DNA from: Rhodocyclaceae bacterium
Lineage (GTDB): Bacteria > Pseudomonadota > Gammaproteobacteria > Burkholderiales > Rhodocyclaceae
Reading direction: 5' to 3'
DNA: 54,077 bases
Assembly (NCBI GenBank): GCA_030682175.1
Contig: JAUXOM010000006.1
Location: 1-54,077, forward strand
Positions 1 through 54,077 of the stretch are shown here, one piece after another (the stretch's first letter is position 1; every line of letters starts with the position of its first letter). The position numbers were made by a program, and so were the translations under genes. Below the pieces are notes generated by a model, which worked only from the letters and a program-made list of their open reading frames with translations, did no database searches and had not been told where the DNA came from.

Positions 1-2582
<2,582 letters not shown>

Positions 2583-3161
2583 GCGCGCCGCCCCTTCTCG
2601 CGTACCACTCCCGCCGGTGGCGCCTGAGCAGCCACGGTCTCCGACCGGTCGCGCACTCCGCTCCGGAATGCTTCGCACCGTCCGGCCGGACCACGGGTCA
2701 GCACGGCGACAATCCGGCGAGCAGTTTGCGTATCCGCGGTCATGCAGTATTTCCGGTCTGGATGCGGCCGGAAAAGTCTACTACCGTATGAAATGGAATG
2801 CCATGCCGACGTCTCATGGCCACGGGAAAAATCGGCGCTGGCGGGACGCCGCTTGATTCAGGAAATTGACCTTGCATTGCGGTTGCATATTAGCATTAGC
2901 TAATTATCTAATTGAATTACCACATTAAAGTTGTTGATATGGATCAAGGTTTCTGTGACAATTTCAGTGAATCATGTCGTCAAACGAAGTATTAAAAATA
3001 AAAGAGCAAGAGGAGGATTTCGGGTGGCGCATGCCATTTCGAAATGAGGTTGATGCTGCGCCCGGCCGATCTTCCATCCTGCATTGATTCGTAGCCCGGC
3101 TCTTGCTTTCGCACCGCTTGTGCGTGCGCCCAACCTATAAATTGATAAGGAATCATGAACG
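2583..3161. other. Divergent intergenic region with AT-rich promoter island
   Basis: This 579-base gap separates the minus-strand kinase from the plus-strand NapC-type gene. Positions 2880-3010 are conspicuously AT-rich compared with the surroundings and hold an FNR-type box at 2934-2947. At 2823-2850 there is a partial copy of the short repeat found complete at 20425 and 45438 (it shares TCGGCGCTGGCGGGACG). No convincing gene was found in the rest. Confidence 0.6.
2934..2947. promoter_or_regulatory. FNR/Anr-type box upstream of the cytochrome/sulfide dehydrogenase operon
   Basis: TTGATATGGATCAA matches the FNR-family consensus TTGAT-N4-ATCAA perfectly. If it acted as a class II activator site, transcription would start near 2982, about 180 bases before the NapC-type gene, with a weak -10-like AATCAT near 2970. 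No fnr gene lies in the window. Oxygen-responsive control is inferred from the site alone. Confidence 0.6.
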
Positions 3162-3812
3162 ATGGCCGATGCGCAAAACGACAGCAAGTCACCCGCTCCA
3201 GAACAACCCGACGCTGACAAGGCCAAGCAGCCGGCTCCGCTGTGCCGGTTTCCGGTGGCGCGCGTCATCATCGTCGGCATCGTCGGCGGCATCATCATCT
3301 GGGGCGGCCTGAATACCGGCATGGCGTGGACAAATCGCACCGAGTTTTGCATCTCGTGCCACGAGATGACCATTCCCTACGAGGAACTCAAGCAAACCGC
3401 GCACTTCAAGAACCGTAGCGGCACGACCGTGCATTGCGCCGATTGCCACGTCGCCAGCAGCAAGAGCCCCAATGACTACGCGCGCCAATCCACCGCCAAA
3501 CTGATGGCGGCGCGCGACATCGTCGGCCACATCCTCGGCACCGTCGATACGCCGGAAAAATACGAAGCGCATCGCCTCACCATGAAAAAGCGCGTCTGGG
3601 AAAAGATGAAAGCCTCGGACTCGAAGGAATGCCGCAACTGCCACGACTTCGCGACGATGGATACCGACAAGCAGAAAGATCGTTCCGTGGTCAAACACGA
3701 AAGCGCCATCGAGGACGGCCAGACCTGCATCGACTGCCACAAGGGCATCGCGCACAAGCCCCTGCATCATCTGCTTGAGCAGGAAGAAGAAGCCGCGAAG
3801 AAGGCGGGCTGA
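3162..3812 (+). CDS. NapC/NirT-family tetraheme c-type cytochrome (membrane-anchored quinol dehydrogenase type)
   Basis: The 216-residue protein has one N-terminal transmembrane helix (about residues 34-50) and four CXXCH heme motifs at residues 63-67, 92-96, 157-161 and 189-193. This is the layout of NapC/NirT cytochromes, which pass electrons between the quinone pool and periplasmic redox enzymes. An unusually long polar N-terminus (about 30 residues) precedes the helix. The ATG at 3162 lies about 10 bases after AAGGAA. It heads an operon-like series with an EB_dh-type heme protein and fccAB, spaced 35, 27 and 98 bases. That context suggests it links sulfide oxidation to quinones, or feeds a reductase from quinol; direction cannot be told from sequence. 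Confidence 0.88.
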   Translation: MADAQNDSKSPAPEQPDADKAKQPAPLCRFPVARVIIVGIVGGIIIWGGLNTGMAWTNRTEFCISCHEMTIPYEELKQTAHFKNRSGTTVHCADCHVASSKSPNDYARQSTAKLMAARDIVGHILGTVDTPEKYEAHRLTMKKRVWEKMKASDSKECRNCHDFATMDTDKQKDRSVVKHESAIEDGQTCIDCHKGIAHKPLHHLLEQEEEAAKKAG

Positions 3813-3847
3813 ACGATTTTTTTACCGAACAAGAGGAGAAAACCAGC

Positions 3848-4771
3848 ATGAAAAAGACAATCCGGGTTCTCGCGAGCGCAGGCATTGCCGCCAGCGTTTT
3901 TGTCGCGGGCGCAGTTATGGCCGCCGCCCCCGACTGGAGCAAGGTGACCGAGCGCAAGATCAAGCTGTTCTACCCCGGCCAGGCCAGTCTGGAATGGGTG
4001 ATGAACAAGCCGGATCACTCGGCCGTACCGGACATCGTCAACAAGAAGCGCACCTGCGCCAAGTGCCACGAGGGCGATGCCAACGAGATCGGCGACAAGA
4101 TCGTCGCCGGCAAGCCGGTCGGCCAATCCAAGGTGGTGCTCGAACCCAAGCCGCCCGCCGGCAAAGTGGGCTGGATTCCGGCGACCTTCAAGGCCGCGCA
4201 CGACGGCAACAAAATCTACTTCCGCTTCGAGTGGGTGCCGCCGAAGACGGGCACGGTCAAGATGGACGCCAAAAATGAGGTCAAGCTGACAATGCTGTTC
4301 GACGGCGGCGGCACGGTCGAGGGCGCCGAACTCAACGGCTGCTGGGCGACCTGTCACAACGACTTGCCCTCGATGAAGGACGCCAAGGACGACAAGAAGA
4401 CCAAGTACGTCAAGGGTGCCGACCTCGCCAGCGGCAAGTTCTACGACCTCATGCAATATCGCAGCGGCAAGGGCGAAAAACCGGTCGATGGCTATGTCGC
4501 CGACCAGCGCGTCATGGAAGGCGGCAAAGGTCTGGTCAAGGCGACGGGCGTCAAGGAAGGCAACAAATGGGTGGTCACCTTCGAGCGCACGCTGGCCGGC
4601 GGCGGCAAGGGCGACCACGCCATCACCGCCGACAAGATTTACAACTTCGGCTTTGCGATTCACGAGGACTACACCGAGGCGCGTTACCACTATGTCTCGC
4701 TGGGCTATCAGTTCGGCCTCGACAAGAACGTGGAGGGCGTGAAGTCCCACTACAACGTCACCAAGCGCTAA
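3848..4771 (+). CDS. Periplasmic ethylbenzene-dehydrogenase-type (EB_dh) heme-binding cytochrome
   Basis: The 307-residue protein has a Sec signal peptide (cleavage near residue 26, after AVMAA). One CXXCH motif (CAKCH) lies at residues 70-74, and a rarer CX3CH motif (CWATCH) at 165-170. The bulk resembles the EB_dh / DMSO-reductase-family heme-binding domain, the fold of the gamma subunits of ethylbenzene and related dehydrogenases, which normally hold b-type heme. No molybdopterin catalytic subunit is present nearby, so it probably acts as a free electron carrier in the sulfide dehydrogenase operon. The ATG follows AAGAGGAG at good spacing. Family assignment is fairly sure; the partner is inferred from context. 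Confidence 0.75.
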   Translation: MKKTIRVLASAGIAASVFVAGAVMAAAPDWSKVTERKIKLFYPGQASLEWVMNKPDHSAVPDIVNKKRTCAKCHEGDANEIGDKIVAGKPVGQSKVVLEPKPPAGKVGWIPATFKAAHDGNKIYFRFEWVPPKTGTVKMDAKNEVKLTMLFDGGGTVEGAELNGCWATCHNDLPSMKDAKDDKKTKYVKGADLASGKFYDLMQYRSGKGEKPVDGYVADQRVMEGGKGLVKATGVKEGNKWVVTFERTLAGGGKGDHAITADKIYNFGFAIHEDYTEARYHYVSLGYQFGLDKNVEGVKSHYNVTKR

Positions 4772-4798
4772 ACATTTCACCCACAGGAGGAGATAACA

Positions 4799-5392
4799 AT
4801 GAAGAGAAAATGGAGTAGATGGAGCTTGGCGGCAGGCGCGCTGGCACTTTCAGCAACGGCCTTCGCCCAAACCCCGGCCCAGACGCCGCCGACCCCCGAG
4901 ATGATTTCTTTCGCCTGCGCCGGCTGTCATGGCACCAACGGCGGTAGCGCCGGCCTGCTGATGCCCAGCCTGGCCAGTCAGTCCAAGGAATCGATCGTCG
5001 ATGCGATGAAGAAATTCCAGAGCGGCGAGCGCACCTCCACCATCATGGGGCGCTTGGCAAAAGGCTTTACCGAAGCCGATTTCGAGGCGATGGGCGAATT
5101 TTTCTCGAAGCAGAAATTCCACGCCACCAACCAGAAGCTCGACAAGGCCAAGGTCAAAAAAGGCGCCGAGCTGCAGGAAGCAAACTGCTCGCGCTGCCAC
5201 CTTGAGGACGGCAAGGAAGGCAAGGACGACACGCCGGTGATGGCCAGCCAGTGGCTGCCATATCTGCAGATGCAGATGGAGATGTACCTCACCGGCGAAC
5301 GCAAGATGCCCGAACAGATGGCCGAGAAGGTCAAGCCGCTGTCCAGGGAAGAACTGGACGCCCTGCTGCACTTCTACGCCAGCGTGAAATAG
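4799..5392 (+). CDS. fccA: Diheme cytochrome c subunit of flavocytochrome c sulfide dehydrogenase
   Basis: The 197-residue precursor has a signal peptide ending near AFA at residue 23 and two CXXCH motifs, CAGCH at 40-44 and CSRCH at 130-134, in two similar c4-like halves. This is the size and build of FccA, which takes electrons from the FAD subunit of sulfide dehydrogenase in the periplasm. The flavoprotein gene follows directly, which supports FccA over a generic cytochrome c4. A strong AGGAGG lies just before the ATG. The 98-base gap to fccB holds a repeat-like GC-rich stretch. Confidence 0.82.
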   Translation: MKRKWSRWSLAAGALALSATAFAQTPAQTPPTPEMISFACAGCHGTNGGSAGLLMPSLASQSKESIVDAMKKFQSGERTSTIMGRLAKGFTEADFEAMGEFFSKQKFHATNQKLDKAKVKKGAELQEANCSRCHLEDGKEGKDDTPVMASQWLPYLQMQMEMYLTGERKMPEQMAEKVKPLSREELDALLHFYASVK

Positions 5393-5490
5393 GCCCACCC
5401 CGAAAACGCCGCTTCGCGTCGTTCTCCCCTCAAGGGGCCAAGAAACACTTGAGACGGCTCGGCGTATTTCTTGAACAAGGAAAACACACA

Positions 5491-6810
5491 ATGACATTAG
5501 ATCGTAGAAACTTCATCAAGTTGCTCGGGGGCGCTTCCGGCCTGGCACTGGCCGGTCATGCCGCCGCACAGGGCAAAGCTCCGGCGGTATCGGCCGGCTC
5601 CGCCGCCGAGATCATGCCCAAGGGCAGCGCCCGGCGCGTTGTCGTCATCGGTGGCGGCTATGGCGGCACGATTGCCGCAAAATATTTGCGCATGCTCGAC
5701 AAGTCGATCGAAGTGGTTCTGATCGAGCGCAACAAGGAGTTCGTTTCCTGCCCGTTTTCCAACTTCTACATCGCCGGCCTGATGCCGGACATGAAGGCAC
5801 TGACCATCAAGTACGACAAGCTGGCCGCCAATCACGGCATCAAGATGCTGCATGCCGATGCCACGGCCATCGACGCCGCCGCTAAGATGGTGGTCACCAG
5901 CCAGGGCCGGCTCGCCTATGACCGCCTGATCGTCTCGCCCGGCATCGACTTCATGACCGATGAAATCGAAGGTTATGACGCCAGGACACCGGAGATCTTC
6001 CCGCACGCCTGGAAGGCCGGCCCGCAATCAGCACTGCTGCGCAAGCAGCTGCAGGCGATGAAGGATGGCGGCACGGTGGTGATCGGCGTGCCGCTGATGC
6101 CCTTCCGCTGCCCGCCCGGGCCATATGAGCGCGCCTGCCTGATTTCGAGCTATCTGAAGAAGCACAAGCCGAAGTCCAAGCTGATCATGCTCGACGCCAA
6201 CCCCGACGTGGTTTCGAAGAAAGGCTTGTTCACCAAGGCCTGGAACAGCTACTACAAAGATATCTTCACGTACGTCGGCGGCCAGATCACCAAGGTCGAC
6301 ACCAAGGCAAAAATAGTCGTCGCCGACAACTTCGACGATTACGAGGTCGCCGTGGCCAACGTGATTCCGCCCCAGCGCGCCGGCAACATTGCCGTCGCCG
6401 CGGGGCTCACGGACGACAAGAAGCGCTGGTGCCCGGTCGATGCGATCTCCTTCGAGTCGACCATCCACAAGGACATCCACGTCCTCGGCGATGCGACCTT
6501 GCTGCCTTCCGACGGCGGGGCGATGCCGAAGTCCGGCTATTCGGCCAACTCGCAAGCCAAGGTCTGCGCGATCAACATCGTGGCGCTGATGAACGACAAG
6601 CCGACCACCGAACTGTCGGCGATCAATGCCTGCTACAGCGCGGTCAGCGAAACCGAATCGGTCAGCGTTTCGCATGTCTTCAAGGTGGTGAACGGCAAGA
6701 TCAAGATCACCGCCTCGGCGGTTTCACCGGCTGACTTCTCGATAGCCAAGACTGAAAAGGCCTATGGCGAGAGCTGGCTCAAGAACGTCCTGACCGAGAT
6801 GTCGACGTAA
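5491..6810 (+). CDS. fccB: Sulfide dehydrogenase flavoprotein subunit (FCSD large subunit / SoxF-like)
   Basis: The 439-residue protein starts with a twin-arginine-type signal (DRRNFIKLLGG) and a Rossmann FAD motif (VVVIGGGYGG). Cysteines match the known FCSD positions: Cys87 in VSCPFSN as the covalent 8-alpha-cysteinyl FAD site, and Cys207 (FRCPPGPYERA) with Cys381 (NACYSAVSE) as the redox disulfide. A second FAD segment (GDATLLPSDGG) lies towards the C-terminus. It oxidises sulfide to sulfur in the periplasm and reduces FccA. The frame is open further upstream, but the ATG at 5491 after ACAAGG gives the signal peptide and is chosen as the start. A hairpin terminator lies at 6991. Confidence 0.9.
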   Translation: MTLDRRNFIKLLGGASGLALAGHAAAQGKAPAVSAGSAAEIMPKGSARRVVVIGGGYGGTIAAKYLRMLDKSIEVVLIERNKEFVSCPFSNFYIAGLMPDMKALTIKYDKLAANHGIKMLHADATAIDAAAKMVVTSQGRLAYDRLIVSPGIDFMTDEIEGYDARTPEIFPHAWKAGPQSALLRKQLQAMKDGGTVVIGVPLMPFRCPPGPYERACLISSYLKKHKPKSKLIMLDANPDVVSKKGLFTKAWNSYYKDIFTYVGGQITKVDTKAKIVVADNFDDYEVAVANVIPPQRAGNIAVAAGLTDDKKRWCPVDAISFESTIHKDIHVLGDATLLPSDGGAMPKSGYSANSQAKVCAINIVALMNDKPTTELSAINACYSAVSETESVSVSHVFKVVNGKIKITASAVSPADFSIAKTEKAYGESWLKNVLTEMST

Positions 6811-6817
6811 TTAGGCC

Positions 6818-6958
6818 CCTGCCCCCCATCCCCCTTCCAGTGAAAGGGGGTGACGGTGGCTCGCTGCGCTCGTTTATCACGGGCCGCGTTGCTCGGTGAG
6901 CGGTGCGGATTGCGCCTGGCGGCGCGTGGCGTCCCGGCTTGGGGCAGCCCGGCGCCGG
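6818..6958. repeat. GC-rich intergenic repeat, copy 1 (related to 49956-50090)
   Basis: This stretch of about 140 bases begins with a C-rich/G-rich inverted segment and continues with GCTCGCTGCGCTCG, a GCGGTGCGGATTGCG block and a terminal GCTTGGGGCAGCCCGGCGCC. The same blocks occur in the same order at 49956-50090. The right end also matches the end of the elements inserted at 17342 and 37407. No open reading frame of interest was seen. Confidence 0.65.
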
Positions 6959-6990
6959 GACTGCAGTGTTGGTATGGCTAACTTTTTTGA

Positions 6991-7015
6991 AATCCCGCTA
7001 CGGCGGGATTTTTTT
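6991..7015 (+). terminator. Rho-independent terminator after fccB
   Basis: Perfect 8-bp stem AATCCCGC/GCGGGATT with a TACG loop, followed by a run of seven T on the plus strand. It lies 180 bases after fccB and 25 bases before the end of the convergent dut gene. Confidence 0.8.
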
Positions 7016-7039
7016 CGGGCTTTATTTTCAGCCGTGTCC

Positions 7040-7501
7040 TCAGTTGCGTCCGCTACTGCCGAAACCACCGGCCCCGCGGTTGCTTTCCGCAAATTGCTCG
7101 ACCACGTTGAAGCCGACCTGCAACACCGGAACCACCACCAGTTGCGCGATGCGATCGAGCGGATTGAGCAGGAACACTTCGTGGCCGCGATTCCACAGCG
7201 AGACGAAGATCTCGCCCTGGTAGTCCGAATCGATCAGCCCGACCAGGTTGCCCAGCACGATGCCGTGCTTGTGGCCGAGCCCCGAGCGCGGCAGGATCAT
7301 CGCCGCCAGGCCGGGGTCGGCGAGGTGAATGGCAATCCCCGCCGGAATCAGCATCGACTCGCCCGGATGCACGCGCACCGGCGCCTCGATGCAGGCCCGC
7401 AGGTCCATGCCGGCAGCACCGGCCGTGGCGTAATGCGGGGCCGCTTCACCCTGATTGTCCTTCAGGCGCCGATCAAGAATCCGTACGTCAATTTTTTGCA
7501 T
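7040..7501 (-). CDS. dut: dUTP diphosphatase
   Basis: The 153-residue protein shows the dUTPase motifs: AGMDLRA (motif 1), [11 protein letters not shown] (motif 2), [10 protein letters not shown] (motif 3), [10 protein letters not shown] (motif 4) and the C-terminal [10 protein letters not shown] (motif 5). It hydrolyses dUTP to dUMP and pyrophosphate as a homotrimer. The ATG at 7501 is taken rather than an in-frame start a few codons earlier because it gives the usual MQKIDVRIL-type N-terminus. It overlaps the end of coaBC by 14 bases, the common coaBC-dut arrangement. Confidence 0.95.
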
Positions 7502-8681
7502 CCAGCATCTCCGCAATATGGCGCACGATGGCGCGGGCTATGGTGAGCTTGTCGCCCGGGGGCACGGGGTGCGCACCCGCGGCATCGAACAGCGTGACGA
7601 CATTGGCATCGCCGCCCAAGCCGTCCTGCACGAGATTGCCGACGACCAGAGGCAGCTGCTTCGCGCGCCGCTTGCCCTCGGCGTATTCGGCGAGGTTGCG
7701 GCTTTCGGCGGCGAAGCCGACGCAGAATGGCGCGTCGGGACGAGCCGCCACCTCGGCCAGAATGTCCGGATTGGCGACCAGTTCCAGCGTCAGCGTCTGC
7801 GCACCCTTCTTGATCTTGTGCGCGGCGGGGGCAGCGGGCCGGTAATCGGCCACCGCCGCCACGGCGATGAAAATGTCGGTCTGTGGCACAGTGGCGAACA
7901 CCGCCTCGCGCATGTCCAGCGCGCTTTGCACATCGACGCGCGTCACGCCGGCCGGTGTCGGCAGCGCCACCGGGCCGGCAATCGCCGTCACGCCAGCGCC
8001 GACTTCTGCGCAGGCCTGCGCCAGCGCGAAACCCATCTTGCCCGAACTTGAATTGGTCAGGCCCCGTACCGGATCGAGCGCCTCGAAGGTCGGCCCGGCC
8101 GTCAGCAATACGCGTTTGCCGGCCAGCAATTTCGGCTGGAACGAGGCGCGCAGGGCATCAAATATTTCGGCGGGTTCGAGCATGCGCCCTTCCCCGACCT
8201 CGCCGCACGCCTGCGCCCCGCTGGCCGGGCCCAATACGCTCACGCCATCGGCGCGCAACTGCGCCATGTTGCGTACCGTCGCCGGGTGTTCCCACATCTG
8301 GCGGTTCATCGCCGGCACCACCAGGAGCGGGCAATCGCGGGCCAGGCAAAGCGACGCCAGCAGATCGTCGGCCAGGCCATGGGTCAGCCGGGCGATGAAA
8401 TCGGCGGTCGCCGGGGCAATCAGCACCGCATCCGCCCCACGCGACAAGTCGATGTGCGCCATGCCATTTTCCTGCGGTGCATCCCACAGCGAGGTGAATA
8501 CCGGACGCCCGGTCAAGGCCTGAAACGTCAGCGGCGCCACGAAGCGCGTGGCCGCCGCCGTCATGACGACATCGACCCGCGCCCCCGCCTTGCCGAGCAA
8601 TCGCGCCAGCTCAGCGGCTTTGTAAGCCGCCACGCCGCCGGTGATGCCCAACACGATGCGCTTGTCTTGCATTTCGTTCAT
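7488..8681 (-). CDS. coaBC: Bifunctional phosphopantothenoylcysteine decarboxylase/phosphopantothenate-cysteine ligase
   Basis: The 397-residue protein carries the CoaC flavoprotein half ([24 protein letters not shown] motif; the Cys of [10 protein letters not shown]) and the CoaB half ([26 protein letters not shown]). Together these make 4'-phosphopantetheine from 4'-phosphopantothenate and cysteine for coenzyme A. The ATG at 8681 is chosen; the next in-frame ATG at 8672 is also possible. It is divergent from radC with only 41 bases between, so the promoters must overlap. Confidence 0.95.
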
Positions 8682-8722
8682 GGCAGATAGAATCGCGGTT
8701 TTGACGCAAACGATTCTAACCC

Positions 8723-9403
8723 ATGGCAATCACCGACTGGCCAGACGATCAGCGCCCGCGCGAGCGGCTGCTGGCACTCGGCCCGACCGCGCTGGCTGAC
8801 GCCGAACTGCTGGCAATCTTCCTGCGCGTCGGTGTCAGGGGCATGAGCGCAGTGGACCTCGCCCGCGCCCTGCTCGCCCATTTCGGCCACAGTCTTGCCC
8901 GCCTCGCGGCGGCGACGCCCCAGGAACTCACCGCCGTGAATGGCATCGGCCCGGCCAAGGCGGCACAACTGGTCGCCACGCTGGAACTCGCCCGCCGCTG
9001 CCTGCGCGAGGAACTGCAGGAACGCACCACATTTGCCGCACCCGGCGCGGTGCGCGACTGGCTGCGGCTGCGGCTCGCGCCGCTGCCACACGAGGTCTTC
9101 ATCGCCCTCTGGCTGGATGCGCAAAACCGCCTGATCGCCGACGAGGAACTGTTTCGCGGCACCTTGACGCAGGCCAGCGTCTATCCGCGCGAAGTCGTCA
9201 AGAAAGCCCTGGCGCACAACGCCGCCGCCGTCATCCTCGCCCACAACCATCCTTCGGGCGTCGCGGAACCCTCGCACGCCGACGAACTGCTCACCCGCAC
9301 CCTCAAGCAGGCACTCGCGCTGGTCGATGTGCGGCTGGTCGATCACTTCATCGTCGCCGGCAGCACCCCGCCACTCTCTTTCGCCGAACGCGGGCTGCTG
9401 TAA
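8723..9403 (+). CDS. radC: DNA repair protein RadC (JAMM domain)
   Basis: The 226-residue protein has an N-terminal helix-hairpin-helix segment ([13 protein letters not shown]) and a C-terminal RadC JAMM-type metal domain with the HNHPSG motif and a downstream Asp (HAD), plus VDHFIVAG. Length is normal for the family. Its role in repair is historically assigned and remains uncertain. The position next to coaBC and dut is the usual proteobacterial context. Confidence 0.93.
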
Positions 9404-9419
9404 GCCGGCGGGCGCGACC

Positions 9420-9950
9420 CTAGCTGCGTGATGGCCGCTTGCCGAGCTTGCGCTGCAGGGTGCGGCGATGCATCTGCAGGGCCCGCGCGGTGGCCGAGAT
9501 ATTCCCCTCATGGGCCTGCAACACGCGCTGGATGTGCTCCCACTCCAGTCGGTTGACCGACATGGGTTCGGCGGCAATCGCAGCTTCCATTTCCTGGGTA
9601 GTCTCGGCAAAGGCGGCGAGGATGGCGTCGACCTCCACCGGCTTGGCCAGATACTGCACCGCGCCGAGCTTGATGGCATCGACCGCGGTGGCAATGCTGG
9701 CATAGCCGGTGAGCACGACAATGCGACAGTCCGGATGCGCTGCGAGCAATTCCGGGATCAGCGCCAGCCCTGAAGTGCCGGAGAGATTGAGGTCGAGCAC
9801 GACACGCCGCGGCGCCGCATCCCGGATGACGGCCCGCGCCGCGTCCGCGCCAGTGACGCCGCGGGCGGGAATGCCGCGGCGCGTAAAGGCGCGCACCAGC
9901 ACACCGTTGAAGATGACATCGTCGTCGATGATCAGGGTCGGTTCGTTCAT
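9420..9950 (-). CDS. regA: Redox response regulator, RegA/PrrA/ActR family
   Basis: The protein of about 176 residues has an N-terminal receiver domain (LIIDDDVIF acidic pocket, phospho-Asp in VVLDLNLSG, Lys in YLAKPVE) and a short C-terminal Fis-type helix-turn-helix (NISATARALQMHRRTLQRKL) nearly identical in layout to RegA/PrrA. These regulators control respiration, CO2 fixation and denitrification genes according to redox state. The ATG at 9950 overlaps the regB stop codon (ATGA); an ATG two codons earlier at 9956 is also possible. Transcribed with regB. Confidence 0.9.
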   Translation of the reverse strand: MNEPTLIIDDDVIFNGVLVRAFTRRGIPARGVTGADAARAVIRDAAPRRVVLDLNLSGTSGLALIPELLAAHPDCRIVVLTGYASIATAVDAIKLGAVQYLAKPVEVDAILAAFAETTQEMEAAIAAEPMSVNRLEWEHIQRVLQAHEGNISATARALQMHRRTLQRKLGKRPSRS

Positions 9951-11215
9951 GGACATATTTTATCCAGCGGCAATTCGATGCGCGCGATACCGCCACCATC
10001 CGCCGCGTTGGCCAGCACCAGTCGCCCACCCAGCCGCTCGATGACGCTCTGCGCCAGCAACAGGCCGATGCCGCTGCCACCCGCATGGGCCGGAAAGGGC
10101 GTCCGCCCGGCCTGAAGCAACACTTCAGCCGAAAAACCGGGACCCCGATCGCGCACTTCGATCACCAGCGTCGCGGCGTCCCAACGCACGGCCAGCACGA
10201 TCTCGCCACATCCAGCCCGAGCGGCATTGTCGAGCAGGTTGATCACGCCTTGTTCCAGCGTCGGTAGGACGACGATTTCCGGGGCCGGGGCCGGTCCGGC
10301 AATTTCGATCCGGCTTGCGCATTGGGTCTGCCGTTGGCGCCAGCGCCGATGGAGGGCCTCGGCCCAGACGTCGATCGCCACGGCAGCGGCGGCTTCGAGC
10401 CGCCGGACGCCGGCCCGCTCGGTCAGACCGGTAAGGATGGTCTTGCAGGCCGCTATCTGGCCGCGCAGTATGCCGATGTCGGCATGCGCCGCTGCGCTCA
10501 GCGTCTGGTCATGTTCCAGTTCGCCGGCAATCACGGCCATGGTGGCCAAGGGCGTGCCCAGTTCGTGCGCGGCGCCCGCCGCCAATGTGCCGAGGGCGAC
10601 GAGGTGCTGGTCGCGCAACGCCCGCTCGCTGGCAGCTGCAAGTTCGGCATCGCGCTGGCGGATGGTTGCCATCATGCGCAGGATGAACCAGGCAATCAGC
10701 GCCGCCGAAACGACGAAGGTCAACCACATGCCGGACAGGTGCAATTGCGCGGCGCGGCCGGCGCTCTCGATGGGCAAGGGCACGAAGGCAAGCATCAGTA
10801 CCGAGTAGGCGGCAATGGCCAGCCCGGCGACAAGGACAACGTAGCCGCCAGGCAGGCTCAGCGCGGCGAAGGCGACAGACGGCAGCAACAGCGATATCAG
10901 CGGGTTGGTGGCGCCGCCGCTAAAGAACATCAGGGCGGCGAGTGTCGCGAGGTCCAGGCAGATCTGTCGGAACAACTCGGCGGCACTGGCCGTGACGCTG
11001 GAACGGAAGCGCAGCCACGCAATGCCGTTGAACAGGACAGCAACGGCGACAATGGCGAGCAAGGGCAGCGCCGCCAGCGGAATGGCCAGGAGGGCCGGGG
11101 CGAGGAGAATGACGACCGCGGCCAAAGCCAACACGACCCAGCGGGCTGCGATCAGACGATGCAAGCTGGCCAGGGTTTGGGCGCCGTCCCCGCTCCGGAT
11201 CGTGTTGGATGTCAC
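9947..11215 (-). CDS. regB: Redox sensor histidine kinase, RegB/PrrB family
   Basis: The 422-residue protein has about six N-terminal TM helices, the quinone-sensing motif (GGATNP, family GGXXNP), an H-box with His217 (GAAHELGTPLATM) and an HATPase domain (GGSGIGLLLA). Cys257 lies exactly 40 residues after the His, the same spacing as His225 and Cys265 in Rhodobacter RegB, where the cysteine is a redox switch. Both known redox inputs thus look intact. It pairs with regA just downstream. Targets in this window may include the cytochrome and carbon uptake genes, but that is inference. Confidence 0.92.
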   Translation of the reverse strand: MTSNTIRSGDGAQTLASLHRLIAARWVVLALAAVVILLAPALLAIPLAALPLLAIVAVAVLFNGIAWLRFRSSVTASAAELFRQICLDLATLAALMFFSGGATNPLISLLLPSVAFAALSLPGGYVVLVAGLAIAAYSVLMLAFVPLPIESAGRAAQLHLSGMWLTFVVSAALIAWFILRMMATIRQRDAELAAASERALRDQHLVALGTLAAGAAHELGTPLATMAVIAGELEHDQTLSAAAHADIGILRGQIAACKTILTGLTERAGVRRLEAAAAVAIDVWAEALHRRWRQRQTQCASRIEIAGPAPAPEIVVLPTLEQGVINLLDNAARAGCGEIVLAVRWDAATLVIEVRDRGPGFSAEVLLQAGRTPFPAHAGGSGIGLLLAQSVIERLGGRLVLANAADGGGIARIELPLDKICP

Positions 11216-11252
11216 GGAGGGAGATTATCCTGAAATAACGGCGCTGCGGCGC

Positions 11253-11744
11253 TCAGAACTTCCCGTCGTCAATGCGGGCCGGCAAATCGGGCGTCACCTC
11301 AGCGAAGCGAAGGACTTTCCTGCCCTTGTGCTCCCGCAGAAAATCCGCGGCGTCGCTACGGCTAGCCAGGGGAATGAATTCGTGGCCCATCGGCCCCAGC
11401 ACATCCGAGCCGATGACATAGAAAGCCTGTTTCGCATCGACCTTCTGCAGGTTGTAATAATCGGTGACGGCAATCGCCACGATGTCCTCGCGACGATGAC
11501 CCGGCGCATATTTTTGCAAATCGGCCAGATACTTGAACATGTCCTTGGCGCCATCGAAATGGTGCGCATGGCCATCCCGGTAAAGCACCGTCGCCACCCA
11601 GTTCGGGTATTTCGACACCAGCATGCCGCAGACCGGGCAGAGGTCGCGCGCTCCCGGCTTGGGTGTAACCAGCGTCTGGGCGGAGGCCAACCCGATCCAG
11701 ACCGCAAGGACAGACGCGAGAAGATAACGCACACCCGGCAGCAT
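11253..11744 (-). CDS. NosL-family protein, exported
   Basis: The 163-residue protein has a signal peptide (to about residue 23, GLASA) and the NosL-type motif DLCPVCGM followed by a Met/His-rich region (YRDGHAHHFDGAKDM). NosL proteins bind Cu(I) and help deliver copper to nitrous oxide reductase. A lipobox cysteine is not obvious, so it is probably soluble and periplasmic. The ATG overlaps the stop codon of the upstream NosL-like gene, so the two are coupled. No nosZ lies in the window, so the copper client is unknown. Confidence 0.78.
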   Translation of the reverse strand: MLPGVRYLLASVLAVWIGLASAQTLVTPKPGARDLCPVCGMLVSKYPNWVATVLYRDGHAHHFDGAKDMFKYLADLQKYAPGHRREDIVAIAVTDYYNLQKVDAKQAFYVIGSDVLGPMGHEFIPLASRSDAADFLREHKGRKVLRFAEVTPDLPARIDDGKF

Positions 11745-12370
11745 CACGACTTGTGCTCTGCCGGCCGGCCTGGTTGCTCCATCATGCGCTTGCGCCGTTC
11801 GGCGCGATTCTTGCGGATCATGCTGACGTCCTGCGACATGTCGGTATAGGCGGCCAGCAGCGCCTGGTCGAAATTGGCCAGCTCACCGCCGTTGGCCAGC
11901 CGGGACGCCGTGGCTGCTTCGGCAGTGCCATAGGCGACCTTGCTGCGCTTGGTCATCACGCCCTTGAGCGACGAACCGACGAGGAAGCTCGCCTTGTCGA
12001 CTTCAACCAGCGGCTTCACCTCGCTGGCCGCGGCATTGTCGCCCACCCAGATCGCCTTGGGCTCCCGGTCGATATTGAGCGAGAGGCTGATGGCGGCACA
12101 GTGGATCGAACAGGTGCCGTCGGCGAGGTTGTCAGCGTAATGGACCAGCATGCGCGAGTGATGGAACTGCTTGCGGTCCATGCCGCAATAGGGGCACTTC
12201 GGATATTTCGCAATGTCATTTTCATGCGCCTGCGGATCCGCTGCCTGCTTGGGCAGGAACTGCAATGGCGTGCCGTCGCCCGGACATTCTGCGGCGTGGG
12301 CCGGGAGGGTGCCGACAACAAGTCCGGCACCGGCAAGCAGGGACAATTTCAGTGCTTCACGACGATCCAT
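11744..12370 (-). CDS. NosL-like protein with Tat-type signal
   Basis: The 208-residue protein begins MDRREALKLSLLAGAG, a twin-arginine-like leader, and carries CPYCGM near residue 65 followed by FHHSRMLVHY and a further Cys pair (GTCSIHC). This resembles NosL with extra potential metal ligands. The start at 12370 is chosen because AAGGAG lies 6-11 bases upstream; the frame is open for 59 codons more. A basic C-terminus (RKNRAERRKRMM) is unusual for an exported protein. It is the first gene of a two-gene unit, divergent from a TonB-dependent receptor, which suggests a joint metal-uptake role. Confidence 0.7.
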   Translation of the reverse strand: MDRREALKLSLLAGAGLVVGTLPAHAAECPGDGTPLQFLPKQAADPQAHENDIAKYPKCPYCGMDRKQFHHSRMLVHYADNLADGTCSIHCAAISLSLNIDREPKAIWVGDNAAASEVKPLVEVDKASFLVGSSLKGVMTKRSKVAYGTAEAATASRLANGGELANFDQALLAAYTDMSQDVSMIRKNRAERRKRMMEQPGRPAEHKS

Positions 12371-12521
12371 GACGATCTCCTTCGAGGATTGAAAACCAGG
12401 TAACGATATTAGGCGCGGCGAAACGGAATGCGGCTGCGGCATAAGGTCGCACCCGTTTGCGTACTTTTCGGTCGCAGTTGCCTGAAAAGATCGGCGTGAC
12501 TGAAGGAAATTCTCCGCCGCC

Positions 12522-12535
12522 TTGACGCGCATCAA
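12522..12535. promoter_or_regulatory. FNR-like box, one mismatch
   Basis: TTGACGCGCATCAA differs from TTGAT-N4-ATCAA at one position. It lies between the divergent NosL-like and TonB-receptor genes and could serve either. A similar perfect box stands at 2934. Confidence 0.45.
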
Positions 12536-12558
12536 CCGGCACGGCAATCGCTGACCGT

Positions 12559-12577
12559 GCGCGACATCATGTCGCGC
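12559..12577. promoter_or_regulatory. Palindromic operator-like site
   Basis: GCGCGACA-TCA-TGTCGCGC is a perfect inverted repeat with 8-base arms. It sits 24 bases from the FNR-like box, between divergent promoters. A metal- or nitric-oxide-responsive repressor would be a natural ligand, but the sequence does not identify one. Confidence 0.4.
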
Positions 12578-12712
12578 GACAGATCGTCACATGTGGCGTT
12601 TCGTCACAGATCCCATGGTTTGCATCGCCTTAGTATCAGCAGGGTCTTGCCTGGCGCACTGCGCAGTATTTTTCGGGCCAATGACATTCGGCTACCTTGA
12701 GGATATCTACCC

Positions 12713-14995
12713 ATGCATTTCAGCAATCGCAACATCCCCCGCTGGCGACTCATCGCGGCACTGCTGGCATTTCCGGCAGCTTTGGCATTTGGCCAGGACA
12801 CTCTGCTGCAGGAAGTGGTCGTTACCTCGACCACCATCGATGACCGGTTTACCGGCAAGCGCGGCGAACCCGCCACCATGCACGAGATCAGCGGTCGGAG
12901 CGTCGATGAAAAACGCCCGGAAAACATGATCGAGATCCTGCGCTCGATACCGGGCGTCACCGCCGACCTGTCCTCCGGCGACGAGATCAAGATCAAGCTG
13001 CGCGGCATCGAGAACCAGCGCTACATGGGCGAAAAGCCCGGCGTGGCCATCGTCATCGATGGTGTGCCGGTGTTCGAGCGCACCGGCAAGGTCAACATCG
13101 ACCTCGATAACATCGAATCGATCAAGGTCATCAAGGGCGGTGCCTCCTACCTGTTCGGGGACGACGCGCTCACGGGTGCGGTCATCATCACCACCAAGCG
13201 CGGTGCGAAATACAAGGGCGTCACGGTTTCCGCCGACGCGGGTGCCTGGGGCTACAACCGTCAGTTGGTGCGTGCGGGTTTTGCCGGTGACTGGGGCAGC
13301 GGCCACCTACAGGCCACGCATCGTTCCGGCGACGATTACTACTGGCAGTCGGCCTACGCGACCGACAACATCGATGGCAACCTGCGCTTCTATCTCTCTG
13401 ATACGTCCGACCTGACCTTCGGTTTCGAGAAATCGGACCGTACCAAGGACAAGCATGGCTCGGTCAAGGGTGCCACGCAGGCCAAGCTCGACCCCACAGG
13501 CGAAATCGGCCGCGACTTCACGCGCATGTATGACGTGAGCCTGCAGAAGTTCAACCTGACGTACGCCAACGATCTGACACCGAACAGCAACATCCTCGCG
13601 ACCCTCTACGAATATCGGGACCAGACGGCCTACTGGTCTTCGCCGCAGCGGGTCGCCGCCAACGGCCAGTCGATCAGCGATTCCACGCCGGGCGCGCAAG
13701 ATCTTTACACGACCTTGAACGATTACGATCAGGTGCAGCGTGGCTTCAAGGCCGAATGGCGCGCCAACGCCGGCAACATGGGTTGGCTGGGCGGGCTCGA
13801 TATCCGGCGCAACACCTACCGGAATGACAACTCGGCCAAGGTCGATTACTGCACACGCATCGACTTTTCGTTTCCCTACACTTGCGCGCCAGCAAACTTC
13901 GTCGCCGCCGGCACGGTGCTGACCGATAACAGCACCGACGAGGCGGTCAATGCGCTTTATGGCGAATTCAAGTTCATCCCCGCGCCGCAATGGACGCTCA
14001 CGCTCAACGGGCGCCACGACAACATCAAGCTCGACTTCTCCTCAGGCTCCACCAACCAAGTCGCAGCCCCCTTCAAGAAGAACAAGTCCTTTAACGTCGC
14101 CTCCTGGCGCACCGGCGCAAACTATGCGGTCGCCCAGGGCTTCGACCTGTTCGGCAACCTCTCCAGCAGCTTCAGGGCGCCGACCGCCGATCAGCTCTAC
14201 AACGGCAGTCTCTCGCCCACCGGCGGCAAGACGCTCAACAACGAAAACCTGAAGCCGGAAAAAGCGCTGAACCTTGAGTTCGGCCTGCGCACCAGGACCG
14301 TAATCGCCGGCGTGGCGACCGACGTCGAGACCGCCATCTTCCAGATCGACCGCAAGGACTTCATTCTCGCCACCACTGGCCAATACAGCGCCAGCACGGC
14401 GGGCGCGCCACAGATGTACGACAACATCGGCGGCGTGCGCAACCGTGGCTTCGAGCTCTCGCTCAAGACGGACCGCAAGCGCACCTTCACCTTCGACGCC
14501 GCCTATAGCTACATCCAGGCCAAATTCACCGACTACGACAACTTCGGCCTGACGCTCGGCAACCCGTACATTCCCGCGCCAACTATCGTCGCCTATAACA
14601 ACACCGGCAACGAGGTGCCACGCGTGCCGCGTCATCAGCTCAACCTGACCTTCGGCTGGCAGCCAAACGACGATTTCCGGCTCGCGCTGGAAGCCGACAC
14701 GCGCTCCTGGTCATGGGCCGACGAGATCAACCAGGAAAAATGGTCCGGCCGCACGCTGTTCAATCTGTCGGCCAACTACGACTTTCGCGAAACCGGCTTC
14801 ATGGGTGCCAAGTGGTCGCTGTTCGCGCGGGTTAACAACCTGTTCGACAAGCGCTACTGGTCGGCCGCGCGCGGCACCAACGACGCATCCGACTACCTGA
14901 CCGGCACCTATGACAATGTTTACAACAGCGAGGATCTATCCATCGTCGTTGGCAAGCCGCGTAGCTGGATAGCCGGCATTTCCGCGACCTTCTGA
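12713..14995 (+). CDS. TonB-dependent outer membrane receptor
   Basis: The 760-residue protein has a signal peptide (to about residue 27), a short N-terminal stretch that could contain the TonB box (LQEVVVTS), a plug domain (IEILRSIPGV, GVAIVIDGVPV, IESIKVIKGGASYLFGDDALTGAVIITTK in the usual order) and a 22-strand-type barrel. The C-terminus ends in Phe (WIAGISATF), typical of outer membrane barrels. It begins a seven-gene plus-strand series that also encodes tonB-exbB-exbD. The divergent NosL-like genes suggest copper or a copper chelate as substrate, as for NosA/OprC, but this is inference; siderophore or heme uptake remain possible. Confidence 0.9.
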   Translation: MHFSNRNIPRWRLIAALLAFPAALAFGQDTLLQEVVVTSTTIDDRFTGKRGEPATMHEISGRSVDEKRPENMIEILRSIPGVTADLSSGDEIKIKLRGIENQRYMGEKPGVAIVIDGVPVFERTGKVNIDLDNIESIKVIKGGASYLFGDDALTGAVIITTKRGAKYKGVTVSADAGAWGYNRQLVRAGFAGDWGSGHLQATHRSGDDYYWQSAYATDNIDGNLRFYLSDTSDLTFGFEKSDRTKDKHGSVKGATQAKLDPTGEIGRDFTRMYDVSLQKFNLTYANDLTPNSNILATLYEYRDQTAYWSSPQRVAANGQSISDSTPGAQDLYTTLNDYDQVQRGFKAEWRANAGNMGWLGGLDIRRNTYRNDNSAKVDYCTRIDFSFPYTCAPANFVAAGTVLTDNSTDEAVNALYGEFKFIPAPQWTLTLNGRHDNIKLDFSSGSTNQVAAPFKKNKSFNVASWRTGANYAVAQGFDLFGNLSSSFRAPTADQLYNGSLSPTGGKTLNNENLKPEKALNLEFGLRTRTVIAGVATDVETAIFQIDRKDFILATTGQYSASTAGAPQMYDNIGGVRNRGFELSLKTDRKRTFTFDAAYSYIQAKFTDYDNFGLTLGNPYIPAPTIVAYNNTGNEVPRVPRHQLNLTFGWQPNDDFRLALEADTRSWSWADEINQEKWSGRTLFNLSANYDFRETGFMGAKWSLFARVNNLFDKRYWSAARGTNDASDYLTGTYDNVYNSEDLSIVVGKPRSWIAGISATF

Positions 14996-15008
14996 GGATG
15001 GGAAGACG

Positions 15009-15905
15009 ATGAAAAGAACTTTGCTTTTCCTGCTCGTCGCCGGCACGCTTGCCCCGGCATGGGCGCAGCACGAGCATCATGCGGCGGCTCCCGCCGGGGC
15101 CGGCGCCCCAGCCACCGAGAGCCGCCGTCCTCCTGCTGACCGTGCCTGGACGCAGCAGCCCCTGCTGCTGCCCGGCAGAAACCCGCGCGGCGAGCGCGCC
15201 CAGGCTCTGCTTCAGCCGCGCGGCATTACTGCCGAAACAGTCACGGTGTTTGCGGCGGAAGGTCCTGCCGAGCGGCGCAAGGTCGCGTATCCGGTTTCTC
15301 CCGAGGGCGTGAAGATTGCCCCGGCCACGCCGCAGATCGGCAACTACCACTGGGTCGTCGCGCGCGAGGAAACACCCGGGGCGGTGAAGGTCGCCTCGAC
15401 GGCCTGGTATTTCGGCAATCCCGGCGATTCGCCGAAGGAACTGCTGAAAGCGCCGAAGCACGAACTGGAGATCGTGCCCGATCCCTTGCCGCGCGAGCAC
15501 GGCCGCTACCGCGAAAGCGAGAAGTGGCGTTTTCTGGTGCGCTTCAACGGGCAGCCACTGGCCAGCCAACCGCTGACGCTGGAAACCGAGTTCGGCTCCC
15601 GCAACAGTTTCGTCACCGATGCTGCCGGCTTCGCCACGGTGCTGTTCCCGCGCGACTTCAAGCCGGCGAAAGAGGATGGCGAGCACGCCGGCCACGGCCG
15701 GCGCTACGGCAAGTTCGTGCTGTCTGCCGAAAAGGATGCAGATGGCAAGCGCTATCTCACCGCCTTCAACCTCAGCTACGGCGAGGACGGCGACCGGAAC
15801 AGGAGTCTGGGCTGGGGCGCCGCCTTCGGCCTGATCGGCATGCTGGCGGCGACGCCGCTGCTGCGCCGTCGCAACGGTGCGCAAGGAGAATCGAAGAATG
15901 CTTAA
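15009..15905 (+). CDS. DUF4198/NikM-like exported protein with C-terminal membrane anchor
   Basis: The 298-residue protein has a signal peptide (to about AWAQ at residue 20), a His-rich mature N-terminus (HEHHAAA), a beta-rich domain like the DUF4198/NikM metal-uptake proteins (HWVVAREETPG, TLETEFGSRN), and a C-terminal TM helix (GWGAAFGLIGMLAATPLL) followed by RRR. Such proteins sit beside TonB receptors and metal transporters and are thought to bind metal in the periplasm. It lies 13 bases after the receptor and overlaps the next gene by 8 bases. Confidence 0.65.
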   Translation: MKRTLLFLLVAGTLAPAWAQHEHHAAAPAGAGAPATESRRPPADRAWTQQPLLLPGRNPRGERAQALLQPRGITAETVTVFAAEGPAERRKVAYPVSPEGVKIAPATPQIGNYHWVVAREETPGAVKVASTAWYFGNPGDSPKELLKAPKHELEIVPDPLPREHGRYRESEKWRFLVRFNGQPLASQPLTLETEFGSRNSFVTDAAGFATVLFPRDFKPAKEDGEHAGHGRRYGKFVLSAEKDADGKRYLTAFNLSYGEDGDRNRSLGWGAAFGLIGMLAATPLLRRRNGAQGESKNA

Positions 15906-16968
15906 GTCACTGTTCCCGACCCTTGGCCGTTTCCGCCTCGTGGTGCAACTGGTCATGCTGTTCGTCACCGTTTATGGCAGCGTCTTCGTCGGCACCTACA
16001 TGGCCGACAAGATATCGAACAACCTGCCGGCACTGTCCTGCGCCTACGACCAGATGAACGGCGGCTACTGTGTGCTGATTCCTACCCAGCACATCATCCA
16101 CCACCGCATCGGCGAAGGCATCGTGCGGGCGCAACAGCTGACTTTCGGCATGGTGCTGCCGCTGCTGATGTCCTTCGTGGCCTTCTTCGCCTTCTTCTTC
16201 GTCATCGGCAAGATGTTCTGCGGCTGGGTCTGCCCGCTCGGCACCTTGCAGGAAATCGTCGGCAAGATCGGTCGCCGCTTTGGCATCGGCTTGCACCGGG
16301 TCGAGGCGACTGATCTGGGCGATGTCAAGCGGGTACGGCCGGTGAAGTGGCTGATCCTGCTCGGGCTGGTATTCCTGCTGCCATTGACGACCGGCCTCGG
16401 CGTCACGCCCCATTCGATGGGCAATCCTTTCTGCGACATCTGCCCCTCGCGCGTGGCGACCACGCTGCTCACCGGCAACACCGAGCAACTGGCTCTGCGG
16501 GTCAACGACAACGTGAGCTTTGGTCTCGGCGCCATCGCCAACCTGCTGATCGGCTTCATGATCGTCGGCGGGCTGGCCATCCGCCAGCCGTTCTGCCGCA
16601 TCTGTCCGCTGCTGGCCTTCAATGCCGTATTCCAGCGGCTCTCGCCCATGCGGCTGGCCAAGCCGACGCGCGCCAACTGCGGCACCTGCCACATCTGCAC
16701 CGACGCCTGCCCCATGGACATTCCCGAAATATCCAGGGAGGAAGGCCGCAAGGCCTACCACGAGGACTGCACCCTCTGCGGCCGCTGCGCCGAATACTGT
16801 CCGCAGGACGGCATCATCAAGCTCAAGTGGGGGCCGTTCGCGCTGTTCGCGTCGAGCCGCGAGTATTACAAGAACCGCGTCAAGGGCGAGTTGCCGGATG
16901 GCACGGTGAAGCCGTTGAAGTTCGTGAGGAACGCTGCCAAGCCAGCGTCAGGCACGGCGGATGCTTGA
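15898..16968 (+). CDS. Membrane polyferredoxin, NapH/NosR/CcoG-like 4Fe-4S protein
   Basis: The 356-residue protein has about five TM helices with CXXXCP cluster motifs in loops (FCGWVCPLG, PFCDICPSR, PFCRICPLL) and a C-terminal two-cluster ferredoxin (CGTCHICTDACP and CTLCGRCAEYCP). NapH, NosR and CcoG-type proteins carry electrons across or within the inner membrane, often for copper or molybdenum enzyme maturation. The ATG at 15898 is preferred to an upstream in-frame one at 15877 because AAGGAGAA precedes it. It may supply electrons to reduce imported Cu(II) or to a reductase; this is inferred from neighbours. Confidence 0.83.
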   Translation: MLKSLFPTLGRFRLVVQLVMLFVTVYGSVFVGTYMADKISNNLPALSCAYDQMNGGYCVLIPTQHIIHHRIGEGIVRAQQLTFGMVLPLLMSFVAFFAFFFVIGKMFCGWVCPLGTLQEIVGKIGRRFGIGLHRVEATDLGDVKRVRPVKWLILLGLVFLLPLTTGLGVTPHSMGNPFCDICPSRVATTLLTGNTEQLALRVNDNVSFGLGAIANLLIGFMIVGGLAIRQPFCRICPLLAFNAVFQRLSPMRLAKPTRANCGTCHICTDACPMDIPEISREEGRKAYHEDCTLCGRCAEYCPQDGIIKLKWGPFALFASSREYYKNRVKGELPDGTVKPLKFVRNAAKPASGTADA

Positions 16969-17863
16969 AGAACTCGCCGCCGGTCAGGTGACGCTGGCGA
17001 CCGTCTGGTTGCTCGGCGTCTCGATGGGCCTGACGGCCTGCACCGTCACCTGCCTGCCGTTCATGGGCACCTGGGCGCTCGGGCGCGCCAGCGGGCAGCG
17101 CGAGGCTTTCCTGCATACCGGCGTGTTCCTCGCCGGCCGCGTCACCACCTACACCATCCTCGCTGCGCTGGCGGGCGCCGTTGGACTCGGACTGGCGCAG
17201 GCGCTGGGTGGAACCTGGGGCAACGCGGTGATCGGCGGGGCGAGCATCCTCGCCGGCCTCTGGCTGCTGGCCAGGCCGGCAGGAAAGGCCTGCGCCACCG
17301 CGCCCAGGTACGCGGCGGGAACCGCTGACGCCGTCCCGCCAGCGCCGACTTTATTGCCCCCCCACGCTCGTCCCACGGGGATTTCCTTCGGTCACAACCC
17401 CGGCTCGCTGCCCCCCACAGGGGGGGCGTCGGCTTGGGGCGGCCCTGCGCCGACTTTATTGCCCCCCCACGCTCGCAACCCCGGCTCGCTGCCCCCCACA
17501 GGGGGGACGTCGGCTTGGGGCGGCCCTACGCCGACTTTCAGGGTGGTACAGGTGCATCGTCGCAAGCTCGACAGCCTGCCGCCGCTGTTTCTCGGCGCGG
17601 CGCTGTCGCTGACGCCCTGCATGCCACTGGCTTCCTTGCTGGCGCTGGCCGCCAATGCCGGCAGCGCGACCGGAGGGGCGGCCTACGGGCTGGCCTTCGG
17701 CCTCGGTGCGGCCATGACACCGATTCTCGTGCTGGTGCCGCTCGCCGGCCGGCTCGGCCGCGAGCTGCGTGCCGGTCGTCAATGGTTGGCGCGGTGGCTG
17801 CTCTGGAGCGCTGCTGCCGTGCTGATCGTGCTGGGCGTGCGGCGCCTGTTGCTGGTTTTATGA
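16961..17863 (+). CDS. DsbD/TauE-SafE-like (UreH-domain) membrane protein carrying an in-frame repeat insertion
   Basis: The 300-residue protein has six expected TM helices in two halves (GLTACTVTCLPFMGTW in the first, LSLTPCMPLASLLAL in the second), each with a Cys-Pro type motif as in the DsbD_2/UreH family linked to copper or reductant transport. Residues 128-193, between the halves, do not belong to the family. They are translated from two tandem copies of a DNA repeat (17342-17539) also present in dabA. The gene overlaps the preceding one by 8 bases and tonB by 4 (ATGA). Confidence 0.72.
   Translation: MLEELAAGQVTLATVWLLGVSMGLTACTVTCLPFMGTWALGRASGQREAFLHTGVFLAGRVTTYTILAALAGAVGLGLAQALGGTWGNAVIGGASILAGLWLLARPAGKACATAPRYAAGTADAVPPAPTLLPPHARPTGISFGHNPGSLPPTGGASAWGGPAPTLLPPHARNPGSLPPTGGTSAWGGPTPTFRVVQVHRRKLDSLPPLFLGAALSLTPCMPLASLLALAANAGSATGGAAYGLAFGLGAAMTPILVLVPLAGRLGRELRAGRQWLARWLLWSAAAVLIVLGVRRLLLVL
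17342..17539. repeat. Two tandem copies of a palindromic repeat inserted in frame in a coding gene
   Basis: Unit 1 (17342-17446) and unit 2 (17447-17528) both begin GCGCCGACTTTATTGCCC, contain CCCGGCTCGCTGCCCCCC-ACA-GGGGGG and end in GTCGGCTTGGGGCGGCCCT. A third start (CGCCGACTTT) follows at 17529. Unit 1 has about 23 extra bases. The insertion is 198 bases, a multiple of three without stop codons. A related copy in the opposite orientation relative to its gene lies at 37407-37519. Confidence 0.85.
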
Positions 17864-18516
17864 CGACGCGGGATCGATTCGCCGAATCCTTCCGGCCGGA
17901 ACGTGCGGCGGGACTGCTACTCGTCGTGGCATTGCACGCCGCCGCGCTGTGGGGTTTGTGGCAGCACCGGTTGCTGCCGGCGCCGCAGGATGCATTGACC
18001 TTGTTCGTCAACTTCATCACCCCGCCCGCCCCGGAAAAGCAGGCAGAACCCAGGCGCCCGCCGCCGCCCAAGCCGAAACCGGTCGAGAAACCGCAGCCGA
18101 GGCAGATCGTCGCCGCGACGCCGGTGGTCGCTCCCACCGATTATGTCGCCCCGCCAGCCCCCTCGCCACGGCCAATGCCAACCCCGGTGATCGAGGCTCC
18201 GCCAATGCCGTTACCGGCCGGGCCGGTGGCACTTTCCGCCGAACTGGCCGTGGCCTGTCCGCAACGCGCCGCGCCGGCCTATCCGGCCCGCTCACGCCGC
18301 CTGGGCGAGGAAGGCGTCGTCGTGCTGCATGTGGAATTGACGGAGAGCGGCGCAATCGCCAACGCGCGCATTCGCAGCAGCAGCGGCTTCGCGCGCCTTG
18401 ACGAGGCGGCACTGGGCGCCGTGAAAACCTGGCGCTGCACGCCGGCAACGCGCAACGGCCAGCCCGTGCGCGCCACCGCGCTGCAACCCTTCAATTTTGT
18501 CCTGCAGGAAAGTTGA
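17860..18516 (+). CDS. tonB: Energy transducer TonB
   Basis: The 218-residue protein has one N-terminal TM helix (AAGLLLVVALHAAALWGLW), a Pro/Lys-rich periplasm-spanning region (PPPPKPKPVEKPQP) and a C-terminal TonB domain (AYPARSRRLGEEGVVVL, SSSGFARLDEAALGAVKTW). It couples the proton motive force to the receptor. The ATG at 17860 overlaps the upstream stop. The frame is open upstream because of the GC-rich repeat in the neighbouring gene, but the shorter start places the TM helix correctly. It forms one unit with exbB and exbD. Confidence 0.92.
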   Translation: MTTRDRFAESFRPERAAGLLLVVALHAAALWGLWQHRLLPAPQDALTLFVNFITPPAPEKQAEPRRPPPPKPKPVEKPQPRQIVAATPVVAPTDYVAPPAPSPRPMPTPVIEAPPMPLPAGPVALSAELAVACPQRAAPAYPARSRRLGEEGVVVLHVELTESGAIANARIRSSSGFARLDEAALGAVKTWRCTPATRNGQPVRATALQPFNFVLQES

Positions 18517-18520
18517 TCGC

Positions 18521-19204
18521 ATGGAACCAACCGTTGTCGAAGGACTGGGCTTCGCCCACTTTCTCACCCAGGCCGACGCTGTCGGCAAGAGCGTGCTGCT
18601 CGTGTTGCTGCTGCTTTCCGTGGCGAGCTGGTATCTGATTGTCACGCGCACACTGGCGAACTGGCTCGCCGGACGCCGGGCCGCTGCCTTCCTGCACAGA
18701 TTCTGGCAGGCCGGTTCGCTGGTTGAGGTGGCAGATTCACTGCAAAACCACCCCGACAATGCCTTTGCCGTCCTCGTCGATGAGGCGCTGCAGGCGCAGG
18801 CGAACGCCGACCGGGAGAACCTCGCGGTAGCAGGCGGCATGGCGGAGTATCTGACCCGCACCCTGAACAATGCGGTAGACCGCGAAGCGGCCGCGGCGGA
18901 ACATGGCCTGACAGTGCTGGCGTCGGCCGGCTCTGCCGCGCCCTACATCGGCTTGTTCGGCACGGTCTGGGGCATCTACCATGCGCTGGTGCAGATCGGC
19001 ATGAGCGGTCAGGGTACGCTCGACAAGGTGGCCGGCCCGGTGGGCGAAGCGCTGATCATGACGGCGCTCGGCTTGGCGGTGGCGATTCCGGCGGTGCTGG
19101 CCTACAACGCCTTCAACCGCAGGAACCGCATGTGGCTATCGCGGCTGGAGTCCTTCGCTCACGATCTCTATGTGCTGCTGACGGTGAAAAATGGCCAACG
19201 CTGA
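18521..19204 (+). CDS. exbB: ExbB proton-channel component (MotA/TolQ/ExbB family)
   Basis: The 227-residue protein has three TM helices and the conserved family core (SAAPYIGLFGTVWGIYHAL, then LIMTALGLAVAIPAVLAYN). It forms the inner membrane complex with ExbD and TonB. It starts 4 bases after tonB and overlaps exbD by 14 bases, so it belongs to a dedicated TonB system for the receptor at 12713. Confidence 0.93.
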   Translation: MEPTVVEGLGFAHFLTQADAVGKSVLLVLLLLSVASWYLIVTRTLANWLAGRRAAAFLHRFWQAGSLVEVADSLQNHPDNAFAVLVDEALQAQANADRENLAVAGGMAEYLTRTLNNAVDREAAAAEHGLTVLASAGSAAPYIGLFGTVWGIYHALVQIGMSGQGTLDKVAGPVGEALIMTALGLAVAIPAVLAYNAFNRRNRMWLSRLESFAHDLYVLLTVKNGQR

Positions 19205-19607
19205 CATCTCCCGGCGCCGTCACGGTGCGCCGATGGCTGACATGAATGTGGTGCCGCTCGTCGATGTGATGCTGGTGCTGCTGGTGATCTTCATCGTCAC
19301 GGCGCCGCTGCTCACGCATGCGGTGAAAATCGACCTGCCGAAGGCATCTTCCAGTGCCAACATCACCAAGCCGGAGCACATCGAGTTCGGCATCCGGGAA
19401 AGTGGCGATCTCTACTGGAATGGCGAACAGATCACGCTCGCGGCGCTGCCACAACGCTTTGCGCAGGAGGCGCCGAAGCAGCCGCAACCGGAAGTGCATA
19501 TCCGCGCCGACCGCCTCGTCCATTACGAAAAGGTCGCCCAGGTCATGGCACTTGCCGCCAAGGCGGGACTGGTCAGAATCGGCTTTGTGAGCGAACCGCA
19601 AGAATAA
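19191..19607 (+). CDS. exbD: ExbD/TolR-family transport protein
   Basis: The 138-residue protein has one N-terminal TM helix with the essential Asp (MNVVPLVDVMLVLLVIFIV) and a periplasmic domain. It is a normal length for ExbD. It overlaps exbB and ends the tonB-exbB-exbD unit. Confidence 0.93.
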   Translation: MANADISRRRHGAPMADMNVVPLVDVMLVLLVIFIVTAPLLTHAVKIDLPKASSSANITKPEHIEFGIRESGDLYWNGEQITLAALPQRFAQEAPKQPQPEVHIRADRLVHYEKVAQVMALAAKAGLVRIGFVSEPQE

Positions 19608-19642
19608 GCTGTAACCCACACCCACCCAAGGAGGAGACAACG

Positions 19643-20221
19643 ATGCAACGACACCCGCAATGCTGCATGGCCGTCATGGCCTGTTTGTCAGCGCTCGCGC
19701 TGCCTGCGTACGCCAACGAGGCGCAACTGTTGGAGGAGGCGCGCACGATTCCGCAGAAGATGCAGCCGAAACTTCTGGAGGTGCTCCAAGGAGAAATCCT
19801 CAAGACCGGTCATGTGGGTGCCATCGCCGTGTGCCGCGACAAGGCGCCGCAAATGGCGAAAGCATTGTCCGAGCAGACCGGCTGGGCCATTCGTCGCGTC
19901 AGCCTGAAAAACCGCAATCCCAAGGCGGTGCCGGATACCTGGGAGCAAGCCGTGCTGCATGATTTCGAGCGCCGCCTCGCCGCCGGCGAAGACCCGATGA
20001 AGATCGACAAGGGCGAACTGGTCAGCATCGACGGCCAGAAGGTCTATCGCTACATGAAAGCATTGCCGACGCAGGACCTCTGCCTCGACTGCCACGGCAA
20101 GACGAGCAGCCTCGCGCCCGGCGTCGAAGCCATGCTGAAAGAGCTGTATCCGGACGACAAGGCCACCGGCTACGGCGGGAAGCAGATTCGCGGCGCCATC
20201 ACGGCCAGGAAGCCGCTGTAG
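19643..20221 (+). CDS. DUF3365 (c-type heme family) periplasmic protein
   Basis: The 192-residue protein has a signal peptide (to about PAYA at residue 24), a DUF3365/Tll0287-like domain (GAIAVCRDKAPQMAKAL, WAIRRVSLKNRNPKAVPD) and a single CXXCH at residues 147-151 (CLDCH). Family members bind one c-type heme and are thought to sense redox or gas ligands. A clear AAGGAGGAG precedes the ATG. It lies 35 bases after exbD and may be co-transcribed; its function here is unknown. Confidence 0.8.
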   Translation: MQRHPQCCMAVMACLSALALPAYANEAQLLEEARTIPQKMQPKLLEVLQGEILKTGHVGAIAVCRDKAPQMAKALSEQTGWAIRRVSLKNRNPKAVPDTWEQAVLHDFERRLAAGEDPMKIDKGELVSIDGQKVYRYMKALPTQDLCLDCHGKTSSLAPGVEAMLKELYPDDKATGYGGKQIRGAITARKPL

Positions 20222-20374
20222 GGAAAATACTGGAACGGCGGAGCGGTTGTTCGCTTCACCCGCGGCGCAGCCGACACCGCCGGCATACAGGTGAAACCCC
20301 GACCAGCTGCTGTTGAGCAAGTCCGGGTTCGTTATTTCGGCGCAAGCCGGAATCCAGCGCGTTCAGACACCTGG

Positions 20375-20394
20375 ACACCGGCCTGCGCCGGTGT
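20375..20394. repeat. Short palindromic repeat of the widespread 'VTPAQAGV' type (core)
   Basis: ACACCGGC-CTGC-GCCGGTGT is a perfect hairpin. With flanking bases, the minus strand reads VTPAQAGVQ, the well-known spurious peptide of an intergenic repeat common in proteobacteria. The whole element probably spans about 20340-20400. Confidence 0.6.
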
Positions 20395-20424
20395 GACGGA
20401 CTTATTCGGTGTTTCCCCAAATAG

Positions 20425-20509
20425 AAAAGTCGGCGCTGGCGAGACGGGATGCCCCGCAGCGGGTATGAAATACCCCGCATGGGGTACGGCGCAGCCGGCC
20501 CGCCGCCAA
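20425..20509. repeat. Intergenic repeat (family A), copy 1
   Basis: About 85 bases running from AAAAGTCGGCGCTGGCG to CCCGCCGCCAA, with internal inverted segments around GGGTATGAAAT. The copy at 45438-45521 has the same order of blocks and only scattered differences, and 2823-2850 is a partial copy. Ends are inverted (GGCG-GACGG against CCGTC-CGCC in copy 2), so RNA or DNA could fold into a cruciform. Confidence 0.75.
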
Positions 20510-20529
20510 TAAACCTGGAAAAAGCAGTT

Positions 20530-20659
20530 CACCACGGAGGACACGGTGATCACGGAGAAAAAACCAGGCGTTACGAAATAAGCGCATGTCGCCCGTTGGG
20601 TGCGCCTGAATTTTGTGTGCTTGCGCCGTTGCTCCGTGTCCTCTGTGCTCTCTGTGGTG
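20530..20659. repeat. Fold-back (MITE-like) repeat with CACCACGGAGGACACGG arms
   Basis: The left arm (20530-20557, CACCACGGAGGACACGG...CACGGAG) is imperfectly inverted at 20632-20659 (CTCCGTGTCC...TCTGTGGTG), with about 75 bases between. The arms are of a type seen in many environmental bacterial genomes. ORFs across it give low-complexity TTESTEDTE-like peptides. Confidence 0.65.
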
Positions 20660-20711
20660 CGAACCGGGGTTTTTAGGATAAATGGACGTTGCCAAACCGG
20701 CTCCATGAAAC

Positions 20712-20737
20712 AAAAAACCCGCCGAGGCGGGTTTTTT
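20712..20737. terminator. Bidirectional rho-independent terminator
   Basis: AAAAAACCCGCC-GA-GGCGGGTTTTTT is a perfect hairpin with a T-run in both directions. It lies 27 bases after the end of the minus-strand cytochrome b gene, whose operon it should terminate. Confidence 0.85.
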
Positions 20738-20763
20738 GTTCGCTATGACGACAAGCACAAATT

Positions 20764-21360
20764 TCAATGCTTCTCTTCCCAGCCGGTGATCATCGCCTTG
20801 ATGTGCGCCAGCGGCGTGTGGCCGGTGGTGGTGAGGTACACATGGACGATGAGGAACAGCAGGATCATGAAGGCGCCGATGACGTGGGCGGTGGCCACCA
20901 GTTCCAGGCTCAGGTTGGGGAATCCCCAAGACGCCCAACTGCCATAGAACAGCAGAAACCAGCCGGAAGTCCAGATCAGCGGATTCATGACGAGCAACAC
21001 GCCAAGGTAAGCGAGCCGTTGCAGCGGGTTGTGCTTGGAGAGCGCCGTCTGCTTGAACGGGTGCGCCTCGCCCTTGAAGATGCCGAAAGCGTAGAAGCGC
21101 ACCATCTCCGTCACCCGCTTGGTGGTCGGGATGTACTGCTTCCACTCACCGGTGGTGAAGTGCCAGAACACCGCGAAGGTCCACAACCCGACCAGCGTCC
21201 AGGCGGCGATGGTGTGGAGTTCCACCGCTTTTTCGAAGCCGAAGTTGCTGTAGGTACCGTGAATCTCGAAACCCGTGAGCAGCAGGAAGATGATCAGCGC
21301 GGCTTGAGCCCAGTGCCAGAAACGCTCGAACCGCTTGAAGATATATACACGTTCAACCAT
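20764..21360 (-). CDS. Membrane cytochrome b (di-heme, hydrogenase/formate dehydrogenase gamma type), partner of the octaheme cytochrome
   Basis: The 198-residue protein has four TM helices with conserved His in the right places (ERFWHWAQ near the start, AVELHTIAAWTLV, AVFWHFTTG, VATAHVIGAFM and LIVHVYLTTTGH). It resembles cytochrome b561-type subunits that exchange electrons between quinones and periplasmic partners. The ATG at 21360 follows GAGGAGAAAAAG, and the upstream in-frame start is not needed. It lies 10 bases after the octaheme cytochrome gene, so the two probably form one membrane complex. Whether quinol is reductant or product is not known. Confidence 0.85.
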   Translation of the reverse strand: MVERVYIFKRFERFWHWAQAALIIFLLLTGFEIHGTYSNFGFEKAVELHTIAAWTLVGLWTFAVFWHFTTGEWKQYIPTTKRVTEMVRFYAFGIFKGEAHPFKQTALSKHNPLQRLAYLGVLLVMNPLIWTSGWFLLFYGSWASWGFPNLSLELVATAHVIGAFMILLFLIVHVYLTTTGHTPLAHIKAMITGWEEKH

Positions 21361-21370
21361 CTTTTTCTCC

Positions 21371-22996
21371 TCAGTGTTTCTTGCTAGCAAAGATACGGAT
21401 CGCGGCATGCACCAGTACGCCGGCCAAGGTCAGCAGGACAAGCAGCCAGGCCGCTTTGTCGATCAGCGGGTTGGCGTCGCGGCCGGGAATGTAGATCCCC
21501 TTGATGCCGGCAAGACGACCATCCTTGGCGTGACATTCGGCGCAACCCACCGACTGCTCCTTGGGTGCCACCATGTGCTTAATCGGCCAGTACATCTCGG
21601 TGGAAACGAAATCCACCTTGCCGGAGTACGGCGCGCCCGAGTCCGCCATGCCTTGCCGCGCAGCCCGATCCCAGTCGTAGTTCGTCCAGTAACCGCCGCC
21701 CGACTTCGGACCGGTGGTATGCGGCGTAATCAGCGTCTTGTTTTCCGGATCGTAGGGCTGCTTGCCGCGACTCACCTTGAACGGCCAGATCATCGACTTG
21801 CCATCGGTCGCGCTACCTTCGATCTTGTTGATGCCGACCGGCTTGTCATTTTTTTCGATCTTGTCGCCCAGCAACGTGTAGGTAATCCCACCGTTGAACC
21901 AGTAATACTCGGGCTTGACGTTCTCGGCAACGACAAAGTCGCCTTTCCTTGACTCATAGATGGTATGGCCGTGATCGTCTTTCTTGATGATGGGCTTGCC
22001 CTCCGCATCCATCTGCCCCGCCGTCGACCAGTCCCAGCTCATCTTGGTGGCAACGCCACCACGAGCGAAGGCAGGAATATGGCAGGTCTGGCAAGCCAGC
22101 TTGTCGGCATGATTGTTCAACCGCTCCGCATGCTTGCTCTTTTCCGCCTTGTGTGGCTTGGTGTCATGGCAGGCGACGCAGGTGGCGGGGTTTTCGCCCT
22201 CGCTCTTGCCGCGAATCAGCCTCCCGCCCTTGTCTTTGGCCGTCGGCGTGTAGCGGCTGCCCGGCACGTCGTGGCTCGAGGTCTGGTGGCAGGTGGCGCA
22301 GGTAAAGTTGAGGCCATCGACATCCATGTGGACATCCACATCCTTTTCTGGCGCGTAAAGCGAACTGTCCATGTCGCCATGCTTGACGCCATCGCCGCCG
22401 CCGCCGAAGAAGTGACAGGTGCCGCAGGTGTCGCGGCTGGACTTGCCGACATTCTGGGCAATATTGCTCAGATTGATCGCCTTGAGAATCTTGCCCGAAC
22501 CTTTCGGAAACTCCATATCCTGTCCGACCACATGCCCCGCCATGCCAGGCTGCTTCGTGTAGGTCAGGGTCGTGTCGTGGCAGACCAGACAGTCGACGTT
22601 TTCTTCGGAGGTGAAATCGAAGTTCTTGTCCTTCCAGCCGTAACCAATGTGGCAGTTGGTGCAGTATTGCTGGTTTTGCGGGATCGAGATGCAGAAGTTA
22701 TTGAGCACGTTCTTCTTGCCCAGCTTCTGGTTCTTCTCGGTATTGATGAACTCCCAGGTCCAGTGCTTGGTGCGATGCACCTGCTTGGCGGCCTCGGTGT
22801 GGCACGTCAGACATGCCTTGGTAACCTCGGGGCCGGACGTGAACTGCTTCTGTAATTCCTTGAACTTGCTGTGGTCGGCCGTGGGGCTCGGCGCGGTCTG
22901 AGGTACAACCGTGGCCTGTGCCAGATTTGTAACAGATAACACGGCGCCCAACAGGGCCCCGGCGAATATTGCGACTGCAGAACGCCTGCGCAGCAT
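21371..22996 (-). CDS. Octaheme c-type cytochrome, tetrathionate reductase (OTR)-like
   Basis: The 541-residue protein has a signal peptide, eight CXXCH motifs (residues 62, 112, 136, 191, 233, 273, 302 and 485) and a C-terminal TM helix (AAWLLVLLTLAGVLVHAAI). Heme number and spacing fit the octaheme tetrathionate reductase family, which can also reduce nitrite and hydroxylamine in vitro. The C-terminal anchor and the adjacent cytochrome b suggest a quinone-linked enzyme at the outer face of the inner membrane. The sulfur-linked neighbours (thiosulfate transporter, rhodanese) fit a sulfur oxyanion substrate better than a nitrogen one, but this is inference. Confidence 0.85.
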   Translation of the reverse strand: MLRRRSAVAIFAGALLGAVLSVTNLAQATVVPQTAPSPTADHSKFKELQKQFTSGPEVTKACLTCHTEAAKQVHRTKHWTWEFINTEKNQKLGKKNVLNNFCISIPQNQQYCTNCHIGYGWKDKNFDFTSEENVDCLVCHDTTLTYTKQPGMAGHVVGQDMEFPKGSGKILKAINLSNIAQNVGKSSRDTCGTCHFFGGGGDGVKHGDMDSSLYAPEKDVDVHMDVDGLNFTCATCHQTSSHDVPGSRYTPTAKDKGGRLIRGKSEGENPATCVACHDTKPHKAEKSKHAERLNNHADKLACQTCHIPAFARGGVATKMSWDWSTAGQMDAEGKPIIKKDDHGHTIYESRKGDFVVAENVKPEYYWFNGGITYTLLGDKIEKNDKPVGINKIEGSATDGKSMIWPFKVSRGKQPYDPENKTLITPHTTGPKSGGGYWTNYDWDRAARQGMADSGAPYSGKVDFVSTEMYWPIKHMVAPKEQSVGCAECHAKDGRLAGIKGIYIPGRDANPLIDKAAWLLVLLTLAGVLVHAAIRIFASKKH

Positions 22997-23059
22997 GATG
23001 TCTCCCTTTCAGATAGCCAAGCGGAGCGAAATTTATTCCTCTCCCTGCTGCACTGCAAC

Positions 23060-23119
23060 TACCCTTCGGGGCTATAGTTGGTCTTAGGGATTACCGCATG
23101 CACCTACCCTTATGGGGTA
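23060..23119. promoter_or_regulatory. Paired operator-like sequences in the divergent promoter region
   Basis: TACCCTTCGGGG (23060-23071) and TACCCTTATGGGGTA (23105-23119) share a TACCCTT-N2-GGGG core. They start 45 bases apart between the divergent octaheme and monoheme cytochrome genes. The second is a near-perfect inverted repeat (TACCC/GGGTA). Resemblance to NarL-type heptamers (TACYYMT) is only partial, so the binding factor is unknown. Confidence 0.4.
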
Positions 23120-23275
23120 TGCACATTGGAGTATGGCAACCGCGCAGCCCCCAAGAAACCGGCAATGCCGGGCTTCAATCCTGAATTGTTGACCTGATTG
23201 GCGGATTTATTTTTAGCCTCACTGGTGATATTGTTAGTACATCAAATCTCTCGAACCCTCCATAAGGAAAAGCTT

Positions 23276-23665
23276 ATGAAACGAATTCATCTTGCCCTGC
23301 CCATACTCGCTGTCGCGACGTTCATGTCAGCCAGTGTTGCGCAAGCATACGAACCCGACTGGAAGGTAGGCCGCATTTATTACCGCAGCATCTGCACCGC
23401 CTGTCACACCACCGCAAATGTCAAGATTCAGCCGGTCGACAGAACCAAGGCGGAATGGACGGCCTATCTGCTGGCCGACAAGCACAACAAAGGCAAGGAC
23501 ACGGTGAGCCTGTACTTCAGCAAGCAGTATCGGGACAGCATCAAAGCCACCAACAAGGCTGCCGCGAAGTTTGCCGACAAGCCGGAGCAGGAATTGACCG
23601 CGGATGTCAAAGCCTTCATCTTGCGCAGCTCCAAGGACGGTGAAGCCCCGGCCAGTTGCAGTTGA
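23276..23665 (+). CDS. Small monoheme c-type cytochrome
   Basis: The 129-residue precursor has a signal peptide (to about AQA at residue 24) and one CXXCH (CTACH, residues 40-44) in YYRSICTACH. The rest is Lys-rich and not clearly of a named family. The ATG at 23276 follows AAGGAAA at good distance. It is divergent from the octaheme cytochrome and about 100 bases before the YeeE-type transporter. It may carry electrons for the sulfur enzymes around it. Confidence 0.78.
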   Translation: MKRIHLALPILAVATFMSASVAQAYEPDWKVGRIYYRSICTACHTTANVKIQPVDRTKAEWTAYLLADKHNKGKDTVSLYFSKQYRDSIKATNKAAAKFADKPEQELTADVKAFILRSSKDGEAPASCS

Positions 23666-23767
23666 TTATTGATCGTTGAAATTTTTCCACATTGACTTAG
23701 TGCCTGTCGGCCCGCAAGGGTCGGGCAGGTTTGATTCTGGAAACTCACCATATTGCGAGAGGTGTGC

Positions 23768-25006
23768 ATGAGCACGGAAAATGCTTGGTTGTCGGGGTTC
23801 AAGGCTGACTACGAAAAAATCTTCGTTGAGGAATGGTCACATTTTCTGGGCGCGATCCTCTTGGTGCTGGTGGTTATCGGCCTGATGGTCAGTGGCATGG
23901 TCTGGGGCGTCTTCGGCGGTGTCCGCTTCTGGGGCGATTTGATCAACAATGCCATTGGCCTGGGCCCGCTTTTGGATGTGCCGACATCAAATTACACCCT
24001 GCTTACCCACCCCATGTCGCTGATGAACCTCATGCTGCTGTTCGGCGCTTTCGCCGCGGCATTGATGTCACGACAGTTCCAGATCAGCCGTCCGCCAAAA
24101 CTCGAAGTCATCTGGGCGGCCCTCGGTGGCAGCCTGATGGGCGTCGGCGCTGCGCTGGCCGGCGGTTGCACCACCGGCGGTTTTTTCAACCCCGTCCTGC
24201 ATTCATCCCCCGCCGGCTGGGTTATGGGGCTCGGGCTGCTGATCGGTGCGGTGATCGGCCTGAAACTGTTGCTCTGGACGCTCGAAAACATTGAATGGGG
24301 CATGCGGGCACCGCCGACGCTGAATGCCCCACAGGGACTGGTCAATCTCTACCCGTTCATCGGCCTGGCGATCCTGGTCGGCGTGATCGTCTGGGCGGTT
24401 GGCTGGTATGGCTCGCCCGACACCGTGCTGGTCGCCCGCGCCATCATCGTTTTACTCGGCTTCGCCATCGGCTTCATCATGCACCGTTCGCGCCTGTGCT
24501 TTGCCCGCGCTTTCCGCGAACCCTTCATGACCGCCGAAGGCGACATGACCAAGGCAGTCATCCTTGCGCTGGCGATCGGCATTCCCATCGCCGCTCTGTT
24601 GTTCAACAAGGGCGTGATCGATCCGTATAGCGCCGTACCCCCCACCTTCTGGATCGGCTCGCTGGTCGGCGGGGTGATTTTCGGCATCGGCATGATCTTC
24701 GCCGGCGGCTGCGCGTCCGGCTCGCTGTGGCGGATGGGCGAAGGTCATCTCAAACTGTGGGTGGCGATGTTCTTTTTCGCCTGGGTGGGCTCGATCGCCA
24801 GCGCCGTGCTGAAAGGCGCCGGCATCACCTCGCTCGATGATGAAAATATGGAGAACTATGAGGCTACCGCCGTCGGCTTCCAGGCCTATTGGCCGGAGAT
24901 GCTGAACGGCTGGGGCTGGACGCTGCTGATCGGCGGCGGGCTGCTGTTCGCCTGGTACGCGTTGGTGCGCTACAACGAATCGACTGAAAAATTTACTGTT
25001 CTGTGA
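23768..25006 (+). CDS. YeeE/YedE-family (TsuA-like) thiosulfate/sulfur-compound transporter
   Basis: The 412-residue protein has about ten or more TM helices and two Sulf_transp repeats with the family GGC motifs (ALAGGCTTGGFFNPVL and IFAGGCASGSLWRMG) plus HRSRLCFARAF. TsuA/YeeE proteins take up thiosulfate through conserved cysteines. The ATG at 23768 is preferred over a TTG five codons earlier. It lies 25 bases before the rhodanese lipoprotein gene, a natural partner for persulfide transfer. Confidence 0.85.
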   Translation: MSTENAWLSGFKADYEKIFVEEWSHFLGAILLVLVVIGLMVSGMVWGVFGGVRFWGDLINNAIGLGPLLDVPTSNYTLLTHPMSLMNLMLLFGAFAAALMSRQFQISRPPKLEVIWAALGGSLMGVGAALAGGCTTGGFFNPVLHSSPAGWVMGLGLLIGAVIGLKLLLWTLENIEWGMRAPPTLNAPQGLVNLYPFIGLAILVGVIVWAVGWYGSPDTVLVARAIIVLLGFAIGFIMHRSRLCFARAFREPFMTAEGDMTKAVILALAIGIPIAALLFNKGVIDPYSAVPPTFWIGSLVGGVIFGIGMIFAGGCASGSLWRMGEGHLKLWVAMFFFAWVGSIASAVLKGAGITSLDDENMENYEATAVGFQAYWPEMLNGWGWTLLIGGGLLFAWYALVRYNESTEKFTVL

Positions 25007-25031
25007 TTCACAACCAAGGAGCTAACTCATC

Positions 25032-26219
25032 ATGAGACTTAAATTACTTGCCGTTGCTGTTTCCGTCGTCTTTTCCGCGGGCTGCGCGCAGATGGCCCAA
25101 AGCCCGGGTGGCGAAGCCAAACCCGCTACCCCCGCCGCTGCCGCACCAAAATTCACTCAGTGGAAAAACATCGTCGACTACGCCTATGTCAAGCCGCATG
25201 CTTCACTGCCCCGCGAAAGAAGCGCGGGCGCGCTGGTGATCGACTCGCGCCCGACCGCGCGGCGTTATGACGAGGGCCACATTCCCGTCTCGATCAGCAT
25301 TCCGGATTCAAGCTTCGACAAGATGGCCAACTTGTTACCGGCCGACAAGAACCGGGAACTCATCTTTTATTGTGGCGGCTTTGAATGCGAACTATCCCAC
25401 AGCTCCGCCTTCAAGGCTGAAAAGCTTGGCTACAAGAACATCAAGGTTTATGCGGCTGGCGAACCCGACTGGACAGCCAAAGGTGAGATCCTTTCCGTCA
25501 GCACCGTCTTCATCAAGAAGCTGATCGACCAGAAGGCCAATGTCGTCCTGATCGATTCGCGTCCCGAGCGCCCCTTTGCGGCAGGCACGATTCCCGGCGC
25601 CATCAACATCTCCGACTCCAAGTTCGCGCAGATGGTCGACAAGCTGCCGAAGGACAAGGCGACCCCCCTGATCTTCTTCTGCGGTGGCCTGGTCTGCGAT
25701 CTTTCCGAAAAGTCAGCGAAGAAGGCCAAAGCGCTCGGCTACACGAACGTCCGCAAATACACCGAAGGCTATCCTGACTGGGTAGCCAAATATGGGGCCA
25801 AGCCAGCCGCCGCCGCTCCTGCTGCGGCACCGGCAGCCGCCGCGGCTCCCGCTGCGGCACCGGCGAAGGCAGGCGCGGTGGATATTCAGCCCGGTAAAGA
25901 AAAGGGCAGCATCAGCGTCGCCTCCTTCGAGCGCATTCTGAAAGAGGCCCCCGCGCAGATCCTGATCGTGGATGTCCGGTCGCCTGCCGAGTTCAAGCTG
26001 GGTTCCTTCCCGGGCGCGATCAATATTCCGGTCGCCGAGGTCGAAGACAAGTTCGCCACCATCCCGCGCAACAAGCCCGTAGTGTTCACCTGCGCAACCG
26101 GCGCCCGCTCCGGCGAAGCGTATGACACGACGAACTTCCTGGACAATAAGTTCAACGCTTATTTCCTCGACGCCAACGTGAAATTCGCAGACGGCAAGTA
26201 CGCCATTACCGGCCGTTGA
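25032..26219 (+). CDS. Lipoprotein with three rhodanese-like domains
   Basis: The 395-residue protein has a lipoprotein signal (FSAGC, Cys18) and three rhodanese domains. Active-site cysteines lie at residue 114 (FYCGGFECELS), 217 (FFCGGLVCDLS) and 354 (FTCATGARS). Domains 1 and 2 are alike and carry a second Cys four residues on, unlike domain 3. A Pro/Ala linker (about 257-279) joins domain 3. Anchored in the periplasm, it may pass sulfane sulfur between thiosulfate, polysulfide and the neighbouring transporter or cytochromes. Three potentially active domains in one chain are uncommon. A terminator follows directly. Confidence 0.83.
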   Translation: MRLKLLAVAVSVVFSAGCAQMAQSPGGEAKPATPAAAAPKFTQWKNIVDYAYVKPHASLPRERSAGALVIDSRPTARRYDEGHIPVSISIPDSSFDKMANLLPADKNRELIFYCGGFECELSHSSAFKAEKLGYKNIKVYAAGEPDWTAKGEILSVSTVFIKKLIDQKANVVLIDSRPERPFAAGTIPGAINISDSKFAQMVDKLPKDKATPLIFFCGGLVCDLSEKSAKKAKALGYTNVRKYTEGYPDWVAKYGAKPAAAAPAAAPAAAAAPAAAPAKAGAVDIQPGKEKGSISVASFERILKEAPAQILIVDVRSPAEFKLGSFPGAINIPVAEVEDKFATIPRNKPVVFTCATGARSGEAYDTTNFLDNKFNAYFLDANVKFADGKYAITGR

Positions 26220-26228
26220 TACAAAGCG

Positions 26229-26263
26229 CCCGCCCCGCTGGTTATCGCGGGGCGGGTTTTTTT
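26229..26263 (+). terminator. Rho-independent terminator after the rhodanese gene
   Basis: Ten-bp GC stem (CCCGCCCCGC/GCGGGGCGGG) with an 8-base loop, followed by seven T, 9 bases after the stop codon. Confidence 0.9.
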
Positions 26264-26321
26264 CGTCCGGAAAAAACCGTTTTGGATTTATCCCTTGCGC
26301 GATTCCTGGAAACTGCGCCAA

Positions 26322-27176
26322 TCAGAACAGCACTTCGTGCCAGCGGTCACTGTCCTGCAAGGATTTCTTCACTTTTGTCCAGGCGGCGACTGAACCGGCA
26401 ATCCCGGCCAGCGCCTTTTCAACACGTGGCAACATGTCGTTTACGCCCGCCACATAGACATGCGTATCAGCTCTTTGCACCATTTCCCATACCTCGGCGG
26501 CATTCTGCTCCAGTGCCTTGTCCAGTTCGACCGGTGCGTCAAGGGCCGGACGCGGGCTGATGGCCTGGAAGGCCTTGAAGGTGGGCTGATAGACATACTG
26601 CGCCAGATCCTTGTTGGCATCGTTCATGTAAAGCATCTCGAGGCCGCTCTTTGCGCCGTAGAAGAGCCGCACCTTGCCCTCCCAACTGCCATACTTCTCG
26701 TAGATCGTGCGAATCAGCACCCGGAAGGGCGCGATGCCGGTGCCCATGCCAATCATGATGATGCCCGCCTGGCGGCTCTCCGGCATGGTGAAGGGATAGC
26801 CGACAGGACCGCCAAATTCGACCGTTGCGCCGACCGGCAGATCACACAGGTAGTTGGAAGCGATCCCCGGATAGCGCTCGCCATTGAAGTCGTCAATGTA
26901 GTTGTGGCGCTTCACGCAAATGGCAAACTCGGTGCCATCGTCGCGCTCGCTGCCCGGCTCGGCAATCAGGTACAGGCGCGGGTGATATTTGTTGCCGTAC
27001 TGGCCCGGCGCCATGATGCGGATGCACTGGCCCATCTTGCCCTCAAACGCCTTGCCCTCGCGGCGCAGCACCAAATGACGCACTTCTTCGGGAGAATCCG
27101 CCGGAGTAATGCGTTGCGAGCGCACCAGTGTGGCGGTGTACAACTTGCTGCCAGTATCATCTTGCGTGGTTTGCAT
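26322..27176 (-). CDS. Ferredoxin-NADP+ reductase, plant/cyanobacterial type
   Basis: The 284-residue protein has an FAD-binding half (HPRLYLIAEPGS), the NADP-binding GMGTGIAPFRVL motif and a C-terminal segment (SDRWHEVLF) ending in an aromatic residue as in plant-type (LFNR) enzymes. It exchanges electrons between ferredoxin and NADPH. The ATG at 27176 follows AAAGGAATCGAG; the 45 codons upstream are rejected because they overlap the divergent gene. Its role may be NADPH supply for CO2 fixation, but that is only suggested by the carbon uptake genes nearby. Confidence 0.85.
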   Translation of the reverse strand: MQTTQDDTGSKLYTATLVRSQRITPADSPEEVRHLVLRREGKAFEGKMGQCIRIMAPGQYGNKYHPRLYLIAEPGSERDDGTEFAICVKRHNYIDDFNGERYPGIASNYLCDLPVGATVEFGGPVGYPFTMPESRQAGIIMIGMGTGIAPFRVLIRTIYEKYGSWEGKVRLFYGAKSGLEMLYMNDANKDLAQYVYQPTFKAFQAISPRPALDAPVELDKALEQNAAEVWEMVQRADTHVYVAGVNDMLPRVEKALAGIAGSVAAWTKVKKSLQDSDRWHEVLF

Positions 27177-27246
27177 CTCGATTCCTTTCAGGCTTTGGGT
27201 TGCTTCGATGATACCCGAGCCGAACCTTTTTTCGCATGAACCTCGC

Positions 27247-28422
27247 ATGATTTCACCCTTCTCCATCGCGCGCCTGCCGCGCATCGAATTCGGCAGTGGC
27301 AGCCTGGCCAAATTGCCGGAGATCGCCTCTGGTTACGGCACCCATCTGCTGCTGGTCACCGGCGCGCAAAGCTTCATCAACGCGCCGCACGCCACCCCGC
27401 TGCTCGACGCCCTGCGTCAGCGCGGCTGCAGTTGGGAAATCATCAAAGTCGCCGTCGAGCCAGCGCCGACTTTTATCGATGCCACCGTCGCCGCATTGCG
27501 CGGCATGCCATTTGACGCCGTAATCGGCATTGGCGGCGGCAGTGCGCTCGATGCCGCCAAAGCGATCGCCGGTCTACTCAAACCCGGCAACTCGGTCATG
27601 GATCACCTCGAAGGGGTCGGTCCGGAAATCCCCTACCGCGGCCCGACCACGCCCTTTATCGCCGTACCGACCACGGCCGGCACCGGCGCGGAGGCAAGCA
27701 AAAACGCCGTGCTGTCGCTCGCAGGCCAGTTCAAGAAATCCTTCCGTGACGACAAACTGGTCGCGGAATGGGCGATCGTCGATCCCGACCTGATCGCCAG
27801 CTGTCCGCCACGGCAGATCGCCGCCAACGGCATGGACGCATTCACCCAATTGCTCGAGGCTTTCGTGTCGACCCGCGCCAATCCGCTGACCGATGCGCTG
27901 GCGCGCTCCGGCATCATGGCCGTGAAAGATGCACTCCTGTCGCTTTATGATGAACAGTCGGCGGCAGCCCGCGAGAAAATGGCCTATGCATCATTGCTGT
28001 CGGGCATCTGCCTCGCGCAGACCGGTCTGGGTGCCGTGCATGGCCTGGCCGCCCCGCTCGGCGCCTTCTTCCCGATTCCGCATGGGGTGGCCTGCGGCAC
28101 CCTGCTCGCCAGCGCCACGGCGGTGAATATCCAGGCGCTTGAAGAGCGCGCCCCCGACCATCCGGCCTTGCCAAAATATGCCGAGATCGGCCGCCGCTTC
28201 GCCATGCAAAAGGGGCTGGGCGGAGCTGCGGCGCGCGCCTTTCTCCTCGACACCCTGCGCCAATGGCAGGCCTACCTCGCCCTGCCCCGCCTTGCCGATT
28301 ACCGCATCACCCGCGGCGACCTGCCCCGCATTGTCGCCGCCAGCCGCGGCAGCAGCATGAAAACCAATCCGATCACGCTGACGGATGCCGAGATTTCCGG
28401 CATCCTTGAAGCACAACTTTAA
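27247..28422 (+). CDS. Iron-containing (group III) alcohol dehydrogenase
   Basis: The 391-residue protein has the family NAD-binding motif GIGGGSALDAAKAIA, PTTAGTGAEASKNAV, and metal-site residues in ANGMDAFTQLLEAF and GAVHGLAAPLGAFFPIPHG (Asp and three His). Length is normal. The substrate cannot be told from sequence. It is divergent from the reductase gene at 27176 and 14 bases upstream of the carbonic anhydrase-like gene, so it may share its transcript. Confidence 0.88.
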   Translation: MISPFSIARLPRIEFGSGSLAKLPEIASGYGTHLLLVTGAQSFINAPHATPLLDALRQRGCSWEIIKVAVEPAPTFIDATVAALRGMPFDAVIGIGGGSALDAAKAIAGLLKPGNSVMDHLEGVGPEIPYRGPTTPFIAVPTTAGTGAEASKNAVLSLAGQFKKSFRDDKLVAEWAIVDPDLIASCPPRQIAANGMDAFTQLLEAFVSTRANPLTDALARSGIMAVKDALLSLYDEQSAAAREKMAYASLLSGICLAQTGLGAVHGLAAPLGAFFPIPHGVACGTLLASATAVNIQALEERAPDHPALPKYAEIGRRFAMQKGLGGAAARAFLLDTLRQWQAYLALPRLADYRITRGDLPRIVAASRGSSMKTNPITLTDAEISGILEAQL

Positions 28423-28436
28423 CCACTGGAGATAAC

Positions 28437-29510
28437 ATGGACATCCACAGCAAACCCATCCAGCAACGTATCGACTGGGTATTCGACCTCGCCGATCGCC
28501 ACGGCGCAGATTTCCGCAGTCCCGAAGCCTGGCTGGCGCGCGAACGCTACCTCGCCGAGCATACGACCGCCATCGCCGTAATGAAGTGCATGGACGGGCG
28601 CATCAACCTCCCGGTCACCACCAACACCCCCGTCGGCATCCTGATGCCCTTCCGCAACCTCGGCGGCATGTTCGATCTCGGCTGGCCGCACCTGGGCGAG
28701 GTCGTGGCCCACCATGTCCAGCGCATGGTAAGCAGCGGCCGGCGTGTGCTGTTCCTCATTACCTACCATTATTCCAAGGGCAGCCCGCAGCGCGGCTGCG
28801 CCGGGTTCAACTACGACACCGAGGCGGCTGTCGCTCACGTCCACGAGATTCGCCGTCAGGTTGCTCACATTTTTGGTGCGGCGCACGGCACGGTTTATCC
28901 GCTGATTTGCGGCATCGAAACCGACGAGGACGCGATGATCGTGCACGGCACCAACGGCGAGAAGCTCGATCTATCCACCCTCACCGAGAACGAACGCACC
29001 GCGCTGGAACCACGACTCGCCGCCCTGCTGCCCGACATGCCCGCGCAGATGCGCAACGACCTCATGCCGCTGCTCCACGGCAACCTCAAGCGAATTGATT
29101 CGGTGCGCGAGCAGATCAAGCGCAACGAGCGCCATCTCGACATCGAACACCGCGAATGGATGATCTGCGTCGGCCGCGGCTTCGACTTCCTGCACACCCC
29201 CAACCTCGCCTTGATCATCGGGCCCTACAGCCCGAACCTCGGTGAACCCATCCGCCGCGCCGCCGGCATCATCCAGGCCAACATGCAAGCCGGCCGCATC
29301 CCCGACGATGGTTTTCTGCTGCTCAGTTCGGTGCTCTATGACGAAATCGGCGTCGACCGGGCGCGCGCCGAACTCAAGAGCCGCTTCCTGGCCAAATTCG
29401 CCGCCGAAGTGGTCAGCGCGGAGTTTCCGGAACTTGCCAGCAAAATGGCCACACGCACCGCCGTGCTTGACTGGCGCTCGCGCACCCTGGAAACGATTGC
29501 GCCAAGCTAA
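28437..29510 (+). CDS. Stand-alone CsoSCA-like (beta-class) carbonic anhydrase
   Basis: The 357-residue protein shows beta-carbonic-anhydrase-type zinc ligands: Cys51 in KCMDGR (the CXDXR motif, with Asp53 and Arg55 as dyad), His111 (ITYHYSKGS) and Cys121 (RGCAGF). A His and Cys spacing of 10, rather than 2 as in ordinary beta enzymes, resembles the carboxysome-shell CsoSCA branch. No carboxysome shell or RuBisCO gene is in the window and no signal peptide is seen, so it should be cytoplasmic. Beside dabA/dabB, a role in CO2/bicarbonate interconversion is plausible. Family call is from motifs; activity is inferred. GGAGATAAC precedes the ATG. Confidence 0.62.
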   Translation: MDIHSKPIQQRIDWVFDLADRHGADFRSPEAWLARERYLAEHTTAIAVMKCMDGRINLPVTTNTPVGILMPFRNLGGMFDLGWPHLGEVVAHHVQRMVSSGRRVLFLITYHYSKGSPQRGCAGFNYDTEAAVAHVHEIRRQVAHIFGAAHGTVYPLICGIETDEDAMIVHGTNGEKLDLSTLTENERTALEPRLAALLPDMPAQMRNDLMPLLHGNLKRIDSVREQIKRNERHLDIEHREWMICVGRGFDFLHTPNLALIIGPYSPNLGEPIRRAAGIIQANMQAGRIPDDGFLLLSSVLYDEIGVDRARAELKSRFLAKFAAEVVSAEFPELASKMATRTAVLDWRSRTLETIAPS

Positions 29511-29516
29511 TCATCG

Positions 29517-29614
29517 ATGCATTTCGCAATACCTTGAGCAATTTGCAACGATGTTTATTTACTTTATAAATCAGTCTTTTATGTCTTTATCTGCACACTA
29601 GCTGCATTTCGCAA
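29517..29614. promoter_or_regulatory. Repeated NNGC-N5-GCAA boxes upstream of the small-protein gene
   Basis: ATGC-ATTTC-GCAA (29517-29529), GAGC-AATTT-GCAA (29536-29548) and CTGC-ATTTC-GCAA (29602-29614) are alike. ATTTCGCAA also occurs at 42445-42453, and full dyads TTGC-N5-GCAA lie at 42496 and 42583, in the control region of the dab operon and sensor kinase. They are candidate binding sites for a shared activator. Confidence 0.45.
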
Positions 29615-29617
29615 CAT

Positions 29618-29653
29618 GAAACAGAAATGTCGCACATGCGATATTTCTGTTTC
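29618..29653. promoter_or_regulatory. 36-base palindrome upstream of a sigma-54 promoter
   Basis: GAAACAGAAAT (29618-29628) and ATTTCTGTTTC (29643-29653) are inverted, and inside them TCGCA-CA-TGCGA is also palindromic. Only one mismatched pair (29629/29642) breaks the 17-base arms. The centre is about 48 bases upstream of the -24 element, a possible enhancer-binding site. It is not followed by a T-run, so a terminator is unlikely. Confidence 0.55.
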
Positions 29654-29682
29654 AATTCAATAGCATAAATAGATTTTCATGC

Positions 29683-29697
29683 TGGCACGAATTGTGC
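29683..29697 (+). promoter_or_regulatory. Sigma-54 (-24/-12) promoter
   Basis: TGGCACGAATTGTGC matches TGGCACG-N4-TTGC at all positions but one, with the invariant GG and GC at correct spacing. Transcription would start near 29709, 24 bases before the ATG of the 105-residue protein. The same core (TGGCACG-N2-TTGTGC) occurs in the dab operon promoter at 42399-42415. Confidence 0.65.
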
Positions 29698-29732
29698 GTC
29701 TATTAACGTACACATCACCGAGGACCGCCGCC

Positions 29733-30050
29733 ATGAAAACCCTACTACACGCCCTGAAACGCTTCCTTGCCGCGCTGCCAAGCCATCGCGAGGCTCATCT
29801 GCAACTCGGCAGCTTCTATGCCACCTCCGGCAGCGCAGCCACAACAGAACGTCGGCTCAGTCTTGAGCAACAAGCTTCCCCTGCGGCGGGTGAAATCATG
29901 TCAACCCGTCGCGTGGCTCATCTGCAACTATTCAGCATCTACACCGAACTGGGCCGTGCGGCAAAGCTGGAACAGCGGCACGCACGCACAATAGCCGCAA
30001 CACAAAAATACAATTTGTTTGGTGAGCAAATGACGCCTGCGGCAGGATAA
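29733..30050 (+). CDS. Small protein with two similar halves (TPR-like), function unknown
   Basis: The 105-residue product has two related segments: REAHLQLGSFYATSGSAATT...PAAG (about residues 19-53) and RVAHLQLFSIYTELGRAAKL...PAAG (about 60-105). Each has the pattern AHLQL-X-S-X-Y-X3-G-X-AA, similar to one TPR helix pair. No signal peptide is seen. A sigma-54 promoter lies 35 bases upstream and a strong terminator 16 bases downstream, so it is a separate transcript. Similar control to the dab operon suggests a role in inorganic carbon response. I do not recognise the family. The Shine-Dalgarno is weak (GAGGACCGCC). Confidence 0.6.
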   Translation: MKTLLHALKRFLAALPSHREAHLQLGSFYATSGSAATTERRLSLEQQASPAAGEIMSTRRVAHLQLFSIYTELGRAAKLEQRHARTIAATQKYNLFGEQMTPAAG

Positions 30051-30065
30051 GACCGCTTCCCCCCG

Positions 30066-30105
30066 GCAAGAGGGCGCCGCAACAGCGGCGCCCTCTTGCT
30101 TTTTA
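30066..30105 (+). terminator. Rho-independent terminator after the small-protein gene
   Basis: Perfect 15-bp stem (GCAAGAGGGCGCCGC and its complement) with an AACA loop and a run of T on the plus strand. The minus-strand side lacks a T-run, so it serves the plus-strand transcript. Confidence 0.9.
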
Positions 30106-30106
30106 C

Positions 30107-31576
30107 TCAGCCCAAGCGTCCGAGCCAGGCCTCTGCGGCAGGTTGCATCAGGTCGAGAAGCAAGGCCGGGAAAAACCCGAAGAAAATGATCAGGAGCGCG
30201 AAACTCAGTGCTACCCAGAGTTCGCGCGGGCGCAAATCTTCGGCTTCGATGACTGCCTGGCGGACTGCCGGGCCGAAGAAAACGCGCCGATAGATGCCGA
30301 GGAAATAGGCGGCCCCGACCACCATGCCGAAAAGCGCGGCAAGCCCTGCGCCGGCATGACTCTTGAAGGTCGACATCAGGATCAGGAGTTCGGCGGGGAA
30401 ACCCGAAGTGCCCGGCAGACCCATGCCGGCCAAGCCGTAAAGCAGGAAGAAGCTCGCCAGCAGCGGCATGCTGCGCGCGGCGCCGCCAAGGTTGGCGATG
30501 TCGGTCGAACCGGTCCGGTGATGCAGATAGCTGGTCAACAGGAAGAGTCCGCCGGCAACGATGGAAAAGTTGAGCAGTTGCAACACGGCACCCTGCAACC
30601 CCTGCATGCTGAATGTAGCCAGCCCGAGCAGGACGAGTCCGACGTGGGAAAGACTGGCATAGGCAAGCATGCGCCGGAGATTGGTCTGTGCCAGCGCGGC
30701 GAGCGCGCCATACAGGATCGCCACCACGCCCAGGCCGGCCAACAGCCAGTGCAGATCCTGTGCGGCATCCGGCGCCAGCGGCACGGCAAAGCGAATCAGA
30801 CCATAAACGCCCAACTTCATGCCGGTCAGCAGCGCTGCCACTGCAGCCGGTCCTTCCATGGAGATCAGCGGCAACCAGGTATGCAACGGGAACACCGGCA
30901 CCTTGACCCCGAAACCGATCAACAGCAGCAGGAACACAAGGTATTGGGTACTTGCAGGCAAGGGCGTTGCCAGCAGCGTGGGCAGATCGAACACCAGCGG
31001 GCCACCGGCGGTCGCCGCGCCAAAAGCGAGGACAAGGATGCCGAAGAGCAGCGGAATTCCTCCGGCCAGCATCACCAATGTGTATTTCATCGCGGCATGG
31101 CGGCGGTTGGCACCGATGCCCCAGAGGCTCACCAAAAAGTACAGCGGCACCAGGGTAAATTCCCAGAAGAGGAAAAACAGCACCGTATCAAGTGCGCAAA
31201 ACACCCCCAGGGTGGCCGTCTCAAGCAACATCAACAGGCTGTAGTAAAGCCGCGGTAGCGTATGCACGCTGTTCCAGGAAGCAAGTATGACGCCGATGAA
31301 CAGCAGCACCGCAGCCGGCAAGAAAAGGATCGAGATGCCGTCGACGCCAACCATGTAGTGAACATTGAGGCTCGGAATCCAGTCGTATTTCTCAACCAGC
31401 TGAAACCCCGGTTGTTTGGGATCGAAAACAAACACCGCCACCAGCGCGACGACCAGATCAATCAACGCCGTGGCGAGCGCAATGCCGCGCGCCCAGCCCG
31501 GTCGCGGCAACAGCCAGGCGAGTAAAGCACCGGCGGGCAGGGTCAGAAACAGCAGGGAAAGCAGGGGGAAGCTCAT
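30107..31576 (-). CDS. NuoM/MrpD-like proton-translocating subunit of the dab operon
   Basis: The 489-residue protein has about 14 TM helices and the NuoM signature: FWEFTLVPLYFLVSLWG with the key Glu, and GFGVKVPVFPLHTWLP with the key Lys. Such antiporter-like subunits move protons in complex I and Mrp. No other complex I gene is present. As the last gene of the usp-sulP-dab operon, it probably joins the DabA-DabB assembly. The ATG at 31576 follows GGAGGTGGC. A repeat element lies in the 114-base gap upstream. Confidence 0.82.
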   Translation of the reverse strand: MSFPLLSLLFLTLPAGALLAWLLPRPGWARGIALATALIDLVVALVAVFVFDPKQPGFQLVEKYDWIPSLNVHYMVGVDGISILFLPAAVLLFIGVILASWNSVHTLPRLYYSLLMLLETATLGVFCALDTVLFFLFWEFTLVPLYFLVSLWGIGANRRHAAMKYTLVMLAGGIPLLFGILVLAFGAATAGGPLVFDLPTLLATPLPASTQYLVFLLLLIGFGVKVPVFPLHTWLPLISMEGPAAVAALLTGMKLGVYGLIRFAVPLAPDAAQDLHWLLAGLGVVAILYGALAALAQTNLRRMLAYASLSHVGLVLLGLATFSMQGLQGAVLQLLNFSIVAGGLFLLTSYLHHRTGSTDIANLGGAARSMPLLASFFLLYGLAGMGLPGTSGFPAELLILMSTFKSHAGAGLAALFGMVVGAAYFLGIYRRVFFGPAVRQAVIEAEDLRPRELWVALSFALLIIFFGFFPALLLDLMQPAAEAWLGRLG

Positions 31577-31690
31577 GCCACCTCCGCCGGGCCGTCCCAA
31601 GGAGGCGGCAAGTCAACGCACCGGAAGGCGCAACGCGCCTGAACACACGTCACCCCCTTCCGGGGGAAGGGGGCTGGGGGGAAGGGGGAT
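31577..31690. repeat. GC-rich repeat element inside the dab operon
   Basis: The gap between two NuoM-like genes starts near GCCGGGCCGTCCCAAGG, which is like the reversed right end of the 6818, 17342 and 49956 elements, and ends with a C-run/G-run inverted segment (CCCCCTTCCGGGGG). It ends right at the ribosome binding site of the next gene. Confidence 0.5.
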
Positions 31691-33199
31691 TTATCCATGG
31701 CCAAATCGCGCGGCAAGTGCCTTGAGGGTGGGCTCGATCAGGTTGAGCCAGGGTTCAAAGTAGAAACCCGCCAGTAACAAAACCGCGACGACAATGCCAC
31801 CCACCAGATATTCCATTGGCAATGTACGTTCGATGGCGGACGCCCGCCCCTCCTGGCGCGGTGCCAGGAAGGCCTTCTGAAATGCCCAGAGCAGAAAGCC
31901 CGCGGCGATGACGTTGCCGAGCGCCGCCGCGACTGTCGGCAATGCGCCAAAGCGCTCCATGGCCGCTTCAAGCACGAAATGCACGGCATCGAATCCCGGC
32001 GTGCCGGGCATGCCGACAATGGAAAACCCGCCGATGAGAAAGCAGAGGGCGATGAATGGGATCCGCTCGAACAAGCCGCCAAGTTTGTCCAGGTCGGTGG
32101 TGTTGGTACGCCGAAAAACGAAACCGACCATGAACAGCATCACCGTCACCGCCAGCCCGAAGTTTACCGACAGCAGCACCGCACCGGTCAGGCCAAGCGG
32201 ATGAAGGGAGAATATGCCGATGACAATGAGCCCGGTATGGCTGATCACGGCAAAGGACAGCAGACGGCGCAGGTTGGTTTGCAGGAAAGCGAGGATCGCT
32301 GCATAAAAAACACCGGTCATGGCAAAGGCAACGATGGCGTTTTGCCAGGCCTCCACCGCCTCCGCAGTCAGCGGCAGGAGGAACCGCAGCATGCCGTAGA
32401 TGCCGATCTTGACGCCCAGCAACAGCGATGGGGCAATGGCAACCATGCCACGATGCGCGACGGGTGGCAGCCAACCGTGCAGGGGGAACAGGGGAGTACG
32501 CACTGCCAGACCGAAGAACAGCAGAAAAAAGGCGATTGACTGAAAGCTTCCCCGCGCCGGTTCCTTGACGAGGTCAAACAGGTCGAAGCTCCAGTGGCCG
32601 GTAACGCTGGCATGGTGCCAGGCGAGGACAATCACGCCGCCCACCAGAAGCAGCACGCCGACACCCTGAAACTGCAGGAAGCGGGTCATGGCCAACAGGC
32701 GATGTTCCCGGGTTGATGTCGACCAGTGGCCGATCAGATAGCCGGCGACGGCGAGTTCGACCACCGAAAACATCACGAACCACATGAGGTTCATCGTGAC
32801 CAGCGTCGTCATCAGTGCTGCCTCGGCCAACAGGATCAGCGCCATCAAGCGGCCGGGTTGAGCCAGTCCGCGCACCAGGCCGTAGAGTGTCATCAGCACG
32901 GCGATCAGCGCTGCCAATAAAACAAACAGGACCGTGATGCCGTCGGCGGCGGCATGGTAGCCGAGCCCCCATGCCCCCTCGACACGCTCGGCCATTTGCA
33001 GTGCCGGCGTTGTCGCGTCGATATGCCGATAGAGAACAAAGCCGAGCCACAACTCGGCCAGTGCAACAACACGACCCAGAGCCACGGCAACGGTGCGTTC
33101 GCCCAGTGCAAGAATGATGATCGCGCCGGCGAGCGGCAACAACTGCAGCAACGCAAGAATTGGCCAGCTGGCCTGCTGTGTCCAGAGAATTTCGGTCAC
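31691..33199 (-). CDS. Divergent NuoM/N-like membrane subunit of the dab operon
   Basis: The 502-residue protein has about 14 TM helices and the proton-conducting antiporter fold of NuoM/NuoN/MrpD. The Glu is kept (SVVELAVAGYLIG), but the Lys of the usual VK-P motif is Arg (LAVRTPLFPLHGWLP), so it is a divergent paralogue. The start is GTG at 33199, preceded by GGAGGTTGGGTC and overlapping the stop of a 32-codon gene (GTGA). It probably belongs to the DAB assembly; ion specificity is unknown. Confidence 0.8.
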   Translation of the reverse strand: MTEILWTQQASWPILALLQLLPLAGAIIILALGERTVAVALGRVVALAELWLGFVLYRHIDATTPALQMAERVEGAWGLGYHAAADGITVLFVLLAALIAVLMTLYGLVRGLAQPGRLMALILLAEAALMTTLVTMNLMWFVMFSVVELAVAGYLIGHWSTSTREHRLLAMTRFLQFQGVGVLLLVGGVIVLAWHHASVTGHWSFDLFDLVKEPARGSFQSIAFFLLFFGLAVRTPLFPLHGWLPPVAHRGMVAIAPSLLLGVKIGIYGMLRFLLPLTAEAVEAWQNAIVAFAMTGVFYAAILAFLQTNLRRLLSFAVISHTGLIVIGIFSLHPLGLTGAVLLSVNFGLAVTVMLFMVGFVFRRTNTTDLDKLGGLFERIPFIALCFLIGGFSIVGMPGTPGFDAVHFVLEAAMERFGALPTVAAALGNVIAAGFLLWAFQKAFLAPRQEGRASAIERTLPMEYLVGGIVVAVLLLAGFYFEPWLNLIEPTLKALAARFGHG

Positions 33200-33294
33200 G
33201 ACCCAACCTCCACCAGGTCGCCAGTGGCAATCGACGCTGCAACGCCATGGTTGAAGGCACGCAGAGCCAGAAGGAAAAAGGTCCGGGTTGTCAT
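33196..33294 (-). CDS. 32-residue microprotein translationally coupled between dabB and a NuoM-like gene
   Basis: A reading frame of 32 codons (MTTRTFFLLALRAFNHGVAA, then 12 more residues) exactly fills the gap after dabB. Its ATG overlaps the dabB stop (ATGA) and its TGA overlaps the GTG start of the next gene (GTGA). The ribosome binding site of that next gene lies inside it. Residues 6-24 are hydrophobic enough for a short membrane helix. The two stop/start overlaps argue that it is translated, either as a small subunit or as a coupling leader. No family is recognised. Confidence 0.5.
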   Translation of the reverse strand: MTTRTFFLLALRAFNHGVAASIATGDLVEVGS

Positions 33295-34829
33295 AGGATG
33301 ATGACGAAGGTGGCCACCACCAGCAGGATCAGGTAGCGTGGCCGTTCCAGCAGTGCCTCGAGGACCAGCAGATATTCGCCGGCACGACGCATTGCCCGTA
33401 CCAAGGGGCCGGCACCCTGCCGCATGACAAGGCGCGATTCGAAACGGTGCAGACGTTCGGCAACCCAGACGAGAACGGCGCCGGCCAGTCCGTGGCCGCG
33501 AATCACCATATCCTGCTCGGTCTCGCTGAACGCACCAGCGCGGCGCCGCGCCGGCATGCCAACGAGGTGGGCGAGCACATTGTCGTCAAAATCGCGCATA
33601 TCCCTGGCGACTGCGCGGGTCGGACGGATCAGCATGCTCACCGCCAACTGGTCAAGCCAGAAACGCTGCAGAGCGGCGGTGTACAGCCACTGCCGGCCGG
33701 CCAGCCAGGCGGGTACCCGCCTGGCTTTTTCAGTAACCAGATACATGTAGGACGGCGCCAGCAGAAACTGGTAGGCACGCCAGATCGTGTGCAGTGCCAT
33801 ATGCCAGGCAGCGACCTGGAACCAGCCCAGGCCGCAGGCGAGGAACATCAGCCCGACCTGGGTCATGGTGGCGAAAATCAGCGAGGATTTGACGTCGGTC
33901 TGGACAAGGCCCACCAACCAGCCATACAGCGCGGTCAGCGCGCCAACAACAGCGAGGGCAAGCATCACGCCTGGCGTATGCCACAACACCGGTTCGAGCC
34001 GGAGCACCAGATAGACCCCGGCATGAATCATCACCGCACCATAGAAGATGGCCGAGGACGGCGTCGGTCCCTCAAGGGCGCGGCTGATCCACACGGAAAA
34101 GGGGAATTGCGCCGACTTGATCAAGGCGGCCAGCAGGAAACCAAACAGGACCAGCCGTGCCGTGACCTTGTCGAAGGTGCCGGCATTGTCTGCCCAGTGC
34201 GCCAGCCCCGCCCACTCGACCGTGCCCAGCCACCACGCGGCAAGCGCGATGCCAAGAATGAAGCCGGCATCGCCGATGCGGTTGGTCATGAAGGCCCACA
34301 AGGCATTGTTCGTCGCCACCGGTCGATCGTAGGCATAGCCAATCAGCAGAAACGAGCTGATGCCCGCGAACTCCCAGCCGACGAAAGTCAGCACCGCATT
34401 GCCTGACAGCACGATCAGCAGCATGCCGGCGAGAAACACGCACATGAAGATGTAAAAGCGGTGGAAGCCGGGTTCGCGATGGAGATAGTGGCGCGAGAAA
34501 CGCAAGCTCACCAGGCCGACCAGCGCCACCAGTGTTGCATAGGAAAGAGACAGGCCATCAATGACAAAGGATATCGGGATGGCAAATCCGCCACTGGCGA
34601 ACCAGGTGCCGATGGCCACGTGGCCGGGCACGCCTTCGAGCAGCGCCAGCACATCAAGGCCGAGCAGTCCAAGCAGCGCGAGCCAGGCCGCACCCTCGGC
34701 GAGCCGGGCGGTGGGCGGCTCGCCGGCATCGCCCCGTGCCTGTCCGGAAAGGAGGTAAACCGTAATGCCGCCCGCCGCCAGCAGCGGCAACAGCGGAATC
34801 AGCATGACCAGGACGAACAGACAGTTCAT
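33291..34829 (-). CDS. dabB: DabB, NuoL/MrpA-like membrane subunit of the DAB inorganic carbon transporter
   Basis: The 512-residue protein has the NuoL-type TM core (FVGWEFAGISSFLLIGYAYDRP; TNRIGDAGF; SAQFPFSVWISRALEGPTP; SSAIFYGAVMIHAGVYLV in order). The C-terminal part is shorter than NuoL and lacks the long lateral helix. It forms with DabA the energy-coupled, vectorial CO2-to-bicarbonate system. Its ATG overlaps the dabA stop (ATGA), which fits a fixed two-subunit complex. Confidence 0.87.
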   Translation of the reverse strand: MNCLFVLVMLIPLLPLLAAGGITVYLLSGQARGDAGEPPTARLAEGAAWLALLGLLGLDVLALLEGVPGHVAIGTWFASGGFAIPISFVIDGLSLSYATLVALVGLVSLRFSRHYLHREPGFHRFYIFMCVFLAGMLLIVLSGNAVLTFVGWEFAGISSFLLIGYAYDRPVATNNALWAFMTNRIGDAGFILGIALAAWWLGTVEWAGLAHWADNAGTFDKVTARLVLFGFLLAALIKSAQFPFSVWISRALEGPTPSSAIFYGAVMIHAGVYLVLRLEPVLWHTPGVMLALAVVGALTALYGWLVGLVQTDVKSSLIFATMTQVGLMFLACGLGWFQVAAWHMALHTIWRAYQFLLAPSYMYLVTEKARRVPAWLAGRQWLYTAALQRFWLDQLAVSMLIRPTRAVARDMRDFDDNVLAHLVGMPARRRAGAFSETEQDMVIRGHGLAGAVLVWVAERLHRFESRLVMRQGAGPLVRAMRRAGEYLLVLEALLERPRYLILLVVATFVIIL

Positions 34830-37800
34830 GTCGTGACAGTCTCCAGAGGCCGTTCCAGCAACACCGGCGGCAAGGGCTCGCGATTACCCGCGAACCAGTC
34901 GACCGACTGCCGCACGGTCTTCACCGCAAGCTCGCCATGCCACGGCAACCAGCCGCTGACCGGGTCGAACTGGTGAATCGCCCCGCTTTCCGGGTCCTTC
35001 GCCGCAACGATCACCCAGCCGTTGCCGACCAGTTCCTGCAGCGGCGGCTGGCGCTGGTAAATGGCGGTGATGATGTCGAGCGTCTGCTCGATCACCACCA
35101 GCAGCCGCATCGCCTCGTGCACCTCGATCATCTGTTTCGGCAGTCCGGTCGCGAGGTCCGAGGATGCCCCCTGCATGACGCCGAAATAGCCGGCGACGTT
35201 ATGGGTGACCTTGCTGCCGCAGCCGAACTGCTCGTTGTTCACCGTCGAGAAGAAGTATTCCAGGCTGATGCCGGCGCCGACCGCGCCATTGATCAGCAGA
35301 TGGCGTTCGAGCACCTTGCCATCCGGGTCCTGCGTCGGATCATAGGAAATCAGGAACGAGCGGCGGTCAAAGAAGGCGCCGCGACTCATGGCGCGGCGCC
35401 CGAAAAAGGCACAGGCATTGGTGGCGTGGCCGAGTTCGGGACGCGCCTGCGACCAGTCGTTGCGGCGCGCCCAGACATGGCGCAAAGCGGCGGCCGGGTC
35501 CAGATCCAGCGGTGCCGAATAGAGCCGGCGGCAGCGTTCCTGCGCGTGGGCTTGCACCGCCTGGGCCAGGTCGCGATCGACCTGCGCAAAAGTCGGCGCT
35601 AGCGAGACGGCGATATCCTCGGTGTCGTACCAGGTGATCAGGTCATCGGTCGTATTGTGTTCGGCACCGAGAAACCATGTCGTGTCGGGTATGTCGATGC
35701 CGCGCTCGCGCATCAGCGCGCGCACTGCGGAACGATTTGCCATGGCCGCAAAGAGGCGTGCATTGGGACCGGAATGGCGACCGGCGCAGGCGCCACAATC
35801 GTAGGCCGCCAGATGCGGATTATTCAGGCTGTTGGCACCGTGGCCCATGATGACCACCAGCGGGGCAAAGCTCTGCGTCAGACCCAGGCTGGTAAGGAAG
35901 CCGGCAATCCGCTCGGCCTGTTCGCTGTCGGTAAAGCCATCGCGCGGGAACGCCGGCGTCGCCGGTCCGGCATCCGCGGCCGCATTGAGGTCGAGCCGGG
36001 TCGCCACCGGCAAGTCGAAGCCGCGGCGCAAATTGGCACTGATGCGCCCGTATGCACCGGGAGCAAATGAATGCAGCAGCGTACCGGCAAAGGCCAGTGG
36101 CGACGCCAGGATGGAGAGCAGCGTGCCACCGACCAGACGCGTGCGCGTCGTCTGATGCAGGCGGTCCTGCCAGCGCAACCGCTGCCGGTTGCGCTGGCGG
36201 TGCTTTTCAGCCACCGCCTCCGCTTCGGCACGCGGCACTTCATGCACGTTGTGCGCGGGCACGATCACTTGAGGCACCACCGGACACAGCGGCGTTGGCT
36301 CGCGGTCGTCCAGACCATAGTAATTCTGGAATACGGCAAAGTGTGCCGCGCCGCCCAGCGTTTCGAGTTGCGGATTCACCTCTTCGAGGTGACGGCGCAT
36401 GCCTTCCTCGCGGTCGTCCATGCAAAAAACCAGCTGCGCCAGCGGGCCACTATCTGACGGGTGGCCCTGCCAGCGGCCATGGTTGGCGGCGAGGCCGACG
36501 AAGATCTGTTCGCGATAGTGGCGTTCGTAGGCATTCAGCCAGACGAAGCCACGCTGATACTGGTCGAGCCGGGCAAGGCAGGCCAGCATGGTTTCGGCGC
36601 CGCTGCGACCAAGCGCGCGTAATTCGCTGCCCGGGATTCCCAGGTGCTGGGCAAGCCGGAACAATGGCCAGACCGAACGGGGCAGGCTGTGATTCGCCTT
36701 CTGCTCGACCGTGGGCGTGGCGCGCCACGCCTCGACATGCCGGGCAAGCCACACCCACAAACCGGGCACCCGTGGCAGTGCGGCATCGCCCGTAGCGGGC
36801 AGGTGCGGGGTAATCAGGTCAAGCAAGTACTCCGGCAATTCGCCGCTGTGCACGGCATGACGTACCCATAATTCGGTTGGGTGGCCAGCGAAATATTCAC
36901 CGAGTTCATTCAGGTTCGGGGCGACATTCCAGTGGCGCCGGGCGCAATCCGTAACAACCAGACTCTCCAGCACCAGCCGCACCGCAAGGTAGTCCATCAT
37001 CGCCACCGGCACATCCTTGGAACCGGCGTACCCTGGATGATTGTGGCGCCAGAGGAACATACCCGACCAGCCCGGCAGTTCCAGCGCCAGGCGCTCGAGG
37101 TAGGCAGGCCAGCGGTCTTCGGGCAAACCCAGCCGGGTCAGAATGGCAATGACACAGTCGATCGCATTGTCCGGCAGTCGCGAGATTTCGGATCGCGCAT
37201 CGGGCAAGGACTCCAGTTCCCAGAGGATGTCGCGCTGGGCGCTTGCCCGCCAGGCAGCATAGAAACCTAGTGGCCGCGCCGGATTGTTCCATGGTGCGAG
37301 GCCTTGATCGAGATGGGCGCCGAGATGACGCAGCAGGAGCGCTCGCACCCGCTCCAGGGCGTCTTCGGCGGTCAGCGCCTTGAGGAGTGCCCCCGCCGTC
37401 CAGCCAGCGCCGACTTTGTTGGCCCCCCACGCTCGCAAACCCGGCTCGCTGCCCCCCATGAAATCACCCGAAGCGGTGACGGGGGGGCTGGCGTCGGCTT
37501 GGGACGGCCCGGCGCCGACGTTGTTGGCAAGGTCACGCCACAGCGCGGCGGCGGGAGCGGCAAACCGCTGCCTGGCTTCGTCAATGCTGGCAAGGCCCTC
37601 TTCTTCACGGGCCGAAAGTTCAAGCAGTTCCTCGGGATGATCGAAGGCATGGTCGAGCTCGAAGACGTCGAGGCAGGCCGCCCAGAGATCAGCGACGCTG
37701 CGCGCTTCGCCAACTCCGCTGGCCAATAGTCGCTGCCGTGCCGCGGCGGGCACTGCGTCGGCAAACCGGGTCAGTGCCTGGCGCTCCTCGATCTGCCATT

Positions 37801-38197
37801 TCAGCAAGGGAAGTGGAATCGAGCCAAGCGGATGGAGCAGCCCCGCGCGCAGTACGTCGCGGCTGGAAATCTCCGGTGCATCCAACAGCACTTTATCGAG
37901 TTCCACACCCCAGCCCGGCGCAAGCTGAGTCAGTGCGGCATCAAGGTCGCCGGCATCGATACGGCCAACCCCATACAGACGCCGGCACTCGTCCTCGGGC
38001 AACCACGCCGTCGCACCGGTCAGCTCACTGACGGCGATCAGCGCCTTGGGAAACGGCAGGTGTTGAAAGCCATGCAGCGTGTTGTGGTGGACAAAGTCAC
38101 GGAGCGCTGCCTGACTCGGCAGAACATGCTCAAGATGATGGACGCACTGTTCCAGGCGTTGGCGAGTATCTGGCGGCGCATCAAGCTGCGGTTCCAT
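34826..38197 (-). CDS. dabA: DabA, zinc-dependent (beta-CA-like) subunit of the DAB inorganic carbon transporter, with in-frame repeat
   Basis: The 1123-residue DUF2309 protein has the DabA zinc site: Cys592 and Asp594 in FCMDDREEG (CXDXR), His786 in IMGHGANS and Cys801 in YDCGAC, 15 residues apart as in characterised DabA. It is cytoplasmic and sits on DabB, turning CO2 into trapped bicarbonate. Residues about 227-264 (NVGAGPSQADASPP onwards to ANKVGAG) are encoded by a DNA repeat (37407-37519) and are not expected in the family. It follows the NuoM-like gene by one base. Function is well supported; the effect of the insertion is unknown. Confidence 0.9.
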   Translation of the reverse strand: MEPQLDAPPDTRQRLEQCVHHLEHVLPSQAALRDFVHHNTLHGFQHLPFPKALIAVSELTGATAWLPEDECRRLYGVGRIDAGDLDAALTQLAPGWGVELDKVLLDAPEISSRDVLRAGLLHPLGSIPLPLLKWQIEERQALTRFADAVPAAARQRLLASGVGEARSVADLWAACLDVFELDHAFDHPEELLELSAREEEGLASIDEARQRFAAPAAALWRDLANNVGAGPSQADASPPVTASGDFMGGSEPGLRAWGANKVGAGWTAGALLKALTAEDALERVRALLLRHLGAHLDQGLAPWNNPARPLGFYAAWRASAQRDILWELESLPDARSEISRLPDNAIDCVIAILTRLGLPEDRWPAYLERLALELPGWSGMFLWRHNHPGYAGSKDVPVAMMDYLAVRLVLESLVVTDCARRHWNVAPNLNELGEYFAGHPTELWVRHAVHSGELPEYLLDLITPHLPATGDAALPRVPGLWVWLARHVEAWRATPTVEQKANHSLPRSVWPLFRLAQHLGIPGSELRALGRSGAETMLACLARLDQYQRGFVWLNAYERHYREQIFVGLAANHGRWQGHPSDSGPLAQLVFCMDDREEGMRRHLEEVNPQLETLGGAAHFAVFQNYYGLDDREPTPLCPVVPQVIVPAHNVHEVPRAEAEAVAEKHRQRNRQRLRWQDRLHQTTRTRLVGGTLLSILASPLAFAGTLLHSFAPGAYGRISANLRRGFDLPVATRLDLNAAADAGPATPAFPRDGFTDSEQAERIAGFLTSLGLTQSFAPLVVIMGHGANSLNNPHLAAYDCGACAGRHSGPNARLFAAMANRSAVRALMRERGIDIPDTTWFLGAEHNTTDDLITWYDTEDIAVSLAPTFAQVDRDLAQAVQAHAQERCRRLYSAPLDLDPAAALRHVWARRNDWSQARPELGHATNACAFFGRRAMSRGAFFDRRSFLISYDPTQDPDGKVLERHLLINGAVGAGISLEYFFSTVNNEQFGCGSKVTHNVAGYFGVMQGASSDLATGLPKQMIEVHEAMRLLVVIEQTLDIITAIYQRQPPLQELVGNGWVIVAAKDPESGAIHQFDPVSGWLPWHGELAVKTVRQSVDWFAGNREPLPPVLLERPLETVTT
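37407..37519. repeat. Palindromic repeat inserted in frame in dabA
   Basis: It begins GCGCCGACTTTGTTGGCC, has the CCCGGCTCGCTGCCCCCC block and ends GTCGGCTTGGGACGGCCC, as do the units at 17342-17539. It is flanked by GCGCCGAC-TTTGTTGGC and, after it, GCGCCGAC-GTTGTTGGC (37512 on), like a duplicated end. It leaves the dabA frame open on the minus strand, where it reads as Gly/Ala/Pro-rich peptide. Confidence 0.85.
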
Positions 38198-38198
38198 A

Positions 38199-39662
38199 TC
38201 AGGCTCCGAAGTACTGCGCCAGCCGCGCTACCGAGGCCCCGAAAAGATTAAGCGCCGGGGCGGGGAAGAGGCCAATGGCGACAATGCCGAAGGCAAGTGC
38301 GGCGGCCGCCGTCATCTCGGTGCGGCTCAGGTCGGGCACACTTTTCATGGTTGCGCTGACCGGTCCGGTAAACAACCGTCCGACGGTACGGAAAGCATAG
38401 GCGGCACTGATCAGGAGCGATATCGACAGGAATACCATCCACAAACCCCAACGCGCAAAACCGCCAATCAGCGCGTGCAACTCCGCGATGAATCCTGCCG
38501 TGCCCGGCAAACCGACAGCTGCCGTGAGCGCCAGCACCATGAAGAAGGCGAACCGCGGCATCGTCCGCACCAGGGAGGCGTAGTCGCCGATATCACGCGT
38601 ATGCGTACGCTCGTAGAGCAGGCCAACCAGAAAGAACAGCGCACCCGCAACCAGGCCGTGGGCGATCATCTGCATCGTCGCACCGGCAAACCCGGCGGGA
38701 TTGAGCGCGGCAATGCCCAGCAGCACCACCCCCATATGGCTGATCGATGAATAGGCGATCATTTCCTTGAGGTCGCGACTGCGCCAGGCCAGCACACCAC
38801 CGTAGATCATGCTGACGAAGGCCAGCGTGACGAGCAGCGATTGCAACGCCAGGGCCGCGCCGGGCAAGGTCTCGACCGCGCGCAGGAGACCATACGAGCC
38901 CATCTTGAGGAGGATGCCCGAGAGCAGGATCGACACGGCGCTGGGCGCCTCGACGTGGGCAAGTGGCAACCAGCCATGCAGAGGGAAGATCGGCATCTTG
39001 ACGCCGAAACCGATCAACAAGCCGAGGAAAATCCAGACCTGCGTCGCCACCGGCAAACCCGGCGCCGCCGCGGCAATCGCGCTCATGCTGAAACTGTGCG
39101 CTGGCACCACATCGTAAAGCAACAGGATCGCCAGCAGCATGAACACCGAACCGCCCATCGTATAGAGCACAAAATTGAGTGCCGCCTTCTGCCGGCGCTG
39201 GCGGTTCTGTCCACCCAGGCGGTCAATCAGGAAAAACAGCGGGATCAGTGTCAGTTCCCAGAAAACATAGAATAACGACCAGTCGCGTGCCATGAAAACA
39301 CCCAGCATGGCGGTCTCAAGCAGCATAAGCAGCGAGAAGTAAAACTTGGCGCCCTGCTTGACGTTAGCCGAAGCAACCACCGCCACCGGCATCAACACGG
39401 TCGCCAGCAGGATCAACGGCAACGAAAATCCATCAACGCCGAGAGAGAAACTTGAGCCGAGGCGCTCATGCCAGGCATGGACTTCGTAAAACTGAATGCC
39501 GGCATCGGCCGGATCAAAATGGGCCAGCAGTGACCAGGCAAAGGCCGCTACCACAAGTGTCGCCAGCAGCGCTATCCGACGGATCAAGGCGGGGTCGCGC
39601 ACCGGCAGCAAGGCGATGATGAAGGCGCCTGTCAGTGGCAACAGCAACAGTGTACTCAGCAT
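38199..39662 (-). CDS. NuoM-like proton-translocating subunit upstream of dabA
   Basis: The 487-residue protein has about 13-14 TM helices and the full NuoM signature: FWELTLIPLFFLIDRLGG (Glu), GFGVKMPIFPLHGWLP (Lys) and SGILLKMGSYGLLR (Lys). It is the most NuoM-like of the four antiporter-type proteins in this operon. It lies 1 base before dabA and 49 bases after sulP. It likely adds a proton path to the DAB complex, by analogy with complex I and Mrp. Confidence 0.82.
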   Translation of the reverse strand: MLSTLLLLPLTGAFIIALLPVRDPALIRRIALLATLVVAAFAWSLLAHFDPADAGIQFYEVHAWHERLGSSFSLGVDGFSLPLILLATVLMPVAVVASANVKQGAKFYFSLLMLLETAMLGVFMARDWSLFYVFWELTLIPLFFLIDRLGGQNRQRRQKAALNFVLYTMGGSVFMLLAILLLYDVVPAHSFSMSAIAAAAPGLPVATQVWIFLGLLIGFGVKMPIFPLHGWLPLAHVEAPSAVSILLSGILLKMGSYGLLRAVETLPGAALALQSLLVTLAFVSMIYGGVLAWRSRDLKEMIAYSSISHMGVVLLGIAALNPAGFAGATMQMIAHGLVAGALFFLVGLLYERTHTRDIGDYASLVRTMPRFAFFMVLALTAAVGLPGTAGFIAELHALIGGFARWGLWMVFLSISLLISAAYAFRTVGRLFTGPVSATMKSVPDLSRTEMTAAAALAFGIVAIGLFPAPALNLFGASVARLAQYFGA

Positions 39663-39711
39663 CCGCGAATATTAACATCTGCGAATATTGCTGATCAGCA
39701 GCAATTTAAAT

Positions 39712-41883
39712 TCAGTCATAACCGGCGTCGGCGACCAGCGCCGGGCGCGTGGGCGGCACCGCCAGTGCCCGGGGAATGGGGCGCAACGCATCCTGCGCGT
39801 CGACATTTATTGTCACTTCCGCGTAGATTTTCTCAAGCGCCTGATCGGATGTGGCGAAAAAACATTCTTCGCCAATCGTTTTGCTCAGACCCGTTGCACG
39901 AATGACATCGAGTACCTGTTTCTTGAATCCGGAGAACAGCAATATCACACCGTTTTCATGCAACCGCTCGACCAGGTGATGAATGACTTCCTCACCGGAC
40001 GCATCGATCTCGTTGATGCCATCGCAGACAACCAGCAAATAGGGCGCTTCGGGATTGGCCGCCACAGCCTCGAGTATGGCGTCCTCGAAGTAAGACACAT
40101 TGGCGAAATACAGCCGGCCATCAAAGCGCACCGCGGTGACGATGTCGGAGGCGGGCAGGTTGTTCACCTTGACGTCGCGCAAGGTACCGTCGCGATAACG
40201 ACCGAGGATGGCAACCCGCGGCGTCATGGTGCGATAGAGATAAAGCACCAGAGCCAATCCAGCGCCGACCATGATGCCCTTGTCCAGGTGGGGCGCAAAC
40301 GCCAGGGTACTGACAAAGGTCACGACGGAGGCGATGCCGTCATGCTTGTTCACCAGCCAGGCATGCTTGATCGCGCCAAAGTTGATCAGACCGACAACAG
40401 CCATGATGATTACAGCCGCCAGCGCCGCCTGCGGCAGGAAATAGAGCAGCGGCGTCAGGAACAGCAAGGTCAGCAGCACGATAAGGCCGGTGAACACCGC
40501 CGACATGCCGGTTCTGGCGCCGGCGTTGAAGTTCACCGCCGAGCGCGAAAAAGAACCTGACACGGGAAAGGCCTGGGTCGCGGCACCGACAATATTGGCC
40601 AGGCCCTGGCCAATCAGTTCCTGATTGGGGTCGACCTTCTCCTTGATCTTGGCGGCGATGGCCTTGGCGATGGAAATTGCCTCCATGAAGCCCACCAGGG
40701 AAATCACCAAGGCTGCACCGATCAGGCTCTTGATCATTTCCCAGTTTAGCGTCGGCATTTTGAGCGAGGGCAGCCCCTCGGGAATCTTGCCGATGACATC
40801 ACCACCGCCAACGAGCTTGAAGCCGCCGTCCTTGACGCCGCGTACGTGATAAGTCGCGCCATCGTCTTGCCAGCCGGCCGGCAACCGGCTTGCCGCATAA
40901 ATTCCGACAAACCGCCCCTGATCGTCCATCGCGCGAACCACCTGAACGCTGCGCAGGGACTTTTTCAACTCGGCAGCCTCCATTTCAAATATTTCGACGG
41001 AAATTCGCGTCGTTTCAAGAATGGCGTCGCGCGTCACCGCCTCAACGCTGTGGTCGCCTCTGATCTTGTGCGCCTGCCTGGCTTCGGCTGCGGTTACCGC
41101 CACGACCTTGTTGGCATTGTCGATCCGCCGGTTGGCTTCCGCCTGGCGGGTGACCAGGGCCTTGAGTTCCTGGTCGGCAATTTGCTCGATCGTGCCATAA
41201 GCGTTTCTCTCGAAGTGCAGCGCCCATGAGGCGACACTGGTCACCACCACGGCAATCAGTACACCTGGCAACCTGGGCGCCCACTTGCGTGCAGACCAAA
41301 TTAGGAGGATTGCCACAACCCCCATCGCCAGGGTCGGCAAATGCGTATCCCCTGCCTGCGTCATAACCCCCCAGATATCCACGATGAACGACTCCGAACG
41401 GCTCATGGAAACACCCAATAACTTGTTAACCTGGGACAAGCCGATAATCATCGCGGCGGCGTTGGTAAACCCGACAATCACCGGGTGGGAAAGAAAGTTG
41501 ACGATTACGCCGAGCTTGAAAATGCCGAGGGTGAGCTGGATGGTCCCGACCAGCAATGCCATCAGGATTGCCAGGGCAATAAACTGCTCGGAACCCGGCA
41601 CGGCAAGCGGCGCCAATGCTGATGCCGTCAGTAACGATACAACGGCAACCGGACCGGTACCGAGTTGACTGGAAGACCCCCACAGGGAGGCAACCATCAC
41701 CGGCAGGAAGGCGGCATACAGGCCATAGTAGGCGGGCAGGCCGGCCAATTGGGCATACGCCATGGATTGCGGCACTAGCACCAGTGCCACCGTCAAACCG
41801 GCAAACAGATCCGCCTTGAGCGTTTCCCGGCTTAAGGGGAACCAGCCGAGAAAGGGCAATAGTTTTTTTATCGACAAGCTCAT
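39712..41883 (-). CDS. SulP-family anion transporter with STAS domain and a large TM7-TM8 loop insertion
   Basis: The 723-residue protein has the SulP core (ADLFAGLTVALVLVPQSMAY; FMEAISIAKAIAAK; DPNQELIGQGLANI) and a C-terminal STAS domain (RFDGRLYFANVSYFED; EIDASGEEVIHHLV). About 140 residues (224-362), partly Ala/Glu/Arg helical, are inserted before GKIPEGLPSLKMP, in the loop expected outside the membrane. SulP members carry sulfate or, as BicA, bicarbonate; in the dab operon, bicarbonate is more likely. The ATG is preceded by AGGA. A close paralogue lies at 45749. Confidence 0.87.
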   Translation of the reverse strand: MSLSIKKLLPFLGWFPLSRETLKADLFAGLTVALVLVPQSMAYAQLAGLPAYYGLYAAFLPVMVASLWGSSSQLGTGPVAVVSLLTASALAPLAVPGSEQFIALAILMALLVGTIQLTLGIFKLGVIVNFLSHPVIVGFTNAAAMIIGLSQVNKLLGVSMSRSESFIVDIWGVMTQAGDTHLPTLAMGVVAILLIWSARKWAPRLPGVLIAVVVTSVASWALHFERNAYGTIEQIADQELKALVTRQAEANRRIDNANKVVAVTAAEARQAHKIRGDHSVEAVTRDAILETTRISVEIFEMEAAELKKSLRSVQVVRAMDDQGRFVGIYAASRLPAGWQDDGATYHVRGVKDGGFKLVGGGDVIGKIPEGLPSLKMPTLNWEMIKSLIGAALVISLVGFMEAISIAKAIAAKIKEKVDPNQELIGQGLANIVGAATQAFPVSGSFSRSAVNFNAGARTGMSAVFTGLIVLLTLLFLTPLLYFLPQAALAAVIIMAVVGLINFGAIKHAWLVNKHDGIASVVTFVSTLAFAPHLDKGIMVGAGLALVLYLYRTMTPRVAILGRYRDGTLRDVKVNNLPASDIVTAVRFDGRLYFANVSYFEDAILEAVAANPEAPYLLVVCDGINEIDASGEEVIHHLVERLHENGVILLFSGFKKQVLDVIRATGLSKTIGEECFFATSDQALEKIYAEVTINVDAQDALRPIPRALAVPPTRPALVADAGYD

Positions 41884-41917
41884 CGTTGCATCCTGTGGGT
41901 CATGGTCATGGGTTGAA

Positions 41918-42301
41918 TCAGTCCTGGTTCGGTTCGATCATTACCAGCGGACAGACCAGCTTGCGCCAGGGACTGGCGGATTTGCTGGTGCCGCCAACAT
42001 TGCCGCTGTCGCGGAAAGCAATCACCACGGTGGTAATGCACTCGTGTGAGTTGGCATAGCTGACGATTTCCCGTGGCCCCATGTCCGGCATGCAGGTCAG
42101 CGTACAAACTACGCCGGCCTGGTGTAACTCCTGCACAAAGTCAGTCATGGTGACGGGCAATTTATCGCCGCCGTCGGGAACGAGAATATCGAGTCCCGCA
42201 TCCATGCGTTCACACAGGCTTTGCGCCGCAGCCAGCAAACGCCGGGTGCAATGAGCCACGCTGGTGGCGAGCAACAGCTTGCGCCCGGGACGCGCTCCCA
42301 T
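41918..42301 (-). CDS. Universal-stress-protein-like small protein heading the dab operon
   Basis: The 127-residue protein begins GRKLLLATSVAHCTRRLLAA and ends KLVCPLVMIEPNQD, the alpha/beta pattern of UspA-type domains, but the ATP-binding G-2X-G-9X-G(S/T) motif is incomplete. It is cytoplasmic and first in the usp-sulP-nuoM-dabA operon, 34 bases before sulP. It may be a nucleotide-linked regulator of the transporters. The ATG at 42301 is chosen; a GTG lies one codon earlier. The sigma-54-type promoter is about 100 bases upstream. Confidence 0.6.
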   Translation of the reverse strand: MGARPGRKLLLATSVAHCTRRLLAAAQSLCERMDAGLDILVPDGGDKLPVTMTDFVQELHQAGVVCTLTCMPDMGPREIVSYANSHECITTVVIAFRDSGNVGGTSKSASPWRKLVCPLVMIEPNQD

Positions 42302-42398
42302 CACGGCTCAATCATTCGGCAACAAACGGCGGGGGTAGTGGCAATCATTCCGTGGTTATGCACATCAGGTGTTCAGCAATCAGCTGGCTGGAATTACC

Positions 42399-42415
42399 AT
42401 GCACAAGGCGTGCCA
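42399..42415 (-). promoter_or_regulatory. Sigma-54 (-24/-12) promoter of the usp-sulP-dab operon
   Basis: On the minus strand TGGCACGCCTTGTGCAT fits TGGCACG-N4-TTGCA with one mismatch and the correct GG-GC spacing. It differs from the 29683 promoter core (TGGCACGAATTGTGC) only in two spacer bases. The predicted start is near 42389, giving an 88-base leader before the Usp-like ATG. Confidence 0.62.
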
Positions 42416-42495
42416 TACCCAAGTCAGCCACGCAAGCCGCTGATATTTCGCAAACTATTGCGCTGCACACTTCCGCCATTCTGACGATAATGTTG

Positions 42496-42508
42496 TTGCA
42501 TGCTGCAA
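42496..42508. promoter_or_regulatory. TTGC-N5-GCAA dyad (candidate activator site)
   Basis: TTGCATGCTGCAA is an inverted repeat about 85 bases upstream of the minus-strand sigma-54 promoter, a normal distance for an enhancer site. Confidence 0.45.
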
Positions 42509-42582
42509 TGCGTCATAGCCTAAGCCGTGCAGGCCCCTGCTGCACCGGGAATATTGACTGATTGCATTAGGCACGCTGACTA

Positions 42583-42595
42583 TTGCATAATGCAA
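42583..42595. promoter_or_regulatory. Second TTGC-N5-GCAA dyad, upstream of the sensor kinase gene
   Basis: TTGCATAATGCAA, extended to ATTGCAT-A-ATGCAAT, lies just before the kinase ATG at 42617 and covers an alternative in-frame ATG at 42590. It could mediate autoregulation. Confidence 0.45.
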
Positions 42596-42616
42596 TTCAT
42601 CTCGCCGGACCCCTGC

Positions 42617-44083
42617 ATGAACTCACTACGCCAGAAGCTTTTTTTCGGATATGCCACCATCGTTGCGCTGGTCGTCGCGCTCTCGCTGCTTTCGCTTATC
42701 GAGCTGCGGCTGCTCGAGCAGAAGATTGTCGCTGGCGAGCGCATTTCACAGTTCTTCGATATCTCCCTGGAGATTCGCCGTTTCGAGAAGAATTACTTTC
42801 TCTACCATCAGGACGAGGACCTCGCGGAGAATCGCGCCTATGTTCACCGCGCCAGAGCCTTGCTCGCCGAGCACGCCGACGTTTTCACCGTGCTCAGCAA
42901 TGTTGCCCGGGTGACGAAACTTGGCGACGACCTTGATCGCTATGCCACACTCATAGACCAGTACGCTGCAGACTCAACGGCAAGTGGTGGCGCGATTGCG
43001 GGTCGCATTCGCGCCATCGGCAAGGAAATAGTGACCATCGCCGAGGACTGGTCCAGGGTAGAGCGCAAGGAATTGCAGGCACAACTCGACCAACAGCGAC
43101 TGATACTGTTCGGCTCGGTCTCCTGCATTGGCCTGGCGGTGATTGCCATCGGCGGTTTGCTGGCGCGGCGAGTACTCCGCCCGCTCAAGGAGATGGAGCG
43201 CAAGATGAAGGAGGTGGCCAGCGGGCATCGGGCCAAACTCGAGATGTCAAGCGAGGAACGCGAATTCAAGTCGCTGACGCGCGCCTTCAATCACGTCCTT
43301 CACGAGTTGGAGGCACACCAGCGGCAACTCGTACATTCCGAAAAACTCGTCGCCCTCGGTACCCTGCTTTCCGGTGTGGCACACGAACTCAACAACCCGC
43401 TATCGAATATCGCCACTTCAACCCAGATTCTCGCCGAAGAAGCTGATGGAGAAGGCGCCCCGGATGGGGCTGTTGCCTTCCGGCGCGAATTGATTACCCA
43501 GATTGACGAGGAAACCTGGCGGGCCCGGCACATCGTGCGCTCACTGCTCGACTACGCGCGTGACCGCGATTTCCACCACGAGGCTTTGCCTTTGGCAGCG
43601 TTGGTCGAGGATACATTGCGGCTGATCCGCGGACAAATTCCGGCTTCCATAAAAATTGTCGTGCAGATTCCCGAAACCCTCGCGGCTTCCGGCGACCGCC
43701 AGCGGCTGCAGCAGGTACTGCTCAATCTGGTGCGCAACGCCGCCGACGCAATGCCCGATGGCGGCGAGGTGCGCATCGTGGCCCGGCTAACGCGTGAACC
43801 GTGCCTGGCACAACCGCCGGAGCGTCTGGTCTTCGGTCAATGCACCGGCGAGGACGAGGCACTTGAAATCGTCGTGGGGGACAACGGCAGTGGCATTGCG
43901 CCCGCAACCCTGCCGCGCGTTTTTGATCCATTTTTCACCACCAAGGACGTCGGCAAGGGGATGGGGCTGGGCTTGTTCATCGTGTTTGAAATCATCGAGG
44001 AGCATGGCGGCTGCATCGCGGTCGAAAGCAAAGCCGGCCGCGGAACCACTTTCACCATTCGTCTGCCTCTGGAGAAGTCATGA
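42617..44083 (+). CDS. Membrane sensor histidine kinase with periplasmic helical domain
   Basis: The 488-residue protein has two TM helices flanking a helical periplasmic sensor (about residues 35-170, with RRFEKNYFLYHQDEDL) like the four-helix/HBM type, then HAMP, an H-box (SGVAHELNNPLSNI) and an HATPase domain (GDNGSGIAP, GMGLGLFIVFEI). The ligand is unknown; bicarbonate, CO2 or another small anion would fit the surroundings. It overlaps the NtrC-type regulator by 4 bases (ATGA), so they are a cognate pair. The ATG at 42617 is preferred to 42590, which lies in an operator-like dyad. Confidence 0.88.
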   Translation: MNSLRQKLFFGYATIVALVVALSLLSLIELRLLEQKIVAGERISQFFDISLEIRRFEKNYFLYHQDEDLAENRAYVHRARALLAEHADVFTVLSNVARVTKLGDDLDRYATLIDQYAADSTASGGAIAGRIRAIGKEIVTIAEDWSRVERKELQAQLDQQRLILFGSVSCIGLAVIAIGGLLARRVLRPLKEMERKMKEVASGHRAKLEMSSEEREFKSLTRAFNHVLHELEAHQRQLVHSEKLVALGTLLSGVAHELNNPLSNIATSTQILAEEADGEGAPDGAVAFRRELITQIDEETWRARHIVRSLLDYARDRDFHHEALPLAALVEDTLRLIRGQIPASIKIVVQIPETLAASGDRQRLQQVLLNLVRNAADAMPDGGEVRIVARLTREPCLAQPPERLVFGQCTGEDEALEIVVGDNGSGIAPATLPRVFDPFFTTKDVGKGMGLGLFIVFEIIEEHGGCIAVESKAGRGTTFTIRLPLEKS

Positions 44084-45438
44084 GCAAGGGAAGGCTGTTG
44101 ATCGTCGACGACGAACGGGTCGCCGTCAAAAACCTGGAGCACGTCCTGAAGAAGGAAGGCTACGAGGTGCTCGCCACGCAGAGCAGCGTTAACGCACTGG
44201 CCCAGCTCGACAAGCAAGCCTTCGACGTGGTCCTCACCGATCTGCGGATGGAAAAGATCGACGGCATGCAGATCCTGCAAAAATGCCGCGCGAACCACCC
44301 GGATACCGAGGTGATCCTGATCACGGGTTTTGCCACGCTCGAATCCGCGGTTGAAGCCATGAAACACGGTGCCTTTTACTATATTGCCAAGCCATTCCGG
44401 CTCGACGAGGTGCGCAAGGTAGTTGCCGAAGCGCTGGCAAAGGTCCATCTGCGCGCCGAAAATCGGGCGTTGCGCGAGCAGGTTGAAAATTTCCAGGGCA
44501 AGGTACGCATCATCACGCAGAATGCAGAGATGCAAGCTTTGCTTGAGATGGCAAGGCAAATTGCGCCAACCGACTGTAATGTGCTGCTCACCGGCGAATC
44601 CGGCACCGGCAAGGAACTGTTCGCCCGCTATTTGCATCACCACAGTCGGCGTGGCGAAAACCCGTTTCTCGCCATCAATTGCGGCGCATTCAATGAGGAA
44701 TTGCTGGCCAACGAACTGTTCGGCCATGTCAAGGGTGCCTTCACCGGGGCCGCGGCAGATAAAAAGGGCTTGCTCGAAGCGGCAGCGGGCGGCACCCTGT
44801 TCCTCGACGAAATCACCGAGATGTCCCCGGCAATGCAGGTCAAGTTGCTGCGCGCGCTTCAGGAACGCGAAGTATTGCCGCTGGGCGCCACCCGTCCCAT
44901 CAAGTTAAACGTGCGTTTCGTCGCCGCGACAAACCGCGACATACCGGAAATGATCAGGAATGGCGCGTTCCGCCAGGACCTCTGGTTCCGGCTCAATGTC
45001 GTCAACCTGCACGTTCCGCCGCTGTCACAACGGCGCGAAGACATCCCGCTGCTGGCATACCACTTTCTTGCCAAGTGTGCGGCGCGCATGAATAAACCGG
45101 TGACCGAAATTGCACCACAGGCCATGGACATCCTCAAGGCCTACGACTTTCCCGGAAACGTCCGCGAGCTTGAAAACATCGTCGAGCGCGGCGTCGCCAT
45201 TACCCATGGCGGAGTCATTGAAACCACAAGCCTGCCTGACGACCTGCGTGACTTGGCGATCCGCACCTTCCGCAAGAAGGAGGGGCGGCTACCCTCGCTC
45301 GGCGAACAGGAACGCGACTACATCCATTGGGTTCTTCAGGAAGCCGGCGGCAACCAGACCCTGGCCGCGCAAATCCTCGGCATCGACCGCGTCTCGCTGT
45401 GGCGCAAGCTGAAGCGCTACGATCTGGAAAAAACCTGA
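44080..45438 (+). CDS. NtrC-family sigma-54-dependent response regulator
   Basis: The 452-residue protein has a receiver domain (LLIVDDERVA, phospho-Asp54 in LTDLRM), an AAA+ domain with Walker A (GESGTGKELFAR), the sigma-54-contacting loop (GAFTGA), Walker B (LFLDEITEM) and a C-terminal Fis-type helix-turn-helix (NQTLAAQILGIDRVSLWRKL). It activates sigma-54 promoters; two such promoters lie in this window (29683 and 42399), making the carbon uptake genes likely targets. Its stop codon shares a base with a repeat element starting at 45438. Confidence 0.93.
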   Translation: MSKGRLLIVDDERVAVKNLEHVLKKEGYEVLATQSSVNALAQLDKQAFDVVLTDLRMEKIDGMQILQKCRANHPDTEVILITGFATLESAVEAMKHGAFYYIAKPFRLDEVRKVVAEALAKVHLRAENRALREQVENFQGKVRIITQNAEMQALLEMARQIAPTDCNVLLTGESGTGKELFARYLHHHSRRGENPFLAINCGAFNEELLANELFGHVKGAFTGAAADKKGLLEAAAGGTLFLDEITEMSPAMQVKLLRALQEREVLPLGATRPIKLNVRFVAATNRDIPEMIRNGAFRQDLWFRLNVVNLHVPPLSQRREDIPLLAYHFLAKCAARMNKPVTEIAPQAMDILKAYDFPGNVRELENIVERGVAITHGGVIETTSLPDDLRDLAIRTFRKKEGRLPSLGEQERDYIHWVLQEAGGNQTLAAQILGIDRVSLWRKLKRYDLEKT

Positions 45439-45521
45439 AAGTCGGCGCTGGCGGGACGGCGTGCCCGTAGCGGGTATGAAATGCCCCGCAGCGGGTACGG
45501 CGACAGCCGTCTCGCCGCCAA
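45438..45521. repeat. Intergenic repeat (family A), copy 2
   Basis: Runs from AAAGTCGGCGCTGGCGGG to CGTCTCGCCGCCAA and is closely similar to 20425-20509. Its first base is the last base of the upstream stop codon. Shorter related GGGGACGGCG fragments follow to about 45580. Confidence 0.75.
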
Positions 45522-45748
45522 CATGGGGACGGCGTCAGCCGCCTCGCCCAACAGGGGGACGACGACGCCTCAAGCGAATAGAGGGCGCCAATGAAACTCA
45601 TAATATAGCTTTATCCTAATATACGATGGGGCGCGCTAAAATGCGTCACTTTTTGCAACGCCTCCGCTGTTTTCCGCAGCGAAACCGGTGAGTTATTTTC
45701 TGGCCGGAGGTGGCGCGATTTTCCGACATCACCCGCCGAATCGACCCC
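45439..45748. other. Intergenic region upstream of the second sulP
   Basis: The left part is repeat-derived. From 45590 to 45660 the DNA is AT-rich (CATAATATAGCTTTATCC and on), which suits a promoter for sulP2. No clear sigma-54 element was found. A GTG at 45710 is an alternative start for sulP2. Confidence 0.5.
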
Positions 45749-47905
45749 ATGATTGCCTCGTCCTGGCTACTGCGACTATTTCCGTTTCTCGCCTGGTTTC
45801 CAGTCAGTTCCATCATCCTGCGCGGCGATCTGATCGCCGGCATCACCGGCGCCCTGGTGCTGGTGCCGAAGGCGATGGCCTACGCCCAACTGGCCGGCCT
45901 GCCGGTCTATTTCGGCCTCTATACCGCCTTCATCCCGGCCATTCTCGGCGCGCTGTGGGGCTCCAGCCGACAATTGGCGACCGGCCCGGTGGCCATCGTC
46001 TCGTTGATGACCGCCGCCGCCGTGGCGCCGCTGGCGGTGCCGATGAGCGAGGACTTCGTCGGCCTGGTGCTGCTGCTCACCCTGATGGTCGGCGTCATCC
46101 AGTTCAGCCTCGGCGCCCTCAAGCTCGGCACCATCGTCAATTTTGTCTCGCATCCGGTAATCCTCGGCTTCATGAACGCGGCGGCGATCATCATCGCCCT
46201 GTCGCAGCTCGACATGCTGCTCGGCATCCCCAAGGGCCGCAGCGACTTCTTCCTCAAGGACATCTGGGAAATGCTCGGCTACCTGCCGCTGACCCACCTG
46301 CCCACGCTCGCCATGTCGGCTTTCGCCCTCGCGCTGATGCTGGTGCTGAAAAAGATTCCCCTCCTGGCCAAGCCGAGCATCCTGATCGCCGTAATCATTA
46401 CCACCTTGATCAGCTATGCCATCGGTTTTGAACATAAGTCCCTGGGAGCACCCGAAGAGATCGCCGATCCCACCACCCGCTCCTTTGTCACCGGCTACAT
46501 TCAGACCGATGCGCAGATCGCGGCGCTCAACGGCATCATCACCACCCGCTCGGCCGCCATGCGCGCCGCGGAAAAGGAGCACAGCGAGCGCTCCGTCGTC
46601 AATCTGTCGCACCAGATCGATCTGCTGCACATCGAGCTGGCGGGCGCGGAACAGCAGAACAAGCAACGCATGCATCAGCTGCGCCGTGTCATATTCGAGC
46701 GTGGCCAGGCGCCGGAAAACGAACCGGCGATGCTCTATCTGACCGGTCAGGTGCCGCCCGGCGTCGCGACCGACGGTCGCCAGTGGCACATCAAGAATAT
46801 CGAGAATGGCGCACTGAAACTCGTCGGCGGCGGCGACGTCATCGGCAAGGTGCCGGAGGGCCTGCCGGCCTTCCGCATCCCCACGCTGGGCCTCGATGCC
46901 ATCCTGTCGCTGCTGTCGGCGGCGCTGATCATCGCGCTGGTCGCGTTCATGGAATCGATTTCCATGGCCAAGGCCATCGCGGCCCAGTCCAAGCAGCGCG
47001 TCGATCCCAACCAGGAACTGATCGGCCAGGGCCTGTCCAATCTCGGCGGCGCCTTCTTCCAGTGCTACCCGGCGTGCGGTTCTTTCACCGGTTCCGCCAT
47101 CAACCTGCAGGCGGGCGCCAAGACCGGCTTCGCCATGGTTTTCAACGGGCTATTCGTCGCCGTGACCCTGCTGTTCCTGACGCCCTTCCTCTATCACCTG
47201 CCCAAGGCCGTGCTGGCGGTGATCATCCTGCTGGCCGTGGCCGGCCTGATCACCCCGGCCGCGCTCCGGCACACCTGGCGCGCCAGCCGTTTCGACGGCA
47301 TCGCGGCGCTGGTCACCTTCGTCGCCACCCTCGCCTTTGCGCCGCATCTCGACAAGGGCATCATGATCGGCGCGGCGCTGGCCATCCTGCTGCACATGTA
47401 CCACACCATGTCGCCGCGCGTCGCCATCCTCGGCCGCTTCAAGGACGGTACGCTGCGCGACGCCAAGGTGAACAACCTGCCGGCCTCCGATGTCATCACC
47501 GCCGTGCGCTTCGACGGCCGCCTTTATTTCGCCAACGTCTCCCATTTCGAGGATGCCATTCTCGAAGCGGTGGCGGCCAACCCCGAGGCACCCTATCTGC
47601 TGATCGTCGGCAACGGCATCAACGACATCGACGCCTCCGGCGAGGAAGTCATCCACCATCTCGTCGACCGCCTCAACGAGAATGGCATCGTCGTGCTGTT
47701 CGCCGGTCTAAAAAAACAGGTGCTCGACGTACTTCGGGCCACCGGGCTCTGGGAAAAAATCGGCGCGCGACGCTTCTTCGCTACTTCGGAACAGGCACTC
47801 CAGGCGATCTATTCGCGTGCCGAGTACGCCGACGAGGACGACCCGTTCAGGCCGCCGCCGCGTTCCGCGCGCACCAACTCTCTCGCCACCAAATTGCACG
47901 ACTGA
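45749..47905 (+). CDS. Second SulP-family anion transporter with STAS domain and TM7-TM8 loop insertion
   Basis: The 718-residue protein resembles the SulP at 39712 along its length (RGDLIAGITGALVLVPKAMAY; FMESISMAKAIAAQ; STAS with FDGRLYFANVSHFEDAI). It too has about 135 extra residues (228-362) before GKVPEGLPAFRIP, but with a different, partly coiled-coil-like sequence (HQIDLLHIELAGAEQQNKQ). The start is uncertain: 45749 is the first ATG, a GTG at 45710 would add 13 residues, and neither has a good ribosome binding site. It forms a series with the CBS and SLC13 genes. Substrate: sulfate or bicarbonate. Confidence 0.85.
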   Translation: MIASSWLLRLFPFLAWFPVSSIILRGDLIAGITGALVLVPKAMAYAQLAGLPVYFGLYTAFIPAILGALWGSSRQLATGPVAIVSLMTAAAVAPLAVPMSEDFVGLVLLLTLMVGVIQFSLGALKLGTIVNFVSHPVILGFMNAAAIIIALSQLDMLLGIPKGRSDFFLKDIWEMLGYLPLTHLPTLAMSAFALALMLVLKKIPLLAKPSILIAVIITTLISYAIGFEHKSLGAPEEIADPTTRSFVTGYIQTDAQIAALNGIITTRSAAMRAAEKEHSERSVVNLSHQIDLLHIELAGAEQQNKQRMHQLRRVIFERGQAPENEPAMLYLTGQVPPGVATDGRQWHIKNIENGALKLVGGGDVIGKVPEGLPAFRIPTLGLDAILSLLSAALIIALVAFMESISMAKAIAAQSKQRVDPNQELIGQGLSNLGGAFFQCYPACGSFTGSAINLQAGAKTGFAMVFNGLFVAVTLLFLTPFLYHLPKAVLAVIILLAVAGLITPAALRHTWRASRFDGIAALVTFVATLAFAPHLDKGIMIGAALAILLHMYHTMSPRVAILGRFKDGTLRDAKVNNLPASDVITAVRFDGRLYFANVSHFEDAILEAVAANPEAPYLLIVGNGINDIDASGEEVIHHLVDRLNENGIVVLFAGLKKQVLDVLRATGLWEKIGARRFFATSEQALQAIYSRAEYADEDDPFRPPPRSARTNSLATKLHD

Positions 47906-47946
47906 ACCCCCCTCCCATCAAACAGGATTCCACCAAGGAGATTTTC

Positions 47947-48468
47947 ATGTCACTCACCGGCACCACCAGGGAACTGCTTATTCCCCTGGCCGATTTTCCG
48001 CATGTCCGCAGCGACTTATCATTGCGCGATGTCTTTGCCAAGATGCATGCCCTTTCCGGCACGGCAGAACTTTTTCGCAACGTTCTGGTGGTCGATGACA
48101 AGGACCGATTGATCGGCATACTTGGCCTGAAAAACCTGCTGAACGCCCTGCTGCCGGAGTATCTGAAAACCGCGTCCCATTTCGAGGGTGCCGGAGAAGA
48201 TCTCAGCAGCCTGGCCGCGCTGTGGCAGGATGATTGCGAGGAAGCCTGCCGCTCGGCCCACAAGATTATTGTCAAGGACCATGTCACGCCGGTATCCGCA
48301 ACCATCAAGATCGATGACCCGCTGACCATAGCCGTATTCCTCTTCGCTACCACGCCAGCCAACATATTGCCGGTGATGGACAACAAACGATTGGTCGGTG
48401 TGCTGCGTCTGGTCGACCTGTTCGACGAAGTGACCAGCGAAGTTCTCTGCCAGCAGGTGACACGATGA
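47947..48468 (+). CDS. CBS-domain-pair protein
   Basis: The 173-residue soluble protein has two CBS-like units (FRNVLVVDDKDRLIGILGLK and NILPVMDNKRLVGVLRLVDL). CBS pairs bind adenine nucleotides and regulate transporters and channels. It lies between the second SulP and the SLC13 symporter, overlapping the latter by 4 bases (ATGA), so it probably controls one of them. AAGGAG precedes the ATG. Confidence 0.82.
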   Translation: MSLTGTTRELLIPLADFPHVRSDLSLRDVFAKMHALSGTAELFRNVLVVDDKDRLIGILGLKNLLNALLPEYLKTASHFEGAGEDLSSLAALWQDDCEEACRSAHKIIVKDHVTPVSATIKIDDPLTIAVFLFATTPANILPVMDNKRLVGVLRLVDLFDEVTSEVLCQQVTR

Positions 48469-49943
48469 GCAGCACAATCCTTGATGAAACGCCTCCGGCA
48501 TCCTTCGACTGGAAGAAATGGATCGCGCTGCTCGGTGGTTTTGGCCTCTTCCTGCTGATCTATTTCTCCCCGCCCTGGGGCGTCGCCATCGATCCGGGCG
48601 GCAAGGAATTCGTTCTTTCCCAGGAAGGCAAGGCGGCCATCGGTCTGTTCCTGATGGCCGGCATCTGGTGGGTATTCGAGGTAATTCCCATCGGCATCAC
48701 CGCCATCGCCATCGGCGTGTTCCAGGCGCTGTTCATGATCCGCCCGGCCAGGGATGCGTTCCGCGACTTCATGGACCCGTCGGTGATGTTCATCTTCGGC
48801 TCGATGGTCATCGGCATGGCCTTCACCAAGACCGGCCTGACCAAGCGCATTGCCTACAAGATGCTGGCGGTGGTCGGCGAAAACACCCGCACCATCCTGC
48901 TCGGCACCATGGTCGTCACCGCCCTGCTCGCCCACGTCATGGCGCACACGGCGGTCGCCGCCACCATGTTCCCCATCCTGCTGGCCATCCTCGCCCTCTA
49001 CAAGGAAGGCGAAGGACCGTCGCGCTTCGGCAAGGGCCTGTTCATCGGCATGGCCTGGGCAGCCGGCGCCGGCAGCATCATCACCCTGCTCGGCGCCGCG
49101 CGCGGCCCGGCGGCGGCGGCGATGTTCACCGAGTTCACCGGCCGCCAGGTCGATTTCTTCGACTTCCCACTCTACATGGGCATCATTGGCTGGAGCATGG
49201 TCTTCATCATCTGGGCCTACATCGCCGTCGTCTTCAAACCGTCCAAGGCCACCATCCCCGGCCTGCGCGACAAGGTAGCCAAGCTGTCGCGCGTCCTGGG
49301 CCCGATGACCGCGAAGGAATATTTCGTCATCGCCTGCGTCGGCCTCGTCGTTGTCATGATGGCGGCACAATCGATGGTGCCTGCGCTCAAGGGCATCGAC
49401 CGCGCCGGCCTGATGCTCACCTCGACGCTGCTGTTCTTCATCTTCGGCGTGCTGAAAGTGCAAGACCTTGAAGAAATGCCGTGGAACATCATCCTGCTGT
49501 TCTCGGGCGCGATGAGCATCGGCTTCTGCCTGTGGAAGACCGGCGCCGCGGAGTGGATGGCGGTGAACTTCCTCACAGCACTCCTGGACGCGCACTGGTG
49601 GGTGTTCGTCATGGGCGTTTCCGCTTTCATCCTGATCATGACCAACTTCATCATGAACGTCGCCGCCATCGCCATCGCCCTGCCGGTCTCGCTGGTGATG
49701 GCCCGCTATCTCGGCGTCGCGCCCGACGTGATCTTCTTCTCCGCGCTGGTGGTCGCCGGCATGCCCTTCGTGCTGCTGATCGGCGCGGCGCCCAACGCCA
49801 TCGCCTACGAGTCCAAGCAGTTCACGCCGGGCGAGTTCTTCAAGCACGGCCTGGTCATGAGCGCGATATTGCTGGTGGTGCTGGGCATCGCGCTGGCCAC
49901 CCTCTGGCCGCTGCTGGGCATGCAGATTCTGCTGCCGAGCTAA
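48465..49943 (+). CDS. SLC13/DASS-family sodium:anion symporter
   Basis: The 492-residue protein has about 11-12 TM helices and the DASS layout of two repeats ending in SNT-like turns (AHVMAHTAVAATMFP in the first half, TNFIMNVAAIAIALPV in the second). Members import sulfate or dicarboxylates with sodium. The first SNT position is altered (MAHTA), so specificity is open. Its link to SulP and a CBS regulator suggests an inorganic anion or C4-acid. It is the last gene before a repeat element. Confidence 0.83.
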   Translation: MSSTILDETPPASFDWKKWIALLGGFGLFLLIYFSPPWGVAIDPGGKEFVLSQEGKAAIGLFLMAGIWWVFEVIPIGITAIAIGVFQALFMIRPARDAFRDFMDPSVMFIFGSMVIGMAFTKTGLTKRIAYKMLAVVGENTRTILLGTMVVTALLAHVMAHTAVAATMFPILLAILALYKEGEGPSRFGKGLFIGMAWAAGAGSIITLLGAARGPAAAAMFTEFTGRQVDFFDFPLYMGIIGWSMVFIIWAYIAVVFKPSKATIPGLRDKVAKLSRVLGPMTAKEYFVIACVGLVVVMMAAQSMVPALKGIDRAGLMLTSTLLFFIFGVLKVQDLEEMPWNIILLFSGAMSIGFCLWKTGAAEWMAVNFLTALLDAHWWVFVMGVSAFILIMTNFIMNVAAIAIALPVSLVMARYLGVAPDVIFFSALVVAGMPFVLLIGAAPNAIAYESKQFTPGEFFKHGLVMSAILLVVLGIALATLWPLLGMQILLPS

Positions 49944-49955
49944 TATACACGCCCG

Positions 49956-50090
49956 CCCCCCTTCGCCCCCCTCTCGGGGGGTTCTTGCTTGCTCGCTGCG
50001 CTCAGCTATTACGGGGTGCGGGGGTTTGCGGTCGGTGCGGGTTGCGGCTGGCGCCGCGTGCCGCGTTTGCTTGGGGCGGCCCGGCGCAAA
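49956..50090. repeat. GC-rich intergenic repeat, copy 2 (related to 6818-6958)
   Basis: Between convergent genes. It starts with a C-run/G-run inverted segment (CCCCCCTCTCGGGGGG) and continues GCTCGCTGCGCTCAG, GCGGTCGGTGCGGGTTGCGG and GCTTGGGGCGGCCCGGCGC, in the same order as at 6818. The hairpin could also work as an attenuating terminator. Confidence 0.65.
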
Positions 50091-50109
50091 CACTACCGTT
50101 AATGGGCCA

Positions 50110-52680
50110 TCATTCCCGCGGCACTGCCGCCGCGTCGATCATGCCGTCCCGGATCATGCGGATGTCCGCGTGGATTCGCTCCAGATACTCTTCGATGAAG
50201 CCCTCCTCGTCCATCACCATGTCCACCTGACGGGTGTGGATGAGCAGATAGCCCAGCACCACGAGCCGTTCCTTCAGGTAGGGCACCGGCCGCTTCTCGA
50301 TGCGGGCCGTGAGGGAGTCGCCCTTGATGTCGACGCGGAAATCCAGTTCGCGCAGCATCTCGCCCAGCAGTCGCACGCGCCGCCGCCGCCGCCGCTCGTC
50401 GGCAGCGCCGCCCTGAAACTGGAAGTTCACATAGGACTCGGTGAGCAACTCCGAAAAGTTGGCCTCGGCCAGGGCGAAGTGATAGCCGAGCCGGACGCTC
50501 AGATTGCAATATTTCTTCGACAGCAAAAAGTAGTTGCGGCCGGCCATGCTCGAACGCACCGCCGGGTCGATCTGCGGATTCATCGCCGACTGCGCGATGA
50601 TGGCACCGAAGCCGCGCAGACTGACCGGCGGCGGCCCTTCCCAGGGCACGGCCGTCATGCCGCGCCAGATCGCCAACATCGGTTCGGAAACAATGTCCTC
50701 GATGCGGATGAAGGGACTGGCCAGGTCCGTGTCGTCCCGATAGCCGTCCTTCAGGTTGATCACCCACCACTGGGAAGGCATGTCGACCACATACAACTGC
50801 TTGGCCGACTTGTCGCGCGAGCCGTAACGACGGCCGAAATTGAACATTTCGGCGAGGGCTTTTTCGTGGCAGAAGCGGGTGATGTCGTGCAGAGTCTGAC
50901 AATTACCCGCCTTGAAAAACGGCGAGTCCGGCGCGGTCAGATGCAATGGGGTGATGTGGGTGAGCGCATCCTTGAGCAGGGTGTGGATCGGGCTGCCCGC
51001 CATGAGGTTGGGCGGCGGCGGCGCGGCCTTGAGCTGGGCCTCGACGCGCCCCTCATAGACGCGACGGGCCGTGGCGCATACTGTAATGGTCTGGCCGTTT
51101 TCGAGTCGGGCCGTCGCGCCCGGCAGATCGAACAGCGCCGGCACGCCGAATTCACGCGCCACGGTGGCCAAGTGGGTGGCGCTCTGGCCGGTTTCACTCA
51201 CGACGGCAACGGCGCGATTCATCAGCACGGCCCATTCCGGATAGGGCGTCTCCACCACCAGCACCGCGCCTTTCGGAAAATCGAGAATATCGAGCGCGCA
51301 GTTGACCTTGAACACCTCGCCCGCTGCCGCGCCACGGCTGGCCGTAACGCCACCCGTCAGAAGCGGGGTTTGGTCCTCCGTTTGGAGCGGCACCTCCCGC
51401 TCCGTTTCCGGGCCCGCGATACCCAGACGCGCCCCCGCATCGAGGGGCCGCGCCTGGAGAATGAACAACTGGCCATTTTGATCAAACGCCCATTCGATAT
51501 CCTGCGGCGAACCGAAGTGACTTTCTATCAGCAGCGACACCCGCGCCAGTTCGCGCGCCTCTTCTTCGGTCAGGCAAGCCTTGCCTCCCGCTGCATCGGC
51601 CAGATGAAGCCAGGCGACGTCGTGCGGCGCTTCTCGCGAGACCCGCAGCAGGTCGTAGGCGGAACTGCCGTCCACAATCTGGTTACCCAGTCCCGCCGCT
51701 GCGTGAATGATCAACCAAGGCCCCTCCGGGTCGTCGGCGGGTCGCGAATAGGCCACACCGCTGGCACGGGCATCGACCATGACCAGGCAGCCGACGCACA
51801 TCAGCACATCCTGGTGCCGATAGCCGCGCTGTTGATGGTAGATGATGGCCTGGCTTTGGTATTTGCCCGCCAGGATGTCCCGGTAGATCCGCGGGATGTC
51901 AGCCTCGCCCACCCCCAGACGAGTACGGTATTGGCCGGCGAAGGAACCCTGGATGCCATCCTCGCCGAGGGCGCTCGAGCGCAAGGAGACGGTGAGCGGC
52001 CGCCCCACCCGTGCGGCGAGCAGATCGACCTGTTGCCGAATCGCCCGCACGAGATCCCCGGGTAACAGAGTGGACCTGATCAGGTCCTGGATGTCCGCAC
52101 TGACCGTGTAGAGGGCTTCGAGGTTCTCGATGTCGAGCGTCTTCAGGCGACGATTGATCTCGTCCTGAATGTAACTCACCTCCATGAAATGCAGGGCGGC
52201 GGCGGCGGTAACCACAAAGCCGTCGGGGACGCGCAGGCCGAGGTGTTTCTTCATCTCGCCGAGGTTGGCCATTTTCGCGCCGACCTGATCGACGGCGCTG
52301 CGGTCGATGTCGTCGATGCCGAGCACCAGCGCGGTCCCCGCCATCGCTGGCTGCCGCGAGAGGATGGCCTCGATCTCGTCGGTGATGCTCGTGAAGCGCT
52401 CGTGAAGGTCGCGATAGCGGCCGTCGGAAAGCACCGTCAGGCTGTGCACCATCTTGTAGACGTTCACCGTCAGCGCCGTCAGCTCGCCGCGCACGAAGGC
52501 CATGCCGAATGGCTTGCCTGACTGGAGCATGTCCTCGGCCGACGACATCAGTTCGAGCGCGTTGTTGTTGGCCGTGAGCAGGGCGCGAAAGTTGCGGAAT
52601 TGCTCCAGGAAGGCCGACTGAATTTCTTCGGCGCCAAGCCGGGGGCCCGACTGAAACAGTTTGGCAAGGAACTTGAACAT
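50110..52680 (-). CDS. PEP synthase/PPDK-like phosphohistidine dikinase with novel C-terminal domain
   Basis: The 856-residue protein has a helical N-terminus (about 1-115), a PPDK-type ATP-grasp domain (about 120-430; GAKMANLGEM, VSLRSSALGEDG, SPQDIEWAFDQNGQLFILQARP in order) and a phosphohistidine domain with His503 (SETGQSATHLATVAREFG). The PEP/pyruvate-binding barrel of PpsA is missing; about 300 residues of unrecognised sequence replace it. It should form a phospho-His from ATP, but the acceptor is unknown. It lies downstream of two membrane protein genes, separated by a hairpin. Confidence 0.78.
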   Translation of the reverse strand: MFKFLAKLFQSGPRLGAEEIQSAFLEQFRNFRALLTANNNALELMSSAEDMLQSGKPFGMAFVRGELTALTVNVYKMVHSLTVLSDGRYRDLHERFTSITDEIEAILSRQPAMAGTALVLGIDDIDRSAVDQVGAKMANLGEMKKHLGLRVPDGFVVTAAAALHFMEVSYIQDEINRRLKTLDIENLEALYTVSADIQDLIRSTLLPGDLVRAIRQQVDLLAARVGRPLTVSLRSSALGEDGIQGSFAGQYRTRLGVGEADIPRIYRDILAGKYQSQAIIYHQQRGYRHQDVLMCVGCLVMVDARASGVAYSRPADDPEGPWLIIHAAAGLGNQIVDGSSAYDLLRVSREAPHDVAWLHLADAAGGKACLTEEEARELARVSLLIESHFGSPQDIEWAFDQNGQLFILQARPLDAGARLGIAGPETEREVPLQTEDQTPLLTGGVTASRGAAAGEVFKVNCALDILDFPKGAVLVVETPYPEWAVLMNRAVAVVSETGQSATHLATVAREFGVPALFDLPGATARLENGQTITVCATARRVYEGRVEAQLKAAPPPPNLMAGSPIHTLLKDALTHITPLHLTAPDSPFFKAGNCQTLHDITRFCHEKALAEMFNFGRRYGSRDKSAKQLYVVDMPSQWWVINLKDGYRDDTDLASPFIRIEDIVSEPMLAIWRGMTAVPWEGPPPVSLRGFGAIIAQSAMNPQIDPAVRSSMAGRNYFLLSKKYCNLSVRLGYHFALAEANFSELLTESYVNFQFQGGAADERRRRRRVRLLGEMLRELDFRVDIKGDSLTARIEKRPVPYLKERLVVLGYLLIHTRQVDMVMDEEGFIEEYLERIHADIRMIRDGMIDAAAVPRE

Positions 52681-52698
52681 GGCTACCCGAAAATGAAT

Positions 52699-52728
52699 CG
52701 GGCCGGGGAGAGCACTCTCCCCGGCCCG
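52699..52728 (-). terminator. Intercistronic hairpin upstream of the dikinase gene
   Basis: Perfect 14-bp stem CGGGCCGGGGAGAG/CTCTCCCCGGCCCG with a 2-base loop (CA). On the minus strand it is followed by ATTCATTTTCGG, a weak T-run. It lies between two minus-strand genes and may attenuate transcription into the dikinase gene. Confidence 0.6.
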
Positions 52729-52815
52729 GGAAACGGAGTTTCAGTGAAGGCTAATGCCAGCGTTGGCTGGCGTTATGCCGTAACTAAAACACCAACGGGA
52801 CTCAGTGTGCCAAGC

Positions 52816-53505
52816 TTAGTGTTCCAACTTGAGTCCCCAGCCTTCAAACATGAACAGGATAGCGTAGCCGTACCAGATCGTGTAAACCACATAACCCACC
52901 AGGGATGCCAGGACCACCCAGAGCATGTTGCTCATGGGAATCGCCTTGATCCCGAAATAGTTATACGCGGGCTCGACGCCCTTGGTCTGCACATCGCGCA
53001 CGGTCTTGCTCTCGGCGAATTTGCTCTGCTTGTCCAGTTCCTTGCCCATCGTGGAGAGGGCGCGGTGCCAGTCATACAGCGCACGCTTGGGCTCGACCCC
53101 GTACTTATCCGTCAGTTTGGCGCCCTCGTTGTTGAACATGAGGTCGGCATCGGCCAGCGCCCCACTGAGCAGTTGGCCCATGTCGCCGGTTACGGTCAGC
53201 TGCCCCCCCTCGGCAACAACGCTGGCACCAGCCGCCGTGAACAACTTGTTCATCCGCTCGGTTTGACCGTCGTCCGCCGCCTTGATGCTCAGCGTAACGG
53301 CCTTGCCCTCATGCTGCTTGGCCTTTTCGGCCAGATCGGGAATGTAATAGGCCGAGTTCTTCGAGATGGAGTTGAAAACGCCGTCCAGATAGTCGATGGT
53401 GTTCTTGCCGCCCTCCAGCACGGGGCTGAAGATCGCGAACAGAACGATGAAAAAGCCCGTCAGGAGCACGAGTCCGATGCCAAATTCTCTTTTGTCGTGA
53501 ATCAT
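52816..53505 (-). CDS. Two-TM protein with periplasmic domain, coupled to TauE/SafE
   Basis: The 229-residue protein has an N-terminal TM helix (FGIGLVLLTGFFIVLFAIF), a soluble domain of about 150 residues expected in the periplasm and a C-terminal hydrophobic hairpin (MLWVVLASLVGYVVYTIWYG). No family motif is recognised. Its ATG lies 2 bases after the stop of the TauE/SafE gene and follows GGAGG, so the two are translated together. It is probably an accessory subunit of the permease. Confidence 0.72.
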   Translation of the reverse strand: MIHDKREFGIGLVLLTGFFIVLFAIFSPVLEGGKNTIDYLDGVFNSISKNSAYYIPDLAEKAKQHEGKAVTLSIKAADDGQTERMNKLFTAAGASVVAEGGQLTVTGDMGQLLSGALADADLMFNNEGAKLTDKYGVEPKRALYDWHRALSTMGKELDKQSKFAESKTVRDVQTKGVEPAYNYFGIKAIPMSNMLWVVLASLVGYVVYTIWYGYAILFMFEGWGLKLEH

Positions 53506-53507
53506 TT

Positions 53508-54077
53508 TCAGTCCTCCCGCTTGAGCGTTTTGATGTTGGCAAAGAAGGTCCAGAATACCCAGACCGTGAAGCTGCCGAGTGCGACAAAGAAGATGCCGAT
53601 GCCGATATTCTCGACAATCTGCCCGGTCTCCGGGGTCATCGGGATGTAGCCCATGCTGGCGAGCTTGCTCGGCAGGGCGAATATCCGGTTGACGAAGGCG
53701 GACATCACCGCGAGGGCGAAAAAGCCGCGGATAGTCACGCCGGAAACCACCTTGGTGACCAGGGTGCCAATCTGGATGCCGAACAGCGAACCCAGCAACA
53801 TGCCCATCGCCAGAGTGTAGAAAATGAAGCCGTAGATGGCATATTGGCCGATGCCGGCGTAACCGGCGGTGAATACGATCTGCAGGATGTCCGTGCCGAC
53901 CGTGGTGGACGCGGAAACGCCGAGCACATAGACGAAGATCGGGAAGGTGAGAAAGCCGCCGCCCACGCCCATGATGGCGGCCGCGATGCCGACGATGAAG
54001 CCGCTGACCACGAGGAAGTGCGCGGAAACCTTGCGGCCGCCCGGCACCACGCCTTCGTCGAAGTGGATCATCGGCGG
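53508..54077 (-). CDS. Sulfite exporter TauE/SafE-family permease (5' end cut by window)
   Basis: The frame is open to the right edge, so the N-terminal part is missing; 189 codons are seen. They hold the second family repeat (GIAAAIMGVGGGFLTFPIFVY; STTVGTDILQIVF) and at least three more TM helices. A large soluble or TM part must precede MIHFDEGVVPGGRK, so the complete protein is probably long, as in TSUP members of sulfur bacteria. Export of sulfite or a related sulfur anion is likely by family. Downstream genes: two-TM protein and dikinase. Confidence 0.85.
   Translation of the reverse strand, partial: PPMIHFDEGVVPGGRKVSAHFLVVSGFIVGIAAAIMGVGGGFLTFPIFVYVLGVSASTTVGTDILQIVFTAGYAGIGQYAIYGFIFYTLAMGMLLGSLFGIQIGTLVTKVVSGVTIRGFFALAVMSAFVNRIFALPSKLASMGYIPMTPETGQIVENIGIGIFFVALGSFTVWVFWTFFANIKTLKRED

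Follow-up and report, generated by a model that had tools for sequence, protein, structure and literature searches.

In the window, the whole stretch of 54,077 nucleotides from a Rhodocyclaceae bacterium analysed here, a sigma-54 circuit consisting of a two-component system, palindromic enhancer sites and two promoters most probably raises the expression of a SulP-DAB operon and of a gene for a small protein. Judged from sequence, the circuit looks complete, lies beside carbon-uptake genes and is retained by several relatives; carbon uptake would thus probably be induced by a route for which we found no description.

Two sigma-54 sites and the genes they face

Sigma-54 promoters follow the consensus TGGCAC-N5-TTGC, with GG and GC 10 bases apart. 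Two such sites were located in the window: TGGCACGAATTGTGC lies at 29683-29697 on the plus strand (promoter, 29683..29698) and is assigned to the small-protein gene, while TGGCACGCCTTGTGC lies at 42415-42401 on the minus strand (promoter, 42400..42415) and is assigned to the SulP-DAB operon. Both assignments are based on the pattern match, on uniqueness in the genome and on the relatives. From the start of the plus-strand site it is 50 bp to a downstream ORF of 105 codons (29733-30050), and from that of the minus-strand site 111 bp to the operon's first ORF (42304-41918). Both sites have GTGC instead of TTGC at -12, and neither upstream region showed a sigma-70-type site directed at the target genes. 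When the whole genome (3,493,354 bases in 153 contigs, 99.74% complete) was scanned with the core TGGCACG-N2-TTGTGC (13 fixed bases), a check proposed in an earlier note on this DNA, only two matches were obtained, and both are these promoters (reversed-pattern control, 0). With up to two mismatches to the core, 3 matches were found in the window against a shuffle mean of 2.9. Since this is chance level, only the exact match is unusual; two-mismatch sites were rejected, and the case rests on the exact match and above all on conservation. The earlier note had also stressed the near-identity of the two sites. The exact core is indeed unique in the genome, but the shared spacer bases are incidental: in orthologous sites these bases differ and GG-N10-GC is the conserved element, so near-identical spacers were dropped as evidence.

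The first operon ORF (41918..42304, minus strand) encodes a 128-aa protein that is conserved at about 120-128 aa and has no Pfam assignment. Its previous designation as 'usp' is unsupported, since none of the four proteins scanned gave a Pfam Usp match at E<=5. Further genes follow on the same strand, encoding a SulP transporter with STAS domain (SulP1, 39712..41883; PF00916, PF01740), a NuoM-like antiporter subunit (38199..39662; PF00361), a DabA of 1123 aa (34826..38197; PF10070, E 1.1e-224), a NuoL-like (DabB-like) subunit (33291..34829; PF00361, PF00662), a second NuoM-like subunit (31691..33199; PF00361) and a NuoN/M-like subunit (30107..31600; PF00361). The usp-sulP-dab operon described earlier as facing the minus-strand site is thus correct for SulP and DabA, but has to be amended by the four NuoL/M/N-like subunits around DabA. 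Four separate NuoL/M/N-like matches, unlike two-gene DABs, were also seen in 58/80 named DAB loci (the best 80 of 392).

The zinc-site residues of DabA are present (C592, D594, R596, H786 and C801), and the protein aligns through them to the solved DabA2 9rd0_A (E 1.3e-65). An excerpt of PMC13144422 gives Cys351, Asp353, Arg355, His524 and Cys539 as the zinc-site residues of DabA2. With a PF10070 protein carrying beta-CA-like zinc residues and an adjacent NuoL-like partner (33291-34829), the locus can be classed as a putative DAB/DAC. DabA residues ~206-298 resemble short pieces dispersed in this and in sister genomes (<=91% identity over 47 aa), which suggests a dispersed repeat inside dabA.

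The second promoter is preceded by a gene for a CsoSCA-like carbonic anhydrase (28437-29510; Pfam E 9.5e-8), which carries CxDxR and H-x9-C motifs. No other carboxysome family was detected among the 19 window proteins scanned. A carbonic anhydrase homologue was observed in 12 of the same best 80 of 392 DAB loci.

Kinase, regulator and rpoN

The kinase/NtrC pair at 42617-45438 was confirmed, as was the GAFTGA motif that had been ascribed to it. In a domain scan, the sensor histidine kinase (42617..44083, plus strand) showed HAMP, HisKA and HATPase_c, and the response regulator (44080..45438, plus strand) showed Sigma54_activat (PF00158), Response_reg (PF00072) and HTH_8 (PF02954), which together with GAFTGA places it in the NtrC family. 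By the NCBIfam test it is neither AtoC nor ZraR, because its best scores (452 and 412 bits, respectively) lie below the model cut-offs of 714 and 760. Across the five aligned regulators, the DNA-binding domain does not vary at residues 425-447. For rpoN, one match was found in the genome, and the gene is present in 19/19 genomes of the genus. The genes downstream of the regulator (45710-49943) code for another SulP (SulP2) and for a transporter of the DASS family. Next to the regulator, SulP2-like matches were found repeatedly in relatives, and DASS matches in a smaller number of them.

Conservation of the operon promoter in relatives

A DabA search matched 22/61 genomes, several of them only weakly or via the repetitive stretch, and the nine best relatives were taken further, with G026, G036 and G030 outside the promoter comparison. 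The kinase/regulator pair lies beside the operon in four of the nine (G009, G008, G005 and G011), each of which has a -24/-12 site in the orthologous position. In G014 and G001 no regulator match at E<=1e-170 was found, and the DNA upstream of their sulP1 match (~185 bp and 600 bp, respectively) held no site scoring >=9.5 with our sigma-54 matrix, which has approximate weights built on the consensus.

Regulator orthologues were found in 28/395 genomes of the family (E<=1e-170), and the neighbourhoods of 25 of these 28 were examined (G188, G260 and G335 were left out). Regulator-operon intergenic regions could be compared for the genome of the window and 20 relatives. Four neighbourhoods fell outside these 21 regions: the kinase is not divergent in G013, the operon is absent from the piece in G022 and G201, and G091 has a 2.1 kb gap; in the last three, sites were nevertheless found in the DNA scanned. 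A site scoring >=11 with a 4-base spacer was present in 20/21 regions, compared to 2/21 with a spacer of 2 bases, 0/21 with 3, 2/21 with 5 and 3/21 with 6, the relatives not being independent samples. In 19/21 regions the site scored above dinucleotide shuffles of the same region (p<0.05), the exceptions being G066 (p 0.15) and G128 (p 0.10). Those of G005, G011 and G028 read TGGCATG. The two sigma-54 promoters proposed in the earlier note are supported by this conservation, by co-occurrence with the regulator and by the palindromes described below.

Candidate enhancer palindromes

Palindromes of the form TTGCA-N3-TGCAA, which the earlier note had missed, precede the -24 element by roughly 90 and 180 bp. 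At the operon promoter, the proximal copy (42496..42508) is 93 bp and the distal copy TTGCATAATGCAA (42583..42595) 180 bp from the -24 element. The latter is also 21 bp from the start codon of the kinase gene; perhaps it is autoregulatory as well, in which case the regulator may control its own transcription. Upstream of the small-protein gene, an enhancer-like site TGCATTTCGCAAC (29603..29615, plus strand) lies 80 bp upstream of the -24 element. It is the only match to TGCATTNNGCAAC in the genome (reversed control, 1) and has counterparts in relatives at -75 to -91. The distal copy TGCATTTCGCAA (29518..29529, plus strand) is a 12-base exact direct repeat of the site at 29603, and its counterparts in G009 and G008 are found at -167/-168.

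Among the 21 intergenic regions, 28 copies of TTGC-N5-GCAA occur in 19 (shuffle mean 0.6, maximum 5), an exact copy being absent in G008 and G021. Counted between start positions, the distal copy precedes the -24 element by 155-199 bp (169-189 bp in 17/19 regions), and nine regions have a second, proximal copy at 91-102 bp. The distal copy is also close to the kinase gene, 2-48 bases from where the kinase match begins (19/21 regions). A two-site enhancer arrangement is a requirement of NtrC-type activators, and from their placement the palindromes can be considered candidate enhancer sites.

An 18-bp inverted repeat (29617..29654) occupies the interval between enhancer and promoter of the small-protein gene. 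Its pairing is largely kept in two relatives: among the three sequences, 4/17 pairs are changed on both sides with pairing kept and 4/17 are broken in one sequence. Perhaps it marks the transcript end of the upstream carbonic anhydrase gene.

Co-occurrence of the regulator with enhancer and promoter

A combined enhancer-plus-promoter pattern, chosen after inspection of the same regions, was found in 14/28 genomes with the regulator and in 51/367 without it (p 1.8e-5). As a control, the pattern with a spacer one base too long was found in 3/28 and 45/367, respectively. Half of the 28 regulator-bearing genomes thus miss the strict pattern. Where it was present, it lay at the operon promoter in 7/14 (G000, G009, G028, G064, G070, G082 and G124), at the small-gene promoter in 6/14 (G005, G007, G011, G190, G206 and G325) and outside these two targets in one (G401). 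In the genome of the window, two further matches (C61 and C133; control, 1) were taken as chance, and none of eight TGGCACG-N4-TTGC sites (reversed control, 5) had a palindrome upstream.

We also searched named DAB loci from GTDB genomes (the best 80 of 392), with a threshold of >=60% identity for the regulator. Palindrome and promoter were found together in 8/9 loci with the regulator and in 2/71 without it (p 1.4e-8), where absence means absence on the sequence piece and 28/80 pieces reach 23 kb. Three of the nine (L050, L051 and L055) are the already used G009, G008 and G005, and L051 passed the pair test at the small-gene promoter only. Of the six new regulator-bearing loci, again among the best 80 of 392, five have enhancer and promoter: a Nitrosomonadales MAG (L059), a Tepidiphilus MAG (L074) and three Magnetococcales MAGs (L118, L122 and L129). 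The sites of L059 and of the Magnetococcales are off consensus (TGGTAC, TGGAAC; CGC at -12). Thiobacillus sp. UBA3361 (L060) has the regulator at 61% identity, yet no enhancer-plus-promoter pair. The two matches without a regulator on the piece (L103 and L109) come from Methylococcaceae, are identical in place and sequence, and are probably due to chance.

The small-protein gene as probable second target

The second predicted target encodes a 105-aa protein with a GExxSxRRxAHL motif (29733..30050, plus strand) and is followed by an intrinsic-terminator-like hairpin of 16 pairs, 12 of them G-C (30065..30100, plus strand). Away from the main locus, occurrences of the combined pattern in regulator-bearing genomes pointed to small ORFs of the same type, most of which have a third SulP gene after them or the carbonic anhydrase before them. 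The small ORF begins 38-55 bases after the site start in nine genomes, including that of the window. No site was found upstream of the third SulP in 3/12 genomes tested (G154, G346 and G028). Eight of the nine small proteins have a short motif around GELLSxRRKAHLL in common, and that of G190 is divergent.

A profile of the small protein (A4) was built from eight pieces of seven genomes, all found at these promoters. It matched 10/395 genomes, nine of them with the regulator. The profile had been built without G009, G013 and G006; among its matches only G013 and G006 were new, and G190, also left out, was not recovered. Both new homologues (2/2) have enhancer and promoter just upstream. G006, 87% complete, gave no regulator match at E<=1e-170.

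The regulon appears to extend beyond DAB

The DAB operon was found in 5/25 neighbourhoods (that of the window, G009, G008, G005 and G011). In 11/25 (G206, G070, G154, G190, G007, G064, G346, G401, G082, G325 and G091), SulP is followed by NuoM/N-like matches (23-38% identity), and the remaining 9/25 have neither arrangement or end too early. Family assignments were made for three of the eleven: G007 has HyfB-like and HyfE-like proteins, G082 has NuoH-like, HyfF-like and NuoCD-like ones, and G091 has NuoM-like, NuoH-like and NuoCD-like ones. None of the four NuoCD-like proteins read (G064, G007, G082 and G091; two identified by family scan and two by similarity to those) has a CxxC motif. By this test they are not hydrogenases, and the assignment of the relatives' operons to Group 4 hydrogenases was rejected because the Ni-Fe CxxC motifs are absent (0/4). 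A SulP gene followed by hydrogenase-4-type genes, with a NuoCD-like protein without CxxC and the same promoter type, was observed at L184:2969-9865 and L185:2336-9998. In G028, the first ORF is followed by one for a TauE-type exporter with Usp domains.

Since 5/25 neighbourhoods have the DAB operon and 11/25 have SulP with hydrogenase-4-type genes, the regulon is wider than DAB. It appears to comprise a SulP transporter, frequently joined by an ion-coupled membrane complex, and DAB would be one form of this complex. The sigma-54-controlled inorganic carbon regulon of the earlier note is partly supported, as a shared regulon that includes carbon-uptake genes. RuBisCO was rejected as a member: around its three matches in the genome, which have LysR-type neighbours as judged by eye, no pair of sigma-54 site and palindrome was found at score >=12 (20.8 kb).

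Proposed mechanism and alternatives

We propose that 42617-45438 encodes a membrane sensor kinase and its NtrC-type activator. Once phosphorylated, the activator would bind the palindromes upstream of both promoters and, by hydrolysing ATP, would cause the sigma-54 polymerase to open the DNA there. The promoter at 42415 would drive the first ORF, sulP1, dabA and the four antiporter-like subunits, and the promoter at 29683 the small protein, which is found repeatedly behind promoters of this type. The circuit would most likely raise CO2 and bicarbonate uptake when inorganic carbon is scarce. Inorganic carbon as the signal is plausible, a guess made from the target genes.

The promoters and the regulator could be real and the signal another anion or the energy state, for instance sulfate or membrane potential, which SulP, DASS and proton-coupled complexes would serve. 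Sulfate, too, is carried by SulP and DASS families, and SulP2 and the DASS transporter are encoded downstream of the regulator. In relatives, hydrogenase-4-type genes take the place of DAB behind SulP (11/25), and in G028 the TauE-type exporter follows the first ORF. Against this, the DabA encoded in the window operon has intact zinc-site residues, the second promoter adjoins the gene for a CsoSCA-like carbonic anhydrase, and RuBisCO is encoded in the same genome. We regard another signal as possible, but less likely than not.

The adjacent NtrC-type regulator is the likely activator of both promoters, as the earlier note had suggested; conservation, co-occurrence and palindromes at near-fixed distances all argue for this. 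If another enhancer-binding protein activated them, and the adjacent regulator acted elsewhere, one would not expect promoter and palindrome to track this regulator across genomes, nor a palindrome within 48 bases of the kinase gene in 19/21 regions. Candidates for such a protein exist (30-230 loose, unconfirmed regulator relatives in the 48 genomes listed), and the incomplete G006 has a small-gene promoter without a regulator match at threshold, but we consider this improbable. That the sites are functionless GG-N10-GC matches, as the shuffle-level two-mismatch count in the window might suggest, is hardly credible given an exact core found nowhere else in the genome, spacer-specific conservation in 20/21 regions, near-fixed palindrome distances and 8/9 positive regulator-bearing DAB loci against 2/71 (best 80 of 392).

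A bolder version of the proposed circuit is a widespread sigma-54/NtrC regulon for inorganic carbon uptake, covering Rhodocyclaceae, Tepidiphilus, Nitrosomonadales and Magnetococcales, in which DAB and Ni-Fe-less hydrogenase-4-like complexes are interchangeable behind the same promoter and the small protein is a helper. We offer it as speculation and think it rather unlikely. If true, hydrogenase-4-like complexes without a nickel-iron site would be an unrecognised class of ion-driven CO2/bicarbonate pump.

Comparison with known systems

To our knowledge, little is known about the induction of DAB pumps in chemolithoautotrophs. Sigma-54/NtrC control is a known mechanism, the use of which on DAB we did not find described: none was among the matches listed in open-licence full text, which agrees with what the earlier note had supposed. 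Excerpts of PMC5328954 and PMC2621215 mention sigma-54 regulators, not for carbon uptake. The terms 'sigma', 'two-component' and 'response regulator' are absent from the main texts of PMC12628692 and PMC10880623, which deal with carbon-uptake regulation and a carbon toolkit, respectively. The candidate activator, its enhancer sequence and the two promoters provide a directly testable handle on the control of a DAB pump. In addition, two unexplained items become tied to carbon uptake, namely the recurring small protein and the hydrogenase-4-like complexes without a hydrogenase site.

Sigma-54 two-component regulons of the NtrC type include those of NtrC, ZraR, AtoC and HupR/HoxA. Like the regulators of NtrC/NtrB-type regulons, the window regulator has a receiver, an AAA+ domain with GAFTGA and a Fis-type helix-turn-helix, and the paired palindromes ~90-180 bp upstream of a -24/-12 promoter resemble the enhancers described for this family. 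The targets differ, as in the window and its relatives they are SulP with DAB or with hydrogenase-4-type genes. With DabA2B2 of Halothiobacillus neapolitanus the window shares the DabA-family C, D, R, H, C zinc-site residues and a NuoL-like partner; it differs by the 1123-aa DabA, by the four antiporter-like subunits and SulP in the gene row, and by the sigma-54 site that precedes the operon. The LysR-type regulators of carbon fixation, CbbR and CmpR, are not known to be sigma-54 dependent. Here too regulators adjoin carbon genes, including the LysR-type genes near RuBisCO, whereas the genes bordering the two window promoters are not LysR-type. Finally, excerpts describe a hyfBCEFGI cluster with a non-hydrogenase catalytic sequence in A. 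ferrooxidans (PMC7735108) and, for A. caldus, a hyf island adjoining a carbonic anhydrase (PMC3826726), the missing hydrogenase site being stated for A. ferrooxidans only. The complexes of the relatives resemble these in their HyfB-, HyfC-, HyfE- and HyfF-like proteins and in a NuoCD-like protein without CxxC, but they lie behind SulP and have the same promoter type as the one that precedes the DAB operon of the window.
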